Source of the DNA: Romanomermis culicivorax
Lineage: Eukaryota > Nematoda > Enoplea > Mermithida > Mermithidae
DNA: 64,000 nt
Direction of reading: 5' to 3'
Assembly: GCA_963922205.1 (NCBI GenBank)
Contig: CAWUHX010000100.1
Location: 62,001-126,000, forward strand
A program made the translations under genes and the position numbers. Every line of letters begins with the position of its first letter. Position 1 is the stretch's first letter. The notes beneath the pieces were generated by a model that searched no databases, was not told the origin of the DNA, and saw only the letters and a program-made list of their open reading frames with translations. Shown piece by piece: positions 1 to 64,000 of the stretch.

Positions 1-170
1 TGCCAAATGAGACTCAGAAATGCATGTGGACATCTTTTTCTTTAAAGTTGTTGGCCTATCTGCTGCAGTCATTTTGCGAAAAAAGTGTCCACGAATGCAG
101 TTTTTTATTCGTCTGGGCATTTTTCGCGTACAAAGTCTCACTTGGAAAAATACAGTACAGTAAGCGGCAG
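1..170. repeat. Dispersed repeat, relative of 10395-10560
   Basis: The order of blocks (GTTGTT..CCTAT.TGCT.CAGTCA, then AAGTCTCACTT.GAAAAA, then AGTACAG) recurs with divergence at about 10420-10540. This points to an old interspersed element. Its boundaries and class are not resolved. Confidence 0.45.
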
Positions 171-189
171 TTGTAGTGAAAGATGCAGC

Positions 190-345
190 ACTAGTATTAG
201 TGTTAGTATTAATATTGGTATTAGTGGTATTATTAGTAGTAGTAGTAGTCGTAGCAGTAGCTGTAGTAATACTAGTAGTTTGTAATAGTAGTAGTAGTAA
301 TAGTAGTTTGTAATAGTAGTAGTAGTAAATAGGAGCACGGTGGTG
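190..345. repeat. Degenerate (AGT)n trinucleotide microsatellite
   Basis: The stretch is dominated by AGT/ATT/GTA triplets, with purer runs at about 236-250 and 281-300. The short open frames across it are low-complexity artefacts. Confidence 0.9.
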
Positions 346-709
346 GTAATGATAGCAGGAGTTATATTTTCGATTGTAGTTGCAGTATAGTAGTGCTTAC
401 ACTAATCAAATTCTTGCTTTTGTTACCCACAATTATTACAGTTTTTTTCCAGAAAATCAAAATTGGAAAGCAAGGTCATGTCAAGCTAGAACTTTACAAG
501 TCGAGAAATTTCGCCGCTTGACATTTTTTTACAAAAAATCTGCAGTAAAATGTACGTCTGAACGATTTATAAGATAATACTTGTTTTTGACAATCTCAAG
601 ATTACGAGCATCTCATAAAAATACATACAGGCTATAGTAAGATTAGAAAGCTTAATTATACATTTGGACTAAGGTCACTTTAGGACGCCAGCATACATAT
701 TTTCCTTAC

Positions 710-1274
710 TCCAATTTCCCTATCGAGATCGAATATATCGTTGTCCGTCGTCTCTTCAGCATTTCTATAATCATATTCGTCGTCATCATCATAACCTTCG
801 AATCGGTAATCATCGGTACTAGCTACCGAATCCGTATTGTCGGTTTCATAAATCGAGACTCTCTTTTGATCGTCGAGTTTCAAATTATTAACATTACTGT
901 ACAGAATGTTGATCACGGACAATAGAGGTACAGAATGGTAAGTGAAAAACGCCGTCCTAGGCAATAGACTCAAGGTCCTATTGAATAATTCTGCGGTATT
1001 TATCAAAAGTTCGTTGTAGACTTGAAAATCGTTTTCGGATAAAAACTCGATCGCATGATCTAATGAATTGTCCTCATCCAAATTTATCCTACTGTAATTA
1101 AGGTCACCGAAATTCGCGCTACCGTACAATGCAGCGGGGGAAATAACTTCGCCACGGAGAGCTTTGAGGGATGAATTTGTATTATAAGCTTCCTGTTTGG
1201 CCCGATATTTTTTCATCTTATTGTTCAAAGCGAAAATTAACGTATAAAAATTCAGAAGATATAGGGCCAGAATC
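710..1274 (-). CDS. TMC exon 12 (TM5 plus long acidic loop)
   Basis: After a TTTTAG acceptor it opens with [20 protein letters not shown], matching TM5 (IFALFLGNLYTFLLAL-like). It then continues for about 165 residues of hydrophilic, Asp/Glu/Asn-rich sequence ending [15 protein letters not shown], with NRT and NYS sequons. Donor GTAAGG at 709. Vertebrate TMC1/2 have a short loop here; insect TMCs are known to carry long insertions, and this is inferred to be such an insertion. Confidence 0.88.
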
Positions 1275-4200
1275 CTAAAAATTGCCAAATATTAGTCGAA
1301 GACTCGAGGTCAGTTTCACCCGATCAGAAAGTATATTTGATGATATGAAAGACCTTATATTAAGCAAGTGGCATACCCCTTGACGAAGGCAATACAAATC
1401 ACGATTACAAGAAAAAAATGATGAAAGTAAAAACGCATATTAGAAAAATTTATGAATTTAAAGGTCTTTTTCTAACATTATTGATATCACATCAAATTTC
1501 CGTCAATACAAATGTTTGTCAAGATATAGGATCCGAAAAAACCTGACCTTTCGTCGGGTAACGACAGGCGCAGGGTAGATGACACTAGAAATTTGAGATA
1601 GAGATTTATTTTCATAAATCAAGGCCAAGACCACAACACCAGTTCTCAACTAATACAAATGAATTTTCTCAATTCTGATTCGTGCTTGGTGTCCACTATT
1701 CTTTTGTGACCACCACAAAATCCTTTCGCAGAAAGCAAGAATGCTTGGCTGTACCGGCTCCCCCAGCCAAATAATATGTAGGCAAAACAACCGAAGTACA
1801 AAACTCTGGTCCTCACAAAGATAGAAACCGAGCTTTTTATCCGATTCTTTTTACCTGCCAAGTTGCAGCCGTAACCCGATCCTGGGATGAAAACGTTCCA
1901 GAAAGTTGCTCAACAGTTCGAACAAATTCGGATACACCAGAGTTATGATGGAAACAGCTATTGGCACCTGATGAAAATAAAAATAGAGAATGAATCCGAA
2001 AGCATTGAATACTGACATGGATTCATAATATCGCGAAGATCACCGCTTTATGAACATACTTCATTTTTCTCGAAGCTATTAGCATTATAAGTTTCGCTTT
2101 CAACTTTCACCGATCGTTCGACAACGTGATTTATCAAAAACGTACTGAATATGATCATTGAAATAATTATGCAGTTGGCCAATATTCGCCGAAAGAATAA
2201 TAACCATCTTGAAATGTACGACATTGTACGGTATCTTTATCATGGTAAAAAGCAATTAGTGCTTACTGAAACTTTTCTTTTTGCTTTTCCTTATGACCGG
2301 TCATTGACTCCTAAGAAAATTTGAGATATTGTGTTCAAGACTTTTTGAATCGGGTATTTTCTTCAATAACAAACGGATTGCGTTTTTCGGAGTAAATCTA
2401 TTTGTTCGTATTGTTCCCATAAAGACGTTTTTTTCATTCATTTCTCAAGCCTCATCTGTATTTGCGACAGGTAACCGTATCGAGGAGATCGTGCAAGTGA
2501 ATTTGGTGGAAAACGCCATGCAAATATATGCTCGAAAAGTATTAATTTGTAACGTTGATTTTCCTTAGCAGCAGAAGTAACCTCCAAGCAGTGCGGACTA
2601 TTCATGAAATCATTAAATCATTAATAGTGGAGTCGTGCTCTAATATGGCCTAACTACTACCTCAGAAACAACATTGATCAGTTCACTGGACTTTCAGAAT
2701 TTTACGAAAAGTAAACCACGATCTTAGGTGTTTCAGAAAAGATTGTGATACCTTGAACTTCATAACATTGGCCATGATGGCGTTTGACGCCGTTTCCGTA
2801 ACTCCGATCATATAATCCCATCCTGTGAAACATTTCCAGGCGAATGGATATTGTTCAGTCTTATCACTGTACATTTTATTCAATCTGGCGTTGGTCGCCA
2901 TCCTAAAACAATGAAGGAAACAGATGCATAGTTAACCGAAAAATATTTCGCGCAAAATTCTACTCACTTTCGTAAAACGATGAAAAAACTGAAACCGAAT
3001 AGGAAAATGTTGACTAAGAAGTAGGTTAGAGGTAAACGATACTTGAATTCGTCTGTCAACCAAGTTTCGTTGCTGTAATAGCCCAAGAAAAGTGGGGATC
3101 TGGCTAGCTTTCCCTGGAATTAGGAGCAAATTTAGTTCAAGTTATTGTGAAACCAATGGCACAGAAGTGTTTGAAGCTCAGTTGTTGAAATATACAAGTT
3201 GTAGCTTGTGACACATTTGAATTACACCAATATAGTATACATAGCCTTCACAAATTTTGACATGCTTGGAAGATTTTTTAGTAGTAGAAATCTTCTTCGG
3301 TTTCAGTTTCCGATTGTAATTCATCCTGTTCTACCCAAAATTTCATCAACTATCTTTTCCCAGCAATATGCAAAAAATGTACAATTTCGTCCAAATAAAA
3401 GTTTTCACAATTAATGAGACGGACATACAAATCTGATAAGGTTTGAGAAAAAACTCACACCAGGAAAGTAGAGTGAAAAAAAACTGTCTGACTCAAGCTA
3501 GTAGAATTTCTTTTATATTTGTTAAATTTTTGACACTAGCAACTGCGATTGCCAACACTTTTTGGGGAACTGTTTACATTTCTCAAAACGCAAAATCAGA
3601 ATCGGCATCTTGAGTTGCACTAAGCTATCCTGATTTAGAACGATGATAATTTCAGGTATTTCACGAATACTTAAAAATTGTTCGATTTTTGCTAGCATTT
3701 CATAATTTGTCTTAAATGGTGTTTTGCATTTTAATGCAACAGTGTTTACCTGGAAATCCCAAATCACTTGTAACTGATCCGATCTATTAGCTTTAGCTTC
3801 CGACAATGTTTTCCTATGCCTGTAAAGTTCGGCCTTATCCGGATCAGACATGCGTTCAGTTAATTTGTCGGCTAAAACCTGAAATTAAAAAAATGTCCCG
3901 CAAACATTCTTGAGAAAAACCTCTTTTCTTGACGTGTACACCTAAGTGTAAGAAATAACGAATTCCTCCCACAACCGCTGGCATTATGTGATTATGATAC
4001 CGTGCAATTTCACTTCTATACAAATTTACCTCTGGAATGACGATGAATGTCAATAAAATCATGGAAATGACAAAATTTAGTGCTAATATCCATCGCAGAA
4101 AAATAAAGTACGACGAAACAACTGAACCGAAACGACCTGCGGATTGATTTTAAAATTTTAGACATAGATTACATTTGAATAAAGATTCTTGCAAATTATC

Positions 4201-7200
4201 AATTAGAACATTGAAATGGGTTCTTTTCACATATTTATAATCGAAAAAGCGTGCATTGATTGCCCTTGGTGTACTATAACAACAATCTTACTCTCGATTC
4301 CTTTAATTTTCGACTCCCATGGAATCAAATATGCACTAAAGTCCAACAACTGCCATTTTATATGCTTCCACTTCTAAAAAAGTCGATCAACTATAATTAA
4401 ATAAAAATCAAGCGATTCGCAATCTGGGTAACGAAGTAATGTTTCTGTGTTAGCCAAGCACACTCGTAGGTTTTTATTCTACAGGATGGTGATCAAAGTC
4501 TGATATTATCACATAATGATAAAAAGTTGCTTAGCTGCAAATATATGCATATTTCCGTTTTTGAATTGCAGTTTTTTTTTGCAGACGATATATACCATAG
4601 ATAAAAAAGTTTGCTTTATCGGGAAATGCAAAGGATTTTTTTCACGATTCTCGTGATACGAGTTACAACTTTTTTGTTTCAAGTAATTCTGCGTCAATCT
4701 TGCTGACACCATGTCTATCTCATTCGGCTTACGATACAAGTTTATTGTCTGTCTACCGGTTTTTATGGATTTCGTTTTCCGAGGCTCATTTGATATACAT
4801 GGACTACTTAGAAGTGCATCGTCAAGCGAATCTTACCGTTCTCAGCGCCTCCATAAAAGCATGTGTCCTGGAAACTTCTGGTTCATAACGTTGAAGATAT
4901 TTTTGAGCAAGTCTGCAAGCAAAATTTACTTATACATTGATCAAAAACTGATGAATTCTTAACTTTAAAGTTCGTCTTTTTCGCCTCATCGGCCATGGCT
5001 GGCAACGCAATTTTTCTATGACCTCTTTTTTCTCTCGAATTTTAGCCAACAGTTGTTGCTTGTTCATAGGCCTTTCCTCCTCGTCTTTTTCCGTCGCTTC
5101 ATTGAGGAACGAATCCCCTTCACTGATAAAAAGGACAATAAAATCAAAAACCTGTCGATCAGTTCACTGCTTGCATGACAGATACATACTAACACACCAC
5201 TTATTCCTCATGGACTGAATCACTTGGTCTGCTTTAGTATTAGAGTGCATTGTTACCAAGATATACAGGGTGAGGCAAAAAAAGGCGACTGGTGCTAACT
5301 TTCATAACTTTCGAATGGATGAAGCTTTTTTAATGCGGAATGCTGCATTAGAATTCCCTGCTTGTCTTTGTTGTTAGAGCCAAGTTTCATGCTTCTATAG
5401 TCTGTTTTTCTTGGAAAGCTTCTAAGTAGTGAAAGTGGAAAGCAAGTAGTATTTCAGATTTTCACGATTTACTGAAAAACAATACATCATATAGGACTGG
5501 AAATTTGTGAGCATACTGCCCTAACCTTTAACAATTTTTCGAGTGAAAAATTTTACAGTAAGAGCTCTATGTAAACGATTGTAACCTCGTTACTGATTTG
5601 TGTCACTTTTCTATTTGGAGGCATTTTATAAAAAACAGACTATAGTTTTTATGGTTTTCACCTGAACAGAAATTTAGTAAATGTGGTCGTTTTTTAAAAA
5701 TTGAAAGTTATGAAATCAAAGTAAAATTAGTCCTATTGTGAAAATTTTTTGTGAAGTTGTTTACACACAAAAATACACTAAAAATCAACCAGATCTGTAA
5801 TTCACACGTAATTATAAGTTATCAGTTTCTTGTTCCAATATTGGCAAAATTTTCGCCAATTTGTTTTGAAATTTGTTGGACGAGGTTAGGTTGCGACGAG
5901 AATCAACTGACCAGTTTGAAAAACGATTAAAATTTATGGTGAAACAGAAAGGAGGACACATTGAACAGCTATTTTTTAGTTTTCAGCTGTTTCCTGCTAT
6001 AAAACATGTTGATTTTTGTGACGTTTTTTATTTGCAAAAAATCGACGTTTAGTCTAGTCAGTCGTATTTGAACAATCTGGCTGAAATTTTACAGTTTTTG
6101 TGCCAGATATTTTATCTATCGACGGCGGCAAACTGCATTAAAAAGCACCATCCATTCGAAAGCTATGAAAGTCCGCACAGGTCGCCTTTTTTTGGCTCGT
6201 AATGAATTTGCTCATATCATTGTTGTTCCATGCTCTATCCTACAGGTCACGCGGATAGGAGTAGTACTTGTAAAGAACAAAGTCAAATGCAGCACATATG
6301 ATGGTTAGAAAATGACTGGAATACTATGAAATATCGTCATTTTGGCTACATTTCCACAAAAAAAAATCGCCGAAGGTTATTCTTTTTCTATATCTCGGGA
6401 ATGATAGAAAGGTTGGACTATTTTTCAAAAATCTTTCGCTGGAACGCGTCTCTTGGGGAAAAACCTCAAGAATAAAATTGTGAAAATTGGTGCAGCTGCG
6501 AAGAAACATAAAGGTTGGTGGGAGTAAATTATTACTATTGTTGGTGACAGAGTCGAAGGGGATTAAAAAAGAGGTATCGGAGAATAAAGATGAATGGTAA
6601 GGATGCAAAAATATAGCCTGGGAGCCATGAATATGTTGATATCATACTTCACTCAATGTGTATAGTATGTAAATGACAAACTACGAAGACAATAGAAGGC
6701 ACACGATTTACGTAGAAGGACCTTGTAAAATCTGGATAATGCACATTTTTTGTTCCATAACTGTAAAGTTTAAGTTCAGAAATAAAATGATCTTACGTAG
6801 GATTATATCTATATCAAAATGATGAAATAATGTTAACTTCAACTTTATTTAGAAGTCTGAACATGGTATCTACTTTTTTTCTAACTTTTTGAAATTTACA
6901 AATATCATGGCCAACAAGAGCAGTGAGCTCCGCTTATTAAACTCCATACAATATTTATCAAAAAATTTTTTGTATCACAGAGAGTATTTGAAAAAATGAA
7001 CTATTTAAAAATCGAAAACAAACTAAACCCAAGCAATGAGGTGATATCCAACGGTCAGCAGCACGTATGCACAATTCATCAAGTGTCTTTCTCACTGCAT
7101 GTCATGCAGAGTCAATGAATGTGCAAAAACACAGGTGTGGTACTGCGGATTGGATTACTACTATGGAATTTGAATAAGTAAATGTTTTAAATAAAACTAC

Positions 7201-9152
7201 GGTTCTTCAGAAGAGACAAGCTCATCTTTAAAAAACAATATTCATACTCTAACCAACTGAATAACTATCCACAATATCTATTTATCGCCGTTTTATATCA
7301 AAATACATCACGTAATATTCAGCCAATCGTACAAGTGGGATTTCACATCAAATAAGCTCAACTCAGTCTGATGGCTTCACATCTCTGTTCTGACATACAG
7401 GAGAACGGACGATGAATCATTTTATTCAAAGTAATGGTGAACATTCGTGCTTCTCTAAAACTTGTAGAATTTTCTTACAGTATTGAATAATAAATCGGTT
7501 TTAATCAATAGGTCATAAAATTGAGTCCACATTGGAAAGTTCGTGAAACACTGCCAACTTGGTGAATACCTATTGGATATATCAGACTGATCCGAAGATA
7601 CGATAGGATTTAGATTCTTTTTTAGACAAACACATTCCATCCATGGTTGAAAAATTTTGAGTAGGGCCGACTCGGACATTGCATCCTAATAACTCGTTCA
7701 AGGTGTGAAATCAACCGAACTTTCATAATACCTACAACGCTTGAATAACTTGCAAAAATAAGTGCTCCTCAAAATATTTTGTGTAGTTTCTAGAGCTAAA
7801 AAAATCATGACGACGCTCATATGGTCTGAAAAACAAAATTATAAACTTCGGATGCTGCGAACTACATTTTCACGATTTTTAGTGAGAAAATTGTGTGCTG
7901 AACATGTATTATTGTGGCAGAGTCAAAACAAAAGCCAAATTGATGAACTTTAGTAACTACGCTCTACAGAAGACGGCTTTCATACTGATGTTCAAGACAT
8001 TATTTTAACCTGAAATGTTAATAGCATAATTTTCTTCTTTATTTGGTGTCAAGTAGTTTATAAAGGAACGTTAAAAAAGGTTGACCACGCTGTTTACCCA
8101 GAGGAGGTCAAAACACGAAACGAGAAAGCTAATAGACTGTCTGTATCACAAACAAAATGTAAAATGACATGCATAAAAGTAGAAGCTTTATGCATGAAGA
8201 GAAAAATTTCTACACGATATTTCTAACCAAAATTGATTTTTATAGACTAAAAAGGAAACCGATTAATACTGTGATAGGGACGGATGCGATCGTCCGACAC
8301 CATGAGTTAGCAGAAGGTCTCGGTACATGTCATTTTTCAGAAACTCTCTACAACGGCCATCTTATCATGCTTTATGGTAAATTCTTATGACAAGTACTGA
8401 ATTCGTCAATGAAAAATGTCAACCGTTTTTCTCGCGCCTCACTAAAATCACAAGGAAAGGAATATCATGAGTTTTTGTGTCAATTAAGGCAGTAATGGCA
8501 ATTGAATTTGTTCTTAAATCATACATTGTCCAGATGCTTAATGTTTTTGTATAAGTCTCAACGAGATGCACCGATTGATGATTTGTTTGATTTCATTCCA
8601 TTCCAAAAAAACTTTTTACCAAGATTTAAGACACCCTATCAGTCGATTCTATCAGAAAGCGTGGTTTAGATATAGTTGGAGAAATGTCCTTGTATGTCAA
8701 TTCGATCTACAAACTTGATATTTTTCTAATATTTTCCGATCAGTATCACACGAAAACTTATGGATATAATCAAACCCCATCCCCACGCAGATGTGTGGTT
8801 CCTAATGTTATCCGACACTCATTTGGCGTTCCCTATACTTTGTCTTGGCCATCTCTTCCTTCGTCGTTTTCTTATCTTTATTCTTGCGGCTGGTCGACGA
8901 TTTTCGCAACAAAAACAACAAATCGAAAATACTGCCGCGTCTCGGGTTGCCACTTTGCTGTTGGCCGCCGACACTGTAGCCCAAAGCCCCGCCCACAACG
9001 CCGATGCCGCCACCAACCACCGCCGTCGGCACCATGAGCGACGAAACGGTCGACGCAACGCTCAAATGGGAATCCCGACGACTTTCGTCTTCGGAAAAAT
9101 CGCCTACGCTTTGACGTGCGTGCCATAATTTACTGTTGGGAGTGTTGCTCAT
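710..9152 (-). CDS. TMC1/2/3-type transmembrane channel-like protein (3'-partial gene)
   Basis: TMC proteins are multi-pass membrane proteins; TMC1/2 form the pore of the hair-cell mechanotransduction channel, and arthropod homologues act in mechanosensory neurons. Twelve exons join in phase: 9152-8839, 5122-4964, 4912-4837, 4373-4292, 4136-4030, 3878-3750, 3113-2968, 2902-2752, 2310-2267, 2207-2060, 1967-1855, 1274-710 (2034 nt, 678 codons). Family hallmarks seen include QPWPMRRK in the N-terminal basic region, [12 protein letters not shown] before TM1, SSYFIFLRW in TM1, [21 protein letters not shown] in TM2 and FTGWDYMIG in the cytoplasmic loop. Five transmembrane segments are present. TM6-10 and the CWET-type motif are missing because the gene runs off the left edge. 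The first exon is the least certain part. Confidence 0.93.
1275..1854 (-). other. TMC intron 11 with possible unused/alternative exon
   Basis: 580-bp intron. Near its 5' end (1811-1646) an open frame could be reached through a 43-nt intron in the same phase as the true TM5 exon (see findings). The rest shows nothing recognisable. Confidence 0.6.
1855..1967 (-). CDS. TMC exon 11 (TM4)
   Basis: It encodes [20 protein letters not shown] followed by [17 protein letters not shown]. This matches TM4 and the E..HPR.GL..QLGR junction of TMC. Donor GTAAAA, exit phase 2. Confidence 0.93.
2060..2207 (-). CDS. TMC exon 10 (TM3)
   Basis: It encodes [20 protein letters not shown] then [12 protein letters not shown], equivalent to the R.LANF...... 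....VV.RS segment of TMC TM3. It ends FEKNE with donor GTATGT. 148 nt fits phase 2 entry and phase 0 exit. Confidence 0.92.
2267..2310 (-). CDS. TMC micro-exon 9
   Basis: This 44-nt exon encodes [14 protein letters not shown]. It was recognised because it fills the gap between the FK end of exon 8 and TM3, matches the family's FKES..DE region, has TTCTTAG and GTAAGC splice sites, and its length fixes the phase on both sides. Confidence 0.8.
2752..2902 (-). CDS. TMC exon 8 (cytoplasmic WDY loop)
   Basis: It encodes [20 protein letters not shown] and then [20 protein letters not shown]. The F.GWDY.IG..E.A motif is diagnostic of the TMC family. It ends at FK with donor GTATCA. Confidence 0.95.
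2968..3113 (-). CDS. TMC exon 7 (TM2)
   Basis: It encodes the GYYSNET motif and [20 protein letters not shown], the second transmembrane segment of TMC. Donor GTGAGT, exit phase 2. Confidence 0.95.
3750..3878 (-). CDS. TMC exon 6 (TM1-TM2 loop)
   Basis: 43 codons, phase 0 at both ends, with clean TTTCAG acceptor and GTAAAC donor. The exon ends in VIWDFQ, matching the conserved VLWDF of TMC1/2 just before the GYY motif. Confidence 0.93.
4030..4136 (-). CDS. TMC exon 5 (TM1)
   Basis: It encodes [20 protein letters not shown] followed by [14 protein letters not shown]. This is the hallmark FGS.V.SYF.FLRW of TMC TM1. The donor after IPE is GTAAAT. Confidence 0.95.
4292..4373 (-). CDS. TMC exon 4 (pre-TM1)
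   Basis: It encodes [20 protein letters not shown] then SKIKGIE. The IPWE..IK.IE motif directly before TM1 is diagnostic of TMC. Donor GTAAGA; the split Ser codon is completed by exon 5. Confidence 0.93.
4837..4912 (-). CDS. TMC exon 3
   Basis: Acceptor TTGCAG, donor GTAAGA. It encodes [20 protein letters not shown] then EALRT, equivalent to the TMC segment ending in a RYE-type motif. It joins exon 2 through a split Lys codon and ends on a codon boundary. Confidence 0.9.
4964..5122 (-). CDS. TMC exon 2 (basic N-terminal domain)
   Basis: Acceptor TTATCAG at 5123; donor GTTAAG at 4963. It encodes [20 protein letters not shown] followed by [13 protein letters not shown], the conserved N-terminal block of TMC proteins. 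An acidic run precedes it ([11 protein letters not shown]). Entry phase 2, exit phase 2. Confidence 0.92.
5123..8838 (-). other. Large TMC intron 1
   Basis: 3.7-kb AT-rich intron. It contains the inverted-repeat element at about 5270-6205. The rest (6206-8838) has only short chance ORFs with no recognised product. Confidence 0.6.
5270..6205. mobile_element. Non-autonomous DNA transposon with ~65-bp terminal inverted repeats
   Basis: The left end (about 5270-5345: GGCAAAAAAAGGCGAC, then TTTCATAACTTTCGAATGGA, then CTTTTTAATGC) returns as an imperfect reverse complement at about 6130-6203. Nested inside is a further inverted pair (TATAGTCTGTTTTT near 5396 and AAAAACAGACTATAG near 5630). There is no transposase ORF. 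The left terminus TA-CAGGGTG resembles Tc1/mariner-type ends, but the right terminus is too diverged to fix the target duplication. Confidence 0.7.
8839..9152 (-). CDS. TMC exon 1 (putative N-terminal exon)
   Basis: This is an open frame starting [14 protein letters not shown] and ending at a donor GTATAG. It is more GC-rich than its surroundings. It encodes a hydrophilic N-terminus with a Gly/Val-rich patch ([17 protein letters not shown]) and a Lys/Arg-rich end ([18 protein letters not shown]). The donor phase (2) fits the next TMC exon exactly. Assignment to TMC rests on phase, strand and proximity, not on homology. A separate upstream gene is the alternative. Confidence 0.6.
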
Positions 9153-10394
9153 TCCACAGTCGCTCAAAATTTTTGCTCCCAAATTTTGAATTTGAGCAAA
9201 AAATACGATACTTGGGTGACAAGATGTTAAAAATGTGATTTATAAATATATTGAATTATAATAAGTAAATTTTCATCACTGTTTTTCACAATAGATAGAA
9301 TTCTAACAACGACTAATAGAATATTGCGAAGAAAGAGAAAGGGGGAAATTTCGAGGTAGCCCAATATGGATGTGTAAGCACACAAATGCCTCTTTGGCGA
9401 GAAATGGGACATACGTCTGTGTGTGTTATATAAGTTAACTTAGTTCGGAGACCTATGAAAAGCTTATCAGCTAACAACCTCGGCTTACTCAATGAAATGA
9501 GGTCTTTTGAAAGCTTATTAGTGGTAATATTTTTTCAGAGAACAAAAAATATGGCATGATGTAAGTATAACATTTAGCAAATGCTACATATTTTTGAACG
9601 TATGGAATAAAGAATCTCCCTCCAAAATGGGAGTCGATGTGGAAGAAGACTCAAATTAAAGTATGAGAGAAAAAATTCAAAACTAACGAAACACGTCGGT
9701 ATTCAATAAAAAATTTCGGAAGCTAATAGGGGCCGGAGAATTACTTGGCCTTTGTGGAAGTACGATAGATTACGAATTTGGCAATGATTGCGGAATTCCA
9801 TTTGAGATACAGACTGCCCCACTCACTCTTTTATGCCCATGATTTTTGTATCTGTGCTTTAATGCGCTTTCGGAAAATTTTAACACCATGCGCTTACCCT
9901 TGAAAAGCCGTGATTTTTTTACCCAAGTTTTTGCTATGCTCTCGAAAAAGTTTTTGCCTTGGCGTTCTTCCTGTAATTTTACTTGTGTACTTTTCATGGC
10001 ATTTTCAGACAGCCCTTTTCAAGAGGGTTCGAAATATGCCGGTTGCGTCATGAGTCAGCTACATACAATGGGGATTTCATTGCTCAAAAATTTTGGACAT
10101 GAAAATTGAGATATCAGGATCTGTCGTGGTAGTAAGGGGAAACAAAGAGTTCTATGGAAGAATGATGTCGCAAAAACACGGCTACACAACTATTTTTGTG
10201 CTTAAATGTTATCCAGCATTTCTGAATTATACGCAAATGGAGTGAAACTTAAAATTTTGAAGACAAAAATTTTGACGTATATTTTTTATTCTCAATCTAT
10301 CATAATTTTATCAAAAAACAATATATATATCCCATTTATTTAAAACTTGGACTCGAAACGTAGAGGAATGATTTTTCTGACGAAAATTCCACAG

Positions 10395-11660
10395 TACATG
10401 TGACGTCTGTCCTCACTCAAGTTGTTTCCCTATGTGCTACAGTCAATTTACAAAAATACACGCCAGCTAATGTATGTTGCTATTTCCACCAAGCATCTTC
10501 TTGCATTCCAAGTCTCACTTAGAAAAAATAGAGTACAGAAAACGAGGTTGCATGCAGGGTTTACCAATCGAGGCGCCCCATAAAAAGCTACAACATGGAA
10601 GCTTATATAAAAAATTTGATAAGTCGTCTGCTTGCCGGCTAAAAAGCCGACGTTTTTTATAAAAAGTACGGCCTTGGAAAGAAAGTAGATGGTCATGCAA
10701 GCAATAAATTACCCGTGTACACGGCCACCTTTTTATCTCAAATTGACTATAACAATTAAGACTAGTACTTGAAAATAGAAAATGTTGACTTGCAATGCAT
10801 CACCAGCCTTCAGATTAGTTTTTATTTTTTGCATTCCGATGCTGTTTTAAAAATAAATTTAGTATAGGAATTTCACACTGTTCAATCGTTACTTTTAACA
10901 AAATTTGAAATAGGAATTGAAGTCTGCAGCCACAAGTCGTTTTAGTAATTATTTTATTGCTGTTATGTTTTCCCCTGTTTTGTTTGAAGAACCCAGTGTT
11001 CAACTATGCCATTATGAAGTTTGCGAAATTTAATTTATGAGTTTTGTGGGAGCATGGTCGATCTTGAATCTTTATATAGTATCATCAACGATCAATGCTG
11101 ATATGTTGGAACGTATTCCTTACAGTCAATTTAATTTAAAACAATAGGAACGCGGCGAAAACCATAAAAGTACGTTTAATTTCATGCGCCGACTTTATAC
11201 TGTAGAAATACGCTAAATTTATTTATGAGAATGGAAAAAGCTAAATCATTGAAAACATACTATACTTATCCACTGTCGGTTTAAGCGGAACTGCTCCCTT
11301 AACAAAGTGCTACCCGAGGAGTTTTGATCACTTAGTTAAGTTATTGGTTATTGAAGGAAGTTATAAGCTGCTCTGTTTGTAGCTCACTGACGAAATCTTT
11401 TTCACTGATTACAGTAATAAGCTTACTACCTTTTTTCGTATTGAACTTACTTTCATGGGGTCACAGCATTGGTCATTTCGAAAAATGAATGAAATATAGT
11501 CGATATTCGCATATTCAAAATTTTATTAATATACGTATCGTACACCAAAATTACGGCTTCAAAAAGTAAATCAACATCACTCTAGTTTACTGACTTATTC
11601 GTTCATGAATCTAACGTAAAATGGTTCCTTTGCGTCCAGTGCGACGAAAAAGATATTTTA
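10395..11660. repeat. Dispersed repeat cluster, copy A
   Basis: It contains the block shared with 1-170 (10420-10540). It also shares a CGTGTAC..GG block followed by TTTTTATCTCAAATTGACT near 10710 and ACTGATTACAGTAATAAGCT near 11404 with the 12.6-13.2 kb region. The shared order indicates a diverged duplicate of a larger element. Ends are not determined. Confidence 0.4.
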
Positions 11661-12569
11661 CTAGGTGTTATTACTACTATGATTGATCTAGAGAACTACA
11701 TGACTCTGGAGCAAAAAACATTTTTTCGCAAATGATTCTTCGCCAAGCCACTGCATCATTTCATCCTACATTGTCGACACAAATTATTTGAGCTGTATAA
11801 TCAATATCTCAGGAACAAGATCGAGTACCAGTTCTCTTGATTGTAAATTCTAATTACCCCCCCCCCGAGGGGCAAACATATCCGATGCCTTATAATGCCT
11901 CATCTGTATGATTCTGTGTTCATGATAGCCAGATTGACTCGGTGGCTAACTAATATCAAAGACAAGGTCAAAATCGTGGGGCTTAAAAGCCATGAGGTAT
12001 AGAATCACACGGTGACTGTATCCAAACGATCCTAATTTAATGTTCAGCTGAGGCATTCTTGAATAGCGGTTACAAACGAAATTGCATGAATTCTTCTATT
12101 CATTCCAAACTTTATACCCGTAATATTAAAAAATTTTTACTTCAAAAGGCTCAAAACTTCTCGCATGTCCATTTCGGATGTTGTGACAGATTTTTTGGCG
12201 TCGTAACCTGCCGCATCGTTTCCAAAGAAGTTGAAATCAAATGATCTAACACCAGTCATCCAAAAAACCATAATTTACGACCGAAGATTCATAAAACCTG
12301 TGAAAAAACGAATTTCACGGTAGAAATTTAAAATTGATTTGACTTCCAAGAAATTTCACGAAATTATCACTCTTTTTCTGTGAAAACTATGAGAGTTTTC
12401 GATGCAGAGAAAAAGCTGATTTCATCCTATTTGACTCCGCTTTCTGATCTGCTGACTGTGACTGAAATCTAATAATGACATTGAATGCGCATGTCCTGGG
12501 ATACTTCTGAAAAATGAAACTGGATGGCCAACACCAGTTCATATTTTTGTATTCTGCTACCGTCATGTA

Positions 12570-13400
12570 GAGCTGCAAATTTCTAGCAAACTCAGCTATA
12601 GTCCATTTAATTTAAAAGGACGGACGCAGCGACTATCAAAAAGTAGGTTCAATTTGGTATGCACTTTTCATGGAATGGAAAACAATGAAAGGATTTTCTC
12701 TATCATACTGCTATGAGCTTGAAATTAGCGAATATCCTGCAAGTTTCAACTATAGGCCGTCTACTTTTAAACGGCAGCCGTCGGCGGCGCATGAAATTAT
12801 TATGCTCCACTTTTTTCTAAATGAGCCTCAGAAAGAAAAAAGATACTTATGGAAATGAAAAACAGCCTTTGTCCCGCGTACGAGGTCGTATTTTTTCTCA
12901 GATTGACTGCAGCAGTTAGGTCTACAGTTTGTAAAAATTATACTTTGGCTTACGATACACGGTCATCTACTACCTACGGATTACTGGAGATATTTTTTCA
13001 TTGTGAGATTTTGACCTAGAGAAAACTGTAAGTTCATTTTTTTCCGACCGTGGACGAGAAAATTCTCCATACTGATTACAGTAATAAGCTACTGTGTTGA
13101 ACTTACATTCATCGGTTCGCTGCAGCACTCATATCTGTCATTTCTCAATTTACAAGCATCATAAAAAACAGACTACAGTAATCGCAAAAATGATCATAAC
13201 ATTTCTGACATTCAGAGGGCCTTACTGAGAACACTTTTCCTGAGAGCATTTTGCGTATGTGACCGAACATCGTATGCAGTAACAAAGTTGTTAGAACGAA
13301 CAGGACTTTGCTAATAGCATATTTTGATGCGGTAGTCTACTGTAAATAAGTGAAGTTCCATACTTATCAGTCAGGAATCATGAAAACAGTAATCACAGTA
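12570..13400. repeat. Dispersed repeat cluster, copy B
   Basis: It repeats landmarks of copy A: CCATTTAATTTAAAAGGACG near 12603, CGTACGAGGTCGTATTTTTT near 12879 and ACTGATTACAGTAATAAGCT near 13073. Class unknown; no coding capacity is seen. Confidence 0.4.
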
Positions 13401-14901
13401 AATTGTACTTCTGATGGAAAAGAATGTTTCTAGCTTGCCTGCCTTTGGAAGTATGAGCTTTTTACACCATCCATTTCTTGGATCAACGTCGCATGCGCCA
13501 AAAATCGACAGTTAGTGCCCAAGATTTCGAGAGACAAGCTTTCTCTATTGCCGTCGACGAACATAAAGATGCAGATTCCAATTGTAATACCTAAAATCAA
13601 AATGGTAGCAGCGTGTACATAAAACACCTCAACTTTTAAAAATGTGGCGAGCATTATTAACGTAGAGGAAGATGTATGTATAAAGGAAAGACATTTAGGC
13701 CCAGATGAGAGCTATATGAAACTGATTATTCTTTTCAACAAAAACGTCTAAAATTTTGAAGATAAAAAGAGGAAGAAACGATGATGAATGCCATTCCAAG
13801 AAATGAAAATTTTTCATTCGGACGAACGATGTGGCGTATGGTTCACATACATATTTACTCTAAGAACAGAGAACTATTTCAATCAAGTAATGCCAAAGAT
13901 ATTTCATTTTTTCGAATCACATTATGCTCCCGTCGGGAGTTGGCAAAATTAGAATTTTACGACCGGAATCTTTTTCATGGTTATTATTCTCGTACTTTCG
14001 ATGGCACTTATTGGTTTGCTACGAAGAATAATTTTTATTGTTATGCTTCATTCATTTCGAAATGATCGATGCAGCGATGTCGCAGCCGAACGCTTATTCA
14101 GAATTACGAAAGGCTCGTTGACTCCATTCAATAAATTTTTTCTTCATGATACGCGCTGTTTGATGGTCACTCAACCGTTTCAAGATTATTGAATTTGATT
14201 TCCTGATCTCTAGCAATAAGGCTGCGTTTGTCCAAACTCCGAACCTTGCAGCGATTATTTCAAAATAAATGGAGTATAGTATGCATCACTTTTGTAATTG
14301 ACTTGGACATTTTGTGTCCTGATGTATGAAAAATATTTCGAAATATCAGATTCTGCGACTTATTGCATCTGTTTTGTTTGTCGCGTTTGCTGTAATCTTA
14401 CTTAGTTCTTTATAGACGTGCAGAGAACAGCGCAATAGTGTGCAGCGGACATTTGAATGTTTCAGATGCAAAATTTGGAACAGTTTACAACATTTTCAGA
14501 TGACTAAGATATGAACATACAGTCTATTCATTTTGAAACGGGAAATGCAACAATCCTATGAAATATTCGATGGAGAAAAACTAGAATGCTTATTACTGTA
14601 TTAAAAGAAAACATTATCGTCTGTGAACGGCAAACAGGACAGGTGAAAATTGTCAATAAGCAAGCATATTGCGAAGTGAAAATTATCATCAATTTGATAA
14701 CCCAAAAAATGTATTGATTTTTTGAGTTTACTGCTCCTTAAACCTAAGCCGGAAAAAGTGTCAAAACGAAACTCAAACAATTGATGAATTTTTTCGACCT
14801 ACAAAAATGCTTTCAAGAATATTTGGTTTCAATAAATTGATTAAAAAAGTTCAGTTTCCCAGACAGCGCCGAATCTTCGACACCCTTCCCAGTAAGCATG
14901 A

Positions 14902-15794
14902 TGTAACGACCAGTTTTGAGAAGCACTTTACTTGATCCGGAAGCAACGGACGTTACGGTGGATAAAGGGACGCGGGACGTGGTAGCAACGATAATATAAA
15001 AGGATGGTCGATGGTTGCTTGATAATCGATTACACAAAAAATGAACCGCGCGCTCACTTGAAAATATAATAACGACTCCGTTTAATTGCTTTCGAAAAAA
15101 CGGCTGCTTGCAAATGAAACTAAACGATCGCGAAAATCGAAAACTGAGAACTATGAATAAAAATAAAATCACGCTTTGCTTCTCTTTAAATACGACGTTT
15201 TTGGCCACTCCCTGGGCGTTGCGGGAGGTCTTGCTTCTGTCCATCTTCTTCCGCCAATCGCTGCTTCCTGCTTTATTATTCTTGCTAATTTGGTCACGCC
15301 CTTTAATGCTTTTCTAGTACGGCATGCTTTTCGTGTCTTGCTTGCTTCCTACGGTGGGCTTAGCCACACCTCTGTGCTTCTGTGCATGATTTCTGTATCT
15401 GTTTCTCTGTGTACACATGTTTTGTGGGGCCGTCGCTATGGTCCTACTTGAGACTACTGTCTGGGGGGGCTTTTACTTTTTACTGTGTGCAGGTGTTGTT
15501 TACGATTTTTATGAGGAATTACGGTAGCCATGGAATGTGTAGTTTAGTGTAGGTTCTAGGGGACCAGCTGCCATTTGTGAAACTTAATTGGGGCGTCTTA
15601 ATTGGGTCAATAGCTGCTACCGGGGTGTGGAAGGATCAAAATAAAGTACTTCACGTAATTTTACAGGAATATTTGGGTGTGAATGCCAGACATCCTTGAG
15701 ATGATAAATTATGAAAATGAAATAATATTTAATAAATGACTATCAGATACAGTATGCTATATATTTACAGTACTGTGTTAGCAGGTAGGTTACA
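14902..15794 (-). repeat. 3' LTR of retroelement copy 1
   Basis: 893 bp, near-identical to 23267-24157. It starts TGTAACGACCAG and ends GGTAGGTTACA on the plus strand. It contains an antisense (plus-strand) hydrophobic open frame at 15176-15451 that recurs in all four LTRs of the window. Confidence 0.95.
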
Positions 15795-15812
15795 TTTCCC
15801 TCCTTCCCGAGT
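15795..15812 (-). other. Polypurine tract of copy 1
   Basis: On the minus strand GGGAAGGAGGGAAA directly abuts the 3' LTR. This is the expected plus-strand primer site of an LTR retroelement. Confidence 0.9.
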
Positions 15813-15825
15813 TGAACGTCCTCAT

Positions 15826-16995
15826 TCAAGGGTTTCGAGGGCAAGGAGGGGTGGGGATAGTTTCGATAGGTGTTTCTCGAGGGTAGAAAGGGGTTGTCTC
15901 ATTTACATGTACCGTAAATGTGATATTCTTGTGGGGGTGTTTGAGTGTAACATTGGGGTACATGAAATTTGTAACTGTATAGGGCCCATTTTGATGAGGG
16001 AGGAATTTGGGAGTCAGCCCTTGTTTACACGAATGATTTTTGTAGAGAATGAGATCACCCGCCTTGTAATGGATGTTCTGAGCATGTTTGTTATACTGAA
16101 GGGTATAGTGATCTTGGGCTTTTTGCAAGTTTTTCTGTATGGTTGAGAGTGCTTCTGTAAAGTGAGATTTTACACGAAGGGCATAATCGTTTAAATCAAC
16201 CATGTAGGACATGGGGAAAAAATTTAAGGCTGCGTCTGATGGAAGATTAGCCTGTCTACTGTGGAGCAATTCAAATGGGGGATATAAAGTGCTATCATTC
16301 TTATGAATGTTAATCGAAAAAACGGCATAGGGGAGATAAGTATCCCAATCAGTGTGATTTGAATTGATGTACATGCAGATACCGGTGGCTAGTGTCTGGT
16401 TGCAATGCTCAACTTCCCCATTGGCAATGGGATGGTATGGGGTGGTATGAATTTTTTGAGTATTGCATAAACTATTGATCCATGAAAAGAGATCGGATAC
16501 AAAATCAGAGCTACAATCACAATGGATGATTTTTGGGTAACCATGATGGCAAACAATTTTGGTTACAAATAATTGGGCAATAGTGGCTGCAGTGATATCA
16601 GGGATCGGAAATGCCTCCACATACTTGGTGAAATAATTGACGAAGACAACAATGAATGAGTTGCCGTCTTCAGTTAGGGGTAACCGCCGCATGCAATCAA
16701 CACTGACTCTATCAAATGGGCCAGTCGGCTGAATTAGTACCAGATTCGCATGTATTCTGTACCAGAGGGCTTTTTGTGTCTGGCATGGGTGGCAAGTTTT
16801 GCAATACCATTTGATATCACAGCTCATTTGGGGCCAAAAATATTTTTGCCTGAGCAAGTGTAGAGTTTTCCGGGCAGCGAAATGACCTGTGAATTTGCTG
16901 TCATGATGTGAGGCGATGAGATGCTGGACTTGTGACTTGGAGGTGTATAGTTTTGCCTGCTTGTTGACTATACGAAAGAGGATGTTTTGATGCAC
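15826..16995 (-). pseudogene. Integrase of copy 1
   Basis: A 389-residue open frame. Zinc-binding HHCC region (H..H then CKTCHPC) near its start; the core has the D (VDCM), D (IHCD) and E (NGEVEHCNQ) residues of the DDE triad; a C-terminal GPY-type module (HQNGPYTV) follows. It is the 3' part of pol, integrating cDNA in the nucleus. The linker to RNase H (16996-17268) contains a frameshift and a stop, so pol is not continuous. Confidence 0.93.
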
Positions 16996-17268
16996 TGTGA
17001 ATTTGATGTTTTTTGGCGATTTTTGCTAAAATATTTTTGACAGTTGCATCAGTGCATTGAAGTTCAGCAAAATTTTTCTGTTGCTTTTCTTGTTCAGTTG
17101 CTTCAGCCTCAAGAACAGAATTGGTGATTGATATCTCAGGGCGGGTTTCTAGTTGCTCAATATCAAAGGATTGCTTCGCTGTCTCTGAGGGAAAACGAGA
17201 AATAGCATCTGCATTGCGGTTAGCAGTGCCTTTCTTAGGTCAAATGTCTAGCTGAATACCGGAGAGGG

Positions 17269-18576
17269 CTAATCCCCAAGGGCAATGCGAGGGGATGGGT
17301 TTTCTTTCTGTAAGACTGCCTGAACTGCAGTATGGTCAGTGTGGACTATAACATGTTGCTGGAAAAGATAGGGGCGGAAATACTTGATAAACTCAACTAC
17401 TGCAAGGGTTTCCAACTCAGTTATTGGGTAGTTGCGTTCTGCGGGTTTCAATGTGCGGCTCCCAAAAGCGATGGGGCGATCCTGACCTTTATTGTCTAGT
17501 TGGCTGAGAATGGCGCCAATTCCAAGTTTGGAGGCATCAGTTTGCAAAATTATTGGTTTGGTGAAATCGGGATGCTGCAGTATTGGGGCATGAATAAGCA
17601 ACTCTTTGAGTTTAGTGAAGGCGTTTTGTTGTTCAGGCCCCCATAAAAATTCCGGATTCTTTCTGAGTAACGCTGTGAGGGAGCTAGAAATTTGGGAGCA
17701 GTTCGGGATGAATCTGCGATAATAAGAGGGTAGGCAGAGGTATGACTTGACTTCTTTGGAGCTTTTGGGGGTGGGGATGTCATAAATGGACTGTACCTTA
17801 TTGGGGTCTGGTGAAATGCCTTGCTGAGAAATGACCTGGCCTGAGTATTGGACTTGGGGCTGGCAGAATTTGCATTTTTGTATGTTTAGTTTAAGGCCTG
17901 CTTGTGAGAAACCGGCAAGAATAGTGTCTAAATGTTCCAGCATTTGGGCATGGGAGTCTGTGAAAGCTAAAACATCGTCGAGATAGACAAGGCATGTGTT
18001 CCATTGCAATCCCAAGAGGATAACATCCATTAACCTTTGGAATGTGGCTGGAGCATTGGTGAGACCGAAGGGGAGATAGTTAAACTGATATTGTCTGGCA
18101 GAGCAACTAAAGGCAGTTTTTTCTCTGTCTGCTTGTGCAATGGGAATGGAATAATAGGCATTGGATTGGTCAAGGGACGTAAAATACTTCATTCCACGCA
18201 GGGTGTCTAGAATTTCATCCATGCGGGGCAAGGGGTAGGTATCTTTTTTGGTTACCTTATAGAGGCTTCTAAAATCAATGCATAAGCGATGGCCACCATC
18301 TTTTTTGGGGACTAAAACTGTGTTGGTGCACCATGGAGAAGTGCTCTGGCTTATGACACCTGCTGCTGCGAGTTGCTCAACTTATGCTTGTATGATTGGC
18401 TTTTCTTTTGGGGAGGTTGGAAAAAGGTGTCTACGTACGGGTTGGGAGCCATTGGTGTCAATTGTATGTGAAACAAGGGTCGTTCTACCTACGTCCATTT
18501 TGGATTTAGCATATAATGTAGGATACTTGGATAGGGCGCGTAGAAGTTGAGTTTTTTTCTGTTTCTGTGAGGTCAC
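17269..18576 (-). pseudogene. Reverse transcriptase / RNase H of copy 1
   Basis: RT signatures: LDQSNAYYSIP, LPFGLTNAPATFQRLMD and the YLDD catalytic motif near 17971-17990. RNase H follows with LQTDASKLGIGAILSQ, ELETLAVVEF and VHTDHTAV. A TAA at about 18383, absent from copy 2, separates the N-terminal RT segment (18382-18576) from the main frame (17269-18231). A frameshift ends RNase H at about 17270. Confidence 0.93.
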
Positions 18577-18767
18577 TGGAGGTTAAATTAATGTTTTCTT
18601 TTAACCACGTGAATGTATCGAAACGGTTTGGCTGGTTTTGCATCGAGGGGGTTAGTTTAGCGGGGGCATCTTGTTTTGGGATGTAACATGAGACTGTACC
18701 GATGCATGTTCCAGGGTAAAGAGTTTGGATTGTGTCTTGTGTGTTTAAGACTGATACGTGTATGCGA

Positions 18768-19448
18768 CTAGTGTCTAAATTTTTGGTTTTCAGAGACACA
18801 AGCTGCAAAATGAACTTTGGTATTCTGTTTGGGTTTTGGAGTAAATTCAAGCTGTTTAACTTGTAGGTACGATTTGGGCAAGGGGACAGTAAATTTAGTT
18901 ACTGTATGGGGTGGTAATTCTAATTTTTCGTCTAAGTAGGTTCCACCATGGGTCGAAAGGGGGCTATATTCAAGGCCATCACAAGGTAGTATGACATTGC
19001 CAAATTTGACCTGGGACTTCTGATTGTTGATAGTGTATTCTGAAAATGGACTGAGAAAGTTTTTACCTAGAAGAACATCTGCTGTGCAATCTTTTTGGAC
19101 ATGGACCATTATTGTTTCCTGGATAGTTTGGGCTGTTACTGTAACGAAAGTGGTTCGTACAAAGTGAATCGGAAGGTTATTTGCTGCTTTGGCTTGGACT
19201 ATCGGGGGTTTCATGTCTAGCTGTAGCATTTGAGCGATTCGCGAATCAATGAGTGAGTATACAGCACCAGTGTCAATCATGCCTTTTGTAGTTGGCTTGC
19301 TGTTAAGTGTGATTGGAATGTGAGGGGTATGTTTCTCAGGTACATTCTGGGGTGGCTTATTTGGTCCAGAGATTAATGAGTTTGATTGCGGGAGTTCTGG
19401 GGGTATCAATGTCGACAAGGACGTATTTCTGCTGCATTTGTGCCCCAC
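18768..19448 (-). pseudogene. Aspartic protease of copy 1
   Basis: Retropepsin-type motif MIDTGAVYSLIDS near 19245-19285, with the distal LLGKNFL strand that accompanies it. The frame overlaps the end of the env-like reading frame (19357-20145) by about 90 bp in a different frame. In copy 2 the equivalent region is in one frame, so this offset is probably a copy-specific indel. Confidence 0.88.
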
Positions 19449-21731
19449 AACGATTAGCTAATTCCAAGAGAGCATGGCCGAATGAGGGGGGAATGGTCTC
19501 ATGTAAACGTCTGTTGTGTGATGGTATTTCATACGCATGTTCATTTGTGAGATGATGCTTTGGGGAAGAGAAATATTTTCGAAGAATGAGAAAAGAGTAA
19601 AAGACACCTGAAATGACTAGAGTAATAACAGCTAGATTGATAATGATTTGCAGGGGTCCTTTGAGTAAATTGTTTGATCTTTGGGTAGTACTGGTTATTA
19701 CATGTTCTATGCCTTGACGGGCGCCAGAGAGGGTATTTCCGATTGCTTGGCCACTGCCTGAGATCATATTGTAAACTTTATCTGAGTTGAGAGACATTTG
19801 GGCGGTGTAATTAAGGAGTTTTTTAACGACATGTTTAAGTGTGTGGGTTTTGTAAATGTATTGTTTCAAAAAGAGTAGGTTGGTTGAAATAGTTGCGAGT
19901 TGATCATGAAAAATTGCAGGTTTGTTAAAATGGAAAATGGAAAAATTTTGGTTCCAGACAATTTCTAAAGATAGATCAGTGACATGTGGGGATCCTGTTT
20001 CGCTGACCCATGTATTATTCTGTTTGTAAAGGGCTACATGCATGTGATGGCAGTCAATGGTTTGTGAGAAAGGGGTCAAATTGTTGCCTCCTGGGTTCGA
20101 AAACATGAGTTCGGTTTCGACGAGAATGGTAAAAGTTTGTAGCATGTGTCAGTGATTTTATGGTTGTAAAAGACTTTGGATGAGTTTACCTGCTTACAGG
20201 GCCAGACTGTGAGGGCATCTTCTGTGAATTCTGCTATTATGTCAGTTTGTTGTAGGAATGCATGTGCCCCAAGGGTTGCATCAAGGCGCAGAATTTGCCA
20301 TACTAGATCAAGGTGACGCTGTTGGTGTCTGCATAATTTGCTCCAGACGTTTTTGAAATTTTGGATTTCGAATTCCTGGATTTTATCTGCTAGATAGTTT
20401 AGTTTTGCGTTAATCGGTTCAAAATCATCAAAATCGTAGAGTGTAGTATGGGTTTCGTTGATTTTTGGGGTTAAAAAGGTGTTAGGATGTGGGGTGCTTT
20501 TGTCTAACTGCAAAACAATGCCCTGTTCCGTGAAGACACTGTCTTGGATTTCTGGGCAGTTGGGGTTTGAAAAGAGTGTGTTTTAATGGAGAATAAACCT
20601 TGCAGTTCTTCTATTATCATGTGGGTTTGCGTCAGTTTTATGGGATGTGTATTTTTGTATTCGAAAGGGCATAAGTTTTTGAATGCTGTCTCGTTCCAGA
20701 TAATGGACCCGTCGGCTGTTACACAATGGCCTGATGTCGGTTTGCATGACCCCAGGTCACCTAATGTACCTGTCATAGATTTCCCATTCCAAGATGCTAT
20801 TTGTCCTATTTCTATGATGACGTTAGTGACCGAGGTACAGTGGTGTGTACAACACCATGTGTATTCTACGCTTAGGGAGTTGTTTGTTGACCAAAATCCT
20901 GGTTGGGTTTCGTATAATTTTTGACTGTTGTGTTCTTTGTCTATAACGATTGCCTTACAAACATGCGGGGTTAGATTTTGCATTTCGGTTTGGTCGAAGA
21001 CAATACCTTTTGATCCAAAAAATCCTGTATTAGTACAAATTTTGCGTTTACAAACACTGCATTTGTATGCATCTGTTATGTGTGGCTTAGTGGAGGGGAT
21101 ATAGATTTTTCCGAATGTCTGTACCAGTTTGTCTACTGTGGAAGGAGACATGCATGATACAAGTTTTGGTATGCTGACCGAGTGACCCCCCAATGAAGTT
21201 CCACAGATCTGAAATTGGGCACTACATGATGTGGGGATTATTATACAAAGAAATATACAAAACATCGGCCAAAACAATGTCTTATTGGAGGCGGCAGGGC
21301 ATTGTGTTTTTTTGTTGTGGCAGGTTTGGCATGGCTGCTGTTGGTGTTTTCCGATTTTGAGTTGAGGGGGTGGCCGGTTTGTAATCTGAACAGTCTGTAA
21401 AACTGTAGGAGTTGAGTCATGGGATGGGGTTTGGATTTGCTCACTTGTGGGGGTCAGTAATAGTGTTTGGCAGGGATGGAATCTATAGGGTTGGGGGGGT
21501 GAGGCCGTGTAAAAGGGACAAGAGGTTAAGGCCATTTTTTGAGGGTGTATCGGGGGCGGTGGGCGACTTGGTGTTCTGTTTTCGCAGGATTTTGTAGTCT
21601 GCCAGGATAGTGGGTGGCGATTTTATGATTTTGTCAGCTTCGGGCGTGGGGGTTGGTGACATGGCGCACCAATCAGGTACATCCAGGTCGAGGACATATT
21701 CCTCTTGACTATGGCTGTGAGTGGTGGGCAT
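19357..21731 (-). pseudogene. Env-like glycoprotein region of copy 1, placed between gag and protease
   Basis: Four overlapping frames (21731-21483, 21535-20504, 20513-20076, 20145-19357) together carry a Pro/Thr-rich linker, an internal hydrophobic signal-like segment (about 21221-21280) ending in SCSA, a Cys-rich ectodomain with N-x-S/T sequons (NNSL, NET), and a single membrane anchor (about 19585-19653) with a short tail. This is the layout of a type I viral envelope protein. Cys spacing and the SGHC...IIWNE region remind me of glycoproteins of arthropod negative-strand viruses captured by LTR elements, but I cannot assign the class. Frameshifts break it. Confidence 0.75.
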
Positions 21732-21808
21732 TATAGTTCCTAAAGTAGTCTAAGGGCTGTTAGTTATGGCGGGTAATGTTGAGTAGAATGCAGGGTCATC
21801 AATGTCCA

Positions 21809-23022
21809 TTAGGCGTTGGGGTTGCCTGTACTCAATGCAATTTTGAATATTACGACTTTGTTGATTTGGACAGTACCTGCTTGTATGACCCCTCTGCTTG
21901 CATAGAAAACATTGAAAATTTGAGTAGGGTTTTGAAAGTCAGTTATCAGATCTATGTCCTGTTTGGGAGCAGTGGATGCATCGGTTTTACAATCATGCGT
22001 ACTGTGATTATTACCAAAACAATTTCGCATGATTTTCGGGTGCCTACTGATTTACAATTGCGAGCTACATATCCAAGTTGTCCACACTGAAAGCATGTGG
22101 GTTGCCTAGGGGTAGTAATGTTCCTGTAAGCATTATTCCTGCTGAAAGTGTTGTTACTGAAACTGTTGTAGTTACTCTGTTGTGGGGGTTGAGATTTTAT
22201 TTTGATCTGCAACTGTAAATCTTTTACTTGTTGTTCTAATTGATGCAAAAGATCCTGTTGGTCTGTATTTTTGGTTAGGGAAAAGATGGCTTCGGGTTTT
22301 GGGGGTATAAATGGAAGGGTGTTGGACTTTAGCTCATTTCTAAGGATTTGCTGTTCAATGTAAGCTGCTTCGTCTGACATTTCTTTTAGGGTCATGAACT
22401 GTCTAAACTTAATTGCTTTCCTGATTTTGTTTTGCATGCCTTCTACAAAAAAGGGTTTTATGATCATTTCTCGTGCGTCTGTGTTAAAGTTAGGGTAGGC
22501 GAGGGTTGCAAGGTGTTCTAAATCAAACAAGAATTCAGTTACTGTTTCTGATCATTTTTGTTTTCTCTCACGTAAAAATTGTTGATCTAGCTCATTTTCT
22601 CGATTTTCTGGGAAAAAGGCCTGTAATGCGATATTATACTGCTTGTATGTGTTGGGAGGGTTTTCGGAATTGGCTAAACTTTTGAATTTTGCTAACGGGG
22701 CTCCTCCTAAATGAATCTCTAAATATGCCAACTTTAAGTGTATGTCTGTATCTTTCATGCCTTGGAGGGCCATGAATTGTTCTAATTGTTTATTCCATTC
22801 ACCAAAATGTTGGGTCATGCTGCCTGTGAATACTGTAGGTTTCGCGTAAAAATTATTTGCCATGTTATTACGAATGTTTGCTGTTCTTAGATCATCAATT
22901 AGGGTATGGTTTACTGTATTCTGGTTCAATTGTGTGCACAGAGTACGAAAGTGTTCAGAAAATAAATCATTTATCTGTTCTCTAATGATTTCTCTTAAAT
23001 GATCTTGCATTTGGTGGGTCAT
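21809..23022 (-). pseudogene. gag of copy 1
   Basis: A capsid-like retrotransposon gag segment (QFMALQGMKDTDIHLKLAYL; FLRERKQ ... FLFDLEHLATLAYP), then a Gln/Asn-rich linker and nucleocapsid. Three knuckle-like sites are seen: 22054-22095 (CX2C-X4-Y-X4-C, His replaced by Tyr), 21989-22029 (degraded here, intact in copy 2) and 21870-21911 (perfect CX2C-X4-H-X4-C). A TGA at 22552 interrupts gag in frame, and frameshifts separate the knuckles. Confidence 0.88.
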
Positions 23023-23243
23023 TCTTGGTTTACACTGGGATTTCTGCTTAAATGCTTCAATTTTTGCTGCATGCTGTATTCGTACAAATGTATCGCTTAA
23101 TGTTTTGTTGGAGGGGATTTCCAGTTTGCTTTCTACGAATATCTGTCTTACTGTAGGAAATGATTACTACTGTATTATCTAATGCTTTGGGATGCCCCGA
23201 TAAAGGATACACCTAATTGGGGCAGGGACTTCCAGTGGTTAAC

Positions 23244-23261
23244 GGTATAGTAGGGTCACCA
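23244..23261 (-). other. Primer-binding site of copy 1
   Basis: On the minus strand TGGTGACCC begins five bases inside the 5' LTR. TGG at this position is the complement of a tRNA CCA end. The tRNA species cannot be named from here. Confidence 0.8.
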
Positions 23262-23266
23262 AAATA

Positions 23267-24157
23267 TGTAAGGACCAGTTTTGAGAAGCACTTTACTTGA
23301 TCCAGAAGCAAAGGACGTTACAGTAGACAAATGGACGCGGGACGTGGTAGCAATGATAATATAAAAGGATGGCTGACAGTCACTTGATTGTCAATTACAC
23401 AAAAAATGAACGGCGCGCTCGCTTGCAAATATAATAACGACCCGGTTTAATTGCTTCCGAAAAACGGCTGCTTGGGAATGAAACTAAATGATCGGGAAAA
23501 TCGAAAACTGAGAACTACGAATAAAAATAAAATCACGCTTTGCTTCTCTTTAAATACGACGTTTCTGGCCACTCCCTGGGCGTTGCGGGAGGTCTTGCTC
23601 CTGTCCATCTTCTTCCGCCAATCGCCGCTTCCTGCTTTATTATTCTTGCTAATTTGGTCACACCCTTTAATGCTTTTCTAGTACGGCATGCTTTTCGTGT
23701 CTTGCTTGCTTCCTACGGTGGGCTTAGCCACACCTCTGTGCTTCTGTGCATGCTTTCTGTATCTGTTTCTCTGTGTACACATGTTTTGTGGGGCCGTCGC
23801 TACCGTCCTACTTGAGACTACTGTCTGGTGGGGCTTTTACTTTTTACTGTGTGCAGGTGTTATTTACGATTTTTATGAGGAATTACGGTAGCCGTGGAAT
23901 GTGTAGTTTAGTGTAGGTTCTAGGGGACCAGCTGCCATTTGTGCAACTTAATTGGGCGTCTTAATTGGGTCAATAGCAGCTACTGGGGTGTGGAAGGATC
24001 AAAATAAAGTACTTCACATAATTTTACAGGAATATTTGGGTGTGAATCCCAGACACCCTTGAGACGATAAATTATGAAAATTAAATAATATTTAATAAAT
24101 GACTATCACATACAGTATGCTATATATTTACAGTACTGCGTTAGCAGGTACGTTACA
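23267..24157 (-). repeat. 5' LTR of retroelement copy 1
   Basis: Partner of 14902-15794, with a few percent divergence between them. Termini are TGTAAGGACC and CGTTACA in plus orientation. The same antisense open frame is present at 23540-23815. Confidence 0.95.
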
Positions 24158-24949
24158 GTGATACTATTCTACCCTTCAGTCAATCTTTTCTACAGTACAA
24201 AGTTTTTACTGCTAAATGCCATGTTGAATTGAACCTACCGACAAAAGGTGAATGAGCAAAGTTTAGATCACATTAGAATAGATATATGCCACCCTGACTA
24301 CTAGTAATTTCTATATTTCGCACCTGGGTTCCGTCACTTTTGCCGCATTCTCTTTTTGTGATCTAGTTCTGTGCCGTTCTCAACCTCGCGGGATTTGATT
24401 CCTCTTACATGAGTTACAAAAGTTTCATAACATTTATTTTACCCTTTCCTTTTTGCTGCATAAAAACAATATAAAACACCAACTTTGCCATTCGTACATC
24501 AACAAAACGCGCAACAAATTTATAAAATGTATATAAGATCGTTCCCGAACAGAATCTTAGAAAACAGTGACTACGATAGAAAGTGTGAAAAATACATAGT
24601 AACGATGAAAGTGTAAGCTCAGAAATCTATTATTCCCGTGTAAAAAATCAAGAAAGCACAAAAACAAGGCTGCGGGCAGACAACAATATTATGATCGGTA
24701 CCTATATTCAGTGGAAGCGTACATAAAAAATTTTAAGCGAAAAATAATCATTGAACTTGAAATTTGCGAATGTTCAGAAATCAAAATGCTAGTTTTTTCA
24801 CATTCGCCACCAGGAAACTCTTGGAATAAATTCGTGCGCAGAAATTTTTGGATGTGAAAAAATAATATACATTTGGCTATCGAGGAATCAAAAAATACAC
24901 ATCTTTGATCTGCGGCGAAAGTCGTCCAACTATGAAAAACACGTTTTTT
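24158..24949. other. Aralar 3' flank / probable 3' UTR
   Basis: No ORF of note. A minus-strand AATAAA (plus TTTATT near 24432) lies about 515 bp beyond the aralar stop codon and could serve as its polyadenylation signal (inference). LTR element 1 begins immediately beyond. Confidence 0.5.
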
Positions 24950-25336
24950 TTAACTTTTGTCAGCACTTCTCAGTTGACTGTTAGATGCTTCGACTTCGAA
25001 TTTCGGGAAAAACAATCCGAATTTATGTTGAACGCCGGCGAACGTTGCCGCTGCCAAACGATAGCCGCCGGCGTGATCCGGATTGTGTGATAAATGATCG
25101 GTTAAGGTCGTCGGTACGGCTACTTCCGAACCGGCCGGTCGATTGCCGCCGAAATCTACGTAAAACACGCGTTGCAGTAGTTCGTAGACCATAAGAGTGA
25201 CGCCGAATTGGGGGCTACTGCGGAAAACGCGCGCCGCCGTGCCTTTCCAAAACGCTTTCCAACCTTCTTCGCGTAATATTTTACGATAACAATCGACGAG
25301 GCCGTCGTAAGTTGTTTGACCGGCTCGAGCGGCGAC
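24950..25336 (-). CDS. aralar1: Aralar exon 8 (carrier repeat 3 and C-terminus)
   Basis: It encodes [20 protein letters not shown] and [20 protein letters not shown], then a lineage-specific tail ending LRSADKS before the stop. [12 protein letters not shown] is the highly conserved end of repeat 3. Confidence 0.97.
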
Positions 25337-28300
25337 CTGGAAAATCAAAAAATTTATGAAAAACAAAGACAACTGATTCAAAAAACCCAAATATAGATTT
25401 TTCGAATCACGATTAAAAAAGTTTCTGAGCAATATTGATGTGATACGCTTCTTCACATTTTTTCGATTTTTAACGACAGAATTTTTTCTCAACATTGCTT
25501 TGTTTTGTGTTGAAATGGAATACGAAAATTCACAACTTATGTCCACTCCAATTTCGGCGAATTATAGCAAAACTGGTGTCGCCCCTTATTCACGTTTTGT
25601 CACAAAATTTTTTCATTCCGCGCACTGTAAACTTGAGGTCGTGTTCACCATCGTGTTTTAGATTAAGCATGTTTAAGGCCAAATGCATGACTAATTAAAA
25701 TTATGTTGTTTGGTGCAACAGGCGTGGTTAGCACTAAACGCTATTCTCCATCATGTTTGGCGGAATATTTTTCTCCATATCTGAGACGACGGACAATCGG
25801 AGAAAGCGAAAAAATTACCCACTCCTGGTTTCATGAACAATGTTACTTTTTTCCTTTCATTTTTATCTATCTTACAGTACTTTTTCTCAGTTGTACATTA
25901 CGATGAACAGATCATTCAAAACCAGGAGAATATTATAATGATAAAAAAATATTCCGTGAGTCTATTGTACACTCAATCCGGTTTGACGAACAACGGTTCT
26001 GTGCGTGATATTTTTTGTTCAAAACCCGAAATATATTCAGTTCAAATGTGAAATTTACAGCAAGATTGATAATAATGTGTCGATTGAGGGTTACGTCTTC
26101 ACGAAGTTATATCCACATCACAGAAAACTTTTAAAATACCAGTGTGAATGCCACTAAAAACAGCTTTTCCTCATTTTAACGTAGCTCCCTAAACGAAGAA
26201 AAATTTTAAGCATAACCAGGCTAAAATACGATGATGAAGCAGTTAATAAGATAGACAAGTTTAGCGACTTCCTCGAGCAACGATTAGTGCTAAGACATGA
26301 TAATAAATGCGACCTTTAACTTAATGGATTATATCATAGATAACGATGAGATAAAGAAATGAAATTTGCGTACTTGGAGTCTAGTTTTAATAACGTCGGC
26401 AGGAGTGACCAATCCCGCTGCCGGTACGCCGGCGATGAAAGCGCTTATAAATAACGATGGCAGATTATTGTGGCCATTTACATCAGCCGTCCACGTTTTA
26501 GCGTGAGCGTAGACGGGGAAATAGATGGCCGAAAAGGGTATGTCGCGTAAAAAACAAGCTTTCGAGCCTTTGTATAGGCCGAAAAGGCCTAAGTCTTTGA
26601 AAATGGTCGACAGACTAACGCGTGGACCGGCTTGTATTTCGCCTGCCGTTTGTAGACGGATTTTCACAATTTCCACCGGGTTTGTGAACATTACCTAAAA
26701 TTGATCCCAACTGCAGATTGATCAAGAGGTTTAAACTGGCCTAAAATCGAAAAAAGAACATGGGATTCAACAACGATTTTTTAAAGATTTTACTCATTAA
26801 TTGCTATACTTCCTGAATTTTATACTACTGAAAATTTATTTTATTATTTGTACTCCAATGTATTTTAGACAAATATTTTTTGCATTATTTCACTTACTAT
26901 ATTTCACTTCTCGCAATGTTGTTACTGTTCATAATGATGTCTTTGTCTCTTCAAAGCTTCTGGTTAATTTTGCTCTAAAAGTTTTCGAGCTTCACGTTTA
27001 CTAGATATCAACGATTCCCTTTGTTCTATGAATTCTGTTTACATATTTTGACGACTAAAATGAAACCGTCTCATTCTACATTTATGTTTGAATATCGAGT
27101 CATTGTTCAAATGAATAATTTTGGGCTGACCGAATCACACATGTAATTGGGGGGGGGGGGGGCGCTATAGGAACACTCCAGAATCATTCAATCATATGGC
27201 TAGTGTGGTAGTCATAGGAACTTCCATACTCTTGGTCGGAAAAATACGGAGTTTTTTGATGAAAAATGTCAATTTTTAAACAAAAAATGGTCAAAAACGT
27301 CAATGCTCTCGGCGCTTTGCGCAATGATTACATTTTTTACGGTTTTTTAGACGAACTTACGACTTTTTGAACAGTTTTCCAACTTTTTTTTGAAAAAAAT
27401 CGAAACTGTTCCCTTCAAAGATCCCTTGCCCTGAAATTTGGGAGAATTAACGAGAGACCCCGTTACATTATGAACCGAATAATCGGTAGGTGTTATAAGT
27501 CAAGACTTTTTCACATACTGAAACCTTGTTTGGCTGACACCGTGCATCACGAATGTCAAATTTTTCCGCTCATCTTTTTACGAAACACAATCTTTTTTTT
27601 AATTCAATTTTTTTACTACCAAAAAGCGTTGGTATTACTGCGTCCAGTTCACACCACTCTTATAACGTTATACACACTTGAGCATAGTGGGTTATTGAAA
27701 GGGGATTGATGGGGCGAGGCTTCGGCTTAGGGCGCAGGCTTAAGCCCACGCCTGAACCTAAGCCAAGCCCAAGCTCAAGCCTGAGCCTAAGCCCCGCCCC
27801 GTTAATCCCCTTCATATAACCCACTATGCTCAAATGTGTATAACGTTATAACATGGATGTAAACCAGACGCAGTAATACCAAAGCTTCCGGGAGCCTGAT
27901 CACTTTAGGGCTTTTTCGACTGCCAAAAAACTTCGCTCACAATTTACAAAAAGGAATTTCAGAATATCCGGGCACTTTTCAAATTCTAAGTTAATTTAAT
28001 ATTATATTACAAGAAAACTTACCTGAGAAGCACCGCCGCAGCTGCCGGCCAAAATTTCGGCCCACAAAGGAATTTTTCCCTGCCTCGTGAAACGATCGCG
28101 TACGAAATCGTTGGTCGCCAATTTGATGGCTTTTTCAGGCGCGACGCCCAGAAGCTGGGGTACGAGGCCGCGGTACAATCCGACGAAACCTTCGTGCCGT
28201 ATAACTTTGCGAAAACAATCCCAACTATTTTTGTACATAACTTCGCCGACCATAGTCATATTACGTTGATTTTGCATCCTTGTTTTTACTAGATCAATGG

Positions 28301-31300
28301 GATAGACAGCTGTGGCGCCGCACGCGCCTGCCATGGCACCCATGCTGAATCTAAAAAAAAATTTTACGATAACATGATTGTGTATAATGGTAGTATCTAT
28401 GGAATTGGTTGTGGAACTGCGAAACTATTATAAATATAAATATAAATAACCCGGTTACTAAAGCTCCGGATGGCCAGAAAATATTCGTCCGACACCCCTC
28501 TGAACTCTAAATAATATATTTCTTTTTGTTTTTGCTCACTGACTCTACATAAAATGTCAAAGGACCCCGTCGGGAAAATTCTTGCCGTGCGTGTCTAGAG
28601 CGAAACGTATGCAAGCAGCGAAAATGCAGAAAAACTTTAATCAGGTCCTGTAGTCTGTATTTCACAAAATTCTTTCTTGTAAATAGAAAAATGAAATAAG
28701 TACCAGCCTTTAAGTCGTTTCAAAAAGTTCTTACTGTAGGATTTTATGGTTTGAAGAAATGTTGAGAGTTGATTGAATATGTACAAATTTTCAGTCGCGT
28801 TTGACATACGGTTCGGCAGGAAATCACAAAAATATAAAATATAACTTGAACTTCACATGATCCGAATTTTTTTCCGCACAAAAATTGTCTTCCCTTCCAG
28901 GCTGAAATCATTCGAAACGAGCGAACATTGCAGATTACCAAGAAAATCTTCTAACGTTATTCCTTCCTTTCAACAATATTATTTTAAAATAATTGAGCAA
29001 AAAAGTAGCTGTTGGCATTTCTATGATTATAGCTAGAGATTTATAGATTTCAATTAATTCAATTTCCAGATATTGATTTCCTAGAACGCTAGAAAACGAG
29101 TCTTTTCAACCCTTATCCACCGTTTTTCCTCTGAAGCTTTTTTCTACAAGGAAACCACACCTAAATTTTTTTCCTCATTTTTCATAAATTTTCCACATTT
29201 TTAAAAACGTTTATAATGTGGCCACGAATGCTGTCCTCTGCATTCTAAGAGCATACACAAACATTCTGATGTTTTTGGAGCAAGTAACCTGCAAAAATGA
29301 GGAAAAATAGAGAAAATTCTAGCCAGGGCGGTCATATTGAGCTGATGAACGACATATTTGGTTTAAAATGGGTGGAAGCATATTAACGATCAGGGCCATG
29401 CACAAGGGGGGCGGCGAGGGCGGCCGCCCCCCCCCCCCCCGTTGAGGCAATATGCACACAGTGTATCGCGTAAAATCGACATTTTCTGAGGCTATTTAGT
29501 GAAAAAAATTTAGTCCGCCCCCCAAGAAAAAATCCTGCACACGGCCCCGTTAACGATAGATTTCTGATAAATTTAGCGGTATAAGTATTTCAGTAATTCT
29601 GATTAGAGATATCGAATTTTATCTATTTCTTAGTCTGGCTCGAAGCGCCGAACAAATTTTCGGGTTTTTATACTCTAAAACCCTGCAAAAATGAATCTTT
29701 GCAACAAACATTGTTGAATACAGATAAATGATGTCTTCAATCTTTATGGTTTATAAATGCAAGTTCACGTTGAAAACGTTTAAAAAATTCCAAACCAGCG
29801 AGAGAAAACATTGACTGGATTGATGGAAAATCTCAATTGATATAATTCAATATCTGACATAATTCAATTGATAGGAACTGTTAAAGGTCAATTATTAAGT
29901 TAAAGTACTAACGGCCGTAGCTGATACAAGACAATGACTAATATACCGACGCGCCGGAAAATGTCAAAATTATGACTTTTAAAAGATCACCAAAATGCAT
30001 CTTGCCGGTACTGAACTGCACTTTCAAAATTTTTTCACAATGGATAGGACCTCATTTGAGGAAAAATACGATGCCCTTATCAATAAAATACAAGCTTTAA
30101 ATTTTCCGTCGAAAACTGTGTATTCATTATGTCCCCATGAAAAAATGTGTGTCCACAAAGTTCTTAAAACTGAAAGCAAGAGAAATAATTGATAACATAA
30201 CATCAGTAGAAAATCTCAATTTCCAACAAAATCCAAACCGAATATACTCGAGATCACTGATTTGTAAATGAGAAGAGGAACTTTAAATCATAAACACCGT
30301 GAACGTTTATTTTTTTCCGGTGCATGGCATAAGAGACTTTTGGAATACAGAGGCTATGAAATGTTGGAAAAAGTATTCTAGAGATAAGTTGTAATATTCT
30401 CGGTTTAGATTTTCAGTCAACAAATGATAGCATTGAATAAATATATAAGAAAAATCAGAAAAATTCGCAAATTCATATCCAATTCTCACTATATTTTCAA
30501 AAAAGTATCGTGTTTTACTCACTCTAATTTGAGATGAGAAACAGCAGATTAGTGAAAACAATCAAGGATAACTGGGAAATAAAACTAAACTTATTTTTGG
30601 CTATGCCTCAGCCTAATTTTGGTGAATATTATAAATTATTATCATTACCGGCGCGAGGTGCTCAAAATTAAGTATTTTTCCAAAAAAATTGAAAAAAAAC
30701 AAAATTTTTCCAATTTGCCTATAGGTATACAGGAAAAAAATCGTATTGCAAAAGCTCCGGAGGAGGGGGGGGGGGGGTAGGCGGCCGCCCCCCACCCCCC
30801 TAAATCGGCACTTGGTTTAAACGCTTATTAAATTTTTGAAGAGAATAACTGATATTGTGACGAACAATTTTTAGTCGGCTCGACGAGTCAATTGCTAAAT
30901 GCTAACGCACGACAATTTTTATACAAGACAGCGATTTCTGGAAAACTGAAGGAGTCCGAAATATACAACAATTGAGTAATGCGGTGTTCAAGTCAAGTTA
31001 AATTATTCAAGGATTCATTGGAAACATTATCAGAAACAGAATAGAACACTACCATAGTCAGAGGTCCCCAAGGTCAGATTTTTCAGGTGGGGTTAAGTTG
31101 AAAATTTGTGGGGGTAGTGAAGCTTAATGTCCACTAAGCATTTCATTTTTGGCTCAAAATTAGGCAACCAGTGATCAATTTTCAGGACTTTAGGTAGTGG
31201 CAAAACCTCCCTCATACCCCTCCCTATGGGGCACTCTGGTCAGTTATATTGCAAATGCTTACGAAATAGGTCGATTCTTGATATGAGTTTCGCTTTTTAA

Positions 31301-34300
31301 TCAAATATTCTGTGAAAAGTAAGCTGTGATACAGCAGTTAATTTTTGGAAAATGATTCTACCAGAACAGTTAGTAACATGCCATGAATTTTTAACCAGAC
31401 TTACCGATACATACTTTCCAATAAATGCGTACCAATGCCACGTTCTGACGGATTTTTGACGGCTTTAACGTTGGTTAATCGTCGAACGTAAGACACGTGC
31501 TTCAAATGTTCGGGATCGATATTTTCCAGATCTTTGAAATTCATCGTTTTACGACTGGGATGAGCGAGATTGGCTAACCGGAATAAGATCTCAACTTCCA
31601 AAGGGGTGACCTGAGCGTAAGGTTGAGCCGCGTATAAATATTCTTCTTTGGCGATCTTAAAATTAGATACCTACATTTATCGATCGGATTGAATTAAAAC
31701 GAAAATGTACAAAAAAATACAAAAATACGATACAAAAAGGGAAATATGCTTGGTTTCTAGGATGATAAAAGAATCTCTAGTGACGAAAATCGTTAAGGAA
31801 AGAACGTGTCTAAAAGAATAGAATAGTGATGAGTGGAGTCACTACTAGCAGGACTAATGAAAACATGCTGTATCGAACGTAGGCGCACTTAACATGATGC
31901 GTTTGCATAAATCATCTTCAGTTTTCATACCAAAAATGGATATATTTACAGGGAGCAAGTCAGAACAAAGTGTATCATTTGTATTTGACCGTATCAGTTA
32001 AAAAAAATTACCAACTTCTGCCACTTTGGTGTAAACAATTCGATGAACAATTAAAATTTACTAAAATTCAGTCATAAATGGGCTATACAATCAGAATAAA
32101 TCTGAAGATGATTTTAAAATCTTTGATTACAGTAAAATACTTTGTATGAAATCCACTATCACCAATGACACATGACAGAATCCACTGATGTATAGTATCT
32201 CATGAATATGTAGAAGTGAAAAGAATTGTCATATGTCGTAAAGGTCGAGACCTGAGCCTGATCCGTGATTCATCACAAACGTAAGCTGCAATGACGCTGA
32301 AAAAGCGATACCAATGCACAACCTCTTAGAATATGTCCATTATCTGCGATTTGTTTTGACAAGAGATTACCCACACAAACACGAGCAACAAACGTGAATA
32401 TCCCGCTTCTCATATAGGTCGAAAAAACTGGTGTTGACAAAACATTTGGGTACAAATGGTATGATGCAATGGTAAGAAAGAATGACGTTTCTTCCCCCCC
32501 GCTCTTATTTTGGCGACCTTTGGAAAAATTTTGCGGTAAAAACGTCCAACATGTGCTTTTTATGTGATGCGAATAATAGAACAGGGAAGATTATTTTTGT
32601 CTAGACTCCTTTATTTGAAAAATGTGAAGGCAATGTGAGAAATGTGACAACAAAAAAATGGGTGACGCACTCATGCCGAAAACTAGAAAATACACGATCT
32701 TACGAGTTTCCATACCTTTTTCTAATCTGGAAAAGTCCACTCGGCAGCCACTACTGTAAAATGACGAATATGAGAACTTTTCACGTGAAAATGTTTGAAA
32801 GGACGTGAAAGCTCGTAACTGAAGAAATTATAAAAACGTTACTTTTCGGTATTAAATGCATGTGGAACTTTGAGATCGAGAACTGTAGGGCTCGACCCTG
32901 GGTTGAGAAATTCTTGGGTAAGAAACAAAAAAGAAACTCCCCCCAACCTTCGACCATATCGCTGCAGCCCCAGCTTTTGAGATTGAAGAAAGCTGACTTC
33001 TTTGATAGGAAATATTCGTTTCCGATCTCAGAACTCCATTGATTTAGGGGGGTTAGCGGGATCTTTCATGGGTCATAGACATTTTTTAACCTTAAAATTC
33101 GGAAAAATGGTTGAAAAATGGTTTTGCGAAAAAAGTATGGATGGCTCACGCCAGATTTTTATGCCGTGATATCGTAAAAACAATGATTTACGCTGTAAAA
33201 GTAAATTTTTCATGTAAATCAGAAATCCAAAACTACATCTTGTTTGATGATCAGCTTCGACTTTGTTGTCCTATGCATCAACATTTTTGGCGCAGATCAA
33301 CTTGATTCCAGTATCAAAATAGAATCTAGCATTACTTATTTACTACGTTTTTTCCCTTTTCGAGAAATTTGACCACCGAGTGCACGATTTTTTGTGCGAA
33401 ACAAAAATTTTTGGCTCCGTAAAAATTTTTTCTAGCGTCTTGGTACATTGTACAATGATTTTTTCTGGGTGGTTAATTACCACTATTATGTTGTACAAAC
33501 TAAGAATCTTTCGTAAAAAACGTTATCGATCTTTGTGCACGTATATACTAAGAGACTCGTACAAAAAAAACAGTGACCGAGTGCGCCAATTTTCTCGGGG
33601 AAGTAAATGTGTTTTAGACGTCTGGTGGGTGTTAAACCCTCGATGCTACCTATGCTGTTGTCTGATTCAGCGTGAATATTCACATATGTTTCAAAAAATT
33701 TGACTAAATTTGTAGCTATAATTGTCTGGATTTCCCTGAGTTTGATTTTCAAGTAAACAGTGTTTGATGCAGCGTTCCAGTACGTGATACTGTTTGAGAA
33801 GAAATAGTTTTTGAATTTTTTCCATATTCATCCTATGCGTTACATGCTATATGTACGTATAAGCACTAGCACCGATGCAAGGGCCTAAGCACCTGTACCG
33901 ACAAGAAGGTCGACGACGAAGTATCACTAGAAAAATTTCACAAAAATTCGAAATTATGGCGCAGAGCCCCAAAAAATTGGAGTTTTTGACCATAACAGTT
34001 CAGAAATGACCATTTTTCGTCAAAAATTTAACATTTTTCATCTCTTAAGATCAGCTTGGACAGTCATATGATTGGCATTTGGATGGAAACCGTTAGGAGT
34101 TATCATATGGCCGCCAGCCATATGGTCGACAATTTTCGCACGGGGGATTCTAATCGCACTCTTTCCGATGAGGTTACCGCGATAATTCCGCCAAAATGCA
34201 ACCCATATTCCTGGCAAAATTTATCAGCACGAGTTGAAATAAATGTCCTCAAAAACAAGAAAAACGTTCATAATAAAGTAGTTGTATCATGTGGAACAAA

Positions 34301-37300
34301 CTTATTTAGAAAATTTTGAACGTCAAAAACGATCAACGATGACGAAAATATAGTAGTAAAAAAGTAAATGGAAAGTAAATGGTTTTCTTAAAATGATAAC
34401 GAGACAACGTCAAAATCGATCTCATATTTATTGAACTGATACTTTCAACAAAAAAGTTTTGACAGAGACCCATCAAAGACCCATCAATTGCTTTATGGAA
34501 TAATCTGAACTCACACCGTAACCTCACTGCAAGCAATAAAACGGTTCTTTGTAGAAATCATGTCCTCCTTTTTATGTATAATGATGACTTTTAATTTCTA
34601 TCAAAACTATTTCAAATTCAAATTCAAAATTCAAAGAAGCCTAGCTATGCCTCAAATTCTTCTCACACATTCTCGGAACCTAACTTTTTTACATGATCAA
34701 ACCAGAATTACCCTGATAATTAACTTTTGCTCTGGAAAATTGAAATCTTTTCTTCAACAACACTTCTTCCTTGGATCACGGTCCAAAGTTCGATGAACTA
34801 AACGTTCCCTTAACGTCACCTACGAAAGCTCCTAACCATTCCTGCACAGCATAGAAATCCTGCTGGGGGTCAGCCAGGACAAGAGGTAGAATGGAAATTT
34901 TTATTCGTTCTTGATAACAAAAAGAAAGGTCATAGAGAGGTCTCATAACATTCGAGCAGCATATTCCTCAACCTATATTAGTCAGATATGTGAAATTATT
35001 CGCTTAGATAGCACTTTTTAAAGTTTTAATGTTACTTCTTTGGAATCAAGTATGCTTTGTTTAGAAAAATTGTCAAACGATAGTATCATTTCTATTTTTA
35101 TGACGATTTTATCTTTAACCCCCCCCCCACATGCATGTATGCTCCTTACATTATTGAAACTTTCTAGCAACAATCTCTCTCTAAACTCTGCCCAGAATTC
35201 TGATATAAAGGGTATGTTCTATAGGACAATCGTCCGTCGGATATCTGTCAGATTTGTCAGTGAGCCCGCGTTTTTCTGCACCCGGGTTTCTGCACAGTGC
35301 AGAAAAGCCAAAAAAAAGTTTCTGCTCTGCGGTTTTCTCCTGTTACCACTGTTTTTTCCCCGGGCCTTTGTATTTTTAAGCTTTTTCAAACTTCTGCTGT
35401 TGTTTAGAGCTGTTAATTCATTAAAATTGAGGAACAATTTGAAATTTTTGAGTTTGATCGAAGTCTAATCTACAAGTACTGTGGAACAAATTTTCCACCA
35501 AACTATCCAAGAGCATAATGACTTTGAATTACATGAGAAATCGACGGTTAAGTCCTCTATGATGACGAGTGAGAGCCCAAAAAAGATTCTTTGTATATTT
35601 ACATATTATATTAGTTCATGTTCTACATTTTTTATGATATTCTACAATTATTCGTTCTATAAGTACATATCCAATTTTCTATTATAGTCGGTTATTTCTA
35701 TTGGGGTTTATTCTTTCCATAATCACGTTTAAGGTCACCATCCAATCGATTGTCTTGTCATATATGCATTACATTCCAAAGTCTTAATGAATCCTCAACT
35801 GAACTTTAAACCAGGCTACAGTAATCCGATGTTTTTTTGATCTTTGATCTTTAAGTAAGTGCCTCAACCAAACCCATAACCTGCAACCCATACATATAGT
35901 TTCACATGTATACTGGGAAAGAATATCAAATCCAGAATCCGATCCTGATGTCCGAAAATATTTGTTCTTCTCGACTTCCATAATCATTTCATTAACTTTC
36001 AATTTACTAACTCTATTAGCTTAATATTCATTTCTGAGTTCGCAATCACTCGATCTGATGATGTTTAAAAATGCTTTAATTTAACTTCGATAAGACAAAT
36101 GTTCAAAAATATTGCACTTATTATAAGAGATACGCAATAACAAATGGAGAGAGGAAATTTAGATATTAAAAAACAGGTGCAAACATAGCACGCTGAAACA
36201 TAACTAAATTTCATCATTCTTACTTCTATTTGCAAATTTCCTTTTGCGATTAGCAAATATATCCTTTTGAATAATTCTAATTTGGCCAATAAACTATTGA
36301 ATGCTAAATAATACGGGAAAGTGACGTCGCTGGCGCCAGCGCCCGACAAGGATGTGGCCGAAATTAAATTTTCCCTTACAAAGGTTGTCAGCATGTGACT
36401 TTTGACCGTCGTCATAATTTCTTGAAAATTGTTAGCTTTAATAAAACCGAGATTAGATCTAAAAAGATGTAAAAAAATGGTTGTGACATGAAACTAAACT
36501 TCATGATAGACAGCGATCAAATGATACTGGGTGAATTATGATTTTCAATAACTTCAAACACTCAGTTTGCTTACTTATCAAATTTTTTGAAAGCCTGAAC
36601 GCCTTGTTCTTCGTAAAAATCATGCAATAATTGACAAAAGTCGAAATAGGTTATTGCACGTTTTTTGTCCGCACCGAAATAAGACTTAATGAATTGGCAA
36701 TCAAAGTCGAAATTGGCTTCTATCACAGGCTGAGTTAAACGTATTATACGTTGAAATTCGTCGAAAGTTACCGTTTTTGACGCATTTGTATCGAAAATTT
36801 CGAATGCTGTCTGATACAAAGCGTCCGGACTACGTAAAATATTTTCGAAAGCCTGAATGAAAAAGAAAAGGTAATAAAATCACATGGGAAAGACGCTTTT
36901 TTTCATTCATAGATAGAAGGTATCAATTCTCCGCGTAGCATTCAATGCTTAAAAATCGAATATTGTTTGAAATATAGGAAAACTAAATTAGAGAGAACCG
37001 ATTTACCGACGTGAAGTTGAAAGCGCCTCTTAGTACGTAGAAAAATCAAATAATGCAATAGTAAAAATCTAAAAGGTTTGACAAGTAAAAAATTAACGAT
37101 TTTTAGTAGTGTCGAAATTTTAATTCAAAGTAGAGTAGATCAATCGAAAAATTTTAATTCACCTGAAACTCGTCGAAACTTATCAAACCATCTTTGGACG
37201 TATCGGCAGCGCTGGCAATCAATTTAACGGCTTCTTTATTAAAATTTTCTTCCATACATAAACCCAGATATTTCCGCACGAAATCTTCGGGTGTCATAAA

Positions 37301-37899
37301 CTTTCCACCATTTTTATAATCCGTTATAGAAGCGTAACGTCCAAAAATTTCACGCAGATCTGAAGGATCGGCTCGCTTGACCAACTGAGTTAAAGCTGTC
37401 GAATAATCAACAGAATCAGGCATGCTTCTTTCATTTAGAGCCTAAATAAAAATTAAAACATAATATATTGTTATGATATTAACGCTTGCTAGGCAAAATT
37501 ATTATCATCATCCAAACGATAAAAAATTATAAAAAAGACATAGGTTAAAACTGCAAACAGCAGAGAAGAGAACGTTAAAAACTGAATGGATATATAAAGA
37601 AACAATGTAAGAGCATACTATTCGATGACGTCATGAAAATTTTTTCCATGTGGTTGGAGTTACCGCATAAAAAATTCAAAGAAAAACTAGGTCGAACGAA
37701 CCATAGACCTGAGCAAGAAAAAGAATGCATAAATTTTGCAAAAGTGAAACAAAAAATTGGGCCAAAAAAATAGTTTTCGATTATTTCGACACAATCATTG
37801 GGCAATCTGTTAAAATACCTCACAACAAGGTAGGGCGTATCCGAAGAACTTTTCGTCTCTAGTGTGTTTATTATCGGCTGAATGGAGGCGTATATTCAT
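24950..37899 (-). CDS. aralar1: Calcium-binding mitochondrial aspartate/glutamate carrier (aralar/citrin), complete
   Basis: SLC25A12/13 exchanges mitochondrial aspartate for cytosolic glutamate plus H+ across the inner membrane. It serves the malate-aspartate shuttle and is activated by cytosolic Ca2+. Eight coding exons: 37899-37819, 37441-37163, 36852-36575, 36458-36224, 31670-31405, 28350-28023, 26694-26374, 25336-24950 (2175 nt, 724 aa plus stop; every splice phase agrees). The N-terminal half has EF-hands including a canonical loop at residues 107-118 ([12 protein letters not shown]). The C-terminal half has three carrier repeats with signatures PIDLVKTR (397), PVEIVKIR (495) and PADVIKTR (587). 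Known family members are about 675-695 aa; this one is longer at both ends. Exon 1 is the least certain. Confidence 0.96.
25337..26373 (-). other. aralar1: Aralar intron 7
   Basis: 1.04 kb, AT-rich, only chance ORFs. Nothing else is recognised. Confidence 0.8.
26374..26694 (-). CDS. aralar1: Aralar exon 7 (carrier repeat 2)
   Basis: It encodes [53 protein letters not shown] and [20 protein letters not shown]. This holds carrier signatures 2 and 3. Phase 0 at both ends. Confidence 0.97.
26695..28022 (-). other. aralar1: Aralar intron 6
   Basis: 1.3 kb with a G12-14 run near 27150 and the inverted-repeat element at 27624-27887. No coding sequence is seen. Confidence 0.8.
27624..27887. mobile_element. 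MITE-like hairpin element
   Basis: Arms of about 90 bp: 27624-27717 (GGTATTACTGCGTCCAGTTC, TTATAACGTTATACACACTT, GAGCATAGTGGGTTAT) pair with 27794-27887 in reverse complement. The ~75-bp spacer is itself a degenerate array of AAGCCT/AGGCTT-like hexamers. No ORF. The element sits in an aralar intron. Confidence 0.8.
28023..28350 (-). CDS. aralar1: Aralar exon 6 (carrier repeat 1)
   Basis: It encodes [20 protein letters not shown], then [40 protein letters not shown] and [14 protein letters not shown]. This holds carrier signature 1 and the start of repeat 2. Donor GTAAGT. Confidence 0.97.
28351..31404 (-). other. aralar1: Aralar intron 5
   Basis: 3.05 kb. It contains two G-run/GGCGGCCGCC/C-run palindromes (about 29406-29441 and 30764-30800) of repeat origin. 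No exon is recognised. Confidence 0.75.
31405..31670 (-). CDS. aralar1: Aralar exon 5 (end of regulatory domain)
   Basis: It encodes [40 protein letters not shown] and THLLESMYR. The family's PLE..ILF.LA and IAPEH motifs are recognisable. The split Arg codon joins to the first carrier repeat. Confidence 0.96.
31671..36223 (-). other. aralar1: Aralar intron 4
   Basis: 4.55 kb with no interpretable ORF and no recognised element. The open frames in 33-36 kb show no domain motifs. Confidence 0.7.
36224..36458 (-). CDS. aralar1: Aralar exon 4 (EF-hand domain, later part)
   Basis: It encodes [28 protein letters not shown] and [20 protein letters not shown], the segment linking later EF-hands. Acceptor TTTTTAG, donor GTAAGA, exit phase 0. 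A 4.5-kb intron follows. Confidence 0.95.
36575..36852 (-). CDS. aralar1: Aralar exon 3 (EF-hands 3-4 region)
   Basis: It encodes [20 protein letters not shown], a degenerate EF loop ([12 protein letters not shown], lacking Asp5 and Gly6), [20 protein letters not shown] and [14 protein letters not shown]. All match family order. Exit phase 2 (GTAAGC). Confidence 0.96.
36853..37818 (-). other. aralar1: Aralar introns 1 and 2 (37442-37818; 36853-37162)
   Basis: Short introns flanking exon 2, AT-rich. Nothing else is seen. Confidence 0.75.
37163..37441 (-). CDS. aralar1: Aralar exon 2 (EF-hands 1-2)
   Basis: 93 codons with phase 0 ends. It contains [33 protein letters not shown] and the Ca2+ loop [12 protein letters not shown], which keeps acidic or oxygen ligands at loop positions 1, 3, 5 and 12 and Gly at 6. 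These match citrin/aralar N-terminal EF-hands. Confidence 0.96.
37819..37899 (-). CDS. aralar1: Aralar exon 1 (putative start)
   Basis: ATG at 37899 opens 27 codons ([20 protein letters not shown] then YALPCCE) and ends at a GTATTT donor in phase 0, exactly the phase required by exon 2. The sequence itself is not conserved in the family. An alternative is initiation at the internal Met of exon 2 (MPDSVDY). Confidence 0.65.
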
Positions 37900-38931
37900 T
37901 TTGATTTTTACTTCATTAAGTCAAAATCTCAAATTCTTTAAACTGCTTTTTCAACCGAAAATTTCAAACTATAGTACTGTTTAGTACGATAACAACGGCA
38001 TGATACATTTGACAATAAAGAAACGAATGAACGACTCCAAATCACATTTTTTCCGTCAATAAAATCTAAACAAAAATTGAAGCTGAGGAATTATTGGACA
38101 CAAAACATAAGAATATGTACGATAAAATTATTTCAGTCCTATATTTTTTAACAAAAATCAAACAAAGGCTTGATTACGATTTTTCGCAGGAGAGAAGGCA
38201 CTATAACTTAGTCACCAAAACTCGATTAAGTGAACCGTTGGTGTGATAAGAAAGGTTTTTTAGCGCAGCGCTAATAAAGTTGAGCTTGCGCTAATGAACA
38301 TTCGCGCCAAGAAAAGGTAATACAAGTTAAGGAAAGTTAGCGGGTGGCTACTAGGACAGTGGGACTTGTGCTAAAAGAACCCTGGATAAAAGCTATTTCA
38401 GTGAGATTTCCTGATTTCAGAAATTTAGATACCAAGACATCTTTAAACAGGGCAGTGGAATCATGGTTCCCGTTCCCATCCTTATACAGTTTGAAAAGGC
38501 ATTGAAATAAAGCTTAATAGACAATGGAAAATGGTGAGTATTCTGCAGATTATGCTATCTAGTCTTGTATCTTGATGACAACAGAAAATGGAAAAAACGT
38601 TCGTATCAACGTAGGTAACATTCACTACGATGCTTACCTCAAATAAGGGACGACGCCAAGAATCTTCCCCAATTCTACTCACACATACCAATTTATTCGC
38701 TCAAAAATAGTTACAGGTGCATAATATGCATAATATCCGTGCGTTTTTGTGCATATTAAAACATATGCGTTTTTCGAACCGCTTATAGTGAGACCAAAAT
38801 TCAAAATTAGCAAATTTCATAAAAGCCATAAATTTTAATGAAAAGAATGTTAAATAAACGATCTGAAGCAAAATATTATATAGCGTTGCATTTTTGGAAA
38901 TTCGGCTAGCTGCACTAGTGTAAGACGAAAT
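37900..38931. other. Aralar upstream region
   Basis: It should contain the aralar promoter and 5' UTR. No confident TATA box or initiator could be fixed. A short palindrome AGCGCAGCGCT lies near 38261. No ORF of note. Confidence 0.4.
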
Positions 38932-39857
38932 CTAATGAAGATGTTCAGAACTATCGTCATCATTCTGATGTTGATTTTTCAATACAAAAGCTCCTAAAAT
39001 GTCGAAGTTATACTTTGGCTTGGCCGACATTTTTTCAAAACTCTCGTTTTGAACTCGCAGCCAAATTGGACGTAACTTGCCAGTTCTATAAGAAACTTCA
39101 AAAATGATGGACAGCAGAATCTGTAAAACATGCTTTAATTTTTTGAGAAAGAATGCACACAAACCATCTGGACCTACAGATAATGATGGCTTTAATTTGC
39201 TCAATGCCCTTAACACAGCTATTGGACAAATACAACCTTGAGTTTTTATCTGCTGCAGTTTTCTCCATGTTTAGAATACATTTGTCATCTTTAGAAAAAA
39301 TGGAACTGAAAAAAATTTGTTCAAAGCTTTGCTGCAATCCTCACTGAAGACATGATCTCCGTAAATAATATCGGGTATAACTGATTTAAACTTCAATTTG
39401 GAGCTAAAAAAAGTTTTTGACGTCTGAGCCTTCATTCAATAATCTGACTTCTCTTTCAACATAAAATTTATCTATTCCTGAAGAAATTCGAAAGTTGAGC
39501 AGAAGTTTCAGAGATGAGTCTTTCCTGAGCCGTTTCCATAGAGATCATTTCCTTGATTTTAGTCTTTGGGTAGAGGGAGGATAAGAAAACGTTGTTATCT
39601 TTTTTTCAATAGGATATAAGTCTTCATCAGATCTTTTAAAATATTCATGAATAAGATGTAGAAATCTTCTACATTAGCGCATCCTGAAAAAGTTGTGTGC
39701 CAATCATATTCAACCAAAGCAGCCTCAAGCACTGAGTAATTCCCCTTTGAGAAATCATGCCTGATGTCATTTGAAGTTTCATTTAATGGTTTATAGAACA
39801 ATTGAATTTTCATTGAAATATTCATTTCTATTCCATTTGATACCAGGTAGATTAAAA
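38932..39857 (-). mobile_element. LINE (non-LTR retrotransposon) fragment: pre-RT linker and RT start
   Basis: Three minus-strand frames carry the usual LINE order: FSKGNYSVLEAALVEYDWHT with FSGC..VEDFYILFMNIL (39825-39595), FFSSIFSKDDKC (39337-39098), then LKPSLSVGPDGLCAFFLKKL with SIIFEVSYRTGKLRPIWL (39216-38932), the start of the RT domain. It is frameshifted and truncated. Its upstream side stops at the Helitron-like end at 39858. Confidence 0.8.
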
Positions 39858-40058
39858 CCAGTTTATTAGAAAATGCTCCGATGGGGCAGAAAAAAAGAAG
39901 AATATACTTGTTTGGATAGTTGCAAAGCTAGAAAAAGGATTGAACTAGTTTTTGAGAACTCGAGTTTAAATTTGAAAAATCTACTTTTGTAATATTGGAT
40001 TTTTATTCTTTCCCATTAAAAAATTTTTTATGTCTGTGGAAAAGTATATTCTGCAGCT
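39858..40058 (-). repeat. Helitron 3'-end arm (copy 1, left)
   Basis: About 200 bp, reverse complement of 41357-41556 and homologous to 51787-51985. It carries the terminal hairpin. Confidence 0.85.
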
Positions 40059-41356
40059 TCGTGCATTTTGTCCCCCATAACAATGTATCAACTACATGCA
40101 AGCTAATGGGTGACTTCACTCAAATGTGGAGAAATGGTAAACCCATAGAAATATAGTATTGTATGTCCGCACTGATCCGAATATATGCCCCTACTTTAGC
40201 TGGAAAATAGTGAGTGACTGGCATATTATAGTCAAATTGTTTTTCCCAACTTATGCCAGCGATTGAGAAGGCGTCATTAAGCACTACAAAAAACCCATGA
40301 TTAGTTGCACCAACCCAATCTGCGAATAATCTGAACGTCTGGATTAAATTGCTGATGCTCAGCCGTGTTTCATACTGAGTTTCCAGTTTGGGTACCTGGG
40401 TTACCTACCCAGGTCAATTTCAAAAATAGGGTATTCGGGTGACTTGTTTGCTCGAATTTCTAACAAAATATTGTATGGGTAAAACACTTGTATACTCCAA
40501 TTTTCAAGTCCTCAGGTTGAGTATGCAAAATACCTGGGTAACATGAGTAAATGCAAACAGGGCAACAAGATAAAGCAAACAAAAATGCCTTTAAAAGTTT
40601 TTAATTCAGTCATGCACATGCTACTCTGACACAAATATCATAGCCAAACTTATGTCTCTAAACGGATGCATCTTTGATTCTACATGAAACAAAGGCACCC
40701 ACATAGGAAAGACTATTCGCTAATTACTCATCTCTATCTCTGTTAATGTGATGGGCCAAATTTGTCTGTTCTATGCCCTGAAATCTTAATGTATTACAGT
40801 CCTTCTTGATCAACCTCTGCATTGAACTGCACGTCACATTATGCCATATTTGTAAAGCGATGTTTCAAGTCAATCTTGTTTTTTTATTTTAGGTTTTTTC
40901 CTCATCCAATAAAGCTCAGTACAGTTGGAAGCATACATGTGCGGGGTGATGTAGGGGACCCAGAGTTTTGAAATTGGAAGGCTTTTCCTGTATGAAAAAA
41001 ATTTTAGTTAAGTTTTTGGGATTTTTGTCTCAAAAAACAAGAATCCAACTGTTCCGTAACCACCCTTCCACCAAGTTTCAGAGCCGCACATGTATGGCTG
41101 AACGTAATAATGCATGGGAACAATTTTCGAGAGGGAGAGTTAAAAAGCAAAAAATGGATTTTCCAAAAATATTTGAATTTTTACTAATTCTTGTCAAAAA
41201 AACCTGTTTTTTAGTGTGTTTTTAGATTTTGAATAAGTTCAGGGGTAGCCAATCGAGTTTTTCCAGAGGTCAGCTGGGTGTATCCAGAGTCGCAATGGAA
41301 GGATTTACTCCCCCACCCTATGTACATCAATGGTATGTAGGTTTGCTGATGCACCC
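40059..41356. other. Spacer between the inverted Helitron ends, copy 1
   Basis: 1.3 kb, no transposase or helicase motifs. The only longer frame (40968-41225, plus) is unrecognised. Patches resemble the corresponding spacer at 51986-53211 (e.g. CAGTTGGAAGC.AACATGTG near 40922 and 53013). Confidence 0.55.
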
Positions 41357-41556
41357 AGCTGCAGAATATACTTTTCCACCGACATGAAAAATTTTTTAAT
41401 GAGAAAGAATAAAAATCCTATACTAAAAAAGTGGATTTTTAAAATTTGAACTCAAGTTCTCAAGAACTAGTTCAATCCTTTTTCTAGCTTGGCAACTATC
41501 CAAGCAAGTATATTCTTCTTTTTTCTGCCCCATCGGGGAATTTTCTGATAAACTGG
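41357..41556 (+). repeat. Helitron 3'-end arm (copy 1, inverted right)
   Basis: Reverse complement of 39858-40058, ending TGATAAACTGG. Confidence 0.85.
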
Positions 41557-41779
41557 TCTATCTCTTTTTAGTGGGCGTCGACCATGCAAGAGAAACTTCA
41601 TAGAAGCACAATGAAGTTTTAAATTCGGTCATCTTCACATCAAAGAAACAATAAAAAACAATCTTAAGACTAAAAATTCTCTATTTCGGTAAAACTAAAA
41701 GATGTGTAAACTGCATAGTAAAACACGTTGTAAACAGAATGATCTGTTGAATTCCCCATGCTCAAGTACCCTGAGCTCA

Positions 41780-42760
41780 AAATATCACAGAAATACCGTT
41801 GTTTACACACAGGACATTTTTTTTGTGTCAAGTGACCGCATCCATTGAAATCACTGCGGTCGAAACCCCCTTTCACCAAGAATTCACGAAAATACGCTTG
41901 TTTACACCCTGCATAATTTTTTTGTGTAAAGTGACCGTGACCGTCTCCATTGAATTCCCAATTGTCGAAATGCCCTTCCCCAAAAAAACGACGGAAATAT
42001 CTTTGTTTTACACGCACAATAACTGTTCGATAACCCCTTCCACCAAAAAATCACGAAAATATACTTATTTACACCCGGGATTATTTTTGTGTGTAAAGTG
42101 ACCGCATGTATTGAATTCCCCGCAGTCGGAAGCTCCTGCCGACAAAAATCACGAAAATACACTTGTTTACACCCAAATTTTTTTTGTGTAAAGTGACCGC
42201 ATCTATTGAAATCCCTGCGGTCGATCACTCCTTCCATCAAAAAATCAAGAGAATATGCTTGTTTACACCCGGCATAATTTTTTTGTGTTAAGTGACCGCA
42301 TCCGTTAAATTCGCCGCAGGCGAAAACCTATGCTTCTAAAAAAATCACAAAAATACGCTTGTTCACAGCCGTGATAATCTTCTTGTGTAAAGTGAACGCA
42401 TCCATTGAATTCTCGCACCCCTTCCACCGCAAAATCTTGAAAATACGCTTGTTTACGACCGGGATAATTTTTTTTGTGTAAAGTGACTGCATCCATTGAA
42501 TTCCCCGCCGTCGAAAACCCCTATTAACAAAAAATCACAAAAATACGCTTGTTTACAGCCGGGATAATTTTTTGTGTAAAGTGACCGCATCTATTGAGTT
42601 CCCCGCGGTCAAAAACTCCTCCCTCCAAAAAATAACGAGAATACGCCTGTTTACACCTGGGAGTATTTTTTGTGTAAAGTGACCACATCCATCGAATCCC
42701 CAATAGTCGAAAACCCCTTACCCAAAAAGACCACGGAAATACCTTTGTTTTACATGCAGG
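41780..42760. repeat. Tandem array of ~98-bp units (about 10 copies)
   Basis: Each unit carries TACGCTTGTTTACACC, TTTTTTGTGTAAAGTGACCG and CATTGAATTCCCCGCGGTCG. TGTAAAGTGACC starts recur at intervals of about 91-102 bp. Short ORFs inside are by-products of the repetition. Confidence 0.92.
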
Positions 42761-44456
42761 ATAATCAGATTACTCTACATCCGTTTCACAAAGAATGATT
42801 TTTTTCAAACCCAAACGAGGGAGATTTTCTCGAACTTTGGTCACCCATAAAATAGTCAGAAAAAGGCCAAAATTTTCCCAAAAATCTTAAGGTGGTCCCA
42901 AAACAGTCGAAGAACAGCCAAAAATTTTGAAAAATCCCGAAAATTTTGCAAGAAAGGTTTAAAAAATGTCATTTTTGCCCAATTTTTTTGAGTTGAGGGA
43001 GGGTCCCAATATTTGGACACTAGGTCCAACCGAGTTGGAGGAGGGTTCCTCCAACGTCACCGAATTTCGGGTATGGTGTGGAGTGCCCAATCCATCCCAA
43101 TTCGTATACATGCGAGCGACATGATCATCGTATTCATATTCCATAATAAAAATGACCTTCTGGCAACACTGATGACAACCAGCGTTGTCAGTTTGGAAAA
43201 AATGTTTTGAAAACCGGCCAAAAGTTGAAAAAACCGGCTAATGCAATTTTTTACAAGTTGTATGTTTTGGAAGAATAAATTCAACATAAAACTGTATTAA
43301 AAACATTTTATGCAATCGCATGGAAGCGTGCTGTTTTTTCATTCAATTTTTCAATTCATAATTAAAGCTTTTATTTTGTAACTTAAATGGCCTGTAATGA
43401 ACATTACATAGTAACTATACGCAGGCCTATAGGCAGGGGGACTTGGCTCTCCCGAAACGTTTCAAGTGTTAAAAAAACAAAGGTACCTTTGGTTTTTTGT
43501 TCAAGAAAAAGTCAAGTCAGAAATGTTAATTTTACAGTAAATTGAGTGAGATATTGGCTTCCAAAAAATGTGTGCGCCCCTCCGAAAAAAATTCCTGATT
43601 ACAGGCCTGCCTATATGTACAATTATTCTCATTAGATCTTATTGCTAATTAAAAATTTTTTTTTGACAGGTAAAAATTTATTACAAAATTATTATAAAAT
43701 GCATATGATTTGACTTCTTTAAATAATTTTGTGAAAGCCTTTATTGCACAAAACTTAGTCCACTTTTGCATCCCTCCCACCAACTTTTACGCACCAGCTT
43801 ACATTCCATCCACTTCTCTTTGCTTTGCACTAAACTGAAAAATTGAAGAGCTCACTGTTCAAAAAATTATGACAATAGTCAGAATCATACACAAAAAATT
43901 ATTTTTTCAGTTTGCACTGTGATGTAAATATATTTTTCAGTCTGCACTGTGATGTAAATGTAAAAAATATGTATGATGTAAAAAACATAGCCACGATTTT
44001 ACAAAGCAATATTCACCACATTTACGTTCAGTGGAAGTCGACATAGAATAAAAATTAACATAAGAAGTGGAATTATTTTATTTCTACAGATTGAATAGTG
44101 AGAAAAAAAGAAGAACAATTGAAAATTGAAAAATCAGGCATAGTTGTCAGAATACAAACCACTGTTTTTTCCGCACAGAATGTGCTTAATTTGTGCATTT
44201 TTGAGTTTGTCTGATCTCATTCATGCTTCAGAAGTCAGTAATTTATCAAGAATGGAGAAAAATAAAAAATTCCAATTTTTGAGTCAGATTATGATAAGAA
44301 TTTATCCAAATTCATAGTAACAGAAACAAAAAACCAAAGCGCGGATAACCTAGATTTCACACAAATTCGACGGCTGACATATCTGTGCTTAGCCAAGATG
44401 GAAAATCATAGACTGCATATGAACCATTCTTGCTTTCGGCGCTAAGGAAAGTTCAA
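42761..44456. other. Repeat-derived noncoding stretch
   Basis: It contains a GGGTCC/GGACC and GGAGGAGGGTTCCTCC palindrome near 43005-43050, related in style to 50390-50470, and fragments of old repeats. No supported gene. Confidence 0.5.
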
Positions 44457-46060
44457 ATTGATTCAATTTTCGACTACGAATATCTGTGTTATTTAACAAC
44501 AATGTAAAGACTAGAAATAATAAAGTCGAAAATTGTGTAAATTTTCGGTCGAAACATTGTACCATCACGATCACCAACCAACGATATCGATTTTTCTATT
44601 TGAATCAATCAAACACACATGAAATGAAAAATATTTATTGCTGTTACACAAAACAAAACGAAAGAGAAATGCAAAGTGAAATAAATAATATAATGTCATA
44701 TAAATAAAAAGATTAGTAAATCGACTCGCAAGAAATGTAAATATTTTAAGAAATGGATAAATCATGCAGCAATAGGGTGCAAAGGTTACTTGAAAAGTAA
44801 CAACTTACATGCACCCCCCCCCCCAATTCGATTATCAAAGTTTAGAAGTTTAATTTTTTCTTTGAAAGTGTGCAAACTGGGAGCATTAACAATATCGAAA
44901 GATGAAGAGTTCCAGACATTAATATAACGGTTAAAAAAAATCAAACTGGCAAGCAGTGGTATGAAATGACTTTATCGTCAATCTTAGATCATGATTACGA
45001 CGCGTATTGTTGTTGTTTATACAGAAAAAATCATCAGGATTTAGAATTGTTTTTTTGTGGATTATGTTGTACATGGTACAGAGGACAGATTCTAATCTAT
45101 ACGAATATCAAGCTTGTGTAGACCTAGCCTTTGAAGTCTATCTTCATAGGACAAACCAGATTCATGACCAAAACTCTTTCTGGTAAATCTACGTTGAACA
45201 TTTTCGATATAACGTACGTCCGCTAAAAACTGCGGATTCCATACTGAACTACAGTATTCTAATATTGGACGTACATAAGTAACGAAAGCCTTTGCTAGAG
45301 TATTTTTCTCACGGGAGACGAAAGACTTGAAAATTAAAGTTGACCTATTATATGCATTTTTTACAAAGTATCTATAGTGTTCTTTAAACTTCATATTAGG
45401 AGATATAAGAATTTCCAAATCTTTGACATAACATGCGTTTGATGGGAGATGTTGGTAACAAAGTGTATACGATGGGTTTTTTGCACCCAAATATAAGACA
45501 TCACTTTTTGTAGTATATACACAAAAAGTAAGAATTTCAGTTTTGAATCCGAATCCGACTAAATTAACAGAGAATATGCTGCAACGATACTAATACATTG
45601 TTCGAAGAGAAATCGTTCGCGTTCGGGTCAAATATGCGATTAGGAAATATTATAAGTATTCATGGACTCTCGGCGCGAAGCGGCGAAAATTTTCATCATT
45701 TTCAGCCCTTAAAACGTCTAAAAATCAAGGAAATTTAGTTTGTCTAGCGAAAAATTTTATGCCAATTGGCACAAACGCCCAAAATTTTTTGTGCCATTCC
45801 AAATTTTTGGAATCTTTTTACAAGTCGGTTCCCATCCAAAATCCAAATTATGGTCCAAACTGGCATTTTCGGACTCCTCGAGATGCCAACTATCCAGATC
45901 AGTTCGAAAATCCAGGCGCTCGTGGCATTCAGGAACAGCGTTTTTTTGTGCAACGACATTTGTGCCAATTGGCACAAAAGGCCAAAAAAATTTGTGCCAA
46001 TGGCACAAAATTTTTTTCTACTAGAAGCATACTGAAAACTGCGGAAAATTCTTAAGCTAT
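44457..46060. repeat. Repeat unit (copy 1), split by a LINE
   Basis: 44457-44620 (GATTCAATTTTCGACTA, TTTAACAACAATGTAAAGACT) plus about 45515-46060 (CACAAAAAGTAAGAATTT, GAAGAGAAATCGTT) together match the uninterrupted unit at 46245-46750. The intervening sequence is the LINE fragment. Confidence 0.7.
44621..45514 (-). mobile_element. LINE 3' fragment (RT C-terminal region)
   Basis: Frame 45490-45092 has FVTYVRPILEYCSSVWNPQF, IENVQRRFTRKSFG and LSYEDRLQRLGLHKLDIR, the thumb/post-RT region typical of CR1/Jockey-type LINEs. It continues in another frame with HDLRL..KSFHTT..NVWNSSSF and FKEKIKLL. 5'-truncated and frameshifted. A short ACACA flank on both sides may be its target duplication. Confidence 0.85.
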
Positions 46061-47140
46061 AAGTTTGATAAAAAGTTAATGTTTAGTTTAACGCATAAAT
46101 CTTTTGTAAAAATCGTGCCCAACCTATTTTTCAGCTAATCATGTCCGCGAGAGAAGAAAAACGGTGCAAGAAAATTGTTAACGACAACTCATAAAGAAAT
46201 GGAATGCTGAGAAAATTTAAGTAAACTCTAGAATTGTACAAGAAGTTCAGATTGATTCAATTTTCGACTATGAATATATAGATATTTAACAACAATGTAA
46301 AGACTCGAGAAAATAAAGTCAAAAATTGTGTAAATTTTCGGTCGAAACATAGTATCATTACCAACGATAACAATTTTTTTATTTGAATCAGTCAAACACA
46401 AAAAGTAAGAATTTTAGTTTTAAATCTGAATCTGACTGAATGAACAGAGAATATTCAGAATTCCTTTTCATTCATCAGTAATTTGACAGCCTATAAAGTT
46501 TGCTGCAACAATACTAATACACTGTTCGAAGAGAAATCGTTTGCGTTCGGGTCAACTATACGAATAGGAAATATTATTGATTGACTCGGCGCGAAGCGCC
46601 GAAAAATTTTTGCGTTTTCAGCCCCTAAAACGTCTAAAAATCAAGGAAATTTAATGTTTGACCAGCCGAAAATTTTGTGCCAATTGACACAAACGCTCAA
46701 AATTTTTTGTGCCATTCCAAATTTATTTGTGCTAAAAACCATGTTTTGGCACAAAAAAACACTGTTCAGGAACCATTTGCATAAAATCTGCACACATCTC
46801 ACATACTCCTTGTCACTACACAAAAATCCTATAATCAAACCTGGTCCACCAGCCTATGGACTTGATGCGTTTACCACTACACAATTTTACCAGAAAGTAC
46901 AAACACCAAATTCCTTTAAGACCCTTGATACTATTTCAACTAACAACTTCATTTGGAAGAGCCTAAGCCTAAAGAAAATTTTAAAGGAAAAATAAATGTC
47001 TACCCACTAGTCACAGAAATCCCTACTCAAAAATAAACAAACAAATCGTATACAATAATTAGGTTGAAGGCCGGGAACCGACATATGAAATTAAGCCAAA
47101 ATTTTTTGTGCCAAAAACCATGTTTTGGCACAAAAAACCA
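45759..47140. repeat. Cluster of TTTGTGCCA/TGGCACAAA inverted repeats
   Basis: Includes a perfect 20-bp palindrome TTTGTGCCAATTGGCACAAA at 45959-45978, a near-palindrome at about 45991-46009 and hairpins around ACCATG at about 46725-46758 and 47107-47140. Short ORFs rich in CQLAQ/WHK here are reflections of the repeat. Confidence 0.75.
46245..46750. repeat. Repeat unit (copy 2), uninterrupted
   Basis: Second copy of the 44457-46060 unit without the LINE. It ends in the TCGGCGCGAAGCGCCGA palindrome (near 46585) and TGTGCCA/TGGCACA inverted repeats. Confidence 0.7.
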
Positions 47141-47146
47141 CTAAGT

Positions 47147-47570
47147 GCCACCGTTTTTTCCTCAAATGGGGTCTTTTGAGGAAAAAAATTTCGAAATGAG
47201 GAAAAAAATTTTGGGTATGGTTCTCATTGTGGAAAAAAATTTGGGGAATTCAAAACCTAAAAGATACGTTTTGGTGGACTTGAAAAAGTAAAAATCACAA
47301 AATTTTCCGGCGCTTCGCGCCGGTCATGGGTGTAATAATACAGGCGCGACCATTAGCATATCTACTTCGACTTACTATTTAATGCTCAACAGTTTCTTTA
47401 ATCAAGTTAGCTCGTTTCATTTTCTAATCGTTAACAGTCCATTATGTCGCCCAAAATTGAGATTTTTCATCAATTCTCTCAATTTTTTCTCTCGATGCTT
47501 GGAATTTTTTAAACGTTTGCAACCCGAAATTTTGCGTTTAGTGAAGATGAAAATTGAAGACATCATTCTA
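47147..47570. repeat. Tandem duplication 1, unit A (~424 bp)
   Basis: From GCCACCGTTTTTTCC through the GGCGCTTCGCGCC hairpin (near 47312) to GAAGACATCATTCTA. The same order restarts at 47571. Confidence 0.85.
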
Positions 47571-48836
47571 GCACCGTTTTTTTCCTCAAATGGGGTCTTT
47601 TGAGGAAAAAAATTTCGAAATGAGGAAAAAAGTTTGGGTATGGTTCTCATTGAGGAAAAAATTTTGGGGAATTCAAAACCGAAAAGATGCGTTCTGGTGG
47701 ACTTAAAAGGGTCAAAATCTCAAAATTTTCCGGCGCTTCGCGCCGGTCATGGGTATAATCTTAACTATTTCCTATCAGGCGCGGCCGTTAGCATATCTAC
47801 TCCGACTTACTAATTAATTCTCAACAGTTTCCATCAATCAAGTTAGCTCGTTTCATTTTCTAATCGTTAACAGTTTATCACAGGGTTTATTTTGCACACC
47901 GCAACCAAATTTCGGGCTATGCAACCAAATTTTTTTCTGCCAAGTTGCACAGTGCAACTTGAGGCCTGACTGCTCTTTTGGTAAAGTTATTGGGTTTTCT
48001 GTCCGGAGATGCATTTTTATGCGTTCTAAAATGGAAAAAAAAATTTCAATTAATTTATAATTTTCTATATTATTCTAGTACGCGGTTAGAAAAGGTCATT
48101 CTAGTTAGTGCTCAAGGTTCTAATTATCATCATATATTATGGTTAAATGTTTGATCCTGTATTGTTTCTTGACGAAGTTGATGAAAACCAACATTTTTTA
48201 CGATAATTTTCCCAAAATTGTTTGCGATCTTCACAAAAAATTTGAATTTTGACTTTCATGTGATTAAAACATTTTGAGTGTAAGACAATGCTAGAAATTT
48301 TTGGCGCTTGAAAGCCGCTGGCCTAGTTTTTGGATTTGAGTTTGTCCCACTGAAAATTCATTAAATTCACCGAAAATCAAACCTTCTGTCTGGGAAATAA
48401 AAGGTGAAAAGATTCATTTTCCAGCGTTCCAGAATATTGAAACCCCGAAAAAAACGCGCCGAACTATAATTACTCTACTCTAGTCATATTAACTTTTTCA
48501 TTTGGTCTCCAAAACTCAAAAAATTGGGTTATAAAGGCCTAAAAGCGACGCGGATCGAATGAAATGTCAAGAAAACAGTTTTCGATGGTTTTTCCGATAA
48601 ATTTAAGCAAATTTATCGATTTTAGAGTGAGCAACTAAAAATTTATCTGTGCAACCAAAATTTTTCCCCAAGTTGCACATTGCAACCTGGCCTGTGCAAA
48701 AAAACCCTGGTTCCATATGTCGCCCAAAATTGAGATTTTTCATCGATTCTCTCAATTTTTTCTCTCGATACTTGGAATTTTTTAAACGTTTGCAACCTGA
48801 ACTTTTGCCTTTATTGAAGATGGAGATCGAAGACAC
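47571..48836. repeat. Tandem duplication 1, unit B, interrupted
   Basis: 47571-47880 and 48710-48836 match unit A. The 829 bp between them are a separate insertion. Confidence 0.85.
47881..48709. mobile_element. Non-autonomous DNA transposon (hAT-like ends) inserted in unit B
   Basis: Ends CAGGGTTTATTTTGCACA and TGTGCAAAAAAACCCTG form inverted termini. A CAGGG terminus and an 8-bp flank (GTTCCATA right, degenerate GTTTATCA left) would suit hAT. Removing the element plus one flank restores the spacing of unit A. There is no transposase; the sub-terminal parts also pair (GTTGCACA...GTGCAAC). Confidence 0.7.
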
Positions 48837-48869
48837 TACTAGACTGCGATATGTTCATGAATATCTGTT

Positions 48870-49437
48870 GGAGAGATTTATTTTCCAGCGTTTTAGAATA
48901 TAAAAACCCGAAAATTTTTCCGGCGCTTGGCGCCGGAATTTGAAACAAATTACAGTTCATCAGTTTGATTTTAATTTATTTCTCAACGTTGTGAAGATTC
49001 ATTTTCCAGCGTTTTAGAAAGTGAAAATCAAAAAATTTTTCTGGCGCTCCGCGCCGAACCAAAAACTAAATAAAATTAGATGATTCTAATCGGAACCACA
49101 GAAATGTCAATATAGAGTGGATAAATTCCAGAGAACTCTATCGTTAACATGCTTCACCTGCTTCTGTACAACATTAATATATTCTTCATGAGCTCATTTT
49201 TAACTAACGTAACCAGAATTTTCTCAATTTTTTCCTCATTTTTGAAGGTTTCTGACTCCAAATACAACGAAATGCTTGGGTATGCTCCTAAAATGCATAA
49301 AAAAAGCATCCATAGCCACATTATAAACGTTTTTAAAAATGAGGAAAATTTTTGGAAAATGAGGAAAAAAATTTTGGGTCCGGTTCTCATGTGGAAAAAA
49401 TTTTCGAGGAAAAAAAACGGTGCATTCTAGACTGTCA
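48870..49437. repeat. Tandem duplication 2, unit A (~590-bp period)
   Basis: Landmarks GAGAGATTTATTTTCCAG, CTCAACGTTGTGAAG, ATATTCTTCAT.AGCTCA and AATGCTTGGGTATGCT recur in the same order from 49464. It contains GGCGC palindromes at about 48921 and 49041. Confidence 0.75.
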
Positions 49438-49861
49438 TTTTAGAACTTCTGTTCATGAATATCTATTGGAGAGATTTATTTTCCAGTGTTTTAGAATATA
49501 AAAACTCGGAAATTTGTGGGTACAAAAACCCCGCCAGAACAGAACGGGGTACAAATTACTCTTCTTCTGCCTGATTTTAATTTGTTTCTCAACGTTGTGA
49601 AGGTTCATTTTCTAGCGTTTTACAAACTGAAAATCCAAAAATTTTTCCAGTGCTCTGCGCCGGACTGAGAATTAAATAGAATTGGATAATCGTAATCGAA
49701 ACCACAAAAATGTTCATAGCGGATAAATTCATGAAAACTCTGTCGTTAAAAAGCTTTCACTTCTCTTGAAGAACACCGATATATTCTTCATCAGCTCACT
49801 TTGAATAACCTAACAAGAATTTTCTTAATTTTTTCCTCATTTTCTCGGGTTTCTCACTCTG

Positions 49862-50525
49862 AAAAAAGAAAGAAAGAAAGAAATTTATTAAATGCGAATA
49901 AATACAAGAATAAATGCGACTAATACAGAAAAGCTCATGGACGTGACAAAAGCACGTGCGAATTGAGCTTTAAAAAACGACTCAATTTAGACCGAAAACA
50001 GGGCATATTGTTCGAATGAATGATATCATTGGGTAGGGAATTCCAAACATCAATATTTCGCGAGCAAAAATCATGTTTTAAAGCGTTAGAGTTATATTTC
50101 GATTTATAAAATTTAAATAAGTTAGACGCGCGATAATTGAATGGACTCAAAGTGAAAAATAAGTCGGGTGGAATAACTTTAAATTTCAAAATTAAGAACA
50201 TGTAAGATAGGTCGATACACGTACGTCTAAATTCAAGGTCATCAAGGCCAGATTTGTTGAGGCGCTCCTGGGGGAGGTAAATCCGAAATTTTGGGGGGGG
50301 GGGGGGGTAGAAATAAGTCGAAATTTTTCCCAAAAAAGGCCAAAAAACATACACTTTTTAAAAAAATTTTTCAATTTTTTCCAAACTGGGGGGGGGGGGG
50401 GGTTTGGGGGAATGATTTTGGATACTGGGTTGGCCAAGTTGGGGGGGGGTCCCCCCCAACCTCCCCCAAGTACAGGTATGCCTTATAGCTTAAATCTTTA
50501 TAGGTATCCAAAAAGTCTTCTTGTA
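49862..50525 (-). mobile_element. LINE 3' fragment with (GAAA)n tail
   Basis: The minus-strand frame 50354-49935 reads LDDLEFRRTCIDLSYMFLIL, NYRASNLFKFY, FCSRNIDVWNSLPNDIIHSN and FRSKLSRFL, the conserved LINE post-RT end. The 3' tail is a GAAA microsatellite (49862-49884). ACTCTGAAAAA / ACTCTAAAAA on the two sides look like a target duplication. The upstream part has three poly-G runs. Confidence 0.85.
50280..50475. repeat. Poly-G / G-run-C-run palindromic sequence
   Basis: G13-15 runs near 50290 and 50390, and GGGGGGGGGTCCCCCCCAACC near 50441. These are likely the remnant of a small repeat family related to 42990-43060. Confidence 0.6.
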
Positions 50526-50700
50526 AACTCTAAAAACATCAAAATGCTTGGGTATGCTACTAAATGCATGAAAAGCATCCGTAGTCGCATTATAAACGTT
50601 TTTAAAAATGTGGTAAATATTTGGAAAATGAGGAAAAAAATTTTGGATCCGGGTCTCATGTGGAAAAAATCTTCGAGGAAAAAAAACGGTGCTGCTGAGT

Positions 50701-50961
50701 GCATCTCAAAAACCGGTCGATCTGAGTTGTTTTCACAGTATGTTTCATGTTGAGCGTAGTTTTTACGCAACAATTTCAACGTCACTATCTGCTCTCACTA
50801 TCTGTAAACGACTTCCGCGGTGCGCACTGTTTAAATAGCATTGTATGTGTTTCAGATGATGTGGAGATGTTCGGCGAACCCGTCTCTCATTCCCTTCGAA
50901 GTGACCCCAAAATGTATGTCATCATATTGATCAGAAACTTGGCAAAGCCAACCACAAAATG
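50701..50961. other. Flank of retroelement copy 2, possible coding exon
   Basis: A plus-strand open frame follows a TTTCAG (about 50840) and reads DDVEMFGEPVSHSLRSDPKM and YVIILIRNLAKPTTK up to the LTR. No family recognised (see findings). Confidence 0.3.
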
Positions 50962-51786
50962 TGTAACGACCAGTTTGAGAAGTACTTTACTTTATCCTAA
51001 AAACGGACGGTGGTTAAAACGGCGCGGGACACGGAGCGAGGGCGATACAAAATGACAATCGACGGCAGCTTGGTCGTCAATAATGAATAAGGGGACAATG
51101 CGTGTTCGGCTTGCAAATAATCAAAACAGACTCGGTTTAACTGCTTTCATATAAAAAGATGCAGCTCTTGCAAATAAAACGGATTCGAAAAACTAAATTC
51201 GATACGAACATGAACTAACTAAATCATGCTTTGCTTCTCTTTAAATACGGCTTCTTTGGCCACTCCCTGGGCGTCGCGGGAGGTCTTGCTTCTGTCCATC
51301 TTCTTCCGCCAATTGCCGCTTCCTGCTTCGTTATTCCCACTAATCTGGTCACACCCTCCAATGCTTTCCTAGCACTGTATGCTTTGTCTTCTCTGTGCTT
51401 GCTTCCTACAGTGGGCTTAGCCAGGCCTCTGCACTTCTGTGCATGCTTCTGTATCTATTTCTCTGTGTACACATGTTTTATGGGACCATCGCTACCGTCC
51501 TACTTGCGACTACTGTCTGGTGGGGCTTTTACTTTCTACTGTGTGCAGGTGTTATTTACGATTTTTATGAGGAATTACGGTAGCCGTGGAATGTGTATTT
51601 TAGTGTAGGTTCTAGGGGACCAGCTGCCGTTGTGCAAATTAATTGGGGCGTCTTAATTGGGTCAATAGCGGCTACCGGGGTGTGAACGGATCAAAATAAA
51701 GCACTTCACATAATTTTACAGGAATGTTTGGGTGTGAATCCCAGACACCCTTGAGATGATAAATTACGAAATGAAATAATACTTAA
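50962..51786 (-). repeat. 3' LTR of copy 2, main part
   Basis: Matches 62580 to about 63410 with a few percent divergence. It is interrupted after ACTTAA by the Helitron insertion. An antisense open frame lies at 51231-51608. Confidence 0.95.
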
Positions 51787-51985
51787 CTAGTTTATTAGAA
51801 AATGCCCCGATGGGGCAGAAAAAAGGAGAATATACTTGCTTCGACAGTTGCCATGGTAGAAAAAGAAGTGGAGTAGATTTTTGAGAACTTGGGTCAAAGT
51901 TGGAAAAAATTCACTTCCTTTATATTGGATTTTCATTCTTTCTCAAAAAAATTGTCTATGTCTGTGAAAAAGTATATTCTGCAGC
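51787..51985 (-). repeat. Helitron 3'-end arm (copy 2, left, terminal)
   Basis: 199 bp including the terminal CTAG and hairpin. Reverse complement of 53212-53409. Confidence 0.9.
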
Positions 51986-53211
51986 ATTGTGCATTTTGTC
52001 CTTCAACTGGCATCAACTACAATAAAATTTTTCTATATGAAAATTATATGCACCTGATTTCAAGTGTAAAGAAATGGTAGACCAATAGGATTCTAACTCC
52101 CGACCAATTCAAAACTCCTGCCTTTCACACTAGCTGAAAAATAGTGAGGGGGCATATTATAGTCATTTTCAGAACTATAAAGGAACCTGAGGTTCGTTGC
52201 ACTAACCCAACATGAGGATAATCTCAACATCCAGATTAAATTGATGATCCTGAGTTTGAGCTATTCACAATGTCCAAATTATTTTCTTCCAATGCACAAA
52301 TCATACTCACTTCAGGATTAACTAAAACTGAGGTTTAAGTTCGGGTTTGGGAATTGCAAAAACTTTTATATTTATTTGCTTTAGAGATAAGAAAATTATG
52401 CGAAAATTTTAGTGCGACCCGACAGCTCGAACTGGGGATAATCTCGATGTTGAGCTCGTTATGATCCGGATGACATTCAAATTATACCGAACTTGAGATC
52501 AAACTGAGTGGCTATTTTGTTCGAGATTACCTTGAGCTTGAGCTCAGACCCCTTTAGTGTAACTGGGATGTGGTTACAGTCATTGGGCACTGATCTGTAA
52601 ATGGGATTCAGCCATGCATATATTAGGGGTGTGCACCAAATCCCATATCCGGTTCTCCACGGCTCTAATCAGAGCGACAAAGGTGGGTGAAATTGCTTCC
52701 CATTTGCAATCCCACAAAAAGCGCTCTTTCTGCAAATTTCAGTTTAAATCCAAAAACTGTGAATCATACTATTTTGTTCAATAGTTAAATAGAAGAGAAT
52801 AAATCTGTTTGTAGCTTGTAATCGGAGTGAATTCTATATGACATGTTATATAAAATGAGTGAATGAAACGTATCTTGCACAATCGATTTAGTTCTTAGAA
52901 GACTTTGTGCTGTATATCTTTTTCCTGAAAAAGCTGAATGGGATTTTATGTGCCACTTTCCCTCAGTTGATTCCTTTTGTTGACACAAAATTCAGTAAAA
53001 ATGTTTAACACAGTTGGAAGCAAACATGTGTGAGAGGGGACATGGGGGTATAAACTTCCACAAGGGTTTTGAAACTGGAAAATTTGTTATGCAAAAACTT
53101 TTTTGGTCAACTTTTTTTGAATTTTTTGTCTCACAAAATGCTAAAACACCAAGGTCCACGCCTGTACCCTCCTAAAAATTTCAGTGGTTGGAAAGTGTGT
53201 TGATGCGCTCA
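51986..53211. other. Spacer between inverted Helitron ends, copy 2
   Basis: 1.2 kb, no recognisable coding sequence. Patchy similarity to 40059-41356. Confidence 0.6.
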
Positions 53212-53409
53212 GCTGCAGAATATACTTTTTCACAGACATAGACAATTTTTTTGAGAAAGAATGAAAATCCAATATAAAGGAAGTGAATTTTTCCAACTTT
53301 GACCCAAGTTCTCAAAAATCTAGTCCACTTCTTTTTCTACCATGGCAACTGTCCAAGCAAGTATATTCTCCTTTTTTCTGCCCCATCGGGGCATTTTCTA
53401 ATAAACTAG
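53212..53409 (+). repeat. Helitron 3'-end arm (copy 2, internal inverted)
   Basis: Ends GCCCCATCGGGGCATTTTCT then AATAAACTAG on the plus strand, pointing opposite to the terminal arm. Confidence 0.9.
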
Positions 53410-53599
53410 TTCACATCTTTTTAGTGGGCCTCAACCATGCATGAAAACTTTCATAGAAGCACATTGAACTTTTAAATTTGGTCATCTGCACTTCAAAAAA
53501 ACAATAAAAAAACTTCAAGCAATGAATTCTCACCTCTGGCAAAACTAAAGGATGTGTAAACTGCCTAGTACTTCAAAAACGTTGTAAAGATACTGAAAG

Positions 53600-54620
53600 G
53601 TGACCATATCTATTGAATTCCTCATGGTGCAGAATCCTTCAACCCAAAAAATCGCAGAAATACCTTTGTTTACACAAATGACTTTTCTCGTGTAAACTGA
53701 CTCCATCCATTGAATTCCCCATGGTCAGAAACATCTTCCCTCAAAAATCGTAGAAATACATTTGTTTACACTCAATATGAATTAGTGTGTAAAGTGATCA
53801 CTTTCATTAAATTCCCAGTGGTCGAAAACCCCTCCCACAAAAAGCTCATGAAAACAGGCTTGGTTAAATCCGGAATAATTTTTTTGTGTAAAGTGACACT
53901 TGCATTGAATTCCCCGCAGTTGAAAGCCCCTTCCATAAAAAATCATGTAAATACGCTTGTTTACACCCACGATAGTTTTTTTTGTAAGATGATCACATTC
54001 ATCAAATTCTCCGTGATCGAAAACCCCGTTCACCGGAAAATCACAAAAGTACGTTTGTTTACAACTGGGATAAGTTTTTGTGTAAAGTGATCACATTCAT
54101 CAAATTCCCCGTGGTCGAAAACCCCTCCCACAAAAAGCTCATGAAAACAGGCTTGGTTAAATCGGGAATAATTTTTTTGTGTAAAGTGACACATGCATTG
54201 AATTCCTCGCAGTTGAAAGCCCCTTCGATAAAAAATCACGTAAATACACTTGTTCACACCCGCGATAATTTTTTTCTGTAAGATGATCGCATTCATCAAA
54301 TTCCCCGTGGTCGAAAACCCCTTCCACCAAAAAATCACGAAAATACGTTTACACACAGGATAATTTTTGGTGTAAAGTGATCACATTCATTGAATTCCTC
54401 ATGGTCGAAAATCCCCCAACAAGAAAATTACGGCAGCACGCTTGTTTACACGGTGGATAATTTTTTTGTGTAAAATGAGGACGTCTATTGAATTTCCCAC
54501 GGTCAAAAACTCCCTCCACTGAAAAATCACGGAAATATGCTTGTTTACACCCCGGTTAATTTTTCGTGTAAAGTGACCGTGTCCATCAAATTCCCAATGG
54601 TTGAAACCTCTTGCAGTCCA
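53600..54620. repeat. Tandem array of ~98-bp units (about 10 copies) in the Helitron
   Basis: Same family as 41780-42760: TTGTGTAAAGTGA..., CATTGAATTCCC, GTCGAAAACCCCT and TACGCTTGTTTACAC recur at about 98-bp steps. Confidence 0.9.
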
Positions 54621-55065
54621 AAAATCTCAATAAGGCAACAGGTTTATTTGAAACTGCAAAAAAATTAGTAGTGCATTATGCTGCAAAAAATTATTTTTTT
54701 GAACCCATAAGTATTATAAAACGAAATTGGGGAATTTGGCGTTTTCCGGGACTTTGGACAACCATATAATTGAATTGAGGCCATATTTCAAAAAAAGAAA
54801 AATTCACATTTGAGATTACACCCCCAAGATGCGTTGGCCGAAGTATGGAGGTTGGATATGGCACACCGATTGCTGGGCATGGTGGAACTGGGGGGCCTTA
54901 ACAAGTGCGTTTTTGCATGTTTTTGGGGCCCCACCGAGCACCACTTGCAGATAAAGGCGAAATGACAAAAGTTCTAGCTCTTCCGTTTTGGCTCCAGAGG
55001 GGGGGGGGGACATGAAATTTGGGGGCCAAGTATATTATAGGTTGACGCTGTCGCGCCACCTATGA
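54621..55065 (-). other. 5' part of the Helitron
   Basis: About 445 bp, more GC-rich, with a G10 run near 55000. It ends (minus-strand start) TCATAGGTGGCG. No ORF of note. Confidence 0.6.
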
Positions 55066-55127
55066 TAACTGAATATCACGTAATGTATTCTACATATTTA
55101 CAGTACTGCATTAGCAGGTACGTTACA
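55066..55127 (-). repeat. 3' LTR of copy 2, remaining 62 bp
   Basis: TAACTGAATATCAC to CGTTACA; it completes the split LTR. Confidence 0.95.
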
Positions 55128-55144
55128 TTTCCCTCCTTCCGAAG
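55128..55144 (-). other. Polypurine tract of copy 2
   Basis: Minus-strand CGGAAGGAGGGAAA abuts the 3' LTR as in copy 1. Confidence 0.9.
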
Positions 55145-55158
55145 TTGAACATCCTCGT

Positions 55159-56949
55159 TCAAGGATTTCGAGGGCGAGAAGGGGTGGGGGCGGTTTGGAT
55201 AGTTGTTTCTTGAGGGTAGAAAGGTGTTGTCTCATTTACATGTACCGTAAATGTGATATTCTTATGGGGGTGTTTGAGTGTAACATTGGGATACATGAAA
55301 TTTGTAACTGTATAGGGCCCATTTTGGTGAGGGAGGAATTTGGGAGTCAGCCCTTGTTTACACGAATGATTTTTGTAGAGAATGAGATCACCCGCCTTGT
55401 AATGGATGTTCTGAGCATGTTTGTTATACTGAAGGGTATAGTGATCTTGGGCTTTTTGCAAGTTTTTCTGTATGGTTGAGAGTGCTTCTGTAAAGTGAGA
55501 TTTTACACGAAGGGCATAATCGTTTAAATCAACCATGTAGGACATGGGGAAAAAATTTAAGGCTGCGTCTGATGGAAGATTAGCCTGTCTACTGTGGAGC
55601 AATTCAAATGGGGGATACGAAGTGCTATCATTCTTATGAATGTTAATCGAAAAAATGGCGAAGGGTAGATAAGTATCCCAATCAGTGTGATTTGAATTAA
55701 TGTACATGCGGATACGGGTGGCGAGGGTCTGGTTGCAACGCTCCACTTCACCATTGGCAATGGGGTGGTACGGAGTGGTGTGAATTTTTTGAGTATTGCA
55801 TAAACTAGTGATCTGGGAAAAAAGATCAGATACAAAATCGGAGCCACGATCACAATGGATGATTTTTGGGGAGCCATGACGGCAAACAATTTTATTTACG
55901 AATAGTTTGGCAATAGTGGCTGTAGTGATATCAGGGGTCGGAAATGCCTCCACATACTTGGTGAAATAATTGATGAATACGACAATGAATCGGTTGCCGT
56001 CTTCAGTGAGGGGTAAAAGCCCCATGCAATCAACACCGACTCTGTCAAAGGGGGCTGTCGGCTGAATTGGGACCAGATTTGCATGTATTTTGTGCTGGAG
56101 GGCTTTTTGTGTCTGGCATGGATGGCAGGTTTTGCAATAACGTTTGATATCATGGCTCATTTGGGGCCAAAAATATTTTTGCTGGAGTAAGTGTAGGGTT
56201 TTCCACGAAGCGAAATGACCTGCGAACTTGCTGTCATGATGTGAGGCGATGAGATCCTGTATTTGTGATTTGGGGATGTATAGTTTTGCCTGCTTGTTGA
56301 TTATACGAAAGAGGATGTTTTGATGCACCGGGAATTTGATCATTGTAAGGGGGTGTTTTTTGGCGATTTTTGCTAAGATATTTTTGACAGTTGCATCAGT
56401 GCGTTGGAGTTCAGCAAAACTTTTCTGTTGTTCTTCTTGTTCAGTTGCTTCGGCTTCGAGAACAGAATTAATGGCTGATATCTCAGGACGGGTTTCTAGC
56501 TGCTCAATGTCAAACGATTGCTTGGCTGTTTCTGAGGGGAAACGAGAAATGGCATCTGCATTGCGGTTAGCAATGCCTTTCTTAGGTTGGATGTCTAGTT
56601 GAATACCAGAGAGGGCTAATCCCCAACGGGCAATGCGAGGGGAGGGGTTTTCTTTCTGCAAGACTGCCTGAACTGCAGTATGGTCAGTGTGGACTATAAC
56701 ATGCTGCTGGAAAAGATAGGGGCGGAAATACTTGATAAATTCAACTACGGCAAGGGTTTCCAACTCAGTTATTGGGTAATTGGGTTCTGCGGGTTTCAAT
56801 GTGTGGCTCCCAAAAGCCATGGGGCGATCCTGACCTTTACTGTCTAGTTGGCTGAGAATGGCGCCAATTCCAAGTTTGGAGGTGTCAGTTTGCAAAATGA
56901 ATGGTTTTGTAAAATCGGGATGCTGCAGTATTGGGGCATGAATAAGCAA
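55159..56949 (-). pseudogene. RNase H C-terminal part and integrase of copy 2
   Basis: A 596-residue open frame, the longest in the window. RNase H motifs LQTDTSKLGIGAILSQ (usual DAS is DTS here), ELETLAVVEF and VHTDHTAV; chromodomain-less linker; integrase HHCC (HHDSKF...CKTCHPC), DDE residues in VDCMG, HCDRGSDF and NGEVERCNQ, then GPYTV. The copy 1 equivalent has damaged residues at HCDCSSDF. It is separated from RT by a frameshift at about 56,960. Confidence 0.94.
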
Positions 56950-56980
56950 CTCTTTGAGTTTAGTGAATGCGTTTTGCTGT

Positions 56981-57538
56981 TTAGGCCCCCATGAAAATTC
57001 CGAATTTTTTTGAGTAACGCTGTGAGGGGGATAGAAATTTGGGAGCAGTTTGGGATGAATCTGCGATTATAAGAGGGTAGACTGAGGAATGACTTAACTT
57101 CATTGGAGCTTTTAGGTGTGGGTATGTCATAAAGGACTGTACCTTATTGGGGTCTGGTGAAATGCCTTGCTGGGAAAATATGTGACTGAGGTATTGGGCT
57201 TGGGGCTGGCAAAATTTGCATTTTTGTATATTGAGTTTGAGGCCTGCTTGGGAGAAACGGGCGAGAATGTTGTCTAAATGATCCAGCATTTGGGCATGGG
57301 ATTCTGCAAAAACTAAAACATCATCGAGATAAACAAGGCATGTGTTCCATTGCAATCCCGAAAGGATAACATCCATTAGCCTTTGGAATGTGGCTGGGGC
57401 GTTGGTGAGGCCAAAAGGGAGGTAGTTAAACTGGTATTGCCCAGCTGAGCAATTAAAGGCAGTTTTTTCTCTGTCTGCTTCTACAATTGGAATGGAATAG
57501 TAGGCGTTTGATTGGTCAAGAGACGTAAAATATTTCAT
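56981..57538 (-). pseudogene. Reverse transcriptase core of copy 2
   Basis: YFTSLDQSNAYYSIP, LPFGLTNAPATFQRLMDVIL and VYLDDVLVF. The frame ends at an indel before the connection to RNase H. The N-terminal RT segment lies in the frame 58333-57632. Confidence 0.93.
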
Positions 57539-57631
57539 TCCACGTAGGGTATCTAGAATTTCGTCTATGCGGGGCAGGGGATAGGTATCTTTCTTTGTTA
57601 CTTTATTGAGGCCTCTAAAGTCAATGCATAA

Positions 57632-58333
57632 TTAATAGCCGCCATCTTTTTTGGGGACTAAGACTGTATTGGTGCACCATGGAGAGTTGCTCTGGCTTAT
57701 GACACCTGCTGCTGCGAGTTGCTCAACTTCTGCTTGTATGATTTGCTTTTCCTTTGGGGAAGTCCGAAAAAGGTGTCTACGTACGGGTTGGGAGCCATTG
57801 GTGTCAATTGTATGTGAAACAAGGGTGGTTCTACCTACGTCCATTTTGGATTTAGCATGTAACATGGGATACTTTGATAGGGCGCATAGGAGTTGGGTTT
57901 TTTCTGCTTCTGTGAGGTCACTGGAGGTTAAGTTAATGTTTTCTTTTAACCATGTGAATGTATCAAAACGGTTTGGCTGGTTTTTTATCGAGGGGGTTAG
58001 TTTAGTGGGAGAGTCTTGTTTTGGGATGTAACATGAGACTGTACCAATGCATGTTCCAGGGTAAAGAGTGTGGGCCGTGTCTTGTGTGTTTAAGACCGAG
58101 ATGCGTATGCGACTGTTTTGGTTTTCAGAAACACAAGCTGCTAAATGAACTTTGGCATTCTGTTTGGGTTTTGGAGTGAATTCAAGCTGTTCAACCTGTA
58201 GGTGTGATTTGGGCAAGGGGACAGTGAATTTGGTGACTGTACAGGGTGGTAATTCCAGTTTCTCATCCAAGTAGGTTCCACCATGGGTCAAAAGGGGGCT
58301 ATATTCCAGGCCATCACAAGGTGACATTGCCAA
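57632..58333 (-). pseudogene. Protease-RT junction of copy 2
   Basis: Post-protease linker and RT N-terminus (TLVSHTIDTNGSQPVRRHLF, SNSPWCTNTVLVPKKDGG). An in-frame stop/indel near 57630 separates it from the RT core. Confidence 0.85.
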
Positions 58334-58877
58334 ATTTGACCTGGGACTTCTGATTGTTGATAGTGTATTCCAAAAATCGGCTGAGAAAGTTTTTGCCTAG
58401 GAGGACATCTGCTGTGCAGTCTTTTTGGACATGGACCATTATTGTTTCCTGGATAGTTTGGGCTGTTACTGTAACAAATGTGGTTTCTACAAAGTGAATT
58501 GGGAGGTTATTTGCTGCTTTGGCTTGGACTAGCGGGGGTTTCATGTCTAGCTGTAGGATTTGAGCGATTCACGAATCAATGAGTGAGTATACAGCACCAG
58601 TGTCAATCATGCCATTTGTAAATAGCTTGCCGTTTAGTGTGATTGGAATGTGAGGGGTATGTTTCTCAGGCACATTCTGGGGTGACTTATTTGATCCAGA
58701 TTGGTGGATTTGATTTATGAGTTCGATTGCAGGATTTCTGGGGTTATCAATATCAACAAGGATGTATTTCTGCTGAGTTTGGGCCCCACGACAATCAGCT
58801 AATTCCAAGAGAGCGTGGCTGAATGATGGGGGAATGGTCTCATGTAAATGTCTGTTGTGTGATGGTATTTCGTACAC
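58314..58877 (-). pseudogene. Protease of copy 2, in frame with env tail
   Basis: Frame 58877-58569 starts in the segment equivalent to the env cytoplasmic tail and runs without a stop into MIDTGAVYSLIDS. The protease continues in 58544-58314 (LLGKNFL) after a TGA at 58569. This joins env-like and protease regions in one frame. Confidence 0.85.
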
Positions 58878-60975
58878 ATGTTCATTAGTAACATGATGCT
58901 TTGGGGAAGGGAAATATTTTTGAAGAATGAGAAAAGAGTAAAAGAGGCCTGCAATGACGACAGTGATAATGGCTAGATTGATAATGATTTGGAGGGGTCC
59001 TTTGAGTAAATTATTTAATCGGTCTGTGAGGCTTTATGTAGTGCCGGTTATTACATGTTCTATGCCTTGACTGGCACCAGAGAGGGTATTTCCAATTGCT
59101 TGGCCACTGCCTGAGATCATATTGTAAACTGTATCTGAGTTAAGGGACATTTGGGTGGTGTAATTGAAGAGTTTGTCAACAACGTTTTCAAGTGTGTGAG
59201 TTTTGTAAATGTATTGTTTTAAAAAGAGTAAGTTGGTTGAAATGGTTGCGAGTTGATCATGAAAAATTGCAGGTGTGTTGAAATGAAAGAGGGAGAAATT
59301 TTGGTTCCAGGCGATTTCTAAGGGTAGATCAGTGACATGGGGGGATCCTGTTTCACTGACCCATGTATTATTCTGTTTGTAAAGGGCTACATGCATGTGA
59401 TGGCAATCTACAGTTTGTGAGAAAGGGGTCAAATCGTTTCCTCCTGGGTTCGAAAACATGAGTTCGGTTCCCACGAGAATAGCATTTACCTGCTTACAGG
59501 GCCAGACTGTGAGGGCATCTCCTGTGAATTCTGCTGTTATGTGGGTTCGTTGTAGGAATGCAGGCGCCCCAAGGGTTGCATCAAGGCGCAAAATTTGCCA
59601 TACTAGATCAAGGTGATGCTGTGCCTGTCTGCATAATTCACTCCAGACGTATTTGAAATTTTGGATCTTGAATTCCTGGATTTTATCTGCTAGATAGTTT
59701 AGTTTTGCGTTAATGGGTTCAAAATCATCAAAATCGTAGAGTGTAGTATGGGTTTCGTTGATTTTTGGTGTTAAAAAGGCGTTACGATGTGGGGTGCTTT
59801 TGTCTAACTGCACAATAATGCCTTGTTTGGTTAGGACACTGTCTTGGATTTCTAAGCAGTTGGTGTTCGAAAATAGTGTGTTTTTGACGGAGAATGCACC
59901 TCGAAGTTCTTCTATTATCATGTGGGTTTGTGTCAGTTTTATGGGATGTGTATTTTTGTATTCAAAAGGGCATAGGTTTTTGAATGCTGTTTCATTCCAG
60001 ATAATGGACCCATCGGCCATTACACAATGGCCTGATGTCGGTTTGCATGACCCCAGGTCACCTAATGTACCTGTCATTGATTTTTAATTCCAAGATGCTA
60101 TTTGTCCTATTTCTATGATGACGTTAGTGACCGACGTACAGTGGTCTGTACAACACCATGTGTATTCTACGCTTAGGGAGTTGTTTGTTGACCAAAATCC
60201 TGGTTGGGTTTCGTATAATTTTTGACCATTGTGTTCCTTGTCTACAATGATTGCCTTACAGACATGCCCGGTTAGATTTTGCATTCTGGTTTGGTTGAAA
60301 ACAATACCTTTTGAGCCAAAAAATCCCGTATTAGTTCAAATTTTGCGTTTGCGAACACTGCATTTGTATGTATCTGTTATGTGAGGTTTAGTGGAGGGGA
60401 TATAGATTTTTCCGAATGTCTGTACTGGTTTGTCTACTGTGGAAGGGGGCATACATGATACAAGTTTTGGTATGCTGACCGAGTGACCGCTCAATGAAGT
60501 TCCACAGATCTGAAATTGGGCACTACACAATGTGGGGATTATTATACAGAAAAAGATACAAAACAACGACCAACATAATTTTTTATTGGAGGTGGTGGGG
60601 CATTGTGTTTTTTTGCTCTGGCCAGTTTGGTGCGCTTGTTGTTGGCATTGTGCAGTTTTTAAATGAGGGGGTGGCCAGTTTGTGATCTGAAGAGTCTGTA
60701 AAACTTTAGAAGTTGAGTTATGAGATGGGGTTTGGATTTGTTTACTTGTGGGGGTCGGCAGTAATGTTTGGCGGGTGCGGAATCTGTAGGGTTCGGGGGT
60801 GAGGCCATGTAAAAGGGACAAGAGGTTACGGCCGGTTTTAGAGGATGTTTCTGGGGCGGTGGGCGAATTGGGGGTCTGTTTTCGTGGAGTTTTATAGTCC
60901 ACTGGGATGGTGGGCGACGATTTTACAACTTTGTCAGTTTTGGGTGTGGGGGTGGCGACATTGGGCACCAATCAG
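58878..60975 (-). pseudogene. Env-like glycoprotein region of copy 2, between gag and protease
   Basis: Frames 60971-60336 (linker, signal-like segment ending LCSA), 60284-60084 and 60077-59034 (Cys-rich ectodomain with WCC..HCTSV and GHC...IIWNE, then heptad-like C-terminal part), and a membrane anchor at about 58921-58995. Stops at 60336, 60084 and 59034 show inactivation. It is colinear with copy 1. Confidence 0.75.
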
Positions 60976-62343
60976 GGATGTCCAAATCGAGGACGTATTC
61001 CTCCTGACTGTGCTGGTGGGTGGTCGGCATTATAGTTCCTAAAGTAGTCTGAGGGCTGTTAGTTTTGCGGGGCAATGTTGAGTAGAATGCAGGGTCATCA
61101 ATGTCCATTAGGGGTTGGGGTTGCCTGTACTCAATGCAATTTTGAATATTACGACTTTGTTGGTTTCCGCAATACCTACTTGTATGACCTCTCTGCTTGC
61201 ATAGAAAACATTGAAAATTTGAGTAGGGTTTTGAAAGGCAGTTATCAGATCTATGTCCTGTTTGGGAGCAGTGGATGCATCGGCTTTTACAATCACGGGT
61301 ACTGTGATTATTATGAAAACAAATCTCACATGATTTTCGGGTCCCTACTAAATTACAATTGCGAGCTACATGTCTGAGTTGTCCCCACTGGGTTGAGTCC
61401 CTAGGAGTAGTATTGTTGCTGAGCCCCTAGGAGTAGTATTGTTCCTGTACGCATTATTCCTGCTGAAAGTGTTGTTACTGGAACTGTTGTAGTTACTCTG
61501 TTGTGGGGGTTTTGATTTTTGTTTGATCTGCAACTGTAAATCTTTTACTTGTTGTTCTAATTGATGCAAGAGGTCCTGTTGGTCCGTATTTTTGGTTAGG
61601 GAAAAGATGGGTTTGGGTTTTGAAGGTATCAATGGAAGGGTGTTAGACTTAAGCTCATTTCTAAGGATTTGCTGTTCAATGTAAGCTGCTTAGTCTGACA
61701 TTTCTTTTAGGGTTGCGAATCGTCTATACTTAATTGCTCCCCTGATTTTGTTTTGCATACCTTCTACAAAGAGGGGCTTTATGATCATTTCTCGTGCGTC
61801 TGTGTTAAAGTTGGGGTAGGCGAGGGTTGTGAGGTGCTCTAGATCAAACAAGAATTCAGTTACTGTTTCTGATCATTTTTGTTTTCTCTCACGTAAGAAT
61901 TGTTGATGTAGCTCATTATCTCGATTGTTTGGGAAAAAGGCCTGCAATGCAATTTTATTCTGCTCATATGTGTTGGGAGGGTTTTCAGAATTGGCTAGAC
62001 TTTTGAATTTTGCCAACACGGCTCCTTCTAAATGAATCTCTAAGCATGCCAACTTTAACTGTACGTCTGTATCTTTCATGCCTTGGAGTGCCATGAACTG
62101 CTCTAAACATTTATTCCATTCACCAAAATGTTGGGTCATGCCGCCCGTGAATACTGTAGGTTTTGCGTAAAAATTATTTGCCATGTTATTACCAATGTTT
62201 GCTGTTCTTAGATCGTCAATTAGAGTAGGGTTTAATGTATTCTGGTTCAATTGTGTGCGCAGAGTACGAAAATGTTCAGAAAATAAATGGTTTAACTGTT
62301 CTCTGACGATTTCTCCTAAGTGATCTTGCGTTTGGTGGGTCAT
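60923..62343 (-). pseudogene. gag and gag-env linker of copy 2
   Basis: Capsid-like N-terminus 62343-61873, ending at the same in-frame TGA as copy 1, then Gln-rich linker. CCHC knuckles at 61289-61330 (perfect) and 61169-61210 (first residues intact); the most upstream knuckle has lost a Cys but keeps the His that copy 1 lost. The frame of the last knuckle runs on into the linker beginning MDIDDPAFYS (61108-60923). Confidence 0.86.
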
Positions 62344-62565
62344 TCTTTGTTTACGCTGGGATTTCTGCTTAAATGCTTCAATTTTTGCTTCATGCTGTTT
62401 CCTAAAAATGCTTAATGTTTCGTTGGACGGGATTTCCAGTTTGGTTTCTACAAATGTCTCCTACTGTAGGAAACGATTACTACTGTATTATCTAATGCTT
62501 CGGGCTGCCCGGATAAAGGATACACCTTATTGGGGCAGGGAGTTCCAGTGGTTAAAGGTATGGTA

Positions 62566-62574
62566 CGGTCACCA
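62566..62574 (-). other. Primer-binding site of copy 2
   Basis: Minus-strand TGGTGACCG, five bases inside the 5' LTR, matching copy 1 except for the last base. Confidence 0.75.
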
Positions 62575-62579
62575 AAATA

Positions 62580-63470
62580 TGTAATGACCAGTGTGAGAAG
62601 TACTTTACTTTATCCTAAAAACGGACGGTGGTTAAAACGGTGCGGGACACGGGGCAAGGGCGATACAAAATGACAATCGAGAGCAGCTTGGTCATTGATA
62701 ACGAATAACGGGACAGCCCATGTTCGGCTTGCAAATAATGAAAACGGACTCGGTTTAACTGCTTTCATATAAAAAGATGCAGCACTTGCAAATAAAACGG
62801 ATTGGAAAAACTAAATTCGATACGAACCTGAACTAACTAAATCATGCTTTGCTTCTCTTTAAATACGGCTTCTTTGGCCACTCCCTGGGCGTAGCGGGAG
62901 GTCTTGCTTCTGTCCATCTTCTTCATCCAATCACCGCTTCCTGCTTCGTTATTCCCACTAATCTGGTCACGCCCTCCAATGCTTTCCTAGTACTGTATGC
63001 TTTTCGTGTCTTCTCTGTGCTTGCTTCCTACGGTGGGCTTAGCCACACCTCTGCGCTGCTGTGCATGCTTCTGTATCTATTTCTCTGTGTACACATGTTT
63101 TATGGGACCATCGCTACTGTCCTACTTGAGACTACTGTCTGGCAGGGCTTTTACTTTCTACTGTGTGCAGGTGTTGTTTACGATTTTTATGAGGAATTAC
63201 GGTAGCCGTGGAATGTGTATTTTAGTGTAGGTTGTAGGGGACCAGCTGCCGTTGTGCAAATTAATTGGGGCGTCTTAATTGGGTCAATAGCGGCTACCGG
63301 GGTGTGAACGGATCAAAATAAAGCACTTCACATAATTTTACAGGAATGTTTGGGTGTGAATCCCAGACACCCTTGAGACAATAAATTACGAAATGAAATA
63401 ATATTTAATAACTGAATATCACATAATGTATTCTACATATTTACAGTACTGGGTTAGCAGGTATGATACA
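62580..63470 (-). repeat. 5' LTR of copy 2 (intact)
   Basis: 891 bp, uninterrupted partner of the split 3' LTR. It preserves the Helitron empty site TTTAA/TAACTG near 63406-63415. Antisense open frame at 62849-63205. Confidence 0.95.
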
Positions 63471-64000
63471 AATGTTTTCTTATGCATCTTGATCAGAATA
63501 ACCCAAAATGCACATCCGTAATGAATAAAGTACTTCCAGACAAACCTGGAGTTTGTCACATTAATTGACGGTTTGTCTTGCCTTGTCACTGTAGGTGAAC
63601 CATAGCCCCATGTCCCTGTAAGAGAGATAGGACACCAGAATATGGGCCCTGGGCCCAATACTCAGGTGAAGGCTATTTCCTGTTAACCTTACCTAGTGAG
63701 TACTGGCTATAGAAGAAACTATAGGTACTGTGGTGCTGCTCTGGGGTTACTAATGTAGAATAAGGACAATGCCACCAGGTTAGGGGTGACCAACATTGGT
63801 CCTTTTCAGTATGAACAATGGCCAGGGTCATCCCTAAGATGACCTAGAAGCTGGGATCCCAATTGTGAACCAAGAGATCCCTTTGACCCAATGTCAGGGA
63901 GCGGAAATTACTGGTAACTAAGAGAAAGCTAGGGAAGAAAACCTGCTTAAGAGGGAATGCCCTGAAATATCCCTAATAATAAGATACCCTAAAACTTACC
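63471..64000. other. Right-edge unassigned sequence
   Basis: It starts with the AATG duplication and is clearly more GC-rich than the rest from about 63590. No family motif, splice-bounded exon or terminal repeat was recognised. It may be another repeat cut by the window edge. Confidence 0.4.

What the first reader, a model, noticed from the sequence alone, without database searches (positions are those of the whole stretch)
14902..24157. LTR retroelement with gag - env-like - pol gene order
On the minus strand, gag (with CCHC knuckles) is followed by a signal-peptide/Cys-rich ectodomain/TM region and only then by protease, RT, RNase H and integrase. In known retroviruses, errantiviruses and BEL/Pao env-bearing elements, env follows pol. 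An envelope between nucleocapsid and protease is not an arrangement I know. It implies an unusual way to make, target and cleave the glycoprotein.
Basis: partly seen in the sequence, partly recalled or inferred. Interest (0 to 1): 0.75.

Follow-up and report, generated by a model that had tools for sequence, protein, structure and literature searches.

The report
Retroelement with envelope inside its polyprotein
An animal genome holds many copies of a retrovirus-like element whose membrane-fusion (envelope) protein is built into the middle of one long protein, between the capsid part and the enzymes, instead of being a separate gene at the end.

Summary
Window 14902-24157 is a Ty3/Gypsy-type LTR element (minus strand). 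Its env-like region, between zinc knuckles and protease, matches PF24664, a mononegavirus/chuvirus-type fusion glycoprotein. A second copy in the same order lies at 55128-62578. Both are decayed. In the own genome the env core was scored at 115 further places: 77 lie in open frames of 2000 aa or more, 21 of exactly 2486 aa. In 22 of 29 examined, four knuckles, env with its anchor, and protease DTGA share one frame. Four copies have LTR pairs 99.55-99.89% identical with 4-bp duplications. Env is under purifying selection (pN/pS 0.08). Divergent families in this genome keep the order; an unnamed protein and one from Oesophagostomum show env-protease-pol. Best reading: a Gag-Env-Pro-Pol polyprotein, probably made alphavirus-style through an internal signal segment. 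Ten searches of open papers, with capped lists, showed me no such order described. Mechanism is inferred; the class III fold is not shown; the host is unidentified.

The parts
23267..24157 (-). 5' LTR of copy 1 (TGTAAC...TTACA)
   Evidence: 94.3% identical to 14902-15794; ends as in young copies
23252..23266 (-). putative tRNA primer-binding site TATTTTGGTGACC
   Evidence: same sequence follows the 5' LTR in four young copies; function inferred
21952..23163 (-). gag (capsid region and first CCHC knuckle); decayed, one in-frame stop shared with copy 2
   Evidence: continuous frame in pieces of five other copies
21809..22051 (-). remaining zinc-knuckle region, in another frame in this copy
   Evidence: four CCHC motifs in one frame in copy 2 and in 23 of 29 other copies
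21483..21749 (-). Pro-rich linker between knuckles and env, with a PTAP motif
20504..21622 (-). env, N-terminal piece: end of linker, internal signal-like segment, Cys-rich ectodomain
   Evidence: homologous to L012 env (39% identity); no Pfam match
21218..21283 (-). internal signal-peptide-like hydrophobic segment ending ..TSCSA|Q
   Evidence: sequence; a hydrophobic segment at this place in 26 of 29 other copies; cleavage site inferred
20076..20582 (-). env, central piece: PF24664 Monjiviricetes_fusion
   Evidence: 31.0 bits, E 8.8e-8, cut-off 27
19357..20148 (-). env, C-terminal piece: ectodomain end, membrane anchor, cytoplasmic tail
   Evidence: PF24664 E 0.0035, below cut-off
19582..19650 (-). 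transmembrane anchor
   Evidence: sequence; hydrophobic segment at the same place in all 29 other copies examined
18768..19457 (-). aspartic protease (DTGA)
   Evidence: PF13975 2.1e-9
17269..18381 (-). reverse transcriptase and RNase H
   Evidence: PF00078 3.3e-35, PF17919 3.3e-38
15826..17025 (-). integrase
   Evidence: PF17921 6.1e-19; PF00665 3.1e-6, below its cut-off
14902..15794 (-). 3' LTR of copy 1
55128..62578 (-). internal region of copy 2, same order, 88.8% identical to copy 1
60923..61426 (-). copy 2: zinc knuckles and linker in one frame
60336..60971 (-). copy 2: linker, signal segment and start of env in one frame
59034..60083 (-). copy 2: env core (query for the genome search)
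   Evidence: PF24664 40.3 bits, E 1.4e-10
58569..59033 (-). copy 2: env anchor and tail running in frame into the protease
   Evidence: RVP only at E 0.17; DTGA present
55159..57066 (-). copy 2: RNase H and integrase, 635 aa
   Evidence: nearest solved structure: Ty3, E 4.1e-50
50962..51786 (-). copy 2: part of 3' LTR, cut off from 55065-55127 by an insertion
62839..63470 (-). copy 2: part of 5' LTR

Best explanation
It is a family of Ty3/Gypsy-type endogenous retroelements that encode one polyprotein in the order Gag - Pro-rich linker - internal signal segment - fusion glycoprotein (class III by its Pfam kin) - membrane anchor - protease - RT - RNase H - integrase. SHOWN by sequence: order, one open frame, selection on env, recent insertions, several divergent families. 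INFERRED: the genomic RNA is the only mRNA. The internal signal segment sends the ribosome to the ER after Gag has been made in the cytosol. Signal peptidase frees Env from Gag; the ectodomain goes into the lumen; the anchor stops transfer; Pro-Pol is made on the cytosolic side as an extension of the Env tail. Gag, Env and Pol thus start in equal amounts on one membrane. Particle assembly brings proteases together, which release Env tail and enzymes. Env then serves for cell-to-cell or host-to-host transmission. The topology resembles that of the alphavirus structural polyprotein (recalled), with reverse-transcription enzymes added at the cytosolic end.
For: Env identity: PF24664 above cut-off in two window pieces and four relatives. 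Ranks 1-7 of 13 weak Foldseek matches are herpesvirus gB chains, none significant. One frame: of 115 non-window places, 61 in open frames of at least 2400 aa, 21 of exactly 2486. Knuckles, env, anchor and DTGA in one frame in 22 of 29. Gag one frame in pieces of five copies; protease to integrase one frame in pieces of three. Selection: mean pN/pS env 0.08 (253 pairs), PR 0.12 (253), NC-linker 0.23 (114 of 253 pairs) among 23 copies. Recency: LTR pairs 99.55-99.89% in four copies with exact 4-bp duplications. Depth: the C72 family (2199-aa frame) is 33-39% identical to the window's env pieces. Five further places: 5 of 5 open on both sides of env with a hydrophobic segment at its start, 4 of 5 with a CCHC motif upstream, 4 of 5 with a D[TS]G[AS] motif downstream. 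Outside the genome: P0124 and P0125 have env, protease, RT, RNH and IN in one protein. Hydrophobic segments before and after the ectodomain fit a cytosol-lumen-cytosol chain.
Against: No expression, protein or particle data. PF24664 is matched only over about positions 286-462 of 653. The model of the core is poor (pLDDT 46.8) and no Foldseek match reaches E 0.001. The window family shows no RxKR-type site in the frames of 29 loci, unlike C72 (RTKR) and P0125 (RGKR). P0125 has no hydrophobic segment over the threshold used, and P0124 none at its start. P0123-P0125 begin, as predicted, near the start of env, so fusion to gag was not seen outside this genome. One of the five further places lacks a CCHC motif and another a protease motif in the stretch read. 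Six of 29 window-family loci are interrupted, and 38 of 115 places lie in frames under 2000 aa. Equal amounts of Gag and enzymes would be unusual for a particle, so an unseen step may make extra Gag.
Confidence: 0.62

Rival explanations
1. Env is in the frame but made differently: an alternatively spliced RNA removes the env segment to give Gag-Pol, or an internal start or spliced leader gives Env alone.
For: Simple retroviruses make Env from a spliced RNA (PMC10309623 passage). P0123 as predicted starts right at its hydrophobic segment. Three acceptor-like motifs after the anchor occur in 17, 19 and 18 of 23 copies.
Against: No GTRAG-type donor is shared by 60% of the 23 copies in the roughly 1 kb scanned upstream of env, and none was found in the C72 stretch; weaker donors and the 5' part of gag were not scanned. 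Keeping env open in frame with both neighbours in divergent families would be needless if it were always read alone.
Confidence: 0.22
2. Env works inside the cell: it anchors Gag and Pol to ER membranes or drives budding into the ER, and is not used for transmission.
For: The fusion would place every Gag and Pol at a membrane. The window family shows no RxKR-type site.
Against: Low pN/pS over the whole env segment (0.08) points to a function of the ectodomain, not only of the anchors.
Confidence: 0.12
3. A viral glycoprotein gene inserted by chance into one element, or an assembly chimera; no real arrangement.
For: The two window copies are decayed, and their frames are broken.
Against: 115 further places on many contigs, 77 of them in frames of at least 2000 aa; young insertions with target duplications; divergent families; P0124 and P0125 outside this genome.
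Confidence: 0.01
4. The middle region is a Gag extension or membrane-anchored spacer, not a fusion glycoprotein.
For: No PDB sequence match; poor fold model.
Against: PF24664 above cut-off at E 8.8e-8 to 2e-15 in six proteins; Borna G and gB profiles match weakly at the same place in several; signal segment, Cys-rich ectodomain, sequons, anchor.
Confidence: 0.03

Closest known systems
Anakin (BEL/Pao elements of mosquitoes with a chuvirus glycoprotein; PMC7642597)
   Same: LTR element that took a glycoprotein of chuvirus kind; glycoprotein kept in complete copies
   Different: Anakin is BEL/Pao; the paper's passages place the env-like proteins of Roo, Tas and Cer-7 downstream of the polyprotein, and I saw no passage giving Anakin's own order. 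Here Pol is Ty3-like and Env lies inside the polyprotein before protease.
Errantiviruses (gypsy) and other env-bearing Metaviridae
   Same: Ty3-type Pol with PR-RT-RNH-IN order
   Different: Errantivirus env is a separate ORF after integrase (recalled), likely from baculovirus (PMC12440569 introduction).
Bdelloid rotifer LTR elements (TelKA, Vesta, Juno; PMC5408684)
   Same: LTR elements with a captured env, in TelKA like paramyxovirus fusion proteins
   Different: The env-like ORF is an ORF3, discussed as downstream of pol (passages); class I, not class III.
MDG1-group elements with sORF2 (PMC11952523)
   Same: A membrane fusogen-like protein encoded upstream of pol
   Different: sORF2 is a separate small protein upstream of gag, in some Lepidoptera downstream of pol (passages), not a fused glycoprotein.
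Alphavirus structural polyprotein (recalled)
   Same: Capsid, then internal signal, then glycoproteins in one frame; works-like comparison only
   Different: Unrelated virus; no enzymes after the glycoprotein anchor.
Cer1 of C. elegans (PMC10309623)
   Same: Ty3/Gypsy with no stop between gag and pol (passage)
   Different: Its extra protein CERV is a spliced nuclear protein, not an Env.

Membership tests
Metaviridae / Ty3-Gypsy | PR-RT-RNase H-integrase order in Pol | tested here: met
Metaviridae / Ty3-Gypsy | Pol closest to Ty3 among solved structures | tested here: met
   Ty3 Gag-Pol 7q5b E 4.1e-50, best of 37
Metaviridae / Ty3-Gypsy | TG..CA LTR ends and 4-6 bp target duplications | tested here: met
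   exact 4-bp duplications in four of five copies, the fifth having a cut 3' LTR; copy 1 of the window has only 3 of 4 bases alike
Metaviridae / Ty3-Gypsy | RT tree position against named reference elements | not tested
   the tree holds no named Ty3, errantivirus or retrovirus rows
Errantivirus | env as separate ORF after integrase | tested here: not met
   31 bases between integrase frame and 3' LTR in copy 1; about 35 in five other copies
Errantivirus | baculovirus F-type env | tested here: not met
   PF24664; no baculovirus F family listed at E <= 1
Anakin (BEL/Pao with chuvirus glycoprotein) | BEL/Pao Pol | tested here: not met
   best solved relative is Ty3 and no Pao family is listed at E <= 1; no BEL/Pao sequence was compared directly
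Anakin (BEL/Pao with chuvirus glycoprotein) | glycoprotein of chuvirus kind | tested here: inconclusive
   PF24664 is named for Monjiviricetes as a whole; which virus group is nearest was not resolved
Retroviridae | gag-pro-pol-env order | tested here: not met
Troyka | CG..CG LTR ends and 3-bp duplications | tested here: not met
   TG..CA and 4 bp
Monjiviricetes fusion glycoprotein (PF24664) | score above the family's cut-off | tested here: met
   31.0 to 56.3 bits against 27 in six proteins
Monjiviricetes fusion glycoprotein (PF24664) | class III fold | tested here: inconclusive
   model pLDDT 46.8; ranks 1-7 are gB chains, E 0.69-3.2, not significant

The most novel reading that the evidence does not exclude
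A deep lineage of animal endogenous retroelements that solved Env expression without splicing. Every protein comes from one RNA and one reading frame, Env is cut out of the polyprotein by way of an internal signal peptide, and the protease is born as the cytoplasmic tail of the fusogen. All Gag and Pol are thereby delivered to the budding membrane. The window's genome would be a hot spot with many families, several recently active, and relatives in Oesophagostomum and in unnamed sources show wider spread.
Probability: 0.5. Interest if true: 0.88.

Novelty: new variant of a known kind. Interest (0 to 1): 0.8.

Why it matters
Env-after-pol, read from its own RNA, is the textbook order of retroviruses and of env-bearing retrotransposons. 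A selected, recently inserted, multi-family lineage with Env inside the polyprotein shows that this is not required. It raises testable questions: how one chain crosses a membrane twice, how Gag-to-Pol ratio is set, and how the protease acts on a membrane tail. It is also another case of a negative-strand-virus type fusogen taken up by a reverse-transcribing element, and annotation that looks for env only after integrase would miss it.

Tried and rejected
Chimera or chance: rejected. Programmed stop in gag: the two window copies share an in-frame TGA, but gag is open at that place in pieces of five other copies, so it is a shared lesion or a repeated mutation, not recoding. 2A-type self-cleavage: 0 of 23 copies. 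Splice donor: none shared in the stretch scanned. Late-domain PTAP: 17 of 23 copies, but shuffles of one copy's linker give it 3.8% of the time and the five further places lack it, so only a hint. Single origin: the RNH-IN tree (65 rows; 60 of the 186 hits used) puts the window family, C72, P0124 and P0125 in one 33-row set (support 93) without resolving them. Relatives in viral or prokaryote contig collections: none. First protein search with the window core: none at E 0.001 among 982 candidates. Env against PDB sequences: none credible. NCBIfam: none. First LTR comparison for C72 took a wrong stretch and failed; repeated on the right one. Papers whose passages had no bearing: PMC2577118, PMC13269885.
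Full report
What is in the window. On the minus strand, 14902-24157 is an LTR element. Its LTRs are 94.3% identical over 894 aligned bases and begin TG and end CA. Between them lie gag with zinc knuckles, then three overlapping open pieces of an env-like region, then aspartic protease, reverse transcriptase with RNase H, and integrase. The integrase frame ends 31 bases before the 3' LTR, so nothing follows it. The copy is decayed: gag has an in-frame stop, and env and pol change frame several times. I searched the env pieces separately and did not join them.

What the middle region is. Its central piece matches Pfam PF24664 (Monjiviricetes viral fusion glycoprotein) with 31.0 bits against a cut-off of 27. 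Herpesvirus gB and Borna G profiles match it below their cut-offs. The core piece of the second window copy gives 40.3 bits, E 1.4e-10. The piece before it has a hydrophobic signal-like segment ending TSCSA|Q and then a Cys-rich stretch; the piece after it has a membrane anchor. An AlphaFold model of the core from six aligned rows is poor (mean pLDDT 46.8). Its best seven Foldseek matches are gB chains at E 0.69-3.2, not significant. Sequence searches of the PDB gave nothing credible. I take it as a class III fusogen on the Pfam evidence; the fold is not shown.

A second copy. The internal region 55128-62578 is 88.8% identical to that of copy 1 and has the same order. In it the env anchor and tail run in frame into the protease (58569-59033), and the linker runs in frame into env (60336-60971). 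Between the two copies dN/dS is 0.33 and 0.45 for the gag pieces, 0.41, 0.36 and 0.22 for the env pieces, 0.25 for protease, 0.21 for RT and 0.27 for integrase.

The genome. The window lies in an unnamed 359-Mb genome. A search with the copy-2 env core gave 226 matches and scored 116 places of 3573 candidates, so counts are lower bounds; one place is the query itself. Of the 115 others, 61 lie in open frames of at least 2400 aa, 77 of at least 2000, and 21 of exactly 2486 aa; 7 are under 1000 aa. I examined the 29 non-window loci that were cut out (L016-L044, about 1.5 kb on each side of the match). In 23 the four CCHC-type motifs, env and anchor share one open frame, and in 22 of those the protease DTGA does too (L041 lacks the motif); the other 6 are interrupted. 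A hydrophobic segment sits 327-332 residues before the DATLG motif in 26 of 29, and another 213 residues after it in all 29. In pieces of five copies gag is one open frame, in pieces of three copies protease to integrase is one open frame of 1133-1166 aa, and in five copies the 3' LTR starts about 35 bases after the integrase match. Pieces were read apart.

Age and selection. Four copies have full LTR pairs with 99.55-99.89% identity and exact 4-bp target duplications (CAGT, ACAT, ACAG, GGGT); a fifth has a shortened 3' LTR, 301 bases identical, and no matching duplication. These insertions are young, while copy 1 is older. Among the 23 open copies, mean pN/pS is 0.08 in env (253 pairs), 0.12 in protease (253 pairs) and 0.23 in the knuckle-linker segment (114 of 253 pairs; 139 dropped for over 20% mismatch in an ungapped comparison). 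The pairs are not independent, but env is at least as constrained as protease.

Divergent families. L012 (contig C72) belongs to another family. Its env is 33-39% identical to the window's env pieces. One open frame, 2199 aa, holds gag (PF03732, one knuckle motif), a hydrophobic segment, PF24664 (E 1.1e-14) with an RTKR site, an anchor, the protease motif and RT. At least 264 bases of its LTRs are identical. Searching the genome with that env scored 71 places of 4004 candidates. Twenty are close copies (87-100%), many with stops. The other 51 are 37-44% identical to it; 21 of them lie in frames of 2265-2951 aa, such as 2471 (five places) and 2514 (three places). How many families these make was not worked out. 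I sampled five of the 51 places: 5 of 5 are open in frame on both sides of env with a hydrophobic segment at its start, 4 of 5 have a CCHC-type motif upstream and 4 of 5 a D[TS]G[AS] motif downstream. Of six other long-frame RT loci sampled before, the five apart from L012 have no env in the stretch read.

Outside this genome. A search of 5.8 billion proteins with the C72 env gave three hits at E 0.01 among the 7996 candidates scored. [quoted passage not shown] P0123 (1079 aa) holds PF24664, with a weak match to the window's protease piece downstream. As predicted they start near env, so fusion to gag is shown only in the window's genome; P0125 shows no clear membrane segment. The window core itself found nothing in that database. 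A tree of RNase H-integrase groups the window family with public proteins P0001-P0007 and P0021 and leaves C72, P0124 and P0125 unresolved within a 33-row set.

How it may work. A signal segment after Gag and an anchor before protease fit a chain that is cytosolic, then lumenal, then cytosolic. That is what a Gag-Env-Pol polyprotein needs, and it resembles the alphavirus structural polyprotein (recalled). Signal peptidase would free Env from Gag, and the element's protease would free the enzymes from the Env tail. No 2A motif was found, and no shared strong splice donor in the part scanned. A PTAP motif in the linker (17 of 23; both window copies) might recruit the budding machinery, but chance is not excluded. 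All of this is inference.

What is known. Simple retroviruses have gag-pol-env, with Env from a spliced RNA (PMC10309623, passages). Env-like proteins of Roo, Tas and Cer-7 are placed downstream of the polyprotein (PMC7642597, passages), and the env-like ORF3 of bdelloid elements is discussed as downstream of pol (PMC5408684, passages). MDG1 elements carry a small fusogen-like protein upstream of gag (PMC11952523, passages). Troyka has other ends and duplications (PMC12440569, first of five parts and one passage). Ten full-text searches listed no paper that I recognised as describing an Env between Gag and protease; three of them showed only 12-15 of 136-615 matching papers, and the library lacks most subscription papers and preprints, so absence from print is not shown.

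Verdict. The thing is a real, selected and recently inserting type of retroelement with Env inside one polyprotein. I rate it a new variant of a known kind.

Noticed in passing
51787-55064: About 3.3 kb inserted in the 3' LTR of copy 2, holding an array of about ten 98-bp tandem repeats at 53600-54576.
   Followed up: partly
22552-22554 and 61873-61875: Both window copies share the same in-frame TGA in gag although 11% diverged; gag is open there in pieces of five other copies. Shared ancestor or repeated mutation.
   Followed up: partly
24950-25561: Mitochondrial carrier domain (PF00153, 2.6e-14), a likely host gene exon next to the element.
   Followed up: no
G000 contig C77, 999918-1016393: Three C72-family env copies exactly 7308 bases apart, as in a tandem array of elements; C293 has three within about 17 kb.
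   Followed up: no
L009-L011, L013, L014: Other RT families with single frames of 2011-2340 aa but no CCHC motif, env or membrane segment in the stretch read.
   Followed up: partly
21483-21749 and 60336-60971: PTAP late-domain-like motif in the linker between zinc knuckles and env.
   Followed up: partly
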